Assembly: GCF_965363235.1 (NCBI RefSeq)
Contig: NC_134851.1
Location: 37,414,321-37,478,320 of the forward strand
DNA from: Mytilus galloprovincialis
Taxonomy: Eukaryota > Mollusca > Bivalvia > Mytilida > Mytilidae
Length of the DNA: 64,000 bases
Reading direction: 5' to 3'
Shown one piece after another: positions 1-64,000 of the stretch; the stretch's first letter is position 1; each line of letters begins with the position of its first letter. The position numbers were made by a program, and so were the translations under genes. The notes under the pieces are model-generated. The model was given only the letters and a program-made list of their open reading frames with translations, was not told where the DNA came from and ran no database searches.

Positions 1-196
1 ATAAATAAATTTTGTGTTTTTACTGTCTTCTGATTGGTTAAAATTATTAGTTTTATTTTCAATGTTGTCAATTTTGATGGCGACACGCCCACTTTGACGT
101 TGTGTATTCATACGCCAACATGTGTGTACGTTGTTATTGTTAATATAAATAATATAAAAAGTTCTTTGAGCCTTAGTTTTGATAGAAATTTATTTA

Positions 197-329
197 TAAT
201 GAATGGAAATAATTTATTTTGATTTTATTAAACCATAAAACTAATTTTTGACTCTTCACATTTAATGTGAAGAGTCAAAAATTAGTTTTATGGTTCAATA
301 AATTCAAAATAGATAATAGCCATTCATTA
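197..329. repeat. 133-bp near-perfect palindrome (foldback/MITE-like)
   Basis: The two halves are reverse complements around base 263. The inner 32 bp of each arm (231-262 and 264-295) match perfectly with a single-base loop. The outer parts, ending in TAATGAATGG on the left and CCATTCATTA on the right, match with several mismatches. A structure this regular in AT-rich DNA fits a small foldback element; no target-site duplication was identified. Confidence 0.8.
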
Positions 330-539
330 AATGATAAAAAGTTGAATACTATGCGCTTGTTATGAAATTTTGTATTTTTGTTTTTAGCTTGCTCAGTGTA
401 GTGATAAAAGAGAAAAATAAATCAAATGTATGCTACTATGTGTTTTGTTTTCTCTTCTACTATATACATTATCAAAAACTACCTCATTTATCAAAATTGA
501 AGTACCCTAGCTGGAGATATATGCCATCAAAGTTGGATA

Positions 540-1800
540 TACAAATAAAGTGAAAACATGTCTTGTCCGTAGACATGCATTCCCTAGTAAACTGGAAGCA
601 TAATTACATTAATGTTGCATTGCTAAGTTCCTGTTCTTTTGTAGATATGAAAACACTACTAACTTTTTTTTCTACCATCTATTAATAGAGGAAAAAATTC
701 AAAAATATGTCAGAATGTCTTGTCCGTAAACACATGTCTTGTCCGTAGACATGTCTTTTTGTCAATATTGCTTGGCTTTATGGGTCTTAATTACATGTAG
801 TCCTATGTGTTGTTTAAACTTAGAAATATCTTATTTTTAATAAATAAAATTAATGGTAATTTAAGTGTTCTCAATTTTTGTAAAATTACTTTACAGGAGT
901 GGATTTTAAAAAGTGTCAGATTATCAGTCATAAAAAGCATACCTTATTTTACTTCACTATTTTTTATTCCAGTTGCTGCATACCTTAAAAGATTAACTAA
1001 ATCAAATGAAGAAAAAGTATTTCTCTCTCTCCAACTATATCTTTTGCATTTCAGTATCAACAGCAGATGAGGAAGTGTCTACGGACAAGACACTTGTACA
1101 TAACAAGTATTAAATTCAATTATTTGTCTGCTATGGAACTTAAATCTTATTTATAGGTGATGAAAGTTATCTATTCAAATTAAAACTCAGTATTTTCAAC
1201 ATAAATATAGTCACAATTAATTCTTAGAGTTTTTTTTTAACCGAAATTGTCTTGTCCGTAGACATTACCACAATATATTTGTATCCAAATTCCTTGAGTT
1301 CAGCCTAATTTGATAGGTAAAATGTTATTTTTTCAAGAGAACACATTCAACTATGTCAAAATTGAGTTTTAATAATAGTTTGATTGTTTTAAACAGTCAG
1401 ATATATGGATTTCAGTTAAAAGAATGTGTCTTCATTTTGGCTTAATCAATAAATTATTGAGATACATGTATGTAAAGAATTATGGGTACATTTTTATATT
1501 TTCCAAAATTAAAAAAACACCACTTAAAACTTAATTAGTAACTTTTAATCTTAACTTTAACAATCATCTTTGAAAGCATTTAATTGAATATCAATAAAAT
1601 GTCTTGTTCGTAGACATTATCAAACTGTGTTTGTTTCCATTTTCCTCAAAGTTAAGCATCATTTGATAGATAAACCTGATATAATGTATGTTTTTTTTTC
1701 AAGATAACACTTTCAGCTATATCAAAATTAGGTTTTAATAATGCATTAAATTAAATATGAATACAATGTCTTGTCCGTAGACAAAACATATAAATTGTAT
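540..1800. repeat. Array of seven 17-bp hairpin motifs TGTCTTGTCCGTAGACA
   Basis: The motif occurs at 559-575, 716-732 (one base changed), 735-751, 1076-1092 (reverse strand), 1248-1264, 1600-1616 (one base changed) and 1767-1783. Each is a TGTCT/AGACA stem around a 7-base loop; at 559 and 735 the stem extends to CATGTCT/AGACATG. Sequences after the copies at 1248 and 1600 align with each other but are clearly diverged (both run through TTTGATAG and a TTTTAATAAT stretch), so the core is better conserved than its surroundings. Function unknown. Confidence 0.75.
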
Positions 1801-2825
1801 TGCTAAGTTTGATTGTTTATTGTAAGAATATGCATCAAGTTATTTTAATGTTCTATACACCAAAAGAAAGGGTTCTTTTGGAAGTTTTGTTATTCATAGA
1901 TAATTTTAGATACAGTTTTATCAGATAAGATTAATGATCAAAGAAAGCTACTGTTGTTTGAAATAACTGTGAGTCAAACATGTTCTTGTTATTTTTTTTT
2001 CTCGATTAAAATGTTTGATATTCAATAGTTCTAAACATATTTTGTTGTCTTTGTCATTGACCAAAAATCTGTCTCTGGTGACCATGTCTTGAAAGCAACC
2101 ATTAAAGAAAATTATACAGTTTTTAAACACCATTTATTTAATAAAAATATTAAATATTTCCTTCAAAAACTGCATGTAATTATATAAATGCTTCCAGTGT
2201 TAGCCTAACGATGGCAATTTTTCATAATTTAAACCATTTTTGAACCAAAATATCAAAAGAGTTTTTCCCTGAGGTGATACTCATTTTTGACTTCATGTGA
2301 AACACAAAATGCACATCTGATTGTGGCTAGGCCGAAAGCGAAAGAAGCACGTCATTTTAGAATGAAGGATAATTAGAATTATATTTATTTTTAAGAGATT
2401 GGAAGAACCATGGTCGAAGACAAAATAAAAATAATGCAGAGTTGATATTGAGTTCAGTGTTGTGTTCTATAACACGGAAAGGAAATATTCTCCATGACGA
2501 GAATTAGTTTGATAAGAAGATTTTTATGTACTTATTAGGTTGAACTTAAAATCGTGCTTTATAGATTATATTCAAAACTCGTCAATATACAAGAAAAAAC
2601 AATCGCACGGCCTTGGTATCTGTCGCTAGATAGATCTATTGAACTTTCAATTATAGTATTTTATACGCTATGGCGTGCTTGATTTTTTTTTTATTCTGGG
2701 ACTATATTTGCATTTGCATGTATGCAAAGATTGTTACAACAAAAGACAAACAACGAAACAAAAACAAAGCGACTGTCACAGCTTTGATAAAAATAACAAT
2801 ATGAAGAAAAAAAATATATACAATA

Positions 2826-2960
2826 TATATAAAAAGGAGGTGTGGTATGATTGCCAATGAGACAACTCTCCACAAGACACCAACATGACACAGAAATGAA
2901 CAACTATAAGTCACCATAGGCCTTCAACAATAAGCAAAACCCATAAAAACTATACATTAT
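2826..2960 (+). repeat. Mussel dispersed repeat A, truncated copy
   Basis: It begins with GTGGTATGATTGCCAATGAG and continues through the ACAACTCTCCACAAGACACC and TAGGCCTTCAACAAT portions shared with the copies at 40.9, 49.2, 49.6 and 61.8 kb. Only the first 130 bp of the family are present. Confidence 0.8.
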
Positions 2961-3853
2961 ATAATATGCCAGTATGATGCCAATGTAATAACTATATTTA
3001 AAAGTTCAAATGAGGAATAGTATACCTTTTTGCATCTGTTGAAGTTCATATTTCATCAACATGGCCTCTGGCGAAGTCTCAAAAGTAACAAGGTTGTCAC
3101 CACGCCGTAAATACAACGCCTTGTAAAAAGATTTCTAAATTTGTAAAGTAAGAAGTGAATAACATTTCTAAATAAGAAGTGATGCATTTTGTTTTAACAG
3201 CTATGTTACTTTTACAATACAAATACATCAAACAGCAAACAAAAAAATCATTGAAAACACATTTAATATTATCCCGGTTATTTGCTTTTGCGTCAATTGT
3301 CATTCATTTGCGCCACAAACCATGATATTTCGGGTGCACTACGTTTGGGTGCATTTGGGGATAAACATGTTTCACGTTTGCGCGCAGCTTTTGATTACAT
3401 TTGCGCGCATTCAGTTTACAGGTACACTCAGGTAAAAATATAAATAAATGTTAAATTAAATTATAATTGACTATACATATATATTTTTTTTCATAATAAA
3501 TATGACTTTCAATCATTAATCTTGAAAATTTTTCTTAATTCAAATGATCGTAACGTTGTCGGAAGGACAATAAGATGAGTTTCTGAAGTCAAACTGTATG
3601 TTTGCAGCACGCTCACCTTTTCCTGTTTGCAGTATTCTTTAGTTTAAACATATTTTATTGTCTAAATATACAATAGGATTGGATACAAGTTATAACAACT
3701 TAAGATAACCCTCTCCATATAAGTACAATATACAAAATTTCAAGATGACAGCAATTATATATTTCAGTACAATATGAAAAATATATACAATAGATATAGT
3801 ATGTTTAAACAGTATAACAGTTGGATACGAGTACATTTTAAGATACAGCAATA

Positions 3854-4764
3854 TTAATCAAAGAATCTTTTTGTATGGCGTATATAACTATGTACATTTC
3901 TGAAAAGGATTGTGTTTTGTTCAACAGTAATTTCGTCTGTTCCAAATAAAATATGTTCTATGGAGATATCGGCTAAATGTTGAATGTTTTTAAAGAGCTG
4001 GTTTCTAAAATTTATGTAGAGTGGACATTCTAAGAAAAAATGAATCGAATCTTCTAATGGACACCCACATTCACAACTTGGGTCATTTACTAAATTAACT
4101 CTATATAAATCAGCTTTTAAAGGACTACATCTGTGTCGTAATTTTGTATGTAGTATATTTTCCATCCTGTTTCCAATGAAATAATATTTAGGTACCAAAA
4201 ATGAAATATCATTTCTCAGGATGGTGTTTTTGAAATTTGGAGATGATTGTATGGGTCTAATATCTAATGGTAATAAATTCCATGCTCGAATTGAAGAAGG
4301 GAAAAAAGATTTAGAAAATATGTCCAATCTACATCTCGGTACTCTATAGTGAGAACGGTTTCTAGTATTATAATAATTATCATCTGTATACTGCGAGATA
4401 CAATCCATAAGATATTCTGGAACATTATTGCTGTGTATTTTATGAAATAAACATAATTTACGTCTATTTCTTCTAGAACTCAAAGTTTCCCATCCAGTTT
4501 CAAAAAGTAGGGATTCTATACTTGCAAATTGCGGAAGCCCAGTAATAATTCTGGCTGCCTCAAACTGCAAGCGCAATATTTCAATTTTCTCAGAACAAAA
4601 ATTTGTTTAGTGGCACTACAGCAAATGTTATCTATATGTACTGACCACTTGCAATTATTAGAAAAAGTAACACCCAAATGTTTGTGGTCATCAACCTTTT
4701 TAATAAATTGTCCATTAAATTTCAAATAAATAGGCTGTGAATCCTTACGAAAATTAAAAACCAT
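3854..4764 (-). pseudogene. LINE C-terminal region (thumb and Cys/His cluster)
   Basis: Two overlapping frames make up this part: 4516-4764 with the HLGVTFSNN block, and 3854-4576 with AARIITGLP, AWNLLP and a terminal CECGC...HFFLECPLY Cys/His cluster. The frames meet near 4560-4575, where roughly 100-150 bp normally present between the KLKY and LQFEAARI blocks appear to be missing, judged from the usual spacing in related LINEs. The product would not be functional. Confidence 0.85.
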
Positions 4765-5389
4765 TTATTCTGTTTTCTGAGGATTAAAATCTACAAGCCA
4801 TTGTTTTGACCAATCATTTAATGTTTCTAGATCCTTATTTAATCTCCTTTCTATATCTAAAGCATTATTCGAAGAATACATGAGTGAACTATCATCGGCA
4901 AAAAGTCTAACTAAACATTGAATTTCATCTGCTATGTCATTTATAAACATCAGAAATAATAAAGGCCCAAGTACTGAGCCTTGGGGCACACCTGCTTTTG
5001 ATTTTCCAAATGCAGATTCTGAATTTTTTAGAAGTACTTTCTGTCTCCTGTTACTTAAATAATTTTCAATCCAACCCAATAAGTTGCCTTTTATGCCATA
5101 AGTTTTGATTTTTTCTAATAGACCTTTATGCCAAAGTCGGTCAAAAGCCTTCGATATATCACAAAAAATCATACACATAATTTCTTTATCTTCCATAGCT
5201 AAACAAATTCTGTGATAAATCTCAATCATTTGATGAAATGTTGAATGACCAGGAACGAAACCTGACTGGAATTTATACAATAGCTTGTGTTCAAAAATGA
5301 AATTAAAAATATGTTTATAAACTATTCTTTCAAAAACTTTACCCACACAACTTAACAATGCAATAGGACGATAGTTTGAAACCATCGAT
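4765..5389 (-). pseudogene. LINE reverse transcriptase catalytic core fragment
   Basis: The fragment contains RT blocks in the usual order: NYRPIALLS, FQSGFVPGHST, DISKAFDRLWH, the GVPQGSVLGPLLF block and the catalytic LFADDS. It polymerises cDNA at the nicked target in intact elements. It ends in an in-frame stop immediately after NPQKTE; the next fragment continues in the same frame, so this is a nonsense mutation. Confidence 0.9.
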
Positions 5390-6103
5390 TTATCCCCTTT
5401 TTTGAAAAAAAGCTAAAACATTAGCATCTTTCCAGAAACTTGGAAATTTGGAAGTTCTCATTGAACAATTAAATATAAATGATAAAGGTACACACACACT
5501 ATTGGCAGTATATTTCAGCATTTGATGACTAATGCAATCTTCACCGGATGCTTTACCAATTTCCAAAGATTTGAGTATGTCTTTAATCTCATCCTCCGTT
5601 ATTTCATCAATATCTAAGCTATGTTGGGTACGAAGTGGTAAATCTGGAGGTATAACTCCATCATCCGAAGATGTAGAAATATTACAAAAATATGAGTTAA
5701 GCAAATCTGCTTTTTCTTTTTCACCAACAGAAATTTCATTAGTATTTGGATTTAATAACGGAGGAATCGACGTGGAACGACAATTACCCATAACTTTTTT
5801 AACGAGAGACCAGAATGCTTTCGGGTTTTTGTTTGACTTTTCATCTAAAAGACCATTAGCGTTTAAGTAGAACTGTTCCTTTGCATGAATAATCATGTTA
5901 TTTACTTTGTTACGTTGAACTTTAAATTTTTTAGTAATTTGTACAGTTCTCAATTTTCGTAATTTTTGATGAAGTCTATCACGTAGTCTAATCTCTTTTC
6001 GAATTTCCGAGTTAAACCACGGTTTATCTGATGATCGAATAGTGACAGTTTTAGTAGGTATAGAATTTCTAGCAATTTCTATATATTCATCTGTGAAAAA
6101 AAA
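5390..6103 (-). pseudogene. LINE linker and N-terminal reverse transcriptase fragment
   Basis: This frame carries the linker between endonuclease and reverse transcriptase (KPWFNSEI near its start, then a basic stretch) and the first RT block (GKASGEDCIS, followed by FPSFWKDANV). It would read on into the next fragment if one T were removed from the homopolymer in the AFF-coding stretch near 5403-5410. Other LINEs have an intact KKGD...NYRPI junction here, so the break is a frameshift in this copy and not a domain boundary. Confidence 0.85.
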
Positions 6104-7103
6104 TTGCCATACCGTCTATGTCGTCCCCAAAAGCAGTCAAAGTAGTTTGCCAATCAAATTTCTGAATATCATTATTAAATCCAGTAAAATCTGCATGTTT
6201 ATATAACCAAATAGTTCGTGTAAATTTTTTTTCGCTAAAATTCGGAATTCTTAAATATACTTTTGTAGCATTATGGTCACTCATATGTCTATTTATATCA
6301 ATAACTTCAGTAAAGGTAGCACAACAATCTTCAGAAATTAAAATTGGATCTAATAAAGTAGCTCTCCCAGATCTGTGATCAAATCTGGTCGCTTCTTTTA
6401 CAACATTTTGTAAACAAAAGATATTCATTAGATCATTTAAAACATGATTGTGTTCAGTAAATAAGTCAACATTTAAATCACCTGTAATTATAATTTTAGT
6501 TGTATAATTATATGCTTGTTCAATTGAATGTTTAAAATTTTGCCAGAAGGGATGATTTGAACCTGGTGATCGATAAACAGCACAAAGTAAAATTTTGTGT
6601 TGTGGAAAATCAATTTCTAGCCATATAAGTTCACCGTTTTCAAATTCTAAATCGAATCGTCTCTTAGTTTTTAGTATTTCAGATACATAAACCAAAACAC
6701 CCCCGTCAAAACAGTTTCGATCATTTCTATATAATTCCTGATGGTACCCATCCATATGTATATCTTCACTAGAAATATTTTCATCAAGATGACTTTCTGT
6801 GATACAAACTATGGAAGAGCCTAAGGCTAGAGTTTCAATGTATTCAAGTTTTGTTCGGACACTTCTGGCATTCAAATGAAATATCGAAATTTCGTTTTCA
6901 TAGGGGCCGGGGTTTTCAGCTACATCATTACAAAGCAATATCAAAAGTAACATGATAAAGGTAAAACTAATATCTACGCAAAAGTTACAAAAAGCAAACT
7001 TGTAGATATAATCTAAGCTTATTTTAACACTATATAAAACAAATTGAACAAACTGTGAAAACAGCGAAAATGTTTTCACATAATACAACATTTTCTTTTT
7101 CAA
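6087..7103 (-). pseudogene. LINE endonuclease domain with 2A-like leader
   Basis: The 338-codon frame starts with about 58 largely hydrophobic residues, followed by NDVAENPGP (residues 59-67), which resembles the 2A ribosome-skipping motif found in some invertebrate LINEs. The endonuclease follows: FHLNARS near residue 75, the catalytic-type TESHLD near 105, YRSPGS near 173, the GDLNVD motif near 205 and the terminal SDHNAT near 275. These are the conserved blocks of APE-type endonucleases, which nick target DNA to prime reverse transcription. The frame ends early because of an extra T in the run at 6096-6103; the correct frame continues directly into the next fragment. Confidence 0.88.
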
Positions 7104-7130
7104 AACTGAATAACACTTATAATTGTATTC

Positions 7131-7468
7131 TAATGGACTGATTCAGTTTTGTATTCCTCAGTCTTAGCAATATTGAGATGCAACATTTTTAAACTGATCT
7201 AAGTGTGGCCAAGGATTGAAAGAACTGTTTCACGAAGCAAAAAAAAAAAAAAAACAAAAACAAAAAAAAAACAAAAACACAAAAAACACAAAAAAAACAA
7301 AACTGAAAAAAACTTTTATGGATTCCAATTTCGCTTTAAGAAATTCGTGAGGCTGATAAACACGGGTAAGTCAGATGTTGATTTTTTCTAAGAAGATAGA
7401 AGTATGGTAAGTATAAATAGTAGTTGTATAGGAATCAAACATGATCTGATCAATGTCTGATCATTTCC
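7131..7468. other. Spacer with A-rich low-complexity tract
   Basis: No gene is visible. Bases 7240-7312 form an A-rich run interrupted by single C or G bases, giving a Lys-rich but meaningless reading frame. Confidence 0.6.
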
Positions 7469-8957
7469 CACAGGCACTTGTCTCAGAAAATATAACACAA
7501 GGTACTTAACTTGCATTTTCGAAAAATATCAGGCGGTGACGAAATTCCGTTGTATTCCGCTTTCCAGGCTGTCAACCCCACTAAAACTTGTTATAGCGTT
7601 AATCTAAATTGATTTTTCTTTACAATCTATAATACTAAAATTACGAGGTCCAACTTGTCAGCCGTCATCGGGTAAAAACGACAAATCAAAGAATTCAACT
7701 CTATATATAACTAATATAGGACAATGGTGTAGATTAAAAATTACACCACTCCAGACCCTTTTGTTTTCAGTATAATTAATATTGCCAATAATTAACAAGT
7801 TCCGGGTCGAATCCGATACCGATACAAATAGTATATTCAGCTATTACCTTATCTGTACGTTCCGCATTTGACAGGCGCACCACCAAACGGTGTATTTAGG
7901 ATTTTGCTATATGCACGGGTCATAATCAAAAGACTGACACTACTAAATTCAATCATTGTCAAATTGTTCCCTATTGTAGTTTTATTCAGCAATCAGCAAG
8001 ACTTTCTAAGATAACTAATATAGGACAATGCTGTTGATTAAAAAATACTCCATTCCTGGATAGCCAGGACCTTTTGTTTTCCAAATAATTAATATTTCCA
8101 ATAACTGATAAGTTCCAGGTCGACGGGTTCAAACAGAAAGATTTGAAAGCAGAGAAAACTGTGTATCTTATAATCGACATGACTTATCAGATGACAATAC
8201 CAATTACTAAAATAAGGCTTAGGCATAGTAATATCATACTTTAATTCAGTCACGGACCCGCGATATCACGGGTGTGTACTTGTGGTGTATAACATGCCTA
8301 CATTTGTTGTCGGAATCATCCGTAGCAATCCTACCCAAGTATGTCAATCGTAATAATTTTGCCAACCCTGATAATTTGGCAATAAACGCGTCACGTCTAC
8401 TTATATATCTCGGTTGCCGATTGGTCAATTTTATGGGAAAGTCTAAATGCTTCTCGGAGTTATCTGATCTTGTTTCATTTTCATACGTAAAGTCAAAAGA
8501 GAGTCTGAATGTCATGGTAAAATTTGAATCTAAAAAAGGAAACTCGTAACTTTTTAGACATACCACAACTAAGATTTGTTAGGTGTTTTTTCACGGTAGC
8601 TTATACAATTTTACTAACTGGGTGATAAGTTCTATTCTGAAACAGTTTTTATAATTGATCATTTACTGCGAGGCGTTTATTGCCAAATTTTCAGCGGTTG
8701 GAAAAATTATTACGATTGACATACTTGGGTAGGATTGTTATGGATGATTTCGACAATAAATGTAGGCGTGTTATATATCATTGTTAAGATAAATCAATTT
8801 AGATTTACGATATTACAAGTTTTAGTGGGGTTGACAGCCTGGAAAGTGGCATATCACGGAATTTCGTCACTGCCAGACATTTTTCGAAAATGCAAATTAA
8901 GTAGCTTGTGTTATCTTAAGGTATATAGGAATTTTTTTCTGAGACAAGTGCCTGTGT
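7469..8957. mobile_element. Foldback-type element with two nested inverted-repeat pairs
   Basis: The outer arms are 7469-7617 and 8791-8957; both carry the sequence around GGGGTTGACAGCCTGGAAAG in opposite orientation. A second inverted pair lies inside (8285-8402 and 8664-8780, around ACTTGGGTAGGATTG). The right-hand arms are contiguous, while the left-hand ones are split by about 670 bp containing two diverged copies of another dispersed repeat (7700-7812 and 8010-8126, sharing AACTAATATAGGACAATG). This suggests a foldback DNA transposon with a later insertion in its left arm. No transposase is encoded. Confidence 0.7.
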
Positions 8958-9430
8958 CATTTAATTCCAGATTAACTCGACCAATGTCCGATCGCTTCCA
9001 GATCACTGCGACTTCTATATTTATTTGACCCCAAACCAACTCGACCAATACCCGATCCCTTTGCGACAACATTCGACGACTCTGAAATGATAAGACATTA
9101 GTCGAGCAAAGGTCTAAATGATCGAGTACTGATCGGAAATTTTGTTGTATTCTGACCAATCTCGATCTCTACACGATCCTTTCCCGATCAATTCGACCGC
9201 TACTCGACGAACTCCCGATCTCTTCTCGAGTGACTTGCTTCTCGTCCTTACTGGATTGTTTTTGACATGTTAAAAACTCTCGGGTAGATGGTCAGATCGA
9301 TGACGAGTAGGGTAGACTATCCCGAACATCCTTGTCGATTGAGTCAGACCAGTCTCCTGATCACGTAATTTGCCTTGGTCGGGCTTGATCGAGTTGATCT
9401 GATCGGCAGTGTGAACATAGCTTTATCAAT
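8958..9430. repeat. CGACC/CGATC-rich repeat ending in transposon-like GTGTGAACATAGC
   Basis: The segment is unusually rich in short CGAC and CGATC words on both strands, against an AT-rich background. It ends near 9420 with GTGTGAACATAGC, which resembles termini of TIR DNA transposons and the ends of the 62.3-63.6 kb element. It may be the right end of a larger element that contains the foldback structure; a matching left end was not found. Confidence 0.45.
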
Positions 9431-9984
9431 TGAAAAGACTCGACTCATCAGATCGACACACATCACAAACAAAAACATATAATAAGATACAAATTACCAA
9501 TATGAAAGCTAGACCAAGACCAATTTTAACTGATAAATACATATGAATGTCTCTGAGGACACGAATGCACACTCTCAAGCTTTGCAATTATCCAAGTTAA
9601 ACATGGCATAACTCTAGAACGGCAAATGACTAAAATTTTTATCCCAAATTTAATATCTTGCTGCTAGCCTTGGTTCTTTACATTGCATATGTACGAGTTA
9701 ATTTCTTTAAACTTGCATGAGGCAAATTGAAGTTTTAGATCAGAAATTAAAATGGAAATGACGGACGGACGAACAAATGGTCAAGGCTTACACTAGTAAT
9801 GCTCATGTTGCATAAAACAATGATGACAGAGGCATACACAAATCATGTATCAAACATCAAACAATCAAACAGTACACATTTAAAGTATGTCATATACATG
9901 TAGCTGGTGTTGATGATTCTTTGGTAGTCGGATATCATTTAGCTATAAAAAAATCATGGTAATTACTAGGCTGTTTCTGGGTAA

Positions 9985-10215
9985 AAAGTAAAAACACAAA
10001 AATACTGAACTTCGAGGAAAATTCAAAAAGGAAAATCAAAAATCAAAAGGCAAAATCAAAAGTCCAAGCACATCAAACGAATGGATAACAACTGTCATAT
10101 TCCTGACTTGGTACAGGCATTTTCTAATGTAGAAAATGGTGGATTGAACCTGGTTTTATAGCTAGCTAAACCTCTCACTTGTATGACAGTCGCATCAAAT
10201 TCCATTACATTGTCA
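9985..10215 (+). repeat. Dispersed repeat B copy (SINE/MITE-like)
   Basis: It starts in an AAAAGTAAAA-rich stretch and contains TGTCATATTCCTGACTTGG, AGGCATTTTCTAATGTAGAA and AACCTCTCACTTGTATGACA, all shared with copies at 14.3, 26.1 (reverse), 32.3 and 43.2 kb. No coding capacity. Confidence 0.8.
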
Positions 10216-11426
10216 ACGATGCATGAACAAAACAAACATACTCAAAGAGTAAAAATGTCAAAAATAGGGGTAAAAACCCGTGTTTTATGAGGACAGCTAA
10301 TCTTTTGAGTGAGCACATTAAAATTTGACTTGCATGTAAACAGAGAATATATATGGTTCCGTAATCACAATGCATGCATGTGATATGTGCCGCTGGACGT
10401 ATAACACTTTTCTGTAAATCAAGGTTATTTTTGTATCTTCAAGCTATCGAAATAATTGCATTTGTTTTTCATTGAAACATTAATCAATATTTTGGTTTCT
10501 TTGTAAATATGTTGCGATTAATAACGTGTTTTCAAAACTGATTTCCCGAAGTATTTATTGAACCAATTACCAAAACGAATGATAACACGTTTTATTTGAT
10601 TTAAAAGCAAGATACTTTGACACACTGCATTGTGTGTCCAACAATTTCCAGACATGGCATGCAGCTATGCAGTATATGTTACAAGACTAAATTTTAAATC
10701 TCAAACAAGGGGTTTAAGGGTGTTTAATTATCCAAAATAAGAAATTTCTTACTTACTTCTGTCGATTTTACATCATTAGTTTTAGCCGAAGAACTAGTAG
10801 GGTTGTGTATTTGAGCCCTTAAGGGAACAACCATTTAACTTTTAAAAAAAGGGGTATGTTATTTTCCTAAAATATATATATTATCCCCAATTTGATGAGG
10901 AGAAAAATATTGCGACCAAGCATTAAATATTTTTTGCTGAGTCCAGACTAACTGATCAATTATTCTTCAAGTTATAATAGTTCGTTCAACGCGTGCATAT
11001 TTTCCTCGAAGCAGATACAGAGAAAATTAAATGAAATGAAGAACGTGTTAAAAGTTTCACACTTAAAAAACTTTATTTGTATATACAAACTTTATTTAAA
11101 TACAGTACAGACCACTATGCGTTATGTCATATGATATGGGTTAATCGGGGTTATGTGTGAAAAACTTGACATGCACAATTTAAAGATTCTGTTTAAAAAC
11201 GTTTTATAAATCAAATCAAATGTTTATTGCTCCACACACTTTCTTTTATAAGATTGTGACACATTTACAAATATATAATAAATATATTATATGAATAAAA
11301 AAATAGGTTAAGAATGCATAAACAATATTTAGAGAGTTTTCCTCATGCAGTTATAACGTTTTAGTGTATGACCCAATTTAGTTACGCGTTATTATGTTGA
11401 TGGCTAACAAACTATTCATTGTGTAT

Positions 11427-11434
11427 TATATAAG
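11427..11434 (+). promoter_or_regulatory. Possible TATA box (TATATAAG)
   Basis: TATATAAG lies about 230 bp before the proposed start codon of the Ig-like gene. In DNA this AT-rich such a match is expected often by chance, so the call is weak. Confidence 0.2.
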
Positions 11435-11660
11435 GTATTTATTACCAATTGTACCGAAATATAGGTTAGAATCCAAGCGTGTAATTTAAACGTGCACCTT
11501 GAACTTTTTTACGTTACGATTTGCTATTCATAGCGCTGTCATAGCGTATCAATCAACAATGGCACTCATTGCGGTCGTCGTGTAGATTTTCAACTTTCCG
11601 CTGTTTAAAAAGTGCATTATAAATTTTGGACACTAATTTAATATTCTGTGGAGGAGCACT

Positions 11661-11687
11661 ATGGAATCTGTCATAAAATGTATCGTG
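11661..11687 (+). CDS. Ig-like gene exon 1 (start codon, signal peptide part 1)
   Basis: Nine codons from ATG, MESVIKCIV, followed by the donor GTAAGT. It ends in phase 0. This ATG was chosen because it joins in frame to exon 2 to give a complete signal peptide. Confidence 0.7.
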
Positions 11688-14600
11688 GTAAGTTTCTATA
11701 TTTATACTAATTAGAGGAAACTTTACAATGTCTGAACCATGTGCTAACGGGCTGATATTGTCACCTTGGAATAATATGTAATACACACATAACAATTACA
11801 TGTTACTTGTATCATTAATATGTATCTACAATGTATGTCCATTTGGTTGAGTGTTCTGTAAGCATTTATAAGCACCCATAAGACTCCTGCATTTTGATAA
11901 CTATAATGATATTTATTTTCATATATGTATCAGGATCCACGAAGGAAGGGGGACTTGGTCCTAAATTATAAATTAATAATAATGACGTCTGGCTAGGCTA
12001 TTTTTTTTCTACGTCCCAGAAAATAATAAAATAGCCTTGCCAGACGTCATAATTATTTGGACTAGGGTAGCTGAATTAAAGGCGGCAGCCCTTGAATCCG
12101 CCTATGGCATCGAAATTTCAGATTTGGGGTAAGGATTAGGTTGGGTAGAGGAGCGAGGATTAAATAAAAATTAAACCTGCATTCGTACATGCATACTCTA
12201 TTGAATAATAAAACAGTTCAATACTTTCACATTTTTGAAATAATAGTCTTGTGCACACTAGTTTTAATAAAATTGATATTGAGAATAATAATGTTAAATT
12301 TTTATATTAAATTATTTTGAATATGAAAATCAATATGAAAATCAATTTTTATATTTATACACACTGACAATCGCTGCATAAGGTAGTCCGAGATTACTCT
12401 GACGTCCAACGGCTGTTTTGCCAGACAAGCTGGGGCCGTGGGAGATTACTCTGACGTCCAACGGCTGTTTTGCCAGACAAGCTGGGGCCGTGGGGGCCCC
12501 AGCTTGTCTGGCAAAACAGCCGTTGGACGTCAGAGTATTCTCGGACTATGAATAAGGTTGCAAATAAATAAATTTAAATCATACACAAAAGAACAAGAAT
12601 CATTATTGATGATTATCAGTTATTTCAAGTTATTTCCAGATCATACCAGTCGAATATATATCCATTGAACGAAAACAAAGAAAATTCAATCACTCTTTAT
12701 TGAGAAAGTGAATAATAAAACAGTACCGGTGACGATACTGATCAAATTAAAATTATTTTTAAGTAATAATTGTTCATTTTGTAACAAATATACATGCAAA
12801 TAAACGATGTTTAGTATTGTTCAGTATTTATTCAGATAATTACTTTTAAAACTGAAATTTAAAAGATGTCAATCTTTACAGCAGATTGATAAAAAAAAAT
12901 TGGAAAAAAATAATGTACAAATAAAATCGAGGGACATTCTGAGATGAACAGTGTTTATTGAAAAATGACAAAAAAACCCTTGAGGGTAGGCTATTAGAAG
13001 CTAAAACATTGGATTGGTTCCGCAATAGTAAACACAAGTCGTTGTTTTGGCGTGATACCAAAAAGGGCATGCGAATTCACGTAAACGAAATGGCAACCCG
13101 AGTCGACAATACCACAATGCTAAAAGTCATGTGCATATGCGATATCAATTAAATTTTTGGGGGGAGAAGGGGGGGGGGGGGGGTAATTAAACAACTATAA
13201 ATCTTTCATTTAATTTAACTTTTTTTTTTCTTCATTATTCACCGTCAGCAAATAGTATGAAATAAAACATGGTATGATATAAAACATGCAAACGTTTAAT
13301 TCAGCTTATGATTCATGTACCTTACAATATATTTTTTTTTATAGATATATGCAGTGTTTTTAATTCATATAGTTCTTGGTAAGTATAATTATTTACTGTT
13401 ATTAAATATAGTAATACATTCAAATTCCAAAACATGTCATGAAAAGCAGAAGAAGAGATTTGAAAGGAGCCGTTATCTGGTCCCTTTAAATTTTGAAATA
13501 ATTATCAAGAATTTTGATTTACATGCTTTTATTCATAGCCTCAGACACAGAAGTATACTAGTACGTAAATACAGTTGTGACTGTTAAATAGCTAAAAAGG
13601 TCATTGACACTGTGACTGTTAAATAGTTAAAAAGGTCATTGACACATCGTAGTCCATGGTTTTGTGTTAAAGTTATAGTCTGTTATATGCGATTAAAAAA
13701 CGTTTCTTTAAACGAAAAGTACACACACTGAATTTTTGTCTGACACTGCTACATTTAATTTGATAATATTGCATTTTCGTTTTCGCTGCATTCAATTTGT
13801 TAATTCTAAAATATATTTTAAGAAATTTTTAGATATGCAAAACATTTAATAGATAAAGGATGTTTTGGTTTTGGACTGCACTTGATTAAAAAAAAATCAA
13901 GGACACAAAAATGTCATTCTTTTTTATACGCCCTTTTACTACACATACACATGTATTATGGTATACCGATGTCTGTCTGTCCGTCTGTCCGTCGTCAACA
14001 TCTAGGACAACGTTTTTACCTATTTGTATGAAACTTTGGTTCAATTGTCTAAATAACATAGAGCTATTGTCGTGAGCTCCCTTTTCGATTTTTATAAATT
14101 TTGTACTTTACGTTTCCTTGTCATTAGAAATTTACTGTACATTTTTCTTGTACCAACGGAACATATCATTTTAAGGTTATCCTGCATAAATGCAACCGCG
14201 AAATCGGTTGATGAAAATTTAAAGTGCAGGAATATTATAGGCGATCCCCTCTATCTAGTAAAAAGTAAAATCACAAAAATACTGAACTCAGAGGAAAATC
14301 AAATCAGAAAGTCCCTAAACACATGGCAAAATCAAATGACAAAACACATCAAAAACGAATGGACAACAACTGTCATATTCCTGACTTGGTACAGGCATTT
14401 TCAAATGTAGAAAATGGTGGATTAAATCTGGTTTTATAGCGCTAAACTTCTCACTTTGTTCGACAGTCTCATCAAATTCCGTTATATTTACAATGATGCG
14501 TGAACTAAACAGACATAATAAATAAAATGATCAAAATATGGGTACAGCAGTCATCATCGTAAATAAAGCCACAAAGGCGCGCATAATTTAGGAACTTTTC

Positions 14601-17600
14601 CGCTGACGGACATAACTCAAAAGTGGTCTTATAGACTGAGTATAAAAGTAAGATGTCTTAGGTTTGTTGGCTGCATTCTTCATACATGTAGATGGCAACT
14701 TGACATCACTTGTCGCACGTGTTGTGTTAAAATCGATCACATAGCAACATTTACCCAAAGTTAGGGTATTGGTTGAGGCGGGGCTTTGGGGTATGGGATT
14801 TCATTTCTTTATCCCCTGTTTTAAGAATGGTTTTTTCCTATCTTCCTTTATTTATTTTGCTGATTATTCTCTTTTTAATTATTATTTGCACACTATTCCC
14901 CTATTCTGTATTGATGTGCCTATTTTACATTAAAATTGAGAATGAAAACGGGGAATGTGTCAAAGAGACAACAACCCGACTGTATGCATTCTTTTATTTT
15001 TTGTCCCTTTTTTCTGTACTTTTTGTCCTTTATTATGTATCTGTAAACCCCATCTGAACCTTCAAATAATACGTACATTTTCTTTTCTTTTAGGAACTCC
15101 ATCTTGGAGTCTTTCTTCAAATCCAACCACATTCGGTAAAAACTTTGATTTGACTTGTTCTTTGTCTGCCAAGGAGAGTAAAGATAGCAGCCAATCAAAA
15201 GGTGATGGTAGTACTGACATTCATTCTCTAAACGGAGAACCTGTAAACAATATAAACCAATTAGTAAAGCAGCATACAGTTCACCGGATGTACACATTAA
15301 CCACTTCCGCTTACAATAAGGATGGGAAAAAAGTACAATACGAATGCCTCCATGGCAACACCAGATATGAACATGTTCTGAATATGACAGTAGAATCATT
15401 TGAGTGTAAGTAAAAAAAAAAAATAGCGAACGCATTCAAAGTTTAAACATAAAATTACCTAATTGCAAAATTTTAGAAACGCATATATATATATGTAGAA
15501 AGCTTTAGAGGCTAGGGTGGTAAAGGGGAGCTCTGAACGCGGAAACACGTAAAATAAAAATTGCAAAATTGTTGCACGGAAAATAAAAATCGGAATAAAC
15601 GTTGCAAGAGAAATGAAATCAAAATATTAAGAAAAAAAGTAATTGAAGTTAACACTCAGCTATTTTTGAGATAATGTAGTCATTATCAGTGGACATGAAG
15701 ACCCTGGAGTCAACTTTTAGCGTCCGCTAGTTGCAACTGATTTGAAGGAAAAAAATATTTGATAATATTTAATATCCTGGGAACACATAAATTAAAGCAA
15801 TCTCCGGACTGACTTTAGTCCAGGTTTACTTTTTAATTAAATGCGGGACAAGCACGAGCAATTACAAAGTAACGACCCACACGAAACACGGAAAAAAAAT
15901 ATAAGGGGGAACACCAAGCACGCAAGTCGAACCAAAAACGAGAAAACGAGAAATAAAACGTCAAATTACGAAAATACGCGAAATGAAAAGGTCGAAAACT
16001 TTGTACGAAAATAACCCTTTACCACCCTTAGCTTTAGTATCAGTATCATGCCCGAAAAAAGTGAAGACCTTTTTAGAAGTAAAATTTTAAAAGGTGGAAA
16101 AGAGCCTTTGTACAAGATTAAAGATATTGCACGTATATTCTTTAATAGCAGATTTTATTTTATGTACAATGTATTTCTAAATTTTGTAAATTTATAGACT
16201 TTAATGTGAAATCGATTAACTGTAACAAAACTTTGCAGTATTTTTAGTTGTTTTAATTATTGTAAAATCTTTACAGCAGTAGTGTAAAATGGGACAAAAT
16301 CCGTATTGTTTGAATCTAAAACGTCACTGGTATGAAAATGTAACTATACAAATATTTCCTGTTTTAAACTGAAACGTTACTGGTATAAAAATATAACTAT
16401 GCAAATATTTACTATTTGTGAAATCAATTAAATAAAAAACGAAGTATGAATTATTATCATACTCCGTTCTTTATTTTTATCCGACTAAATTGATACTTTT
16501 CAAAATCAATTTTTCAATCAACAGAAAAAAAAATAAAAAAATAAACACAGCATGCAAACAACTAACAACTTAAAGCTGAGTAAACAATTATATTTGTGAC
16601 GTTTTTGTTTGTTTGTGTATTCATAACAGTTTCATTTTCTATCACTTTTAGATATTGCCAACACCAATAATGTTCACCAGTTAGTTAACAATGTCATCAA
16701 AGACGAAGATCTATTTTCGATAACATTTAGAAATTTTACACAGATTCCTCAGTGTTCAGTGATGTATGGGGTAAATATTTATTTTACGCTTTTGAGTTTG
16801 TTTAATTTGTTTTATAAAATCTCATATGTTTTTTTTCTACATTTTTTTTCTACAATGGTAATGCAATGTTTTTAAATGTTTTGTTGGTAATGGAATAGTA
16901 TGACTTCTTTCTTCGTCATAAAATCTATAAATATATACTAAAAACCAATATGTGTTTATACATGTACGTATTGGAATAAACTATTTTCATATTTCATATG
17001 ACTGTGTTTGTTGTAGGACATGCTGGTATTTGGTCATGTAAGAGGACGTTAAAGAAGTAAATTTGAGCTTTGCATCGGTACAACTTTGAGTGGTTTTAGC
17101 TGTGTCGTGTATGTTATACACGCCAAAATCACCGGTCAAACTTTCCTCCCTAAATAATTCCGATTATATGATTGATTGGACTTTTTTTGGCTGCTTTTTT
17201 TTTACAGAGTTCCAGGATGTCCCAGGGCGGATCTAGCCATTTTTTAAAAAGGGAGTTCCAACTATATTTCCCTATTCAAATGCATTGATCGTCCTAAAAA
17301 GAGGGTCCAACCCCCGGAACATCCCGTCTGGATTTCAGTGCACTGTGTCCTACCGTAGAGTAGGTAACCTGTCGAAAATACACTCATCATAGATAACAGG
17401 ATTAAAGATATATAACCCGAGTCACAAGTCGGTAATACGAAAACAGTCAATTGATGTCTTTCTTTTATTGAATAACCGTCAATACAATTCTTAGAATAGA
17501 TACACTTAATACAAATACGTAAGATAGTTTCCGTTTCAATGATTTTTCTTATACGATTTCTATCCGTTTATCTTTTGCCATAATCTCTGCCAATAGATAG

Positions 17601-20008
17601 ATATACTGTCAAGGTTGGGAAAAAGAGTAGAAGGTCATATTAATCATCATGAAAAAAATGATATCAAACATTAATATATAATTCCTTTTTAAATACCAAA
17701 TCTCCAATATGTATAAAATAAAGTCAAGGTAAAAAAAATAGTACATGTACATGTATGTATAATATATAAATAAGAAGCGGTAGTTAAAATGTCAATAAAA
17801 CTAATTCCACCAGAGACCAAAGAACATTGAAGTGAACATTTATTATAGGTTACCGTACTGCCGTTAGCAATGAAACAAAAACCCGCATAGTAAGCTTTAA
17901 AAGACCCCGAAATGACAAATGTGAAACAATTCAAACGAGAAACTAACAGCTTGATGTATGTACAAATGAAGAAACTGAAAACAAATATTATATACAACAA
18001 TAAAACGTTAACCACTGAATTTAAGGCTCCGGACTTGGAACAGGCACATACAGAATGTTGTAGGATTAAACACAAACAACACCAAACAATCTCCCTAACC
18101 TTGACAGTAGGATTAAACATGTTTGCTTGCGCCAAAAAAATCTCCCTAACCTTGACAGAGGTGTAATGTCACAACATATAAACACACAAAAGTCAGTCGT
18201 ATAGGGCTAAGCTCAAAAGATTTATTCGAAGCACAAAAAACAATTAATAAGAACACAGAAGGACGTGGCAGGGTATTCAGAGATTTCCACAACAACAAAA
18301 AACACTGTAAAGTATAAATAAAAAGTAATAAAAATGCATGTATATATAAGACTAAAGTATTGAAGGTCACATTAATCATTATGAAAAGAATGGTGTCAAA
18401 CATAATCATTCATATAATTCGTATTTAGATGTTAATCATTAATAGAACTAATAAGTAAATCAGTTAACTTTTATGTTTTTGTTTTTCGAAATATGTCCTT
18501 CTTTCCCTACCGTTCATTAAACATGTTAAAATTATTTTTATAATATAAAGATACAAAGAAATACAGACATACGTAAATCACGTACACGGTAGACATTTTG
18601 CAATTGTTTGATTTATCAACTACAATTATTACCGACGTTGTCGTAAAATACGAGAAAAGAACATATTAAGAAGGAGTTGAAGGTTTATTTGTTACAAATG
18701 TATCTTATTTAATATTCATTAAAAAGTAATTTGTGCGCAGTTTGTCGATGCCAGAAGTCTATGAAACTGATATTGGTTTGATTTGTCATACTTACCGATT
18801 AACTCATCAATTTTTAACGCAATATGATCCAACCCGTTATTTCTGTATTTATTCGGTCATGTAAGAGGACGTTAAAGAATTAGATTTGAGCTTTTCATCG
18901 GTACAACTGTGGTGGTTTTAACTGTGTCGTGTTTGTTATACACGCCAAAATCACCGGTAAAACTTTCCTCCTTAAATAATACCGATTATATGATTGATTT
19001 GACTTTTTTTGGCTGCTTTTTAGCTCACCTTTCCAAAAGGAAATGTGAGCTTTTGCCATCACTTGGCGTCCGTCGTTGTCCGTCCGTCGTTGTCCGTCCG
19101 TCGTCGTCGTCCGTCCGTCGTAAACTATTTCAAAGATCTTCTCCTCTGAAACTACTGAACCAATTCAAACCAAACTTCATCTGATTGATTCCTAGGGTAT
19201 CTAGAATAAATTTTTTTTTAATTCCCATTTCATCAAAAAACATGGCCGCCATGGCTAAAAATAGAACATAGGGGTAAAATGCAGTTTTTAGCTTATAACT
19301 CAAAAACTAAAGCATTTAGAGCAAATCTGACAGGAATAAAATTGTTTATCAGGTCAAGATCTATCTGCCCTGAAATTTTCAGATGAATCGGACAACCCGT
19401 TGTTAGGTTGCTGCCCCTGAATTGGTAATTTTAAGGAAATTTTGCTGTTTTTGGTTATTATCATGAATATTATTATAGATAGAGATAAACTGTAAACAGC
19501 AAAAATGTTCAGCAAAGTAAGATTTACAAATAAGTCAATATGACCGAAATGGTCAGTTGACCCCTTTAGGAGTTATGGCCCTTTATAGTCAATTTTTAAT
19601 CATTTTCCGTAAATCTTAGTTATCTTTTACAAAAATCTTCTCCTCTGAAACTACTGGGCCAAATTTAACCAAACTTGGCAACAATCATCATTGGGGTAAC
19701 TAGTTTAAAAATTGTGTCCGGTGACCCGGCCAACCAACCAAGATGGCCACCATGGCTAAAAATAGAACATAGGGGTAAAATCAGTTTTTGGCTTATAACT
19801 CAAAAACCAAAGCATTTAGAGCAAATCTGACGAGGTTAAATGGTTTATCAGGTCAAGATCTATCTGCCCTGAAATTTTCAGATGAATCAGACAACCGATT
19901 GTTAGGTTGCTGCCTCTGAATTGGTTATTTTAAGGAAATTTTGCTGTTTTTATACGACCGCAAATTTTGAAAAAATTTTCGTCGTATATTGCTATCACGT
20001 TGGCGTCT

Positions 20009-20043
<35 letters not shown>

Positions 20044-23000
20044 CGGCGTCCGAATACTTTTAGTTTTCGCACTCTAACTTTAGTAAAAGTGAATAGAAAT
20101 CTATGAAATTTTAACACAAGGTTTATGACCATAAAAGGAAGGTTGGTATTGATTTTGGGAGTTTTGGTCCCAACATTTTAGGAATAAGGGGCCAAAAAGG
20201 GCCCAAATAAGCATTTTCTTGGTTTTCGCACCATAACTTTAGTTTAAGTTAATAGAAATCTATGAAATTTTGACACAAGGTTTATGACCACAAAAGAAAG
20301 ATTGGGATTGATTTTGGGAGTTTTGGTTTCAATAGTTTAGGAATAAGGGGCCAATAAAGGGCCCAAATAAGCATTTTTCTTGGTTTTTGCACAATAACCT
20401 TAGGTTAAGTAAATGGAAATCTATGAAATTTAAACACAATGTTTATGACCACAAAAGGAAGGTTGGTATTTATTTTGGGAGTTTAGGACCCAACAGATTA
20501 GGAATTAGGGGCCAAAAAGGGATCCAAATAAGCATTTTTCTTGGTTTTCGCACTATAATGTTAGTATAAGTAAATACAAATCTATGAAATTTAAACACAA
20601 GGCTTATGACCATAAAAGGAAGGTTGGTATTGATTTTGGGAGTTTTGGTCCCAACAGTTTAGGAAAAAGGGGCCCAAAGGGTCCAAAATTAAACTTTGTT
20701 TGATTTCATCAAAATTGAATAATTGGGGTTCTTTGATATGCCGAATCTAACTGTATATGTAGATTCTCAACTTTTGGTCCCGTTTTCAAATTGGTCTACA
20801 TTAAGGTCCAAAGGGTCCAAAATTAAACTTAGTTTGATTTTGACAAAAAATGAATCGGTTGGGTTCTTTGATATGTTGAATCTAAAAATGTACTTAGATT
20901 CTTGATTATTGAAGTTTTTTTGGTCCAGTTTTCAAATTGGTCTACATTAAGGTCCAAAGGGTCCAAAATTAAACTTTGTTTGATTTCATCAAAAATTGAA
21001 TCCTTGGGGTTCTTTGATATGCCAAATCTAACTGTGTATGTAGATTCTTCATTTTTGGTCCTGTTTTCAAATTTCAAATTCTACATTAAAGTCCAAAGGG
21101 TCCAAAATTAAACTAAGTTTGATTTTAACAAAAATTGAATTCTTGGGCCTCTTTGATATGCTGAATCTAAACATGTACTTAGATTTTTGATTATGGGCCC
21201 AGTTTTCAAGTTGGTCCAAATCAGGATCTAAAATTATTATATTAAGTATTGTGCAATAGCAAGTCTTTTCAATTGCACAGTATTGTGCAATGGCAAGAAA
21301 TATCTAATTGCACAATATTGTGAAATAGCAAATTTTTTTTTAATTAGAGTTCTCTTTCTTTGTCCAGAATAGTAAGCAAGAAATATCCTATTTGTGCAAT
21401 AGCAAGAATTTTTTTAATTGGAGTTATCTTTCTTTGTCCAGAATCAACTTAAATCTTTGTTATATACAATATACAATGTATATACACTTTTTACTACCAA
21501 CTGATAAATTTAAATAATCTTTACCATTCAGTGATAACAAGCAGTTTTTTTACATCTTAATATTTTATGATGTATTTAAATGAGTAGTTATTGTTGCAAA
21601 CTCCATTAGAAATTTGAATTGATATCAGTTTTGAAAAAGGGAAACGGGGATGTGAAAAAAAAGGGGGGGGGGGTTAAATTTTTCTCATTTCAGATTTCAT
21701 AAATAAAAAGAAAATTTCTTCAAACATTTTTTTGAGAGGATTAATATTCAACAGCATAGTGATTTGCTCAAAGGCAAAAAAAACCTTTTAAGTTCATTAG
21801 ACCACATTCATTCTGTGTCAGAAACCTATGCTGTGTCAACTATTTAATTTTAGATTTAAAAAGTTTGAAGAAGAAATCTTTAATTGATTTGTAAAATCTT
21901 GGCATTTGTTTTGTGTAAAAAAAAACCATGTAATGTCAAAAATTTGATCACAATCCAAATTCAGAGCTGTATCATGCTTGAATGTTTTGTCCATACTTGC
22001 CCCAACTGTTCAGGGTTCGACCTCTGCGGTCGTATAAAGCTACGCCCTGCGGAGCACCTGGTTGGTTATTATCATGAATATTATTATAGATAGAGATAAA
22101 CTGTAAACAGCAAAAATGTTCAGCAAAGTAAGATTTACAAATAAGTCAACATAACCGAAATAGTCAGTTGACCCCTTTATGAGTTATGGCCCTTTATAGT
22201 CAATTTTTAACCATTTTCCGTAAATCTTAGTTATCTTTTACAAAAATCTTCTCCTCTGAAATTACTGGGCCAAATTTAACCAAACATGGCCAAACTCATT
22301 ATTAGGGTATCTAGTTTAAAAATTGTGTCTGGTGACCTGGCTAACCAACCAAGATGGCCGCCATGGCTAAAAATAGAACATAGGGGTAAAATGCAGTTTT
22401 TAGCTTATAACTCAAAAACCAAAGCATTTAGAGCAAATCTGACATGGGGTAAAATTGTTTATCAGGTCAAGATCTATCTGCCCTGAAATTTTTAGATGAA
22501 TCGGACAACCCGTTGTTGGGTTGCCGCCCCTGAATTGGTAATTTTAAGGAAATTTTGCTGTTTTTGGTTATTATCTTGAATATTATTATAGATGTAGATA
22601 AACTGTAAACAGCAATAATGTAATGCTTGGGGTATACAATGTTTTTTTATACTTTCATCATAAATTATATTATGAACACGAGACAAACGAGACATTTCAG
22701 TGTGTCCACTCTTGTTTTTGCTTTTGAAGAAGATATGACAGAATCGAAGAACCATTTATATAAATTGAAAACCCAAAATAATCATTGATGGAAGATGTAA
22801 GCTAAAAATTTAAGGTGAGCGATTCAGGCTCTTGAGAGCCTCTTGTTTTTTTACAGAGTTCCAGGATGTCCCATGGCGGATCTAGCCATTTTTTAAAAGG
22901 GGGATTCCAACTATATTTACCAATTCAAATGCATTGATCGTCCTAAAAAGGGGGGTCCAACCCCCGGAACTTCCCGTCTGGATTTCAGTGCACTATGCCC

Positions 23001-26000
23001 TACCGTAGAGTAGGTAACCTGTTGAAAATAATCTCATCATAGATACCAGGATTAAAAATATATAACCCCGAGTCAAAAGTCGGTAATACGAAAAAACTCA
23101 GTCAATTGCTGTCTTACTTTTAATGAATAACCGTCAATACAATTCTTAAAATAGATACAATTAATACAAATACGTAAGATGGTTTCCGTTTCAATGATTT
23201 TTCTTATACGATTTCTATCCTTTTATCTTTTGCCATAATCTCTGCCAATAGATAGATATACTGTCAAGGTTGGGAAAAAGAGTAGAAGGTCATATTAATC
23301 ATCATGAAAAAAATGATATCAAACATTAATATACAAGCATAGCCTTTCAAAAAGGGCTAAGTCGACTCTTAGCTGATGAAAATGGAAAGTGCTCTCGCTT
23401 TGTAGATTTATTCATTTACTAGAATAGCCATGTGCATCAATCAACAAATTTTACCACACACGTGAGGTCACACGTTATGAAATAGTATATATCGTTTAAC
23501 GTTGTCGTTTACGAAACTGCAGAAGATTCGACTATTTATAGATAAAAGTTACCTGTGTACCAATATCATGAATATGTATGATTAATTAATGACCTGGCAA
23601 AATCTAATTGCTAAAATAGAGAGGACAAATCCGATACTCTACGGGATCGAAGGACATTTACTAGATTTGGATTGTCCTAACCAATCATTAAACTTTGATT
23701 ATTCACGTTTCGTAATATCTTCCAATCAGGTAGCAAGAAAAATTCACGCACTGACTGTCCATCGTTCAATATTACTGAAAACTGAATGATTATTTTGTCC
23801 TTCTTTCTTTTGTTCAAATTGTATTTAAAGATACACAAAAAAAACAATCTCAAATATGTATAAAATAAAGTCAAGGTAAAAAAAATAGTACATGTATAAT
23901 ATATAAATAAGAAGATGTAGTCAGAATGCCAATAAAACTATTTCCTCCAGAGACCAAAGGACATTGGTGTGAACAACTATTATAGGTTACCGTACAGCCT
24001 TTAGCAATAAAACAAAAACCCGCATAGTAAGCTATAAAATACCACGAAATGACAAATGTGAAACAATTCAAACGAGAAACTAACAGCTTGATGTATTTAC
24101 AACTCAATAAACTGAAAACAAATATAATATACAACAATTACACAATAACCACTGAATTTAAGGCTCCGGACTTGGAACAGGCACATACAGAATGTTCTAG
24201 GGTTAAACAAAAACAACGCCAAACAATCTTCCTAACCTTGACAGTAGGATTACACATGTTTGCTTGCGCCAAACAAATCTCCCTAACCTTGACAGAGGTG
24301 TAATGGCACAACATATAAACACACAAAAGTCAGTCGTGTAGGGCTAAGCTCAAAAGATTTATTCAAAGCACAAAAAACAATTAATAAGAACACAGAAGGA
24401 CGTGGCAGGGTATTCACAGATTCCCACAACAACAAAAAACAATATAAAGTATAAATAAAAAGTAATAAAAAATCATGTATATATAAGACTAAAGTATTCA
24501 AGGTCACATTAATCATCATGAAAAGAATGGTGTCAGACATAATCATTCATTTAATTCCTTTAGATGTAAATCCTTCATGTAACTTATAAGTAAGGCAGTG
24601 TCAGTTATTGTATTGCATAATGTATCCTCTTTTCCTTTCCGTTCAGTATAATTATATTTATAATTGTAAAGATACAAAGAAATACAGACATACGTAAATC
24701 ACGTACACGGTAGACATTTTGCTATTGTTTGATTTATCAACTACAATTATTACCGGCGTTGTCGTAAAATACGGGAAAAGAACATATTAAGAAGGAGTTG
24801 AAGGTTTATTTGTTACCTTATTTAATATTCATTAAAAAGTAATGTGTGCGCAGTTTGTCGATGTCAGGAGTCTTTGAAACTGATATTGGTTTGATTTGTC
24901 ATACTTACCGATATCAATTTTTAAAGCAATATGATCCAAAACGTTATATCTGTATTTTTTCTTGTCTATCATATTGAAAATGTACTTGTATCACGTTATT
25001 TTATTAAAAAGAACCTGAAGACACCCACAATTCAAATATACTAGGTCGTAGGATATAATTTCTACCATTGATATGGACATAGTTATACATAAACTCTTTA
25101 CAGCTTTGAAATTAACGAAACCTCAGGAAAAGATTACCCAAACTTTATTTGGCAAATACCTTTCTGAACATTTAGTCTTCGATACGTATTAAATTTTGCC
25201 TTTCTGACTTTTTGCATGTGAGTGTCACTGATGAGATTTGTGTATACGAAATGCGCACCTGTCGTACACAACTTTAGTCTTCGTTACTGTAATGAGTTTA
25301 TGTACAACGTATACCCAAGAGGCGCATTTACAAAAATGTCAAAAGGCCAAACGAAGTCCGAAATTTAAGAATATTGAGAAGCAGTAAATTCACTGTGCGT
25401 ATATTTGTCTGTGTCAATTAAGTCAGTTAAGATACAATATACATGTTTGTCATTTGTCATATCATCTCTAAAAATTTTCAGCAAGCAGATCACTCCAAAG
25501 AACTAAAATCAACGCCCGATGAACCAGGTCAAGCTTACAGAATATACCTTCCGGTAACAGCCATCAAATCAAAGTGCCCAAAAACACTGAAAGTCACGTG
25601 TAATATAGGAGAAAGCAAAATAGTAAACACTCTATTACCAGCTAACGAAGATTGTCTGCCGCACACATCAAAACACTCTGGACAAGGTAAAATATGCATA
25701 ATCTATAACAGGGCGGATCAAGTAATTTTTTAAAGTAGATTCTAAACCACTGATAAAGGGGTGCTCAACTATATTTCCCCATTATGATTTGAATGCAATG
25801 AGTGCAAAATAAAAGAGTTCTGACCACTGAACCCATATTACTCCGCCTCTGTAATATATACAAATACTGTCAAGAAAAATGCAACGAAAAATCCTGATGA
25901 GTATGAAAAACGCGTACGATTTGAATTGCATACACAAATTAATTCGGTTACAACGTTAATCATCAGTCAGAAAAACGGGAAGTGAAATCAATTTTCAAGT

Positions 26001-27474
26001 TGTTTTCAATGTACATTTTTTTAATACTTTGAAACAATTCTGGATAAAATGTTTACATTGACATTTCGAACAATAATTTACAAGTGAGAGGTTTAGCTAG
26101 CTACAACAGATTAATTCCACCATTTTTCACATTAGAAAATACCTGTACCAAGTCAGGAATATGACAGTTGGTATTCATTCTTTTGAAGTGTTTGAGCTTT
26201 TGATTTTGCAATTTGATTAGGGACTTTCCTTTTTGAATTTTTCTCGGAGTATTTTGTAATTTTACTATTTACAATTACTAAGTAAAGAATTGCATGCTAT
26301 TTAAAATCAGCACAACTCAAGTCTCATACATGATTGTGATAAACTGATAGACATTTTCTTAAATCTAATATCGAAACTCACACTAGCGAAAGTGGAACTT
26401 TTTAAAACTTAGTACTTTCTTTAGGTATCTTTCGCTCTTAAAGCTTTCAAGTATGTACACATTATGTCCTTTTAATTTATTGGATTTGAGTTTTACGGAT
26501 GAATGAGCACCCAGGAAAGTATGTCGGGGCAATGAAAGGAGAAGGTATAAGGCAACATTCTGGCTTATGAATTCAAAAATCGAACAAAGGCAACATTAGT
26601 ATACCGCTGTTAAAAATTCATAAGTCGTTTGAGAGAAAACAAATCCGGGTTACGAACTAAAACCAAGGAAAACACATACGAGGGAAACAACAAATCAACA
26701 GAAACATTGTAGTGCAGCAAAAAACGAACGACAATGCAACATTTATAGAACGAACTAATAGATAACATCTGTCATATTCCTGCCAAGGCATAGGACATTT
26801 TAAGAAAAAATGGTGGGTTGAACCTGTTTTTTGTGGTTAGCCAAACCTCGCGCTTTATTGCAATGTTTAAAAGTAATATAGATCTACTAAATATATTTCC
26901 CTAAAAAATAAACGATTACAACATTACTGCAATGTACAAATATATCTTTGATATTAAGATTATGTTTCTGTGAAGAATTATTTCATTACTCATTTTGTAT
27001 TTAAACACATACAACTGTACAATTCTCTATCTGATCCTATGTCCACCCTTGGCTTAAAAGTATTTTACACGGTCTGATTTACTTTCTGATTGAAAGACCT
27101 TTCGTGAACTGCAGGTTTTGTCCACAAAATATACACAACTTAAAAATGTTATGGCTGAAATTTGATTGGCTGATGTAATATGTACTAGAACACATAGCAG
27201 AACGGAGTGTTACTAGGTCAGTATAAGAAAAGCATGGACACACAATCTGTATTTTAAACATTATTGCACCAATACTTGTTTTGGCATATCAATAATTATA
27301 TACATTGTAAAATAGTCTAATGAATCTATTTTAGGACTTCAAGGACAAGAGAAAGACCAGACTATTGGACACTTTGGACTAGGGATATTTATAGTAGTAT
27401 CAATTGTGTTTGTTGGCGGTTTTATTTTTGGGATCATCATCAAGGAATGCAATAAATGCAGAGGATTAAGATAA
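11661..27474 (+). CDS. Six-exon gene: Ig-like type I membrane protein (278 aa)
   Basis: Join 11661-11687, 13345-13378, 15094-15405, 16652-16770, 25482-25686 and 27335-27474. Every junction has GT-AG sites and the phases agree throughout (0, 1, 1, 0, 1), giving 278 codons and a TAA. Residues 1-20 form a signal peptide with a hydrophobic core ending in FLIHIVL. Residues about 24-124 look like an Ig-like domain: Cys42 in FDLTC and Cys105 in the DGKKVQYEC motif, 62 residues apart; I see no core Trp after Cys42. Residues 126-232 contain Cys159, 196, 204 and 222, perhaps a second divergent Ig-like fold. A membrane span follows at about 246-268, then a 10-residue tail with two Cys and no signalling motif. 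N117 and N152 are glycosylation sequons. Likely a cell-surface recognition or adhesion protein; the ligand is unknown. Confidence 0.8.
11975..12058. repeat. Hairpin, arms about 30 bp (GACGTCTGGC)
   Basis: AATAATGACGTCTGGC followed by TAGGCTATTTT on the left is mirrored by AAAATAGCC and GCCAGACGTCAT on the right, with one or two mismatches and a loop of about 25 bases. It looks like a small MITE. Confidence 0.7.
12384..12548. repeat. Inverted repeat with one arm duplicated in tandem
   Basis: The left arm is present twice (about 12390-12436 and 12442-12488, period 52), and once inverted on the right (12492-12548). The arms share CTGACGTCCAACGGCTG and the tip is GCTGGGGCC-GTGGG-GGCCCCAGC. The outer ends are TAGTCCGAGA and TCTCGGACTA. 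The GC-rich tip contrasts with the surrounding DNA. Confidence 0.85.
13345..13378 (+). CDS. Ig-like gene exon 2 (signal peptide part 2)
   Basis: A 34-base micro-exon after a T-rich tract and ATAG, with donor GTAAGT. It encodes IYAVFLIHIVL and one base of the next codon (phase 1). The hydrophobic content is what a signal peptide needs. Confidence 0.75.
13576..13645 (+). repeat. 35-bp tandem duplication
   Basis: GTGACTGTTAAATAG followed by an AAAAAGGTCATTGACAC stretch occurs twice in a row with one or two differences. Confidence 0.8.
13925..14230 (+). mobile_element. Fragment of a Helentron-like element
   Basis: TTATACGCCC is followed by a GTCTGTCTGTCCGTC run and then a 'lowest-common' non-coding body (GAAACTTTGGTTCAA), the same arrangement as the 5' ends of the elements at 19.0 and 19.95 kb. 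It is truncated and the assignment is tentative. Confidence 0.4.
14262..14480 (+). repeat. Dispersed repeat B copy
   Basis: It contains TGTCATATTCCTGACTTGG and AGGCATTTTCAAATGTAGAA in the same order and spacing as the 9985-10215 copy. Confidence 0.8.
15094..15405 (+). CDS. Ig-like gene exon 3 (Ig-like domain)
   Basis: The acceptor is a long pyrimidine tract ending TTTTAG and the donor is GTAAGT. The 312 bases encode the domain with Cys in FDLTC and the DGKKVQYEC motif. An open frame on the opposite strand over this exon is a shadow. Confidence 0.85.
16652..16770 (+). CDS. Ig-like gene exon 4 (second ectodomain, part 1)
   Basis: The acceptor is CACTTTTAG and the donor GTAAAT. It encodes 39 residues, including NFTQIPQCSV, and ends in phase 0, matching exon 5 without any intervening exon in the 8.7-kb intron. 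Confidence 0.75.
17030..18853 (+). repeat. Tandem segmental duplication in intron 4, copy 1
   Basis: The block begins with GGTCATGTAAGAGGACG, carries a GGCGGATC-family repeat (17223-17335) and a diverged repeat A copy (about 17800-18250), and ends near GTTATTTCTGTATTTATTC. The same order recurs in copy 2 at high identity. It contains no exon of the host gene that I can find. Confidence 0.85.
17223..17335 (+). repeat. GGCGGATC-family short repeat
   Basis: GGGCGGATCTAG at the start and a CTGGAT-like end resemble the copies at 22873, 25711 and 29076 (GGTGGATCCAG to AATCCGCTTCTG). It is a short TIR-like element without coding capacity. Confidence 0.55.
20006..20043 (+). repeat. (CGT)n microsatellite
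   Basis: About twelve uninterrupted CGT/GTC triplets just inside the nested element. Confidence 0.95.
20045..20690 (+). repeat. Tandem array, four units of about 155-170 bp
   Basis: Each unit contains GGTTTTCGCACYATAACTTTAG-like sequence, AATCTATGAAATTT, TTTATGACCA and GGGAGTTTTGG, ending in AAATAAGCATTTT. Units differ at a few per cent of positions. Confidence 0.85.
20680..21235 (+). repeat. Tandem array, four units of about 125-140 bp
   Basis: Units share AAGGGTCCAAAATTAAACT, GTTTGATTT and GGTTCTTTGATATGC, with GTAGATTCT or TTAGATTCT variants alternating. It follows the previous array directly. Confidence 0.85.
23334..23845. repeat. About 510 bp present in only one duplication copy
   Basis: This stretch, starting CAAGCATAGCC, lies between sequences that are nearly adjacent in copy 1. 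It may be an insertion in copy 2 or a deletion in copy 1; no terminal repeats decide it. Confidence 0.6.
25482..25686 (+). CDS. Ig-like gene exon 5 (second ectodomain, part 2)
   Basis: The acceptor is AATTTTCAG and the donor GTAAAA. It encodes 68 residues with Cys in KSKCPK, KVTCNIG and NEDCLP, a pattern compatible with an Ig-like beta sandwich but too divergent to be sure. Confidence 0.8.
25711..25851 (+). repeat. GGCGGATC-family short repeat in intron 5
   Basis: It starts GGGCGGATCAAG only 25 bases after exon 5 and ends CTCCGCCTCTG, giving inverted-complement ends (GGCGGA/TCCGCC). Confidence 0.65.
26085..26285 (-). repeat. Dispersed repeat B copy, reversed
   Basis: It reads on the minus strand and contains the complement of TGTCATATTCCTGACTTGG, with the same flanking order as the plus-strand copies. 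Confidence 0.8.
26525..26880 (+). repeat. Dispersed mussel repeat related to B
   Basis: It contains AGGCAACATTAGTATACCGC, ACAAATCCGGGTTACGAACT and then TGTCATATTCCTGCCAAGG and AATGGTGGGTTGAACCTG. The second half matches repeat B; the first half is a different module, which suggests modular or nested repeats. Confidence 0.65.
27335..27474 (+). CDS. Ig-like gene exon 6 (membrane span, tail and stop)
   Basis: The acceptor is CTATTTTAG. It encodes a short stalk, a strongly hydrophobic span (about FGLGIFIVVSIVFVGGFIFG) and a KECNKCRGLR tail before TAA at 27472-27474. Confidence 0.85.
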
Positions 27475-27481
27475 TCATAAA

Positions 27482-27487
27482 AATAAA
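27482..27487 (+). terminator. Poly(A) signal AATAAA of the Ig-like gene
   Basis: AATAAA sits 7 bases after the stop codon. It would give a very short 3' UTR; another signal further downstream may be used instead. Confidence 0.4.
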
Positions 27488-28964
27488 ACATTCTAGGCAG
27501 CTTTTCAAATTGACATTTTGCTTACAGTGAGACAATTGCAATTTCAATGGAACATTTATTATTGAAATGGAATACATTGCAAAATTTAGTATAACTTCAA
27601 CGGAGCACATTTGTATAAAAAGCACCCATGACTTGTCGATCAAATCAAGTTGTACCATTTTAGGAACTGATGCAACAAATAGAAAACGTCAAAATCTAAA
27701 ACATTCACACTCCGTCCATTCATCAATGTAGAACCTTTATCATTATCATTTTTAGTTTATTGCTTGGCGTCAGTCGTCATCGTCCGACGCCAGTTTGTCC
27801 GTCTTTGTAAACGTATTTTTTAATCGCCATCTCCAAAACAACAGGGCGAACTGTTATCAAACTTAACTTTAAATATTGTGTATTGTTGAACAGTTGTCTC
27901 CTGGTACTTGGTATATTAACAATCAATGTCACTATGCTAAAAGAGAACAAAGGGGTTAAATGCAATTTTTGGCTTATATCAACAAGCTAGAGAACCATTT
28001 AAGTTGTCTTCCTTTTGCACAGAAATCATGAAAAAATAGAGAAAAATTGTCAAGTCAATAATAATTTTATGCAAAATAATATCTACAAATAGATAAGTAA
28101 AACCAATATTATGACATTTGCTGGTTATTCGAAAACAAGAATACATAGATACGTAGTTAAAAACAAGAATGCAACATGAACGGAAATCTTTGTTATATTG
28201 GAAAGTTCTCCATATAGAGGTTATTGGCCTTAATTGAAGTTTTTTAAAACTTATTTCCAGTATTTGTCTTTTATGTTGAAATCTATTAAAGGTGCGTAGA
28301 CACTACACACAGCCAAACCTAGAATCGGGCTCTTTGAAGTCCCTCGTTATTATTATATAATTGCTTATTTTTTTATTTACTGATATCAGCATCCATCTGT
28401 TTATTTTTCATAAGTGTAAGATAAAAGAGAATTATAGTAGAAATTGATTAAAGAACATCGCGAGTTATCATTAAACTTGAAATTTAAAATCATCAATAGA
28501 GACAAATTATAATGAAAATAGTCTAGAAGACGAAAATACATCGGATTGACCTACACAATTTAACGATTCAATAAACTTGTGTTAGCTTACTAGCTTGCAT
28601 TTGGGTCATAAACAATTTTTGATTCAATGAAATCTTCAATTTTAACTATTTTAACAAATTTGAAGAAAAAATTAAGAAAAGATGATGTCTTATAATATTT
28701 GACATATTAATTTTCAAAATTATATCTACAGAAAGGTATGTCTTTTCCGATAGATAGTGTCTTTGCTATATTAGATAGTTGATAGTTGGTTAGTGTATTA
28801 CATAGTTAATTGCTGTTTTAAATAATTGTTAGTGTATTTGATAGTTAATTGCTTTATTAAATAATAGATACCACTTTTGAGTTTACTTTATTTTGAAAGA
28901 CTATGAATATATAATAGATGTAGCATGATTGATAATGAGACAACTATTCACCAGAGATCAAATT

Positions 28965-29460
28965 ATCATATAAAAAGAGGGACAAAAGATACCACAGGGA
29001 TAGTCAAACTCAAAGATTGAAAATAAACTGACAACGCCATGGCCAAAAATAAAAAGACAAATAATAGTACACATGCAAAGGTGGATCCAGAAATTTCCAT
29101 AAGAGGGGGCCCACTGACTGCCTAAGAGGGGACCCGCTCTGGTAATGCGTCAGTGATTCCCTATATAAGCAACCAATTTTTCCCAGAAAAGGGGGGCCCC
29201 TGTCCCCCCCTCCCCTAAATCCGCTTCTGACATGACACAACATAGAACACTAAAGACTAAGCAACACGAACCCCACCAAAAACTGGGGGTGATCTCAGGT
29301 GCTCCGGAAGGATAAGCAGATCCTGCTTTACATGTGGCACCCGTCGTGTTGCTTAAGTTATTACACATCCGGTAAATATTCTAATTGGGTAGGTCACATT
29401 CATGAAAAGGTGATAATATAGACTTCCACAATGAGCAAAACTGAATATCGTAAAGTCAGC
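28965..29460 (+). repeat. Mussel dispersed repeat C, with an insertion
   Basis: It contains GAGGGACAAAAGATACCA, ACTGACAACGCCATGGCC, AACACGAACCCCACCAAAAA and GGTAGGTCACATTCATGAAA in the usual order for this family. Parts of the same family occur reversed at 42045-42310 and 51795-51865. The copy is interrupted by the element at 29076-29229. Confidence 0.8.
29076..29229 (+). mobile_element. GGCGGATC-family element with 5-bp target duplication
   Basis: The element, beginning near GGTGGATCCAG and ending AATCCGCTTCTG, interrupts repeat C. ACATG occurs on both sides (29071-29075 and 29230-29234), as expected of a target-site duplication. Removing the insert restores the repeat C sequence, which proves it moved as a unit. 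Confidence 0.75.
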
Positions 29461-29955
29461 TTTACAACGAAACTTTGATCTTCAGAAATCTGTTTCTTTA
29501 CAACGAAGGAGAAGGTAAATAGAAAAAAAGAGAAAAAAATCTAATATCAAAGAAACACAACCAACAACATTACCAAAATATATGGGGGTATGTGTTTTCC
29601 CTAAAAAAATATTCTGATCCTTAATTGAATGCCCAAAAAATATTGTGGTCAAGCAATTGACAATTTTGATTTTTTTCTGAACCAAGATTTTCTTATGCCT
29701 TATTATGTACAATTTGCAAAAAAATGATTTGATTAATAGCTCCAGAAAACTAACAGGATATGTTCGCACTTTGCACTGACAATGTTTTCCTGACTCGGAG
29801 ACCAAAAAACACGTAACTCCCCTCCTCAAGTTAAATTGTTGCTCTCTAAAGAACTCTCTCAAAAACACAAAACACTACATTTAACTAAAGACTAATGCCA
29901 CTACTTTTAAAACGAGATGAAAACTCGTGTGAAGTTTCCTCTCCTCCACTGACGT

Positions 29956-32303
29956 CTGTCTTGCTTCCTTTTCAAATCAAACATGCATGCAGGGAGACAA
30001 ATCTTACGTTTTATTCTCTCAGTTTATTAAATATTGTGATTGTGAAAAAAGTAAAATAATGAAAATACCGACCTCTACCTTTACAGATCAAACATGCATG
30101 TAGGGAGACAAATCTTACGTTTTATTCTCTCAGTTTATTAAATATAATTGTGATTGCGCAAAAAGTAAAATAATAAAAATACCGTCCTCTACCTTTACAA
30201 ATCAAACATGCATGTAGGGAGACAAATCTGACGTTTTATTCTCTCATTTTATTAAATATTGTGATTGTGAAAAAAGTAAAATAATGAAAATACCGACCTC
30301 TACCTTTACAAATCAAACATGCATGTAGGGAGACAAATCTTACGTTTTATTCTCTCAGTTTATTAAATATTGTGATTGTGAAAAAAGTAAAATAATGAAA
30401 ATACCGACCTCTACCTTTACAGATCAAACATGCATGTAGGGAGACAAGTCTTACGTTTTATTCTATCAGTTTATTAAATATTGTGATTGTGCAAAAAGTA
30501 AAATAATAAAAATACCGACCTCTACCTTTACAAATCAAACATGCATGTAGGGAGACAAATCTTACGTTTTATTCTCTCAGTTTATTAAATATTGTGATTG
30601 TGAAAAAAGTAAAATAATGAAAATACCGACCTCTACCTTTACAGATCAAACATGCATGTAGGGAGACAAGTCTTACGTTTTATTCTATCAGTTTATTAAA
30701 TATTGTGATTGTGCAAAAAGTAAAATAATAAAAATACCGACCTCTACCTTTACAAATCAAACATGCATGTAGGGAGACAAATCTTACGTTTTATTCTCTC
30801 AGTTTATTAAATATTGTGATTGTGAAAAAAGTAAAATAATGAAAATACCGACCTCTACCTTTACAGATCAAACATGCATGTAGGGAGACAAATCTTACGT
30901 TTTATTCTCTCAGTTTATTAAATATTGTGATTGTGAAAAAAGTAAAATAATAAAAATACCGACCTCTACCTTTACAAATCAAACATGCATGTAGGGAGAC
31001 AAATCTTACGTTTTATTCTCTCAGTTTATTAAATATAATTGTGATTGCGCAAAAAGTAAAATAATAAAAATACCGTCCTCTACCTTTACAAATCAAACAT
31101 GCATGTAGGGAGACAAATCTGACGTTTTATTCTCTCATTTTATTAAATATTGTGATTGTGAAAAAAGTAAAATAATGAAAATACCGACCTCTACCTTTAC
31201 AAATCAAACATGCATGTAGGGAGACAAATCTGACGTTTTATTCTCTCAGTTTATTAAATATTGTGATTGTGAAAAAAGTAAAATAATGAAAATACCGACC
31301 TCTACCTTTACAGATCAAACATGCATGTAGGGAGACAAGTCTTACGTTTTATTCTATCAGTTTATTAAATATTGTGATTGTGCAAAAAGTAAAATAATAA
31401 AAATACCGACCTCTACCTTTACAAATCAAACATGCATGTAGGGAGACAAATCTTACGTTTTATTCTCTCAGTTTATTAAATATTGTGATTGTGAAAAAAG
31501 TAAAATAATGAAAATACCGACCTCTACCTTTACAGATCAAACATGCATGTAGGGAGACAAATCTGACGTTTTATTCTCTCATTTTATTAAATATTGTGAT
31601 TGTGAAAAAAGTAAAATAATGAAAATACCGACCTCTACCTTTACAAATCAAACATGCATGTAGGGAGACAAATCTGACGTTTTATTCTCTCATTTTATTA
31701 AATATTGTGATTGTGAAAAAAGTAAAATAATGAAAATACCGACCTCTACCTTTACAGATCAAACATGCATGTAGGGAGACAAATCTGACGTTTTATTCTC
31801 TCAGTTTATTATTGAAATATTGTAACTGTGCAAAAAAATGAAATAATAAAAATACCGAACAATACCTTTACAAATCAAACATGCATGTAGGGAGACAAAT
31901 CTGACGTTTTATTCTCTCAGTTTATTAAATATTGTGATTGTGAAAAAAGTAAAATAATGAAAATACCGACCTCTACCTTTACAAATCAAACATGCATGTA
32001 GGGAGACAAATCTTACGTTTTATTCTCTCAGTTTATTAAATACGTGTATTGTGATTGTGCAAAAAGTAAAATAATAAAAATACCGACCTCTACCTTTACA
32101 AATCAAACATGCATGTAGGGAGACTAATTTGACGTTTTATTCCCTCAGTTTATTAAATATTGTGATTGTGAAAAAAGTAAGATAATAAAGATACCGACCT
32201 CTACCTTTACAGATCAAACATGCATGCAGTGAGACAAATCTGATGTTTTATTCTCTCAGTTTATTAAATAATGTAATCGTGCAAAAAAGTAAAATAACAA
32301 AAA
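29956..32303 (+). repeat. 111-bp satellite array, 21 units
   Basis: Unit starts (ACCGACC or a variant) lie at 30067, 30181, 30292, 30403, 30514, 30625, 30736, 30847, 30958, 31072, 31183 and onward to 32193, mostly 111 bp apart. Each unit has the palindrome ACATGCATGT and AGGGAGACAAATC. Units fall into types marked by GTGAAAAAAG or GTGCAAAAAG, CTTACG or CTGACG, and a 3-bp insertion (AATATAATTG) at the second and tenth units. The last units are more diverged, as is usual at array edges. Confidence 0.95.
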
Positions 32304-32450
32304 TACTAAACTTCAAGAAAAGTTCAAAACAAAAAGTCCTGTATCCCTGTCCTGGATGGGAATATGAGAAGTGAAAACATTCAAACAAAAGAAAAACAGC
32401 TGCAATATTCCGAACTTGGTACATGCATAACCTTTTATAGAAAATGATTG
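32282..32450 (+). repeat. Degenerate repeat B copy joined to the satellite
   Basis: The final satellite unit runs without a break into AAAAATACTAAACTTCAAG and CCGAACTTGGTACATGC, which are repeat B sequences. Confidence 0.6.
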
Positions 32451-32454
32451 ATTT

Positions 32455-32735
32455 AGGTGTTACCTAACACTACAGGGAGATAACTCTGTAAAGTCAGCTA
32501 AACGTTTTAATTACGTTGTGTTGTAAAAGGAATAGTAAGCTTCTCAATGATCAAAATAGGTGTTTGTCAAATTGCTATATAACCAGTGTAATTTTTTCTG
32601 ACAAAACGGTTGGTTCAAAATCTTTTAAATTTTCATATTTTTATTAAAGTCTCAAAGTAAATACTTTGACAAAATTTTATGAAAATCAAACGAGCCCATT
32701 TAATTTTAGTGAAAGTGTTGGGTACCACCTTAGTC
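32455..32735 (-). mobile_element. MITE, AAGGTGGTACC family, reversed copy
   Basis: It ends in GTTGGGTACCACCTTAG and starts with TTAGGTGTTACCTAACACT, matching in reverse the complete copy at 52055-52334 along its length (including GGGAGATAACTCTGTAAA). Confidence 0.75.
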
Positions 32736-33309
32736 CTGTTTTAATAGCTAGTTTACCCTTTCGCTTTTATGAAAGTCTCATAGAATTCCATTATATTGAC
32801 AACAACGTGTGATCAAAATAAGCAGACGGTGACCTATAGTTGTTAATGTCTGTGTCATTTTGGTCTCTTGTAGACAGTTGTCTCATTAGCAATCATACCA
32901 CATCTTCTTTTTAATATAATGGGTAAAAATGTCAAGGAATTAGGTACAGCATTGTGAGCAGCCAACATAATGCAATAATCTTAATCACTGTTAGCAAAAA
33001 ATATATTAGAATTTGTATTAGTACGAGTTAAGTGCTTCAGGTGAAACATGATGAAGTCTAAATTCAAACTATTAAGCTCCAATGGTAATTAGGTATACAC
33101 ATTTTTCAAAATTGTGCTGTTATGTCTTTGGAGTGCAAGTGTATTTCGGAGGTTTATTGTAGTAAAAGCAACCCGATTGATGTCCCTAGCGAAAACTCGT
33201 TCACAACAAGTGAATTGAATAGGAATTTGGAAAATAGTAAAAATGTAATGTTCAAAATTTTGAATGACTGCTAATTCAATAGTTATCAAAGGTACCAGGA
33301 TTATAATTT

Positions 33310-33372
33310 CGTACGCGAGTTTCGTCGTCATAAGACTCATCAGTGACGCTCATATCAAAATATTTATAAAAG
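33310..33372 (+). repeat. Short mussel repeat with GTTTCGTC...CAGTGACGCT
   Basis: ACTCATCAGTGACGCTCATA follows a GTTTCGTC word. The same module is at 46110-46170, 51938-51995 and, reduced, near 49740 and 62110. Confidence 0.6.
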
Positions 33373-33534
33373 CAAGAAGTTATGAAACAGAACGTTTAGA
33401 ATCTAAAATGCAGTCTGAGACTCATACTGTGATTTTAAATGTTTAATTTTACTTTTGGTAAGCAAAGCGCTTCTTGAGGGAATGTTGACAGGTAATTCTG
33501 GAAAATATTAACTCTTAGTTCTGAAAATGAAATC

Positions 33535-33800
33535 AAGTGGAAACATAACACTTCATGGTGATAACTCTGTCAAATTCAACTTAACGTTTTAATCACGTTC
33601 TAATGTTTGGGAAATATTAAGCTTCTCGTTGATCAAAATTAGCGTTAGTCAAACTGATTGATATCCATTGATTTTTTCCCTATAACATGTATAAGGAGTG
33701 TGATTCAATCTTTTTAAATTTTTTTATGTTTTTGTGAAAAGGACAAAGTAAAAAATTAATGTTTTGTCAAAATTGCAATAACATTTTACAAGCCAAATTA
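33535..33800 (-). mobile_element. Diverged MITE copy of the AAGGTGGTACC family
   Basis: The inner blocks GATAACTCTGTCAAATTC, AACGTTTTAATCACGTT and AAGCTTCTCGTTGATCAAAA align with 32.46-32.74 kb, but the ends are eroded. Confidence 0.55.
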
Positions 33801-33960
33801 AACTATAATTTTCGTTTGATGTGTTTGAGCTTTTGATTTCGCCATTTTATTCGGGAATTTCCGTATTGAATGTCAATTCAGCATTTTTATGCTAATGTAC
33901 ATGTACATCTGGTATGCCAATTTCAGACAGATCAAAAATATTTGTTTTTGATAATAAATA

Positions 33961-34260
33961 GACATGACAGCTGATTTATAACCTCGCGCTGATTCTCATG
34001 AACTGGATAATTTTCTCGATTACAATTTTTGTGTCCACGACCTTGACACCGTCTTTTCAAATGATATAAAACAGATAATTGACTTTCTTAACAGCAAAGT
34101 GACAATTTTCTGACTTATAATGAGCATAATTTCCTTTTTGTAATCTTGTAAACTCTTCGTCAAGATGTAGCAGGTGCTCTTTAATTTTTTTTTATTAAAA
34201 ATCAAAATGTCATCAATATAGCAACAACAAATATTCAGTTCAATTGGTTTATCTTCGTTT
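33961..34260 (-). pseudogene. Decayed Ty3/gypsy-type reverse transcriptase fragment 1
   Basis: Read on the minus strand in two frames, it gives YIDDILIF, then KEHLLHLDEEFTRLQKGNY and CHFAVKKVNYL. YIDD is the RT catalytic box, and the HL-E-F-RL-NY pattern is the thumb start typical of Ty3/gypsy polymerases. A run of A bases causes a frameshift. No LTR, integrase or gag was recognised, so this is a relic. Confidence 0.7.
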
Positions 34261-34409
34261 ATTTTTTGCCGGTGCGACTGCGTCCCAATTTCAAACTAAA
34301 TGCAGCATCCATCACTCTTTCTGTTTCTTTGATGCATGTCTTGATGAAAAATAGATTGAACTGATCGAATAAGGGAATATTGTTTCAGACCTTAATTGTT
34401 CGAAGCCAT

Positions 34410-34735
34410 TAGTTTCAAACAGTGTATATGTTGCATACATGCAAGTTATTTGTGTATGTGCCTGTCCCAAGTCAGGAGCCTGTTATTCAGTGGTTGTCGT
34501 TTGTTAATGTGTTACATATTTGTTTTTTGTTCATTTTTTTTTATACAAATAAGGCCGTTAGTTTTCTCGTTTGGATTGTATTACATTGTCATATCGGGGC
34601 CTTTTATAGCTGACTATGCGGTATGGACTTTGCTCATTGTTGAAGGCCGTACGGTGACCTATAGTTGTTAAGGTCTGTGTCATTTTGGTCTCTTATAGAC
34701 TGTTGTCTCATTGGCAATCATTCCACATCTTCTTT
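34410..34735 (-). repeat. Mussel dispersed repeat A, reversed copy
   Basis: On the minus strand it starts with GTGGAATGATTGCCAATGAG and runs to CAGGCTCCTGACTTGGGACA, the typical second half of the family. A short reversed piece of the same family lies at 32825-32910. Confidence 0.8.
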
Positions 34736-34973
34736 TTTAAAGTTATACTTATATACATGTTATAGTTTGTACCAAAAAATTGTACAAATTATTATTTATA
34801 TATTTTAACTTTCAACAAAATGATAATTTGTCCAAAAAGTGTCTGCACAAACTACAATTTGTATTGAATTTGACTGTAATTCTTTTATAACATGTACATG
34901 TTACAATAATTTATATTATGGATTTGGTTTTGGTTTTGGCTAAAAGCATTGAAACACACTATATCATTTCTAT

Positions 34974-35544
34974 TTAAGGTGGCTCGTGGGTACAAAAATT
35001 TCAGCAAAAAATTGAACCTTTATATTTTCATTACAAATTTTATTTAATACGCTATTAGTTATTACTTTATGATATGGTAAAAAATCAACCCAAAAATCGA
35101 TTCGGATTGGCCCCAGATGACTTTTAAAATGTTTATATCATTGAAAAAGCACCAAATTATCTCCCTTTGGTGCAAAAATGCCATTTTTTGGCATTAAATT
35201 TGAAATATCTTTTTTAACTCATCGGTGACCTATATTTTTTATTACTGTTTTCATATATAAGCTGTAAATAAACTAAATAATTGTAAAATTTAAGCGATTT
35301 CTGTAATTAGGTTATTTTTTTATTTCGATATATACCTCTATTTTTCCTATTAGTTCAACAGAAAAAAAGGACATTAATAAAAATGTATGCTTCTTCCGGA
35401 GACAGATTGTGAGCTTAAATGAACGGTGACCCCATTTTTTTATTTCATTTTTCTTTTAAGTATATGATAAAGTTCATTCATAAAAAAATATAGCGAAATC
35501 CTATATTAGAAAAAAATTTGATTTATACCCAGGAGCCCCCTTAA
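34974..35544. mobile_element. MITE flanked by TTAA (AAGGTGGCTCGTGGGTA ends)
   Basis: The ends are TTAAGGTGGCTCGTGGGTA and, on the other strand, TTAAGGGGGCTCCTGGGTA, imperfect terminal inverted repeats each with TTAA. TTAA targets are typical of piggyBac-type transposases, which the element does not encode. Confidence 0.7.
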
Positions 35545-35639
35545 TATTTATTTAAATAATTCACTTTTATACCACAATGGCGTTGATAGCATACATGATA
35601 ACAAAGTAACACATTACATAATATATGACTCAGTAAAAC

Positions 35640-35905
35640 TTATTCAAAAAATACAAGTCAGGAGCCTCTGGCCTTTGTTAGTCTTGTATCATTTTAACTT
35701 TTAGTTTCTTGTGTACAATTTGGAGTTTAGTATTGTGTTCATTATCACTGAACCAGTATATATTTGTTTAGGGGCCAGCTGAAGGACGTCTCCGGGTACG
35801 AGAATTTCTTGTTGCATTGAAGACCTGTTGGTGACCATCTGCTGTTGTCTGCTCTATGGTCGGGTTGTTGTCTCTTTGGCACATTCCCCATTTCCATTCT
35901 CAATT
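35640..35905 (+). repeat. Mussel dispersed repeat D
   Basis: It contains AAGTCAGGAGCCTCTGGCC, TCACTGAACCAGTATA, GGGGCCAGCTGAAGGACG and GTCGGGTTGTTGTCTCTTTG. A truncated copy is at 47535-47680 and a reversed piece precedes exon 3 of the Ig-like gene. Confidence 0.8.
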
Positions 35906-37135
35906 TTTTAAAAAGTTTAATATAATTTGTTTGAGCATCAACTTAAAGTACATGAACAGATGATATAAGAACCTTAGCCTCATCTTGGAACATATCTAAT
36001 TCCTCGTCTTTGTCGGAAATGATGTCAGATGGTTTTTTGAGGTCAGATAGTGCATTTTATAACCATTTGCGCTCCATGCCTCTTCATTGTGACGATCTCT
36101 ATTCTTTAGGGCCTTTCGTTGCTGCTCAACAGGTTGTTTTACCTCCTCTTAGTGAGGGAGATTCATCGCTCCGATAAATTCTGTTATCTAAATTTATGAG
36201 GGTGCACGTGATGTATTCAATGTAATACAAATTTAGTTTTGTAAATTAAAAACTCATCCACCTTTATAAATCAGGGACCCTCCTCCCCATCATCCCCCTT
36301 TGTGTCTGGCATTTCAAGGAAAAAACGATGAAGGTTTTTGGTGGCATTTGTTAGGTGGGAGAGGTTGTCATGGTGGCAAGTTTTTTTTTTGGCTAGTTTC
36401 CGGTTGAATAATGCGAATGGACTGATATCTAAATCTATGAAGATGAGTATTTAATTTACAAAACTAAATTTTAATTCTAAAAGATTGATATTAAATCATC
36501 AGAGAGTTCAAAAATTGCCTTCATCTCTGAGCTATTTCCTCCGTTCTTGGAGCACCTGTATCACACAAGGAAAGTCGAGAGTTTGACTCGCACCTTTCGA
36601 AAAATAAAAATAAATACTACAATCTAGCACCTCTGAGAAATGTTTTAATCATCAGTTTTCTAGGTTATCTTCCTTCTTCTTCTCTGAGTTCTTTCCTCCG
36701 TTCTGGGAGCACCTGTGTAACACAGAGACAGAGGCTAATAATTGGGCATTCAAATGACAAACTAATATAAACTAGCAACACAATGCATCAGATGCATCAG
36801 TGAATAAAACAGTTTGAGTTACACGAACCCAAGCTGTGTATCACAATCAACATTTCAAGTAGTCTTCAAGCCTCGCTCGCGCGGTTTTTTTCTAGTTTAT
36901 ATAAGTTTAATTCCAATTTTAAAAAGAGTTCATTTGTATTTCTGTCATTAAAGCTATTGTTTCATTTTTAGTTTATCACAACTTATTAGCATTAATAACT
37001 TGAATTACTGTGTGTTGGTCTGAAGGCGAAACTAGACTAGCTTTCTTACATATGCTCTTATTCATAAATAAAAATTGGATGGGTTTAAGAACTACGTGAC
37101 TTTCGACATGTTGGTTATGAATTTTAAAAAATAGA
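35906..37135. other. Intergenic, no gene seen
   Basis: The only structure noted is a direct repeat of about 45 bp (36525-36570 and 36679-36727) around TTTCCTCCGTTCT and GGAGCACCTGT. The rest is AT-rich without coding signal. Confidence 0.5.
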
Positions 37136-37440
37136 CATAACAACTGTCATATTACCTCGCACTGACGTTTAAGAACTGAATAATTTTCCAAATTACAATT
37201 ATTGTGTTATCAACCTTGACACCATCTTTGGAAATGAAATGACATAGATAAGTGACTTTCAAAAATACAAAGTGCGATTTTCAGTCTTAGGAGTATAATT
37301 TGCCTTTTGTAATCTAGTAAACACTTCGTCAAGATGTTGCATGTGCTCTTTAAATTTTTCATTTAAAATCAAAATATCATCAATATATGCAACTACAAAT
37401 ATTCACTTCATCTGATTTTCGTCGCATTTTTGGCCCGTGT
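37136..37440 (-). pseudogene. Decayed Ty3/gypsy-type reverse transcriptase fragment 2
   Basis: It aligns along its length with 33961-34260 and reads VAYIDDILILNEKFKEHMQ, HLDEVFTRLQKANY and, after a frameshift, ISKDGVKVDN, a typical gypsy RT block. It ends about 100 bp before the first Cys-rich peptide gene and is on the opposite strand. Both fragments lack everything outside the RT palm-thumb area. Confidence 0.75.
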
Positions 37441-37560
37441 AACTGCTCCAAAATTGTAAACAATTTGAAGCATTCATCACTAAATCTGTTTCTTGTATGT
37501 GTTGTGTACAAGTTATCATTTTGTACAAATTATAATTCGTACATCATCTTTTGTTAATAG

Positions 37561-37815
37561 ATGAAGTACAAATTATTATTCGTAATAGTCATCATGGTCC
37601 TGCTTATTTGCCATGTTCCAATAGTACCATTAAAGGCATTGACTTTTATGAATAACTGTAGACTGTGCAATTTACATTATAACAAAATATGTGTTCAACA
37701 ACCATGCTCGCCTGGTGATTCTGGACTACAGAGCTTCGGCAACATAATAGACACAGTGTGTATACAGAAAGGCAGTGACCTTTTCAGCACGTGTGAAAGA
37801 ATTTGTGGACATTGA
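37561..37815 (+). CDS. Secreted Cys-rich peptide, copy 1 (84 aa, 7 mature Cys)
   Basis: The open frame gives a hydrophobic signal peptide (residues 1 to about 26, core LLFVIVIMVLLIC) and a short mature part of about 58 residues. Mature Cys are at 33, 36, 44, 49, 67, 78 and 82; the eighth, present in the paralogue at position 71, is Gly here, leaving an unpaired Cys. The peptide ends ICGH. The start follows TTTTGTTAATAG directly, so an upstream non-coding exon is possible. The family is not one I recognise; antimicrobial or other secreted effector roles are guesses based only on size and Cys content. The upstream pyrimidine tract of copy 2 is missing here, so expression may be impaired. Confidence 0.7.
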   Translation: MKYKLLFVIVIMVLLICHVPIVPLKALTFMNNCRLCNLHYNKICVQQPCSPGDSGLQSFGNIIDTVCIQKGSDLFSTCERICGH

Positions 37816-37887
37816 TTGAGATGTCACAAGTACACCAGAAACTCTGAAAATGACAATGGGATGTATTGTAGATAGTGTTTTATTATG

Positions 37888-37893
37888 AATAAA
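37888..37893 (+). terminator. Poly(A) signal AATAAA of peptide copy 1
   Basis: AATAAA lies 72 bases after the stop codon and is kept in the paralogue at the same distance. Confidence 0.65.
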
Positions 37894-38217
37894 GTTTGAC
37901 TTAGAAAAAGGGCATGCTATTGTTTTTGATTGAACACGTGATAACAAGGATTTTAGAAAGCTATTTTTTTTATATTGTGCCATGACTTCAACATAAATAT
38001 ATGATATAAATACTGTTTGTTTTTATATATTTGTTTATGTTTTGTACATAAAATATTTAATTCATTTATTGACAATTTGTTCTTTATTTACAATGATATT
38101 TAATCTACACCGAACACTTAAGTTTGAGTCGATCCAACATTATACACAATAAAAGAGGGACGAAAGATACCAGAGGGACAGTCAAACTCATAAATTGAAA
38201 ATAAACTGACAAGGCAG

Positions 38218-38457
38218 TTATAATTTGTATTTTGACTGTGTACAAATTGTCTTAATTAATAATACAACTGACAAAAATAATTATACAAATTATAATCTGT
38301 ACTTTAACTGTACACATTGTAATTTGTATGTTGTCCAATACTAGTAAGTGCTTGTACAAATTACAATTTGTTCTTAATTGGACTGTACTTCATTTATAAC
38401 ATGTGCATGTACATTACTTTATATTGTGGATTTGGTTTTGCAAAAAAGCATTGATAC
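38218..38457. repeat. ACAAATTATAATTTGTA palindrome-rich stretch
   Basis: Near-palindromes of the form TACAAATTRYAATTTGTA recur here (38221, 38282, 38315, 38353), before copy 1 (37520) and again at 34780-34870 and 40140-40275. The part from 38353 to 38457 also aligns with 34840-34960. Confidence 0.6.
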
Positions 38458-38682
38458 ACACTCCTGTGGATTCAGTTATTTTCTTGGGTATCAATTTTCG
38501 TGGATTAAGAAAAACATTTTGTGGATATTAAATTCGTGGATTTGTCCATCTCTGCATACAAAGCCTATAGAAAATGTATAATTTGTTAAACATTTAAAAC
38601 ATTTATATTCGTGGTTCATCTGTACCCTAGAAACCCACGAAAATTTGTATCAAACGAATAATAATGAATCTACGGTATATCA
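38458..38682 (+). mobile_element. Short mussel repeat inserted in another repeat
   Basis: CCTGTGGATTCAG to AATCTACGGTA, with GTGGATTAAG and AAACCCACGAAAATTTG inside, interrupts a sequence that is continuous near 34950 (ACACACTATATCATTTCT). The comparison defines its limits to within a few bases. Confidence 0.65.
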
Positions 38683-40929
38683 TTTCTGTTTGATATTTAT
38701 TAAAATAACGCACAATTATACCCCCAATGACATAATATTATACCCATAATGACATACATGAAAACTAAATAGCACATTGCATAATACATGGTACAGTTTA
38801 CCTTATTAACAAAATACAAAAACATAGTTTAATATAATTTGTTTTAGAATGTGATATAATCATGGGATTGGGAATTGCACAACATCATTTGCTTTTTTAC
38901 ATAGTAAACAAGCAATTATTTGAATCAGGAATATTTTTGAATTTAAAATATTGATACGAAATGTATGATGAAAACTAATTTTGCCGCGAATGGCTAGGGT
39001 TCAAGCTACGTCCACTGACATCTTAGTATGAACTACAATGTATTACCAATGTCATTTTAACTGATCGGGCGGAGCTTACGTTTTAATTTGCATAAGGACA
39101 GTCTATTTGAAGATGTGTGTGATAAGGATGATAGCCGTTATAATTATTACTGATTTCTAATCACCTATCAGTGTCATCAAAGGAATTTAAAAACAATGAC
39201 TGGACACTTCATTGATGAGTTTATCCTAAAACACCTATCTATAGATGGACTGGTTTATTGTGAGCGAATCGGTTAAACTCCGCCCAGTCAAGTGAAATAA
39301 ATCGAGTAATAACTAACCTCTTAGCCGTGCATGCTTGGCTAACCCTAATTTTCCAGAATCAAAAAAAGATGTTGTTTTACATTAAAAAGAGCTGCACCTC
39401 CTGTCCCGTTTTGTATTTAAATGAAAGAACCCCATAACCACTAGTTTTATTAAAAACTTTTTAACTGTTTCACGTAGCGAAAGTTGCTCTTTACCCGTTG
39501 CTGTAAATATACATTTGTTTTAACAGCTTCATTTTGAATTCTGGACAAATATCCTGGTAAAATTCCCACAGCTGTTCAATATGATACCAGAACACCTTGG
39601 TGAGCAAATGGATGCGCTTTCATGTGTTATTCTCTGCTATGTTCCGAATTTCGTGGCAAATATATCCTGCTGATCAGCATTACTGGCCACGCATGTTTAC
39701 AGTATATCATAAAATGATTTGAATGCACAAAATTAAGGTTTTCATCAAGGCAATTAAAATGACTATGAATGTTGAAAATATATAAAAGGCCATAATTGTG
39801 TATCGAGATAAATTAATTTATCGCTATTTTGTGCATTTTTTCTTTGATCTGTTTTTGTGAAAAATTTTCATATCATGCTACTCGCTTAAGATGGAAAATT
39901 ATCGCTAGAAACTAAGGACACACGTAGCGTTGCTAGCGAAATTAACATGAAATTGACAACGTCGTCGTCGGTAAAATAGCTATAAACAGATTATCATTGA
40001 TCATCTCAACTCGATTGCATTTCTTGCTTTCGCCGTCCTGGCTCAAGCCAGAAAATCAGTCTCGTTGAGATGATCAATGATAATCTATAAATATTGCTTT
40101 TGAACATCGAGTTATAAGTGAAATTTAGGAGTCAAATATAGTTAAATTTTGAACAAATTGTAATTTATACAAGCATTTTTTTGACAAATTGAAATTTGTA
40201 AATAATCAATATATACGTTATAAATAATTAATAATTAATATAAAAATTATAATTTGTGATTTTATTTTTTTGTACAAATTATCACGATTTTGATTTATAG
40301 CGTCGAAAAAATAAAAAAGCGCGAAAAAATGTTCTAACTGAGACAAAAAAAAAAAACATATCCCCAACCCCAGTTTTGAAGTTTAATGGATGCTCCTTAC
40401 CGAGTAAACTTTAAGAACAGATGTACGTCATTTACCTACCGACTTTTAAGAGTTGTAAACCACAATGTTTGTTTCCTGTTGATATCTATTTTTACAACAA
40501 TCAATGAACCGGTTACACCTAGATATACATGTTGTTATGTCCGGCCACTGTGCTTCTTAATGAACAAGAAAGTGGCGCAAACGTAACATCCATTAATAAA
40601 CAATATAAAAAAGAATAAATTGTACTATGACGTGGTAAAACCTCAAACTTGATTGATTGTTGATGCTAATTTCAGCTATCGGGGTAAAATCTTGGCGTTC
40701 ACTTTATATTGATGGAGGGAAAACAGATGTGCATTGAGGGAATATCAATAAATTTGTTATCAAACTAACCTGCCACGTCAGTGGTTCGAATTTGCACCTT
40801 ATTTGTAAAATAAAAAGTCTAATAAGGGCATCCTGCCATCAAATACACAACATTTGTCCGTGCATTGTATCGAACTGTTACCACGTGAGCTTTAATTGAA
40901 TCGGGCAGTCCGCCGTCAACCATAATGTA
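38683..40929. other. Spacer of the inverted duplication, repeats only
   Basis: No gene is supported. A weak palindromic element spans about 38990-39350 (GGGCGGAGC and GCTCCGCCC-like partners), a hairpin element lies at 39845-40090, and AATTTGTA palindromes lie at 40140-40275. A B-box-like word GGTTCGAATTTGCACC at 40783 has no matching A-box. Confidence 0.55.
39845..40090. mobile_element. Hairpin MITE (GATTATCATTGATCATCTCA)
   Basis: Arms of about 30 bp around GATTATCATTGATCATCTCA (39991-40020 and 40062-40088) flank a second small hairpin, CTGGCTCAAGCCAG. The 5' part carries a GTCGTCGTCG run. It has no coding capacity. Confidence 0.65.
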
Positions 40930-41240
40930 TATAAAAAAGAAGATGTGGTATGATTGCCAATGAGACAACTCTCCACAAGAGACCAAAATGACACAGAAAT
41001 TAACAACTATAGGTCACCGTACAGCCTTTATCAATGAGCAAAGCCCACAACGCATAGTCAGCTATAAAAGGCCCCGAAATGACAATGTAAAACAATTCAA
41101 ACGAGAAAACCAACGGCTTTATTTATTTAAGTTATATGAAGTACTAGAAAGGGGCATATCAAAAGGACATTACAAACTTATCATTGCTCATAAGTATATA
41201 TTAGACAAAGGACAACGCTATGTCAAAAAAGGAAAATGAC
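40930..41240 (+). repeat. Mussel dispersed repeat A copy
   Basis: It begins GATGTGGTATGATTGCCAAT and includes GGTCACCGTACAGCC, AAAGGCCCCGAAATGACAAT and CAATTCAAACGAGAAAACC, a good match to the family. Confidence 0.85.
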
Positions 41241-42044
41241 GAACAGACAAAACAATAGCCTATATAACTCTTTGATCATGGAAAACTAAAGATTGAGCAT
41301 CACGGAAGTGAAATATATAGAAGTCTAGAAATAAATCATCTTCGTACAAATGGTTTTTTGTCTGTTTTGATGTACGTTCTGATCTAATTTTTAGAATTAA
41401 AGAGTTCTACTTTTGAACTTTTATTTTTTTCGGATTAAATGTATTTCATTTCAGCTGTAATGATAAGAATAAGTTATAAAAATCCTCATTCTGTACTTTC
41501 AGTAAAATTTTGTATCATCCCATTTTTCTATTTTTGATAATATGACAATACAGAGATGTAAAGTATGCATAACTGTCAATAAGACAAGTACTAGTATTTA
41601 CCGAAGTCTAGATATCGTACATTTGTAGTTGTAAGAATCTGAAGGTCACAATTCGACCTTTTACAATTAACCTGAACGATATAGCCTGCTAAAAAGGTCT
41701 TCGCATGACAATATATTAAAAGTCTAAACGAAAAAAAAAACACCGGATTTATGCCAAAACAATTAATTAAATATTATAGGTATATATTAGACGTCAAATA
41801 AATAACAAAACAACATTAGCAGAACAAAATGCGGTATCAACGCATGTATGTGTCTCGATATGGAAAGCTAGCTTAAAGTTATGACTCTGGAAAATGAGTG
41901 TTCTCTTATGTTTAATAAGGGTCTCTGGAATTACAATCAAATTGGTCCCTAACCATAAAAAATGTTTTAACGATAACCTTATTTCACTGTAAGTAATGCT
42001 GACGGTTATAATATTGTTAACACCGATTTAATATGTCTGAATAA
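41241..42044. other. No gene seen
   Basis: AT-rich sequence without recognisable repeat family or coding signal. Confidence 0.5.
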
Positions 42045-42310
42045 TTTTTGTTTTAACATCACATGTTACACGTTTCACAAATGATATCGGATATGTTCCT
42101 TACGTCGTAACTACAATCCCCTTCCATTTCATGAATGTGACCTACCGAATGAAACTATTTACCGAATTTGTTATTACATAGTTCATGTAAGCAACACGAC
42201 GGATGCCACATGGGGATTTTTTTTTCATTTTATGCCATGGCGTTGTCAGTTTATTTTCAATTTATGAGTTTGACTGTCCCTCTGGTATCTTTCGTCCCTG
42301 TTTTATTGTG
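42045..42310 (-). repeat. Mussel dispersed repeat C, reversed copy
   Basis: On the minus strand it contains GATACCAGAGGGACAGTC, ACTGACAACGCCATGGC, GTAGGTCACATTCATGAAA and TTGTAGTTACGACGTAAGG in family order. Its first part overlaps the right arm of the inverted duplication. Confidence 0.8.
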
Positions 42311-42560
42311 TATAATGTTGGATCGACTCAAACTTAAGTGTTCGGTGTAGATTAAATATGATTGTTTATTAAGAACAAATTCTTAATAAATGAATTAAAT
42401 AATTTATGTACAAAACATAAACAAATATATAAAAACAAACAGTATTTATATTATATATCTATGTTGAAGTAATGGCACAATATAAAAATATAGCTTTCTA
42501 AAATCCTTGTTATCACGTGTTCAATCAAAAACAATAGCATGCCCTTTTTCTAAGTCAAAC

Positions 42561-42566
42561 TTTATT
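42561..42566 (-). terminator. Poly(A) signal AATAAA of peptide copy 2
   Basis: TTTATT on the plus strand, at the same distance from the stop codon as in copy 1. Confidence 0.65.
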
Positions 42567-42638
42567 CATAATAAAACACTATCTACAATACATCCCATTG
42601 TCATTTTCAGAGTTTCTGGTGTATTTGTGACATCTCAA

Positions 42639-42893
42639 TTAATGTCCACAAATTCTTTCACACGTGCGGAAAAGGTCACTGCATTTCTGCATACACACTG
42701 TGTCTATTATGTTGCCGAAGCTCTGTAGTCCAGACTCACCAGGCGAGCATGGTTGTTGAACACATATTTTGTTATAATGTGAATTGCACAGTCTACAGTT
42801 ATTCATAAAAGTCAATGCCTTTGTTGATACTATTGAAACATTGCAAATAAACAGGACCATGATGACTATTACGAATAATAATTTGTACTTCAT
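42639..42893 (-). CDS. Secreted Cys-rich peptide, copy 2 (84 aa, 8 mature Cys)
   Basis: The product has the same signal peptide and mature layout as copy 1, with the complete pattern C-x2-C-x7-C-x4-C-x17-C-x3-C-x6-C-x3-C (Cys 33, 36, 44, 49, 67, 71, 78, 82), enough for four disulfides. It differs from copy 1 at 10 of 84 residues. Upstream on the minus strand lies a strong pyrimidine tract (CTCTCTTTTTTTC) and TTAATAG, so a splice acceptor just before the start codon is likely and a 5' non-coding exon would lie above 42910. A small secreted effector is likely; antimicrobial activity is possible but unproven. I do not match the spacing to a named mussel peptide family. Confidence 0.78.
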   Translation of the reverse strand: MKYKLLFVIVIMVLFICNVSIVSTKALTFMNNCRLCNSHYNKICVQQPCSPGESGLQSFGNIIDTVCMQKCSDLFRTCERICGH

Positions 42894-43234
42894 CTATTAA
42901 CAAAAGATGAAAAAAAGAGAGTTAAACAGATTTTAAATATAATTTTCAGTAGGTTTGCGTTTGAAAGTAATAAATGTACCTGTAGATATGTAAACTAAAT
43001 ACATGTATATCATATATAGAAATCCAAAATATATAAAAAGTAAATAATTATTGGTCAAAGTACGGCCTTCGACACGGAGCCTTCGCTCACACTGATGCAA
43101 CATGCACATATGATGTTGTATATAGACTGTGACCGTAGTTGTTTGTCTTAATTGTATGCCATGCTTTTGTCCGGCATTTTTTTAGATTTAGGATTTTGTT
43201 AGTTCTTTCACTGTCTTCAAAGCATCTTATCTGC

Positions 43235-43460
43235 CAAAAAATAAACTTACAAAAGTTGCGAACTTCAAGGAAAAATCAAAACGAGAAGTCCGTGATCAAA
43301 TGGCAAGATCAAACTCTGAAACATATTAATCGAATACAACTGTCATATTCCTGGCTTTGTACAGGCATTTTTTTCTGATGTAGAAAATAGTAAATTACAC
43401 CTGGTTTCACAGCTAGCTAAACCTCTCACTTGTATGACAGTCGCAAATCATTCCATTTTG
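43235..43460 (+). repeat. Dispersed repeat B copy
   Basis: It contains TGTCATATTCCTGGCTTTG, AGGCATTTTTTTCTGATG and AACCTCTCACTTGTATGACA in family order. Confidence 0.8.
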
Positions 43461-46074
43461 TTTACAGCGATGTGTTGCTTGGATTTGTATAGGAAAGGGT
43501 TTGTAACGGCATTGCCTTTTTTCCCGTACCTTTGTTTAAATGTACCTTTTATATTTGATATTTGAACAATAAAATATTTTGAATTTAACATCTCTTGTCT
43601 CTTTTATGTATACTTTTACATTTACGTTATTTACTTTAATATATAAACAACTGCTATGATAAATAAAGTTATGCAACGTTTCCATTGAAATAAATTGGGT
43701 TCAAACTTTAAAGGCTCATTTCGTTGTGGGAAATACTTTTAAATAAGACAAATTCATAATAAAATAGTAAAGGGTAAAAAAGAAGCCCTTCTATGTAGCT
43801 AACTTAATTTTGACTTATAATACATATACTGCTACTGTAGTACTTATGGATACAAAAATAATTGCAGATAAACACAATCGCAAATTTAACTTGAATGATA
43901 AATATATATTTTCTTTTACTTCATTTTCAATCATAAGTTGTTTTTCTAAACTTTTTTTAAGTAAAGTATATGTGTTTTCTAATGTACAGGAAAATCTTAA
44001 TTGGTTCAAACAATTTGGCATTGCTACTAACTATCATACAATTCTTAGATTATAAGATATTGAAAACGTACTATTTTCTCATATATATATACTAGACTAG
44101 TATACAATTACTAAACAAATATGCAAACATAATATGTTGCAGAATTTGATATTAACATCCTAAAATTCAAAAGGTAGATTCTAAAATACAGAAAACTTAC
44201 TGTTTGATGTATACAAGATAAATCTATTAAATTTCAATATCAACAACTTTTGTTACATTTTATCCTTATAATGATTGTTGATTTGTTATTTAGTCAATTG
44301 ATACTATTAGATAGGATATTAGTTTCCGACGCTACTTCCCTTGAACGGATTTTGTTTTAACCTAAAATCGGACCATCCCGCCATAAAGTTTTTTTTATTG
44401 CGTCACGTGTACGCAAGCCATTCGTCACAAGTCGACAGATTCCGAAGATTGGTACGTACATGTATACGCAGGCATAATAAAAGGATTTCAAGTGGATAAA
44501 ACGTATGATCGATTCTTAGAATTATCTTAAAAAACGGATATGACTATATTTCTAATTATGAGCATCAATGTAATAATTATAAATTAGATTAGAGAAAATA
44601 ATGTTATTAAGGCAATCTTTATAATAAAGGAAATATATTTCCGACGTCTCTTCCTATAAACGGACTTATAATGTATGAATGTGAGAGATCGACCATAATT
44701 AAATGATAAATTGGATTTTAATGAAATCCTGAGTGCGGTTTAAAATCGTTGTGCTTCATATAAAAACTTTGACAAAAATATATTTTTATACCATTTCTAC
44801 GTCCTGAGTTGCAATCTGTGAACAATTGTGAGATCTAAAAATAAGAAGATGTCGTATGATTACGAATGTAGAATCTACACAACAAAAATTCAAATGTAGT
44901 GGATTTAATAAGCAATCATAGGCCTTCGGTCCGTGTAACACTTATCAATTCAAAGTTTTAAAAAGTTTTGAAATTTTGAATTTTTGGAATTTTGATCAAA
45001 GTTTTAAAATATCAAAATTTCAAATTGTGTAAAAGTTTTGAAATTTTGAAATTTTAACCAAATTATTAGAATATTAAAATTCTAAATATCGTTTATAAAT
45101 TTGATAGATTAGGAATTTTATCAAAATTTTAAAATACTAAACCTTACGTGCAATTTTGATTATTTCACTTTTTGAAAGTTTGATTTTTTAAATTTTTGAT
45201 TAAAATATCAAAATAGAAAAGGGGCAAAAAGAGGGGTACCTGTAAAAGCGAAACGAAATAAAATCTGAACGAAACGGAACAAATGAATTGAAAACATATT
45301 GATACTTAAAAGTTAATGTACGAAATAAAACCACAGACAGACAGTTGTAAGCGGTGAAAACTTGGATGATAAAATAAATATTTCTCAAAAGAAGAGAATT
45401 CATTTCAAAACAAGACGTACGGCTCTGATATTGGCCATTTTTCTTGCTGATTTTTCTAGCACCCATATTTTAGGAGAAACAGGAGTAACAGTAAAAACTG
45501 AACAACTCGCAGTAGGTCAAATAGTATGGTTAGGTTGAGCATGTTTATATATTTTCTACTCAACTCTACGCAATAAAAAGGCTCAATACACGGTGTATTA
45601 TCTCTTTTGATTTCAAATTTTTCTGTTTTGCTCTGCGACTTCTTACTTTCTGCAATCATGTTGGCTAAAGAATATATCATTCCATGTACATTATGAACGA
45701 TCATTTTTAACGTTTAAATCTGTTCTTTGTAAGTTGTTGGCCCTAAATATTCAGCTTTGCGCGTTCCCTATGAAGTCGATCCAGAAATGCGCTTCGGCCG
45801 TAATTTTTAACGTTATATTTTCATTTTTTATCGATTGTATGACGATCATAATTATATTGCCTTGCATCAATGATTTTAGGTAATATTTTTTTGGTACGGT
45901 AGGAATACTGAATGCATGGTGTCCCAATTAAGGTTGTCCCAATTAAGGTTGTACTTGTCAACAATGTGGGAGGTTTTTGAAATATATATATATCTTATAG
46001 ACGATGAAATTAGGAGTACTAAGATCAAATATTAGTAGATTGGAGCCAAGATACTGTTACAAGGTATCTACATA

Positions 46075-46175
46075 AACTCATCATACATGGATACCAGGAT
46101 ATAAATTTTGTCGCTTTTTTGCGCCAGACGCGCGTTTCGTCTACAAAAGACTTATCAGTGACGCTCGAATCAAAT
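46075..46175 (+). repeat. Mussel repeat with GCGTTTCGTCTAC...CAGTGACGCT
   Basis: AGACGCGCGTTTCGTCTAC is followed by GACTTATCAGTGACGCTCG, the fullest of several copies in the window (also 33310, 51938). Confidence 0.7.
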
Positions 46176-48229
46176 TAAATGAAAAAGGCAAATAAAGTCA
46201 AATAAAAATAAAAAGGCCAAATAAAGTAAACGTTTATATTCAACTTATAGGTCTGCTTTTGTAAAAATTGAAACCATTCATATCATATATAAACGCATAT
46301 CATAAACATTATTTTCAGCATTCATATTTATGTAATAGTTGCCGCTGTACTACATTAAGCGCCCATCTATCCATTTGTAGGTGTCGGCATTTTGAAAATT
46401 GAAAATTCTTTTCAAAAGTTTATTTCAGCGATCAATGGTAATCTTTTGGGGAATCCAATATATAGATAGTCACTTTTTTTTACTTTGATACTTCCACGAG
46501 GGAATTCGATAATGGGACATTAAAATATTCTGATCCCCAATTTGATGAAAAAATAATATTCTGTGCAAGCAGAGGACATTTTGAAAAAAAAATTGTTAGC
46601 GCTTCGACAAAACAACCACACCCCACTTTTAATGTTACATTATATGGTTGCTACATACAACGTTTGGACTGGTTATCATATACGTAGCTCCATCATGGGT
46701 CCTAAATCAACCACTGTTTTTAAATAATACATAAAAGGAAAGGGATTTTTTTGTATTAAGGGGTATTATTGTTCCGTATAGGCATTTTTTTATTTTAGAA
46801 TTTTTAAGCTATCGTACGACAATCGATTTTGAGCAAACTAAAAGAACACAGGTACATCCAGTCAGAATGGGGCGTGTAAAGAGAAGCCACACTGTAAGCT
46901 GCATGGTGGATTTTTCCATTTTTGGCCATACACCAATGTTGCTCTCGAAAAACCAGTGCAATGTAAAACGCAGAATTTTAAGTAAAGAATTCACCTACGG
47001 AACGCTGATAACTGAAATTTGAAAGTCAAGAAAAATAAGAACCGAAACAATTGAAGAGGTGTTTGGCCAAAGTGCAGTTAAAACATATCAAAATCCATCT
47101 ATAAGGTCCACTTTGTAAGAGGGAGTTGAATCCTAAGTTTCTTTCGTAATTTGTACGCAATTTTTATTATCGATATTTTTGTTGCCAGTGACAAATATTT
47201 CATGAATGTTCCGGAACAAATTAGCAATAAATACAACAGGGAGAGAGTGTGCATAATGAAGACATAACCTTTTAATTAGTTTGATTGAGGTCTGGAGCTG
47301 GCGTATGACAGTAACTGCTAGCTTTATATATAGTAGTGCTTTGTTAATTCATTATCATTGTCAATTTGATTAGTTTCTTTTGTTTCCTATTCTGACATAT
47401 GACTTGTATTTCCTTTTCAAGTGCGTTTTACTGTTCGTTTTACTGTGTGTTTTTCATTCTTTATTGCCTAGAGGTATAGGGGAGGGTTGTGATCTCACGA
47501 AACATGTTGATTCCCGCTGTATTTGTGCACCAGTACCAATTCAGGAGCCTCTGACTGTCCTTTTAAGTCTTGTATGATTTTAATTTTAGTTCATTGTTAT
47601 ATTTCGGAGTTTAGTATGACGTCTATAATCACTGAACCAGTACACTTTTTTTCTAGGGGCCAGCTGAAGCATGCCTAGCAGAACGTTCATTGCGACGCTA
47701 TACATTAAGTATTCCTTCCGTATCATTTCTTGGAACTGAAATAGTACTATTTAGTTTACTGCGAGTTGGTCAGTTTTCACTGTTACTTCTAAATATTGGG
47801 CAATGGGAACACCAAATAGCTTTGAATTATTTATCTCAAACGCTAACCTTATATAAGAGATTTGAATCAACTTATTTGATTTCGGTTTCAATAGGTTTAA
47901 CTATTTTTTTTTTTGATAGATGCACAACCTTAAAATTTCAGGATACTGTTATCTCATGTGTTGTCTAATATATTTTAAGAAAAAAAAAACGACTTCTTCT
48001 TTTCATTATTTATTTTGTAATTAAAAATGAGCTGATGTATTTCATGCTATTTATTTATAACTAAGAATGATTTTTTTTTCTGGACAAATTTTTTTTTTCG
48101 TGACAAGTCGAAATAACAAATTTTTTCTTTCAATGTTAGCATTACATATAGTGGCAGCTAAGGGTGAAACAAACAATTTTTGTTTTTCTCAGAATCAAAA
48201 ACAAATTATTTTTTTCTCCAAACACTGGA

Positions 48230-48257
48230 ACCCCCCCCCCCCCCCAAAAAAAAAAAT
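48230..48257 (+). repeat. Homopolymer junction poly-C/poly-A
   Basis: A run of about 15 C bases is followed directly by a run of about 10 A bases. Confidence 0.9.
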
Positions 48258-48299
48258 CAAATGGTTGCTGCCTAAAGATATGAATTCAACTTAAATACA

Positions 48300-48520
48300 A
48301 ACTCCTGACTTAGGAAAAAGACCAACAGAATGTGGCGGGTTAAGCATATTTGAAGGCGCCAGCTCTCAACCTTATTTCAGAAGGTGTTGTAACAGTACAA
48401 CAAGTTAAGAAGAAAATATAAAACAAATCATTTGAAAAGGGCTTTTCTCATGTGATCGATGCAAAGAAGGAAAATAACCAATAAAAAGTCCAGATCGGAC
48501 GTGGTATTCTATTTATACAT
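48300..48520 (+). repeat. Repeat A, 3' part
   Basis: ACTCCTGACTTAGGAAAAAG, AGAATGTGGCGGGTTAAGC and GTGTTGTAACAGTACAAC are the later modules of repeat A without its start. Confidence 0.65.
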
Positions 48521-48754
48521 CTATAAATTACAAAAGAGTCTAAGACATAAAATACAGATCTGAAAGTACGCAGTTAGTTCAAAGTCAATAACAAGCAATA
48601 CAAAACCCATCATATATCTAAGACTAAAATATCAATCAGTACATACACAGCAACAAATAGATTTAGTGTAAATAAACACTCAGAGAAAAACATGGCATTG
48701 TGCGATGCCTAGATTAAGGTATCGGCAGCTTGTAGGGTAATGAATCAATCTACT

Positions 48755-49138
48755 AGTAATTAGCAACCGATCTCTCATCGCTCCCGCTTTCTGATATGTC
48801 GCGTGGGAGATCTAACGAAACTCGCTTTGAGGTCACATGTGAGTGAACTAGAAGTTACGAATTTTTAATGATATGCAAATGAGTTGACGACCTAATAAGC
48901 CAATCAAAAAAGTTTATGAATTATTTTGACTGACGATTTCGTCGTATATAAAATGAGTTACTGTACCATCCCTTTACCTTACGATAAACTTTCAAGACCG
49001 TGGAAGACTCAATGTCATTGGTCGAAAAAGAAACACCTACGAGGTCACTCACATGTGACCTCAAAGCGGGTTTCGTTAGATCTCCCACGCGACATATCAG
49101 AAAACGGGAGCGATAAACGATCGGTTTTTAATTAGATT
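48755..49138. mobile_element. Foldback MITE with arms of about 90-105 bp
   Basis: The left arm (48755-48860) and right arm (49030-49138) are reverse complements with a few mismatches and share GATATGTCGCGTGGGAGATC and GAGGTCACATGTGAGTGA. The loop of about 170 bp is not coding. It is followed directly by a repeat A copy. Confidence 0.85.
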
Positions 49139-49175
49139 GGGTAATGAATGTGCATACTACATGTATATTGATATA

Positions 49176-49440
49176 GAAAGATGTGGTATGAGTGCCAATG
49201 AGACATCCAAGTCACAATTTATAAAAGTAAACCATTGTATTAGGTTAATGTACGGTCTTCAACACGGAACAGCAAGCTATAAAGGGCCCCAAAATACTAA
49301 TGTAAAACCATTCAAACGGGAAAACAAACGGTCTAACCTATATGTAAAAAAAAAAAACGAGAAACAAGAAATACTGACGAACCACATCACCAAACGACAA
49401 CTACTGAACATCAGATTCCTGACTTGGGACCTTGGACCTA
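49176..49440 (+). repeat. Mussel dispersed repeat A copy
   Basis: It begins AAAGATGTGGTATGAGTGCC and includes AAAGGGCCCCAAAATACTA and CAAACGACAACTACTGAAC. A second, shorter copy lies at 49585-49680. Confidence 0.8.
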
Positions 49441-50850
49441 GTATGTTACTAAATAAAAGTAATTTTAAGTTTTGTTTTATTTTACTGATGAACAAAAAAT
49501 CGATTATAATACCAATAAAAACAATATAAAAAGATGTAAATAATGACAGTGTTGAATTGGCAACCTTTTATATAACTTATTTAAAGGATGCTGTATGGTT
49601 GCCAATGAGACAACACCTAACACTTGCAAGTGATCAAAATGACACAGAAATTAACAACTAAAGGCTCTGTACGGAATTACAATAAAGAACGAACTATATT
49701 TTAACTTCGTACTTTATTTGGCCTTTTTCACTTTTTTGAATTTCAGCGTCACCGATGAGTCTTTTTTAAACGTCTTGTGTAAATACAGAATTTAAATCTG
49801 ATATCTATGATGAGTTTATTATAATATGTAAAAGTCAGTTGGAAAAGACTTTACTCATCAGATGAATACAAATAATACATCTAACAAAAAAGAGTTAAAT
49901 ACAATGACCCTGTGCAATTGGTAAACCCTTGAATCGTCAGTGTAGTACAGTACATGTGCTTATATTTAGTCAAGTTTTAATTTACTGTCTGATAATACAA
50001 TCAGTATATATACCAATAAAACAATATTCAATGATCTAATTACAATGTTGTACCGGTCATCTTTAAAAACGAGTTTACCCGCATTGTAGACTAATTTACG
50101 CCTTTTCAACATCCTCACCGCAAACATAAGGATGTGCTATTCTGTTTAAAATATTTTTTTCTGCAAATATAAATAAACTTTCATTTCAAATTTTAAATTT
50201 TTTTATTCAATTCAATTCAAAGTTTTATTCAATTCACTTCAATTCAATTCAATTAAAGTTTAATTGAATTGAATTTTAATTCAATTCAATTCCTAAGACA
50301 AGCTCTACTGAACTTTCAAATCGACTGAATAACAAAATGCATACAGTCACATATTTTAAAATATACTGCACTCGTTCTATTTGAGCAGTCAAAATGCGTT
50401 GACCGTATATTTTTATGTCATATACAGTCAATAACATGATATCACTTTTCCTTATGAATATTTAAATAGAAATTGCCGAAATCATAATTAATTACAATAC
50501 GACCTATTCAACCTGTTCTTGTTTTCAATGTAAACAACGATGCGTTTAACGATTCAAACTTATTTCTTTTGCAAATGCTATAAAAAAAAAGATGTTTCAC
50601 TTGTTGATATGTTTGGTCTGCAAACTATAAATCATTATGTTTTATGCTTATTGTTGATATTTTGGCTTATTCTGCAACAAATTCGTTCACCATCGATGTA
50701 CATTTCATCGTGTTGTATATTTCTCCGCCTGCATGATATGAGGCCTTTTTATAAAAGAGGGAACTTTCCCAATATTTAAATCAAATGATAGCATTAACAC
50801 ATTAAACAACAATTAAAAATGTTTTTATTAGATTTCAGTATAATACAAAA
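49441..50850. other. Non-coding, with TTCAA tandem hairpin
   Basis: No gene is seen. Bases 50205-50295 are built of TTCAATTCAA units that switch to the complement (TTGAATTGAA), giving a perfect hairpin around TTAAAGTTTAA. Confidence 0.6.
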
Positions 50851-50997
50851 GACAATAATAGTGCATTGACTTGACACATCAATGATATAAGGATTCGGCA
50901 CGAAACGGGGAAAAAGCTAGGCAGATCCTCGGATTTCCCCGTTTCTAAGCCTCATCCTTATATCGTTGATATGTCAAGTCAATGCACTATTACTGTC
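50851..50997. mobile_element. Hairpin MITE, arms about 63 bp
   Basis: GACAATAATAGTGCATTGAC on the left pairs with GTCAATGCACTATTACTGTC on the right, continuing to CGGGGAAA/TTTCCCCG at the tip, with a loop of about 20 bases. Confidence 0.85.
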
Positions 50998-51593
50998 TAT
51001 TTAAGGAATATATCTCCTTCATGCAAAGCACTGATTCATTTACTGACTTTGTCTCACCTTTTGTTCTTTTTGATTTATAAACTGTTCGTGTACACAATCA
51101 ATTGTTGAATTTGAAATACTTTAGCTTCGAGCATCACCAAGAACACATATATTGTTGACATGCGCATCTGGTACTGTACGTGTTGATGTAATTAGAAGTG
51201 ATAATAGTTTAACTGAAGATATGTGCATATGCCTGTTCAAAGATATGTTTATCTTCAATGGTTGTTTCTTCATAAGGGGTTTTCCCTATAAAGAATGGAT
51301 CACGTCATCTAATTTGTAGCAAGCTTCATTATTACTTGTCCAGACTTCAGTCATTTTCATAAACATAGTCATTTTATATAAACATTTGTTCGTTGTAGAA
51401 CACTGTTAACATTCGTCACATCTCGGCCGATTCTGTACCTTCGCGGATTCACCGAGGATTGTCGATTCACAATGTATACTAAAATATTTTTGTTTATTTT
51501 TTCTGTTAGCTGTTCTGTCTCAAAATAACACGTTTTTTTTAATATCAATTACAAGTTATTGTATACGAATAACTGATATAAACAAAAAATTAT

Positions 51594-51688
51594 AATTTAT
51601 TTCCCACAAATTTAAATGGGTAATTTTCTAAAAAACATGCCCATGTTTTTTTTAGAAATTTACCCATTCAAATTTGTGGGAAATAATT
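51594..51688. mobile_element. Hairpin element, arms about 43 bp
   Basis: TTTCCCACAAATTTAAATGG on the left pairs with CCATTCAAATTTGTGGGAAA on the right, through TTCTAAAAAACATG at the tip. The right flank (GGGAAATAATTTTCTCTAGA) recurs diverged near 52490. Confidence 0.8.
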
Positions 51689-52054
51689 TTCTCTAGATTG
51701 TTTATACTTCAAACATTGACATCGTTTTTCTTTCAAACAATTTCCAATGTTGTTTCTCAATGTGCACTACTATTTGTCTGTTTGTCTTTTTCATTTTTAG
51801 CCATGGCGTTGTCAGTTTATTTTCGATTTATGAGTTTGACTGTTTTGGTATCTTTCGTCAATTCTTTGAGAAAATAACAAAGATTTTGTTAAATTTTCAA
51901 AAGTTGCTTTTTCAATTATATATAACACTTACTATATGCCAGACGCACGTTTCGTCTTCGTGAGACTCACCAGTGACGCTCAGATCAAAATAGTTAAAAA
52001 GCCAAACATGTACATATTCCTTGTTTAGTACGAAACAGACACGCCCAGTTAGCT

Positions 52055-52334
52055 TTAAGGTGGTACCCAACACTTATCTAAAATTAATTTGGCTCGTTTA
52101 ATTTTATTAAAATTTTGACAAAGTATTTAATTTGACCCTTTTACCAAAATATAAAAATTTTAAAAAATTTTAACCTACCGTTTTATCAGAAAAATTACAC
52201 TGGTTATATAGCAGTTTGACAAACACTTATTTTGATCAATAAAAAGCTTAATTTTCCCTTAACAACACAACGTAATTAAAACGTTTAGATGATTTTACAG
52301 AGTTATCTCCCTGTAGTGTTAGGTACCACCTTAA
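52055..52334 (+). mobile_element. MITE with AAGGTGGTACC inverted ends and TTAA flanks
   Basis: TTAAGGTGGTACCCAACACT at the start and AGTGTTAGGTACCACCTTAA at the end are terminal inverted repeats, each including TTAA. Copies lie reversed at 32455-32735 and, eroded, at 33535-33800. No coding capacity; the target suggests piggyBac-type mobilisation. Confidence 0.85.
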
Positions 52335-52872
52335 AGGATGTTCGCTTCTCTGTTAAAACTTTAACAAGCTTTTTAAAAGACTATTATGAATAATTTTATT
52401 GATAGTATATAAATAAAGAAACCAAAAAAGTAAAAACAAATGGAGGATCCGTGTGCTTGTTTTCGCGATATAAGCCATTGAAAATTTGGCGGGAAATAAT
52501 TCTCTCTAGATTTTTCTTATATTTAACAATGGCACCTTACTTGTTTCAAAAACTATGAAAAAATAACAAGAATTTAATATCAGCTGAAGATGTAGTTGGA
52601 TAACAATATCATTTTTATATTTCGAAATATTAAATTTGCAATAAAAATTGATGCTTGAAGTTGTCTTATATTATGTTTACAACCAGCATGCAATTCACAG
52701 GAAGAAGCTATGTAAAATTTTCTAATCATTGATAATTATATTCGTGCATTTATTATAACTCATTATCTCTTGAAAATTATATCTTTGTCTAATATCATTA
52801 TTGAAAGTGAAAAAAAAACCATCAAAAGACTTAAAAAAAAAAGAAAACATAATTAGAGTGGTTTATGGACTC
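52335..52872. other. 3' flank of the TRIM gene
   Basis: It should contain the TRIM 3' UTR. A possible poly(A) signal, TTTATT on the plus strand, lies at 52749-52754. No other feature is seen. Confidence 0.5.
52749..52754 (-). terminator. Possible poly(A) signal of the TRIM gene
   Basis: AATAAA on the minus strand about 120 bases after the stop codon, the first canonical hexamer seen downstream. Confidence 0.4.
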
Positions 52873-54966
52873 TTATTTTGGTGACTCGTTTTCTGCTACT
52901 GCACACTTTGTTAGACGGAATACCAATATGTTCTTTTTGTCCTTGACCACCATCTTGTGATGGCTTTGGGTAAGCAACATTTTATCTCCTTTCGGACTTA
53001 GACACAGTTTACATGGCCATTGGAGGCAACTATCTTGTACTACGACTCCATCATACCTCCCATCTTTACCGTTTAGTTGGATGATGGTTTTATGATCAAA
53101 GACAGCGACAAGAATTTTATTTCCACAGAAAGCAATACCACGTGGTAATCTTATTTCCTCGTGCGTAAATGTCCATAGCTTTAGGCCAGTAATGTTCATG
53201 CAAATAATAGAACGATTTGGATACCCATCACGTGATACTACGATGCGTTCTGCGGTGCTATCTAAAGCAACAAATTTCAAATTGGTGACGTTAACATTTA
53301 TCGATGCATCACGAACCCATGAACTACCCTGTCGCTGAAAAATGTAAACATTGGAGGTAGAACAAACGGCCATTTTTCTGTTGCTGAACGAAATTGAATG
53401 ACATCTTTCATTAACAGTTAAAACCTCGCCGGCTGTGATCTTTTTATTTTTCATATCGATTCGCTCGTGTTTTACACGTGACATTTCGGGAAGACAAACG
53501 AGAACTTCTTTTTCCGATAAAACAGTTAAATCGCCTGGGGCAACCGAAAATCTTGTAAAAGCTAGGAAGTTATACTTTTCATCAAATAGTTTCAAACATT
53601 TATTTGATGAATCTGTTAAGACGATATGACCTGAAGCAAGCATAGCTGCGCCCTCTATCGAACATTCGTATTCTTTATCAACTGCAACGTTAAAATCCCG
53701 AAGGAAACGAGCTGTTACCATAGTGTCTCGCTCCCGAGTGGTGATAGTCCCTTGTTCTTTAACTTTTGGCTCTTCTAAACGTAATGTTAGAACTGGTTCC
53801 TCTTCATCAGAATCCGCTTTTGCGTGTGTCCCGACGGAAGCAACGGAAACAGATTTCATCGGAGAAACACGAGCGACTTCAATTCCTGGTTGAATAGATT
53901 GAGATCGTGCAGTTGATGCTGCACTGGTTTCTGACAGCTCATGGCTTTCCTTGATGGCATCCAGCTTTAATGAGAGTTTATCATCACGTGGTGTTCCCTT
54001 TGTCAAAGGCTTAGCTAATTTACCTCTTACCCTCTCAACAGACAGTGATCCAATACTTTCAGCTTCGTGAAATGCTTTCTCGATTTCTCTGTTTGCCAAA
54101 TATTTTATTTTTAAATCGGTCAAGTTTTGCGAAACATGTTCGAATTTCTCTTGCCTTTCCTCATACGACTTGATCTGATCGTTGTATTTCTCTACAAATT
54201 TGATTGGATTTTTTTCATCTGTCTTACTCATGTCTGTAATGGCGTCCCTCGCTTTCTGTATGATCTGATGGCAAATATTAATTTCAAGTTGTACACTTCC
54301 TAATTCTTTATTCTTAACCTCTGCAATAGCATCTAAAACTTTTGTTTCCATTTGAGAAAAGAAATCGTTTACCTGTTTCTTCATTTCGGTAATTTCTTGT
54401 TTGATTTCGTCTTCTTTACTTTCGATCAATTCAACTTGATCTTGACGGTTGTTTAAAATTTTCTCAGTTTCAGATATCTGAATTGATAGGTCATTCGTCA
54501 AAACGGATACATTTTCCCGCCTTTTTCTTACAGCATCAGCAATCGGATGGATCTTTCTGCACGAATTATGCGACTGGTTAGAGCAAAGTGAACAAGCAAA
54601 TACTTCGTGATCCTCACAAAAGAATTCTACTTCATGATCCAAATGCCTTGGACATTGCAATGGTGACCTATTCTCTACTTCATTCAAAGCGGTCAGAATG
54701 TTTGACAATGCCTCGTTCGTTGGAAGCATAGAAGACCAGTCTTCTGGTTTTTGTCCAGCGAATTCCGACAGACTTGTCTGTTTCTGACATGTTGGACATT
54801 CGAATCCCTTTGCTTTGATCTCAGTTTTGTTCTTTTCGACAATATGGTCACTGATACACTGCTTACAAAAAGAATGCAAGCAAACTAACGTCTTAGGATC
54901 GTCAAAATTGTTTTTACATAATGGACATATCAAGTATTCCTTTGCAGCTTTTAAAGCAGTAGCCAT
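52873..54966 (-). CDS. TRIM-type RING/B-box E3 ubiquitin ligase, single coding exon (697 aa)
   Basis: The protein starts with a C3HC4 RING finger (Cys14, 17, 29, His31, Cys34, 37, 57, 60), which recruits the E2 enzyme. A B-box follows at about 105-140 (CPRH, C117, CSLC, HNSC, H140), then a long Glu/Lys-rich coiled coil at about 145-310 that would dimerise the protein. A Ser-rich linker runs from about 315 to 410. The last 280 residues show repeated strand-like blocks (GHIVLTDSSNKCLKLFDEK, IAFCGNKILVAVFD), consistent with the beta-propeller of TRIM2/3/56-like proteins; that part is inferred. The coding region has no intron; a likely acceptor (TATTTATAG) lies 11 bases before ATG, so a 5' UTR intron is probable. 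Bivalves have large TRIM families, often tied to stress or antiviral responses. The exact orthologue is unknown. Confidence 0.92.
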   Translation of the reverse strand: MATALKAAKEYLICPLCKNNFDDPKTLVCLHSFCKQCISDHIVEKNKTEIKAKGFECPTCQKQTSLSEFAGQKPEDWSSMLPTNEALSNILTALNEVENRSPLQCPRHLDHEVEFFCEDHEVFACSLCSNQSHNSCRKIHPIADAVRKRRENVSVLTNDLSIQISETEKILNNRQDQVELIESKEDEIKQEITEMKKQVNDFFSQMETKVLDAIAEVKNKELGSVQLEINICHQIIQKARDAITDMSKTDEKNPIKFVEKYNDQIKSYEERQEKFEHVSQNLTDLKIKYLANREIEKAFHEAESIGSLSVERVRGKLAKPLTKGTPRDDKLSLKLDAIKESHELSETSAASTARSQSIQPGIEVARVSPMKSVSVASVGTHAKADSDEEEPVLTLRLEEPKVKEQGTITTRERDTMVTARFLRDFNVAVDKEYECSIEGAAMLASGHIVLTDSSNKCLKLFDEKYNFLAFTRFSVAPGDLTVLSEKEVLVCLPEMSRVKHERIDMKNKKITAGEVLTVNERCHSISFSNRKMAVCSTSNVYIFQRQGSSWVRDASINVNVTNLKFVALDSTAERIVVSRDGYPNRSIICMNITGLKLWTFTHEEIRLPRGIAFCGNKILVAVFDHKTIIQLNGKDGRYDGVVVQDSCLQWPCKLCLSPKGDKMLLTQSHHKMVVKDKKNILVFRLTKCAVAENESPK

Positions 54967-54976
54967 TACAAAATAT

Positions 54977-54985
54977 CCTATAAAT
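54977..54985 (-). promoter_or_regulatory. Likely splice acceptor before the TRIM start codon
   Basis: On the minus strand ACTTTATTTATAG is followed by GATATTTTGTA and the ATG. The pyrimidine-rich tract and AG suit a 3' splice site of a 5' UTR intron; the upstream exon was not found. Confidence 0.45.
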
Positions 54986-55682
54986 AAAGTAATACAAAAT
55001 TAGTATATAGACAAAGTAAAATAAGAAAATTCGATTGGTATGAAATGCCTCATCATGACAAATATACAACAATTTAACTGAGAAAACATGGCAATGTTTA
55101 TAATACAAAATATACAAAAAATTAATATACCAGGCATGAACCAACAACAACCGCTAATCTTTAGGTTCTTGACCGGCACGATAAGAATGTGGCGGGATTA
55201 AACATATGTGTGAGCGCTCAATCCTGCCCTAACAAGGGACAGTGATGTAACTCAACAATATAAGAAAACAATCTATAAAATCGGGTGAAAAAGGCTCTAT
55301 TACTGATCAGACCGATACAACACAGAAAAAAACCAACACAATTCACAGACGGGACGTGGCAGGGTATCCCTAAGATTAAGACAGATACTAGGCAAAAAAG
55401 AAACGTAACATTGGTTTTTAATTTGAAAATATCACATATTAATTTCAAATATTTTCATGATTAAAACAAGTATCCTGAATGATTTATCTATCAAATTTAC
55501 TCATTTATGAAAATATTGGAAATGACATGACGTCATTTTCTGATGTCAACCAAATAACCCTTTTTTCAAAAATTTACCTGTATAGAGTTGGAATCGAGTT
55601 GTCTTTTTTGTCATTAATTATGTCGAACACGATTGTTAACAAAAGGTAGCATTAAAAAATTGAAAAATTTACACGTAAAACA
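54986..55682. other. Upstream of TRIM, with repeat A 3' part
   Basis: Bases 55150-55380 carry late modules of repeat A (GAATGTGGCGGGATTAAAC, GGACAGTGATGTAACTC, GGGACGTGGCAGGGTATCC). The rest shows nothing I can name; TRIM 5' UTR exons may lie here or beyond. Confidence 0.55.
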
Positions 55683-56520
55683 ATGCTCCGTCTACGCCAA
55701 AATGAGAGAGAACGAGCTATTGGGATGTTGGCAGTAGGAATGACTCCGGAATCGATTTGTAAACGCGTCACAAACTGCACGACAAACCCACGGAAGACAA
55801 AACAACAGAATATCTGCTCAGGCAGTTCGTAACCGATTGCGTAAAGTTGGTCTAAGAGCTCGTCGTCCATTGGAGGGACTTATTCTTACGCAGCGTCACA
55901 GGATGGCGCAACTCCAAAGAACACGGGTACGGATTCGATGGAATAGGCAAACATTGAGACAGGTTCAACTTGAAATTTAGCGACGGCAGAGCCAGGGTCT
56001 ACCGGAGACGCAATGAACGATTTTCTGATGCGTGCGTGCAGGAAACAGATCGGTTTTGTGGTGGCGGAATCATGGTATGGGGCGGAATTACCTATTAGGA
56101 ACGCACCGAGCTCAAAATCATCGTTGGTAACCTAAATTCATAAGGCTATAGGGACGAAATTCTGGCTCCAGTTGTTCTCCCGTTTCTCCGAAGACAGCAT
56201 TTTAACCACGTTTTTCAGCAGGACAACGCCCGTTGTCACGTGACACACATTTCGATGACCTTTTTGGAGATTACCATATTCGTGTGTTGCCTTGGCCAGC
56301 AATGTCTCCAGATTTATCAACAATTGAACATCTTTGGGACGAACTTGAACGACGTATCAGAAATAGCCAAAATCCACCGGAAACGCTAGCCTAGCTCCGA
56401 ACAGCATTTTTCAGGGAATGGAACAACATCCCGCAAGATTTTATTCGACGTCTTAATGATTCCATGCGACGGAGGTGTCAGGTGGTCATAAATACAAGAG
56501 GTGGTCATACAAGGTATTGA
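55683..56520 (+). pseudogene. Dead Tc1/mariner-type transposase
   Basis: Read on the plus strand across several frames, it shows an N-terminal helix-turn-helix start (ERERAIGMLAVGMTPESI), then RRRNERFSDACVQ, GGGIMVWGGIT, the catalytic-type QQDNARCHVTH block and SPDLSTIEHLWDELERR near the end. These are the landmarks of Tc1/mariner transposases. Stops and frameshifts interrupt it at several places (for example after GLILT and within GGIT), and a piece between the DNA-binding and catalytic parts seems missing. Terminal inverted repeats were not found. It lies about 700 bp upstream of the TRIM gene. Confidence 0.85.
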
Positions 56521-59500
56521 AATGTTAACCCGAATTCTGTACTCGCCCTGTTAAAATTGTCCGAAAATGTGTATTATTGTATTCAATAAAAAAAAAACCT
56601 TGTTATTGTTCTCTTCAAAATTATGTAAGCTAACTATTTCATGAAATTTTTGTGATCAATTTTTTGTTATAAAAAAATTAAATGAGCTTATTTTTGTCTC
56701 GTATATATCCATCTTCCTATTTTTTGAATGAGAACAAATCCCTATGCATTTATTTAGATTGTGATACAGTTTTTTTTAATAGTTGTTATTGACTTTGACC
56801 ATTTAACAAGTTGAACAACGTAAAAAAACAGATAAAAAATGAAGACAGAAACAGTCCCACAGTCCTTAATTGAAAAAAAAATCTAACGAAACACAGACAT
56901 ACAATACGTACATAACAGAACGAGTATACGCCAAATTGAAATAAACCAATTGCACTAGACTTAAGTTTTGTAGAAAATGAAATTCTTTGTCATCCGAAAT
57001 GTCAACTATATTGGAAACAGACATAACAAGGATTCAATTAGGAAAAGATGTACTTCATCATTTATCTTTTTGATATGATAAGGTTGTTCGAATTATCATT
57101 ATAGCAACGACATCCGGTCGTTAATACTTTCGGAACATAGCAATGTTATGAATTAATGGGTATTAAAGTCATAAATTATATTTCATTAATATGTACAGAA
57201 TGTAAAAAAACTTTCTGTTGTTGGATCTCATTGTGTTTCAAAAAAACAATATATAAATAAAACGAATTACGCAGAATTCGATTCCAGGACGTATTAATTG
57301 CGATCAACTGTACTTACTTACCGAATGAACTTTTGTACAGTGCAATCATTATATACAAATATAATGTATTGATAGTTGTCTCATTGGAACTCATGCCACA
57401 ATTTCCTATGTCTATATATAAGCAGCATGTCACTGTGTCCCTTCTTTATTTATTGATATATAAAAGTAACTATTTTTGACGACACATTTGATGAGAAAGC
57501 AACATGAGTTAAACTGTGAACATGACAAATTGTTTTGTTTCAAAAGACAACTTTTGAGTTCGTAGCATTTCCAGTCAAAAAGTTTCAATTTGGTCATCAC
57601 TATGCCTGCACTGAAGGGCATCGCCACTTTTTTCCCATGTTTAGCGGGCGGTTTAAAAATTGTTGCTTTATTGCACGAATATTCGGCAAATTAAATTCTT
57701 ATAATTGTTAATTTAATAATCAGCACAGCTTTTATTAGAGAATTGTAATTAAATAACTACGGAATCCTCTTTATCTGGTAAATGACGTCATTAAGGCGTG
57801 CATATATTACGAACTTTTCCAGGGAAGGGCATAACTTGAAAATGAACTGTTTACAAATGAGTTATGTGTGCTTAATTTACTGGATATTTTCATATGTGGG
57901 TGCAACATCCAGGGGGAGGGGATGTTCCGGGGGTTGCGACTCTTTTTTCTATAACGAAAATGTTTTTGAATCAGGTCAAACATGTGTGGTTTGAACGCCC
58001 TTTTTTCTTACGTTGGAACCTCTGTTCTAAACTTGGCTGGATCTGCCCTTACTTGCGACCATTGATAACGCTTTTATTAAATAATTTTCTAGTCCTTTTT
58101 TTTGAGATATAACTGACAACTTTATTTTTATTATTTCACAAAAGGGTATTTAACGTATATAATTATGGTTTCATTTCTATCAGAGATCTATACTGAAATG
58201 TACTTTTCATTTATTAATTTGCATTTGATAATGATAATTTTAAATTAACGAAATGACTTTTAAATTTTACGTCTTTAAGTTAATAATAATGAAGCGTAAA
58301 TATATCAATAATAATTTAACTTACATTAAACTATTTAAACTGCGTCTAAATTTTCTGTTCTTATATACTTATAAACTGTATATAAAATGTAAAATCTAGT
58401 TGTTTAAACAGTATTTGATTTAAAAATATTCGATGCAGATCGGTGATTTTGTTTACATGATTTCAAATTATTTTCCTTTACGTATTGTCTTCAAGTCTTT
58501 GTAGTTGTGTTACTATTGTTTAAGGAATTTCCATTTCACAATTATTACAAAAGAAATCTGATCTCCCTATTACATGTGTACAAATACCTTTATTAGTATT
58601 CGACATAATTTAACTGCTACAATTTTATACATGGATATTTATGTTTCGAGTGGCATCTTTTCTGCAGTTTTGAAAACGTTTACTAATAAAAAAAAATAAT
58701 TAATGATCGGCATATCAAGGACATTACAAAAAGACATAAGTAGAAAACAACAATGCTTATAAAAAATACTATCTGCTAGTAACAGTATAAAGCTTTTTGT
58801 CGAGAAAGTGCAGCGAACAAGTTCAAAAGTCTTCATACTAGTACATGTATAGGTCAATCAAATATCATATCAATATATATAAAAATAGTGAAAATCTGAT
58901 ACTCGGTTCAATGAATTGTGTGTGAGTGTTTTCGTGATAGAAACAGTACGTTTTTATTTAGTATTTAAGTTATTCAAATCGAAAAGGACTTGCTAAGTTA
59001 AGGACGAAATTATGATCACACAGTTCGTTGATAAAAGTCATTCTTAAAAGTTATAATTTTGAGAAATGTTCCCCTTCGAGAACACATAATAACAGTTAAC
59101 TGAACAACCGACTCTTGACTTTGGACAGACACATTCAGAATGTGGTTGTGTTAAACATGTTTGTTGGTGTTAAACCCTCCCCTAGTCTAGGACGGTGGTG
59201 TAATAACATACATATAACCTATGGACAAATTATAAAATCATTTGCATTAATCCAAAAGATTGGTGTGACAACTACATGTAACATTAAAACAATAGACACA
59301 AATAATAGATATAAGAGTACTTGCTGTTCAAAGCCAATAACAAATAATAAATCATTTTTTCCCAGACTAATGTTTCATAATGATGCAATGATAGGATTAT
59401 CGTTATCTTCATGTCTTTAAATTAATCTCGATTACGATCTTATTCAGACGCTGATAAGCCAGCAGATGTAAGTCGAAATAATCCTCCTAATAAATCTTAA

Positions 59501-60859
59501 TTTAGATTTTTTTGGAACAAAGGACCAACTTAAAGTAGATATTACTTCCGTGGCATTCGGCAATCCTCGGTAGAATCCGCTACTCTCCTTCTTCTATAGA
59601 TGAGGGTACAGAATCGGCCAAGTTGAGACGAATGACTTCCGTGGGTGTTTGCGAAACCTTGCACTTCAATACTGAAAGCAACAAACCTACGAAAGCTTGT
59701 GTTATAGGGCTACTTTGTGTTGACATGAATTGTCCTTAATATGGTCATACACGTAATCATAAATTAGCTTTTTTCAACATTTTGATTTTTTCAAAATGCC
59801 AAGGAGGTTCTACCCCAGAAGTTGATTTTCTAAGCTGTATTTGGTCAAACCATAATTCGGAATTCTGTGTCTTTAATGTTCTTCAACTACGTACTTTCCT
59901 TGCTTTTTTTTTTTTTTTATCTTTCACGATTCAAGTGTCAGTGGTTAGTTATTCTTTTGAGACGAAACGCGCATCTTCCGCATTAACCAGGTGTGTGACA
60001 GCTCTTGCTTTCGGATATTAAACGAATTTAACAAAAGCTGTCAAATTCAGTGAGATTTGTAAATAAGTCTGTCGAATTTGATTTTTTATCGCATGATGCT
60101 GTTGATTTCAGTTATTATCATACCACAAACCGCTGTGTTCAAAACTTTCAACTGGTCGGTGTTTCGGAACATTGTATTTTAAGTAAAAATGTCCTTAAAA
60201 TATCCAATCATTTTATAAACAATATTAGTCAATTTATATAATGCCTGAAACGCTAAGCAAAATTTTAGACAATTCCTTATTTTTTCAAGCGTTTAAAAAA
60301 CATCTATCTAAACAATTGCTATAAAATAAATCATCATAGATACCAGGACTTAACCATATATACAAAGATGTATAATATCAAATTGAACAACAATCTTGGA
60401 TTCGAAATTGAAATGTCTGAAATTAATTTTTCAGCTATTTTATAGGGCATGATCCCCTCTTTATCAAGCAGGTTGGCCAAAGATCAATGAAACCCCTGTT
60501 CACATTTATCAATGGCAGCTAACAAGGATTTTCTATTTACAATAAGGGATTTGTGCAAGTATGTTTTGCAGTGTCGGTTTGCAAAGTGACAGATCTTTTT
60601 GTTTATTTGTCATAAATAATATTGTGTATGTCGAGAATAACCCATAAAAAAGCGGGTAAAACGGGGAGCTAATTTCCCAAATCCAGTCCTTGTCTTGTCA
60701 ATTGTCCTTTTTCATAGATCACACATTTTTACCCACTATATTTCAGACCCCCATTGTATTGTAACCTAGAATCCCACATCCAATAAAGCGTTTCACCCCC
60801 TCACCAATGTTAATTCTGGGAAGAACAGGATTGTTGGGTATGTCGGAGGTATTGCATCA
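56521..60859. other. Non-coding region with scattered repeats
   Basis: No gene is supported. Noted: a short reversed repeat A piece near 57370-57410, a GGCGGATC-family-like segment at about 57899-58051 (CATCCAGGGGG to GGCTGGATCTGCCC), repeat A late modules at 59105-59290, and a segment at 59530-59660 (CTACTCTCC, GGTACAGAATCGGCC) that recurs reversed and shortened at 51415-51480. Confidence 0.55.
59105..59290 (+). repeat. Repeat A, 3' part
   Basis: It contains CTCTTGACTTTGGACAGACA, AGAATGTGGTTGTGTTAAAC and ACGGTGGTGTAATAACATAC, in the family's order. Confidence 0.65.
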
Positions 60860-61165
60860 GTGTATGGTTTCCGCGGAAAAGGTTTAGCTGTGAAAAACAA
60901 ATTACAAAAAAGAAGATGGCTGTGACATATTTGTACTTGTTTTCCGCGGAAAAAGTTTTGCTGTGAAAAACAAATTACAAAAAAAAAGAAGATGGCTGTG
61001 ACATATTTGTACTTGTTTTCCGCGGAAAAAGATGTTGCTGTGAAAAACAAATTACAAAAAAAAAGAAGATGGCTGTGACATATTTGTACTTGTTTTCCGC
61101 GGAAAAGGTTTTGCTGTAAAAAAACAAATTACAAATAAAAGAAGATGTCTCTGACATCTTTGTAC
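60860..61165 (+). repeat. Tandem repeat, about 4 units of 73-77 bp
   Basis: Each unit contains TTTTCCGCGGAAAA, GCTGTGAAAAACAAATTAC and AAGAAGATGGCTGTGACATA. Length varies through the A-run. The minus strand is open across two units and would encode a Phe-rich repeat, which I regard as accidental. Confidence 0.9.
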
Positions 61166-61794
61166 TTGTTTTCATTTGGGTAACTCTTAATGATTACCAA
61201 TGAAATATGAGGTCTGGATAGAATTTATACACTTTATACAAAAGAGAGTAATTGGTAAAACATGCAAAACGAGGACAAAAAAAAAGATGAAAAAAAAAAC
61301 AGAAGAAAAAAGGCATGAATTTAAAATATACAGAACAATGGGCAAAACAATAATAAAGAGAAGAGAACAATTTTCTAAAAGGTTAAAAAAAACCTATCTT
61401 TACCCTCAAATATTCAATTTCTTTTTGTGGTTAAGCCTTAAGCCTTTTGATTTGTGGTTAAAAGTCAGCCTACGTTGTCAAGATATTAATATTCAGATGG
61501 GAACTCTTTTTTTTAAAGATTTAATTGATTCTTTACTGTTATAAATCCCTATGGCAACCCAACATAAAGATCTACTTTTTTGTAACAAAGTTGAATAATT
61601 CAATTTTGGATGTAACACGTCCTCTGACTGGCTAAAAGGTTTTTGTTCATGAGCTCATAGACATAATTTTGTCAAGTGATCGTGACGGGATTTACGTTTT
61701 TATCATGATTTACTCTTTAAAAATGGTATTTAAAATTAAATTATAAGGAATGACTATAATATTTTGTCAGTCTATGAAATAACAACCTATAAAT
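61166..61794. other. No gene supported
   Basis: A 114-codon open frame starts at 61200, but it is Lys-rich, low-complexity and without a domain. Nothing else is recognised. Confidence 0.5.
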
Positions 61795-61975
61795 GTGCAT
61801 GTCTCATTGGTAATTATACCACATCTTCTTTTTTATATGTTATATAAAAAAGAAGATGTGGTATGATTGCCAATGAATCAACTGTCCACAAGATATCAAA
61901 ATGACACATACATTAACAACTATAGGTCACCGTACGGCCTTCAACAATGAGCAAAGTCCATACCGCATAGTCACA
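61795..61975. repeat. Head-to-head repeat A copies forming a hairpin
   Basis: CATTGGTAATTATACCACAT and the complementary ATGTGGTATGATTGCCAATG flank a centre near 61838, with the A/T run TTCTTTTTTATAT mirrored between them. The left copy is only about 40 bp; the right continues to about 61975 (GGTCACCGTACGGCC). Confidence 0.85.
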
Positions 61976-62293
61976 TGATGCACACTTTGAAATGGCCTTC
62001 TGCGTGGATTATTCAGTATGCACCACATTTTTTATGGTTATCTTCAAAAACAAAAACATTATTACAATAATTCCTTAAATAAACTCATTATAGATACCGT
62101 TTATTTGGTTTTTTTTCACAACTGACGAACGTTTTGTAAACAAAAGACTTACCAATGATTATCGAATCAGAAAAAGATATACCATTTAACTTGGTGTATA
62201 ATTCTATCATTACAACCAGATACCTAATAGTAATATTCTCTGAAAACAATCATGCTATTTATCTATATACAAATACAAGTCCATTTGTTTAGC

Positions 62294-63602
62294 TAGGCCG
62301 TGTTCACATTGACCTTAACTCGGTGTTGTGTTAGTGTAACTCACACGTAAACTAAACACAATTACGTTCCCATCGATAAAACTCAATGTTAACATGTAGT
62401 TTTAATGATGTTTTGTCTACATGCAGTCAATTTAGGCATTGTGTAGGTTAAGTGTACACAAAACTAGGCATTTAGGACATTAGTTTTACCATGTATATTT
62501 AAGGAAGAAACGATTTTTAAATAAAATTGATATAAGTTTATAACAATTAATAATAAAGTTCTTTACAGAAATATTTGTCTAAACTTGTATACTAATTTGT
62601 TGTAAAAACACTTTAGGTAGCTTTATGAACCTCTTATCAAGACTCAAAACATCATCATTGCCGAACACATTTGAAAAGGTCTTCCCGAATTGACTGGACG
62701 TACACGGAAATATTTGCCACTGGTATTTACTCAAATAACGATTCACTCATAAATGCAATACTAAACAAGTGTGAGGTAAATTGTATTGATTGTCTAGTAT
62801 CTCAGTTCTATTAAAATACACTTAGAAATAATAATAAAAAAAATTACCCCCTCCCTATAAATACTCCTTAGAGAAGAAATACCATTCGAACCAAACAGAA
62901 AATATTAAAAAGCAGTGATCCTTTCATCTCAGTCCTTTTGCTTCGTCTGTAAGCACGCTGCTGCAGCCTACGTGTTATTATCTGTAATCGAGACATCGTT
63001 AGTATATTTAAACTACTGCAAATCATCAAAATTGTTTTCAAAATGGAACAACCACTTAAGTTCAAAAAGGGGGGGGGGGTATATTTTTTTCTGAGTCAGA
63101 ATTATTTACGAGAACGTTTTTTTTTATTCAGATTTTTTCGATTCTATCAATCAACTAACTAACTTCAATATTTAAAAGCAATTATCTGTAACAACCAAAA
63201 TTAGATGGAAATTCAGGGTTACGGTATTTTTAAAGTTCATCGAAAATTTGAAGGACCCATAAAAACACTATAATAAATGGGAAACTCTGGGTTCAGAATA
63301 TATTTTTTTTTATCAAATTTGGGGTCAGAATATTTTTCAAGGAAAAATCCATTCCCCCCTTTTTTTGAAGTCAAATGGTCGTTCTCTAACTGCTAGAAAA
63401 GTTGTCCGATAAATTTGCATTCAGTTCTACGTAATGAACATTTTAATGACATAAAGTTTAAAGTGTGAACATATATTATGTACAGGTAATTAAACAAGGT
63501 GTATAGATGTGAACAAATTTAAATATGAAACCAGTGTACATTACATTAAACTAATTGTAAACATGTTGACTGTACATGGCGTTTGGTGTGAACACGGCCT
63601 TA
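62294..63602. mobile_element. 1.3-kb non-autonomous DNA transposon with TIRs
   Basis: TAGGCCGTGTTCACA at the left and TGTGAACACGGCCTTA at the right are inverted complements. TA at each end may be the target duplication. GTGTGAAC and GTTAAGTGTACAC-like words recur towards both ends, as in subterminal repeats. No transposase is present; the internal open frames are short. Confidence 0.75.
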
Positions 63603-64000
63603 GATTGCCCCCATGTAAACTTCTTATTAACCTACATAAAAATAAAATAAAATAAATATGCTCCAATGTCATGAATTTTTTAGCACCCCAATGATCGCAA
63701 ATGTAATCCGTCCATGAGAATTGCGCTTTGATCATGATTTCATTTAAGCATACGTCTTTATGTGCTATGACGTACCGGTATAACATAAGGAATCAGGCGC
63801 AAGTTGAAAAATGTACCACAACAAAACTGTTTAGACTTTGTTTTTGTTTTTTATGAAAAACGTGTTTCCAACACCAACTGTCGGTCACGTGAAAGAGCTA
63901 GAACATTTATTTTACCGTTGGTTTCAATACTTCAGTGAATGTCTGTTGGCTAGAGTGAATTACCAATCCGATAATGAATATTGCCTAATCCATTGATATA
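63603..64000. other. Right end of window, no gene seen
   Basis: AT-rich sequence without recognisable repeat or coding signal. Confidence 0.5.

Follow-up and report, generated by a model that had tools for sequence, protein, structure and literature searches.

A probable gene for a secreted cysteine-rich peptide of an apparently undescribed mussel family and its presumably clipped inverted duplicate

An inverted pair of 84-codon reading frames

The window, i.e. the whole stretch of 64,000 nucleotides that was analyzed, corresponds to C14:37414321-37478320 of a 1.385 Gb genome in 331 contigs. As stated in a preliminary description made from the letters of the window, it harbors two inverted open reading frames of 84 codons each, referred to here as copy A and copy B, whose placement was confirmed. 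The following features define the pair:

37561-37815, forward strand: open reading frame of copy A (84 codons), presumably the derived duplicate, with Gly at position 71 and seven cysteines in the mature part
42639-42893, reverse strand: coding part of copy B (84 codons), probably a sound gene, with eight cysteines in the mature part
37544-38215, forward strand: duplicated block on the copy A side, the end of which falls within a dispersed repeat
42240-42910, reverse strand: duplicated block on the copy B side, inverted and 96% identical
37816-37963, forward strand: 3' stretch of 148 bases with a single difference between the copies

The putative signal peptide of copy B covers approximately residues 1-26, as judged by eye from the sequence, and is followed by a mature part featuring the array C-x2-C-x7-C-x4-C-x17-C-x3-C-x6-C-x3-C. 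The eight-cysteine pattern given in the preliminary description is present in copy B, but not in copy A with its Gly at position 71. The inverted duplicate spans 672 alignment columns, begins 17 bases 5' of the ATG on the copy A side and includes an AATAAA signal 73 bases past the stop codon in both copies. Retroposition of copy A was rejected, since the block holds sequence past the AATAAA signal as well as intron-like bases before the ATG. Moreover, an assembly haplotig is unlikely because the copies are inverted and located 4-5 kb apart on one contig.

In total, 27 differences between the copies were counted over the block. Eleven of these occur in the 252 coding bases and, in agreement with the preliminary description, all of them change the amino acid (codons 15, 18, 20, 23, 24 with two changes, 38, 53, 68, 71 and 76), six being located within the first 26 codons, which represent the signal-peptide part. 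A silent change of the stop codon (TGA/TAA at 37814) had not been listed there. Likewise, the report of one difference within the first 148 bases of the 3' stretch was verified, with position 37830 as the sole differing site. The duplicate, however, continues to 38215, and 14 further differences, one of which is a single-base gap, were found in 37961-38215, the first of them at 37964, directly after the quiet stretch.

The contrast of 4.4% coding divergence versus 0.7% beside it is thus a comparison-end effect, since only one more base would have taken the quiet stretch of 148 bases to the next difference. Over all 672 columns, 12 differences in the 255 bases of coding sequence plus stop codon are opposed to 15 in the 417 remaining bases (Fisher P = 0.54). 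Comparison of the coding part (11/252) with the distal part (14/255) resulted in P = 0.68, and with the near UTR (1/145) in P = 0.06. Under uniform placement, 133 consecutive bases without a difference are obtained in 6% of cases, and 22% of the throws contain a 145-base window with no more than one difference. With a run chance of 0.06 and a next stretch as diverged as the coding part, the quiet UTR no longer serves as strengthening evidence for fast coding evolution.

Regarding the type of changes, 11 replacements out of 11 have a neutral probability of 0.022-0.068 (12 mutation models), and counting the silent stop-codon change (at least 11 of 12) yields P = 0.09-0.23. Replacement divergence (11/201 sites) amounts to approximately 1.5 times the noncoding rate, which is not significant (P = 0.29). 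Furthermore, zero silent changes among approximately 51 silent sites correspond to P = 0.013 at the adjacent unique noncoding rate (12/147, 8.2%), the highest rate tried, and to P = 0.10-0.17 at the other two rates. The replacement-only count is therefore mildly unusual and does not show positive selection; equal coding and noncoding divergence over the duplicate leaves adaptive evolution of the pair unsupported.

Relatives on the same chromosome and their cysteine frame

Searching the genome with copy B at the default threshold returned the pair only, and raising E to 10 provided eight rows, namely the pair and six weak ones. Two of the latter (E 0.09 and 1.3) are located at 31.42 Mb of C14, with 4 kb between them. 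Reading 200 kb of this region uncovered a cluster at C14:31.419-31.432 Mb, 6 Mb away from the pair on the same chromosome, which consists of a fragment in addition to three gene-like exons:

L037:9048-9290, reverse strand: cluster exon
L038:2974-3204, reverse strand: cluster exon
L039:72-275, reverse strand: cluster exon
L038:2437-2622, reverse strand: cluster fragment, the 5' part of which is unrelated to the L038 gene

Accordingly, six loci of the family were found. The cluster members recognize each other in genome searches with best E values of 4.7e-6 (L037/L039), 8.7e-9 (L039/L038) and 2.6e-5 (L038/L037). From cluster queries, the A/B pair was obtained at E 0.2 in one search and at E 0.9 (copy B alone) in another, and was absent in the third; alignment of the cluster profile with the pair profile by hhalign gave a probability of 95.8% and E 6.8e-9. 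No further convincing locus appeared in the genome searches with cluster members, in which the best candidates were scored and weak rows on C4, C7, C13 and C11 were left out. Weak matches on C2, C3 and C6 (L024, L025, L026, L028) and on C12 and C5 (L049, L050) were rejected, as the family array is absent from them.

The three eight-cysteine members, i.e. copy B, L037 and L039, share 20-36% identity. Their cysteine gaps are 2,7,4,17,3,6,3 in copy B, 2,7,4,15,3,6,3 in L037 and 2,7,4,6,3,6,3 in L039, and are identical in all three outside the C4-C5 loop. The full pattern C-x2-C-x7-C-x4-C-x(6-17)-C-x3-C-x6-C-x3-C, in which Asn follows the second cysteine, is complete in these three members; L038 is devoid of C4 and C5, and copy A of C6. 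Residues C33, C36, N37, N41, C44, P48, C78 and C82 are invariant in all five members. Net charges of the mature parts, the start of which was set by eye, are +1 (B), +7 (L037), -1 (L039), 0 (L038) and 0 (A), so that the family is not uniformly cationic.

An AG dinucleotide directly precedes the coding exon in 5/5 members, a count that depends on exon starts placed at the first codon past an in-frame TAG for L037 and L038 and at the AG aligning with the L038 start for L039. The pyrimidine fraction before the exon is 0.75-0.88 in four members and 0.67 in copy A. The cluster exons of L037, L038 and L039 do not begin with an ATG, whereas those of A and B do. Donor-like ATG-GTAAGT sites (the hyphen marking the putative exon end) are located 1167 (L037), 447 (L038) and 1862 (L039) bases upstream, which makes three of a total of four sites of this kind on the minus strand of the 200 kb region. 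Based on these sites and the missing ATG at the exon starts, the start codon of the cluster genes probably ends a first exon. Upstream of copy B, no ATG-GT(A/G)(A/T)G site and no upstream exon were found within 8 kb.

In order to model the fold, the mature part of copy B was submitted to two AlphaFold runs using 2 and 5 sequences, with Met instead of Leu as first residue. Both models feature two helices (residues 2-20 and 34-56 or 31-56) at medium confidence (mean pLDDT 74.9 and 77.4, pTM 0.53). The cysteine positions in the two halves of copy B mirror each other, with sums of 63, 62, 63 and 64; the chance of this is 0.009 with the ends fixed, in a test made after the spacing was seen. The mirrored positions suggest nested disulfides, and the joint lack of C4 and C5 in L038 fits one of these. 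The predicted fold is consequently an antiparallel pair of helices held together by four nested disulfides (C1-C8, C2-C7, C3-C6, C4-C5).

Source copy, derived copy and competing explanations

Three further features of the window bear on the question of which copy is the source:

42071-42313 (approximate limits), no strand assigned: dispersed high-copy repeat 3' of copy B, running past the block end there and cut at 38215 in copy A
37125-37494, no strand assigned: left half of a degenerate repeat holding copy A, 78% identical to 33952-34329
42894-42922, reverse strand: putative 3' splice acceptor of copy B, with AG directly 5' of the ATG

Copy A is situated between the two halves of the degenerate repeat, the right half being located at 38275-38462 (matching 34774-34960) and the other copy of the repeat at 33952-34960. 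The dispersed repeat was sampled at 18 loci from the best 40 of 1717 candidates, which are the top matches to copy A and not a random selection. In 18/18 of these repeat copies, similarity to A breaks off where the block ends (query 163-167, junction 166), and similarity to B continues past the junction (query 199-202, junction 181); a further piece matching B beyond that, to query 265-354, was present in 10/18. Since the repeat runs on in B and stops at the junction in A, copy B has the original surroundings and copy A was cut.

The acceptor of copy B, with a pyrimidine fraction of 0.88, achieved the top score among the 128 AG-ATG sites in the window, one of which reaches 0.79, and is accompanied by a branch-like TTAAC, the A of which lies at a distance of 29 nt from the exon. 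For copy A, the fraction is 0.67 (12 of the 128 sites reach 0.66), the only branch-like match lies 4 nt from the exon, and the block contains neither the branch-like site nor the 5' portion of the pyrimidine tract. Moreover, Cys71 is kept in B and in the aligned L037, L039 and L038 (4/4 other members) and is missing from A only, so that the change represents a loss in A; outgroup polarization of the A/B changes worked for this residue alone, the other sequence being too diverged. For CRP-I peptides, a mature peptide without one or more cysteines is one of the pseudogene criteria given in PMC10138031, and by that one criterion copy A would count as a pseudogene.

A second close pair is formed by L038 and the cluster fragment, sharing 90 bases at 93%. 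In 29 codons, five silent changes and one replacement were found, and the chance of that many silent changes is 0.004; a 30th codon, dropped because it extends beyond the 90 aligned bases, would bring this to five silent and three replacement changes (P 0.006). The replacement:silent ratios of 11:0 for A/B and 1:5 for the L038 pair differ at Fisher P = 0.001, or at P about 0.005 by arithmetic with 3:5 in place of 1:5. Hence, something differs between the pairs, either relaxation, which is preferred here, or selection. Judging from this one small comparison, the family appears to have been under constraint on the L038 branch, which sets A/B apart as either unconstrained or selected. Collecting paralogues had been recommended in the preliminary description, with dN/dS values at or below 1 named as evidence against its reading. 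Relatives do exist in the same genome, but the other close pair carries mainly silent changes (5 versus 1) and falls into that dN/dS range, though over only 29 codons of a fragment.

Taken together, copy B is considered the probable sound gene of a mussel secreted peptide family with a predicted stapled hairpin, and copy A its clipped, inverted and drifting duplicate. Copy B has its coding exon directly behind a good acceptor sequence; the encoded peptide starts with a hydrophobic, signal-like segment and carries eight cysteines, the spacing of which is constant within each half, whereas the loop between the halves varies in the family (6, 15 or 17 residues). The putative stapled hairpin would keep its frame while its loop and its surface charge (-1 to +7 net) change, as would be expected of a peptide secreted for binding, defense or signaling. 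Copy A would stem from an inverted duplication of approximately 670 bases around the exon of B to a place at a distance of 4-5 kb, which left it without the upstream sequence of B, namely the branch-like site and any first exon and promoter. Copy A would then have drifted and lost Cys71, which would leave Cys44 unpaired. Near-neutral decay gives replacement-only differences in 2-7% of cases, so that positive selection would not be required; the still open reading frame of copy A counts against drift.

The preliminary description had interpreted the locus as a rapidly evolving effector pair, and a working pair under positive selection, with replacements fixed to alter binding, could indeed account for 11 of 11 replacements, for the raised though insignificant replacement divergence and for the lack of any silent change, as judged at the highest silent rate tried. 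Positive selection has also been reported for myticins and CRP-I peptides (PMC7356231 and PMC10138031). Nevertheless, this explanation is regarded as unlikely: coding divergence equals noncoding divergence, one change takes out a framework cysteine in A, and A lacks the branch-like site and the upstream surroundings of B. Furthermore, six of the 11 changes affect the signal part, whereas in CRP-I it is the mature part that varies, the signal peptide being described as conserved (PMC10138031).

Remnants of a decaying family, with neither reading frame of the pair, and perhaps none of the cluster, representing a working gene, would explain the truncated piece and the member without C4 and C5 in the cluster as well as the missing first exon of B in the 8 kb upstream. 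We judge this quite unlikely, since three members keep eight cysteines in the same spacing at 20-36% identity, which drift would not preserve, the acceptors are pyrimidine-rich and the L038 pair shows the excess of silent changes given above. Very unlikely in our view is the possibility that copy A became a new gene by capturing a promoter where it inserted, with seven mature cysteines and perhaps dimerizing via the free one. Its reading frame is intact over 84 codons, AATAAA is kept, and a new promoter is compatible with all measurements; on the other hand, a stop-free frame after approximately 11 substitutions is expected by chance in about 60% of cases (arithmetic from stop fractions), the acceptor is weakened and copy A is located in repeat remnants. 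Under the preferred reading of a sound gene B and a clipped copy A, the locus illustrates that a truncated duplicate can mimic adaptive evolution when the comparison stops at a quiet UTR stretch.

Comparison with known peptide families

The preliminary description had also proposed a secreted-looking cysteine-rich family without known match, and this was borne out insofar as no match above the cut-off was obtained in Pfam, NCBIfam, PDB sequences and a protein collection, the absence from the latter being weak because it may hold few mussels. Sub-threshold matches were taken as chance, namely Pfam 4HB_MCP_1 (E 0.78), a PDB chain at E 1.3, NCBIfam FtsL (E 0.086), the Pfam NrdR zinc ribbon for L037 (E 0.0095, 16.3 bits versus a cut-off of 27.2), Pfam Nodulin-like for L039 (E 0.11) and eight PDB sequences at E 0.5-1.7.

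Alpha-hairpinins and twin-CX9C/CHCH proteins consist of two antiparallel helices with nested disulfides, and each helix carries a C-x3-C motif or, alternatively, each a C-x9-C motif. Based on the models and the mirrored spacing, a similar disulfide-stapled helical hairpin is predicted for the new family, a likeness drawn without alignment. Neither motif arrangement occurs in the new family, the halves of which read C-x2-C-x7-C-x4-C and C-x3-C-x6-C-x3-C, and no sequence match to these proteins was obtained in Pfam or PDB.

Mytilins, pseudomytilins and myticins resemble the new family in being small secreted mussel peptides with eight cysteines. The mytilin array is C-X3-C-X3-C-X4-C-X11-C-X-C-X-C-X2-C with the links C1-C5, C2-C6, C3-C7 and C4-C8 (PMC7168163), whereas the gaps here are 2,7,4,(6-17),3,6,3 without C-x-C, and the links are predicted to be nested. 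The CS-alpha-beta fold has one helix and two beta strands; the medium-confidence models of B (mean pLDDT 75-77) show two helices and no strand. For myticins, gene duplication, pseudogenes and pseudomyticin variants without a cysteine pair are described in PMC7356231.

CRP-I peptides, likewise secreted and cysteine-rich peptides of Mytilus, are six-cysteine and knottin-like with the array C(X3-6)C(X1-7)CC(X3-4)C(X3-5)C; about 50 genes and pseudogenes are clustered mainly on one chromosome, with a short 5' UTR exon and the mature peptide in the fourth exon (PMC10138031). The new family differs by eight cysteines, one main coding exon and six loci, and adjacent CC was found in the mature part of 0/5 members.

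Since clusters, pseudogenes and missing-cysteine variants are features of known mussel families (PMC7168163, PMC7356231 and PMC10138031), the new family is of a familiar sort, i.e. apparently undescribed but belonging to the mussel secreted cysteine-rich peptides, the repertoire of which was suggested to be larger than described (PMC10138031). The chances appear evenly balanced that it also represents a scaffold of its own, namely a hairpin with four nested disulfides in which the loop of 6-17 residues and the charge of -1 to +7 would diversify and one member would have dropped a whole disulfide. The analysis adds a peptide family whose cysteine frame matches no family searched, and its sequences can be used for transcriptome searches. 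In the open-access literature searched, a description of this eight-cysteine family was not recognized, and the spacing string occurs there only in text on a plant transcription-factor family.

Truncated piece at the cluster locus L038

At L038, a locus of the family cluster located 6 Mb away on the same chromosome, a second truncated piece of the putatively secreted eight-cysteine peptide family was observed (L038:2437-2622, minus strand). It shares only 90 bases with the neighbouring gene (L038:2974-3204, minus strand); its 5' part is unrelated to that gene and, as judged by eye, is similar to a frame at 14057-14410 of the window.

Repeats in the window

The following repeats were recorded:
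39981-40093: imperfect inverted repeat, located between copies A and B of the family
40924-41130: dispersed repeat, with more copies elsewhere in the same window

The arms of the inverted repeat comprise 54 bases each, are 80% complementary and enclose a spacer of 5 bases. Other full or partial copies of the dispersed repeat were found at about 2822, 17763, 23900, 32826, 34541, 49275-49664 and 61841.

Further frames in the window

Upstream of copy B and on the same strand, an ORF of 68 codons (43815-44021, minus strand) featuring a hydrophobic C-terminal end yielded no match in a Pfam search. Fragments at 3854-7142 (minus strand) look like a non-LTR retrotransposon, and the frame 4765-5412 therein matched reverse transcriptase (PF00078, E 4.7e-34). 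An uninterrupted open frame of 708 residues (52873-54999, minus strand), within which RING, B-box and NHL matches are all located, would encode a TRIM-like protein.
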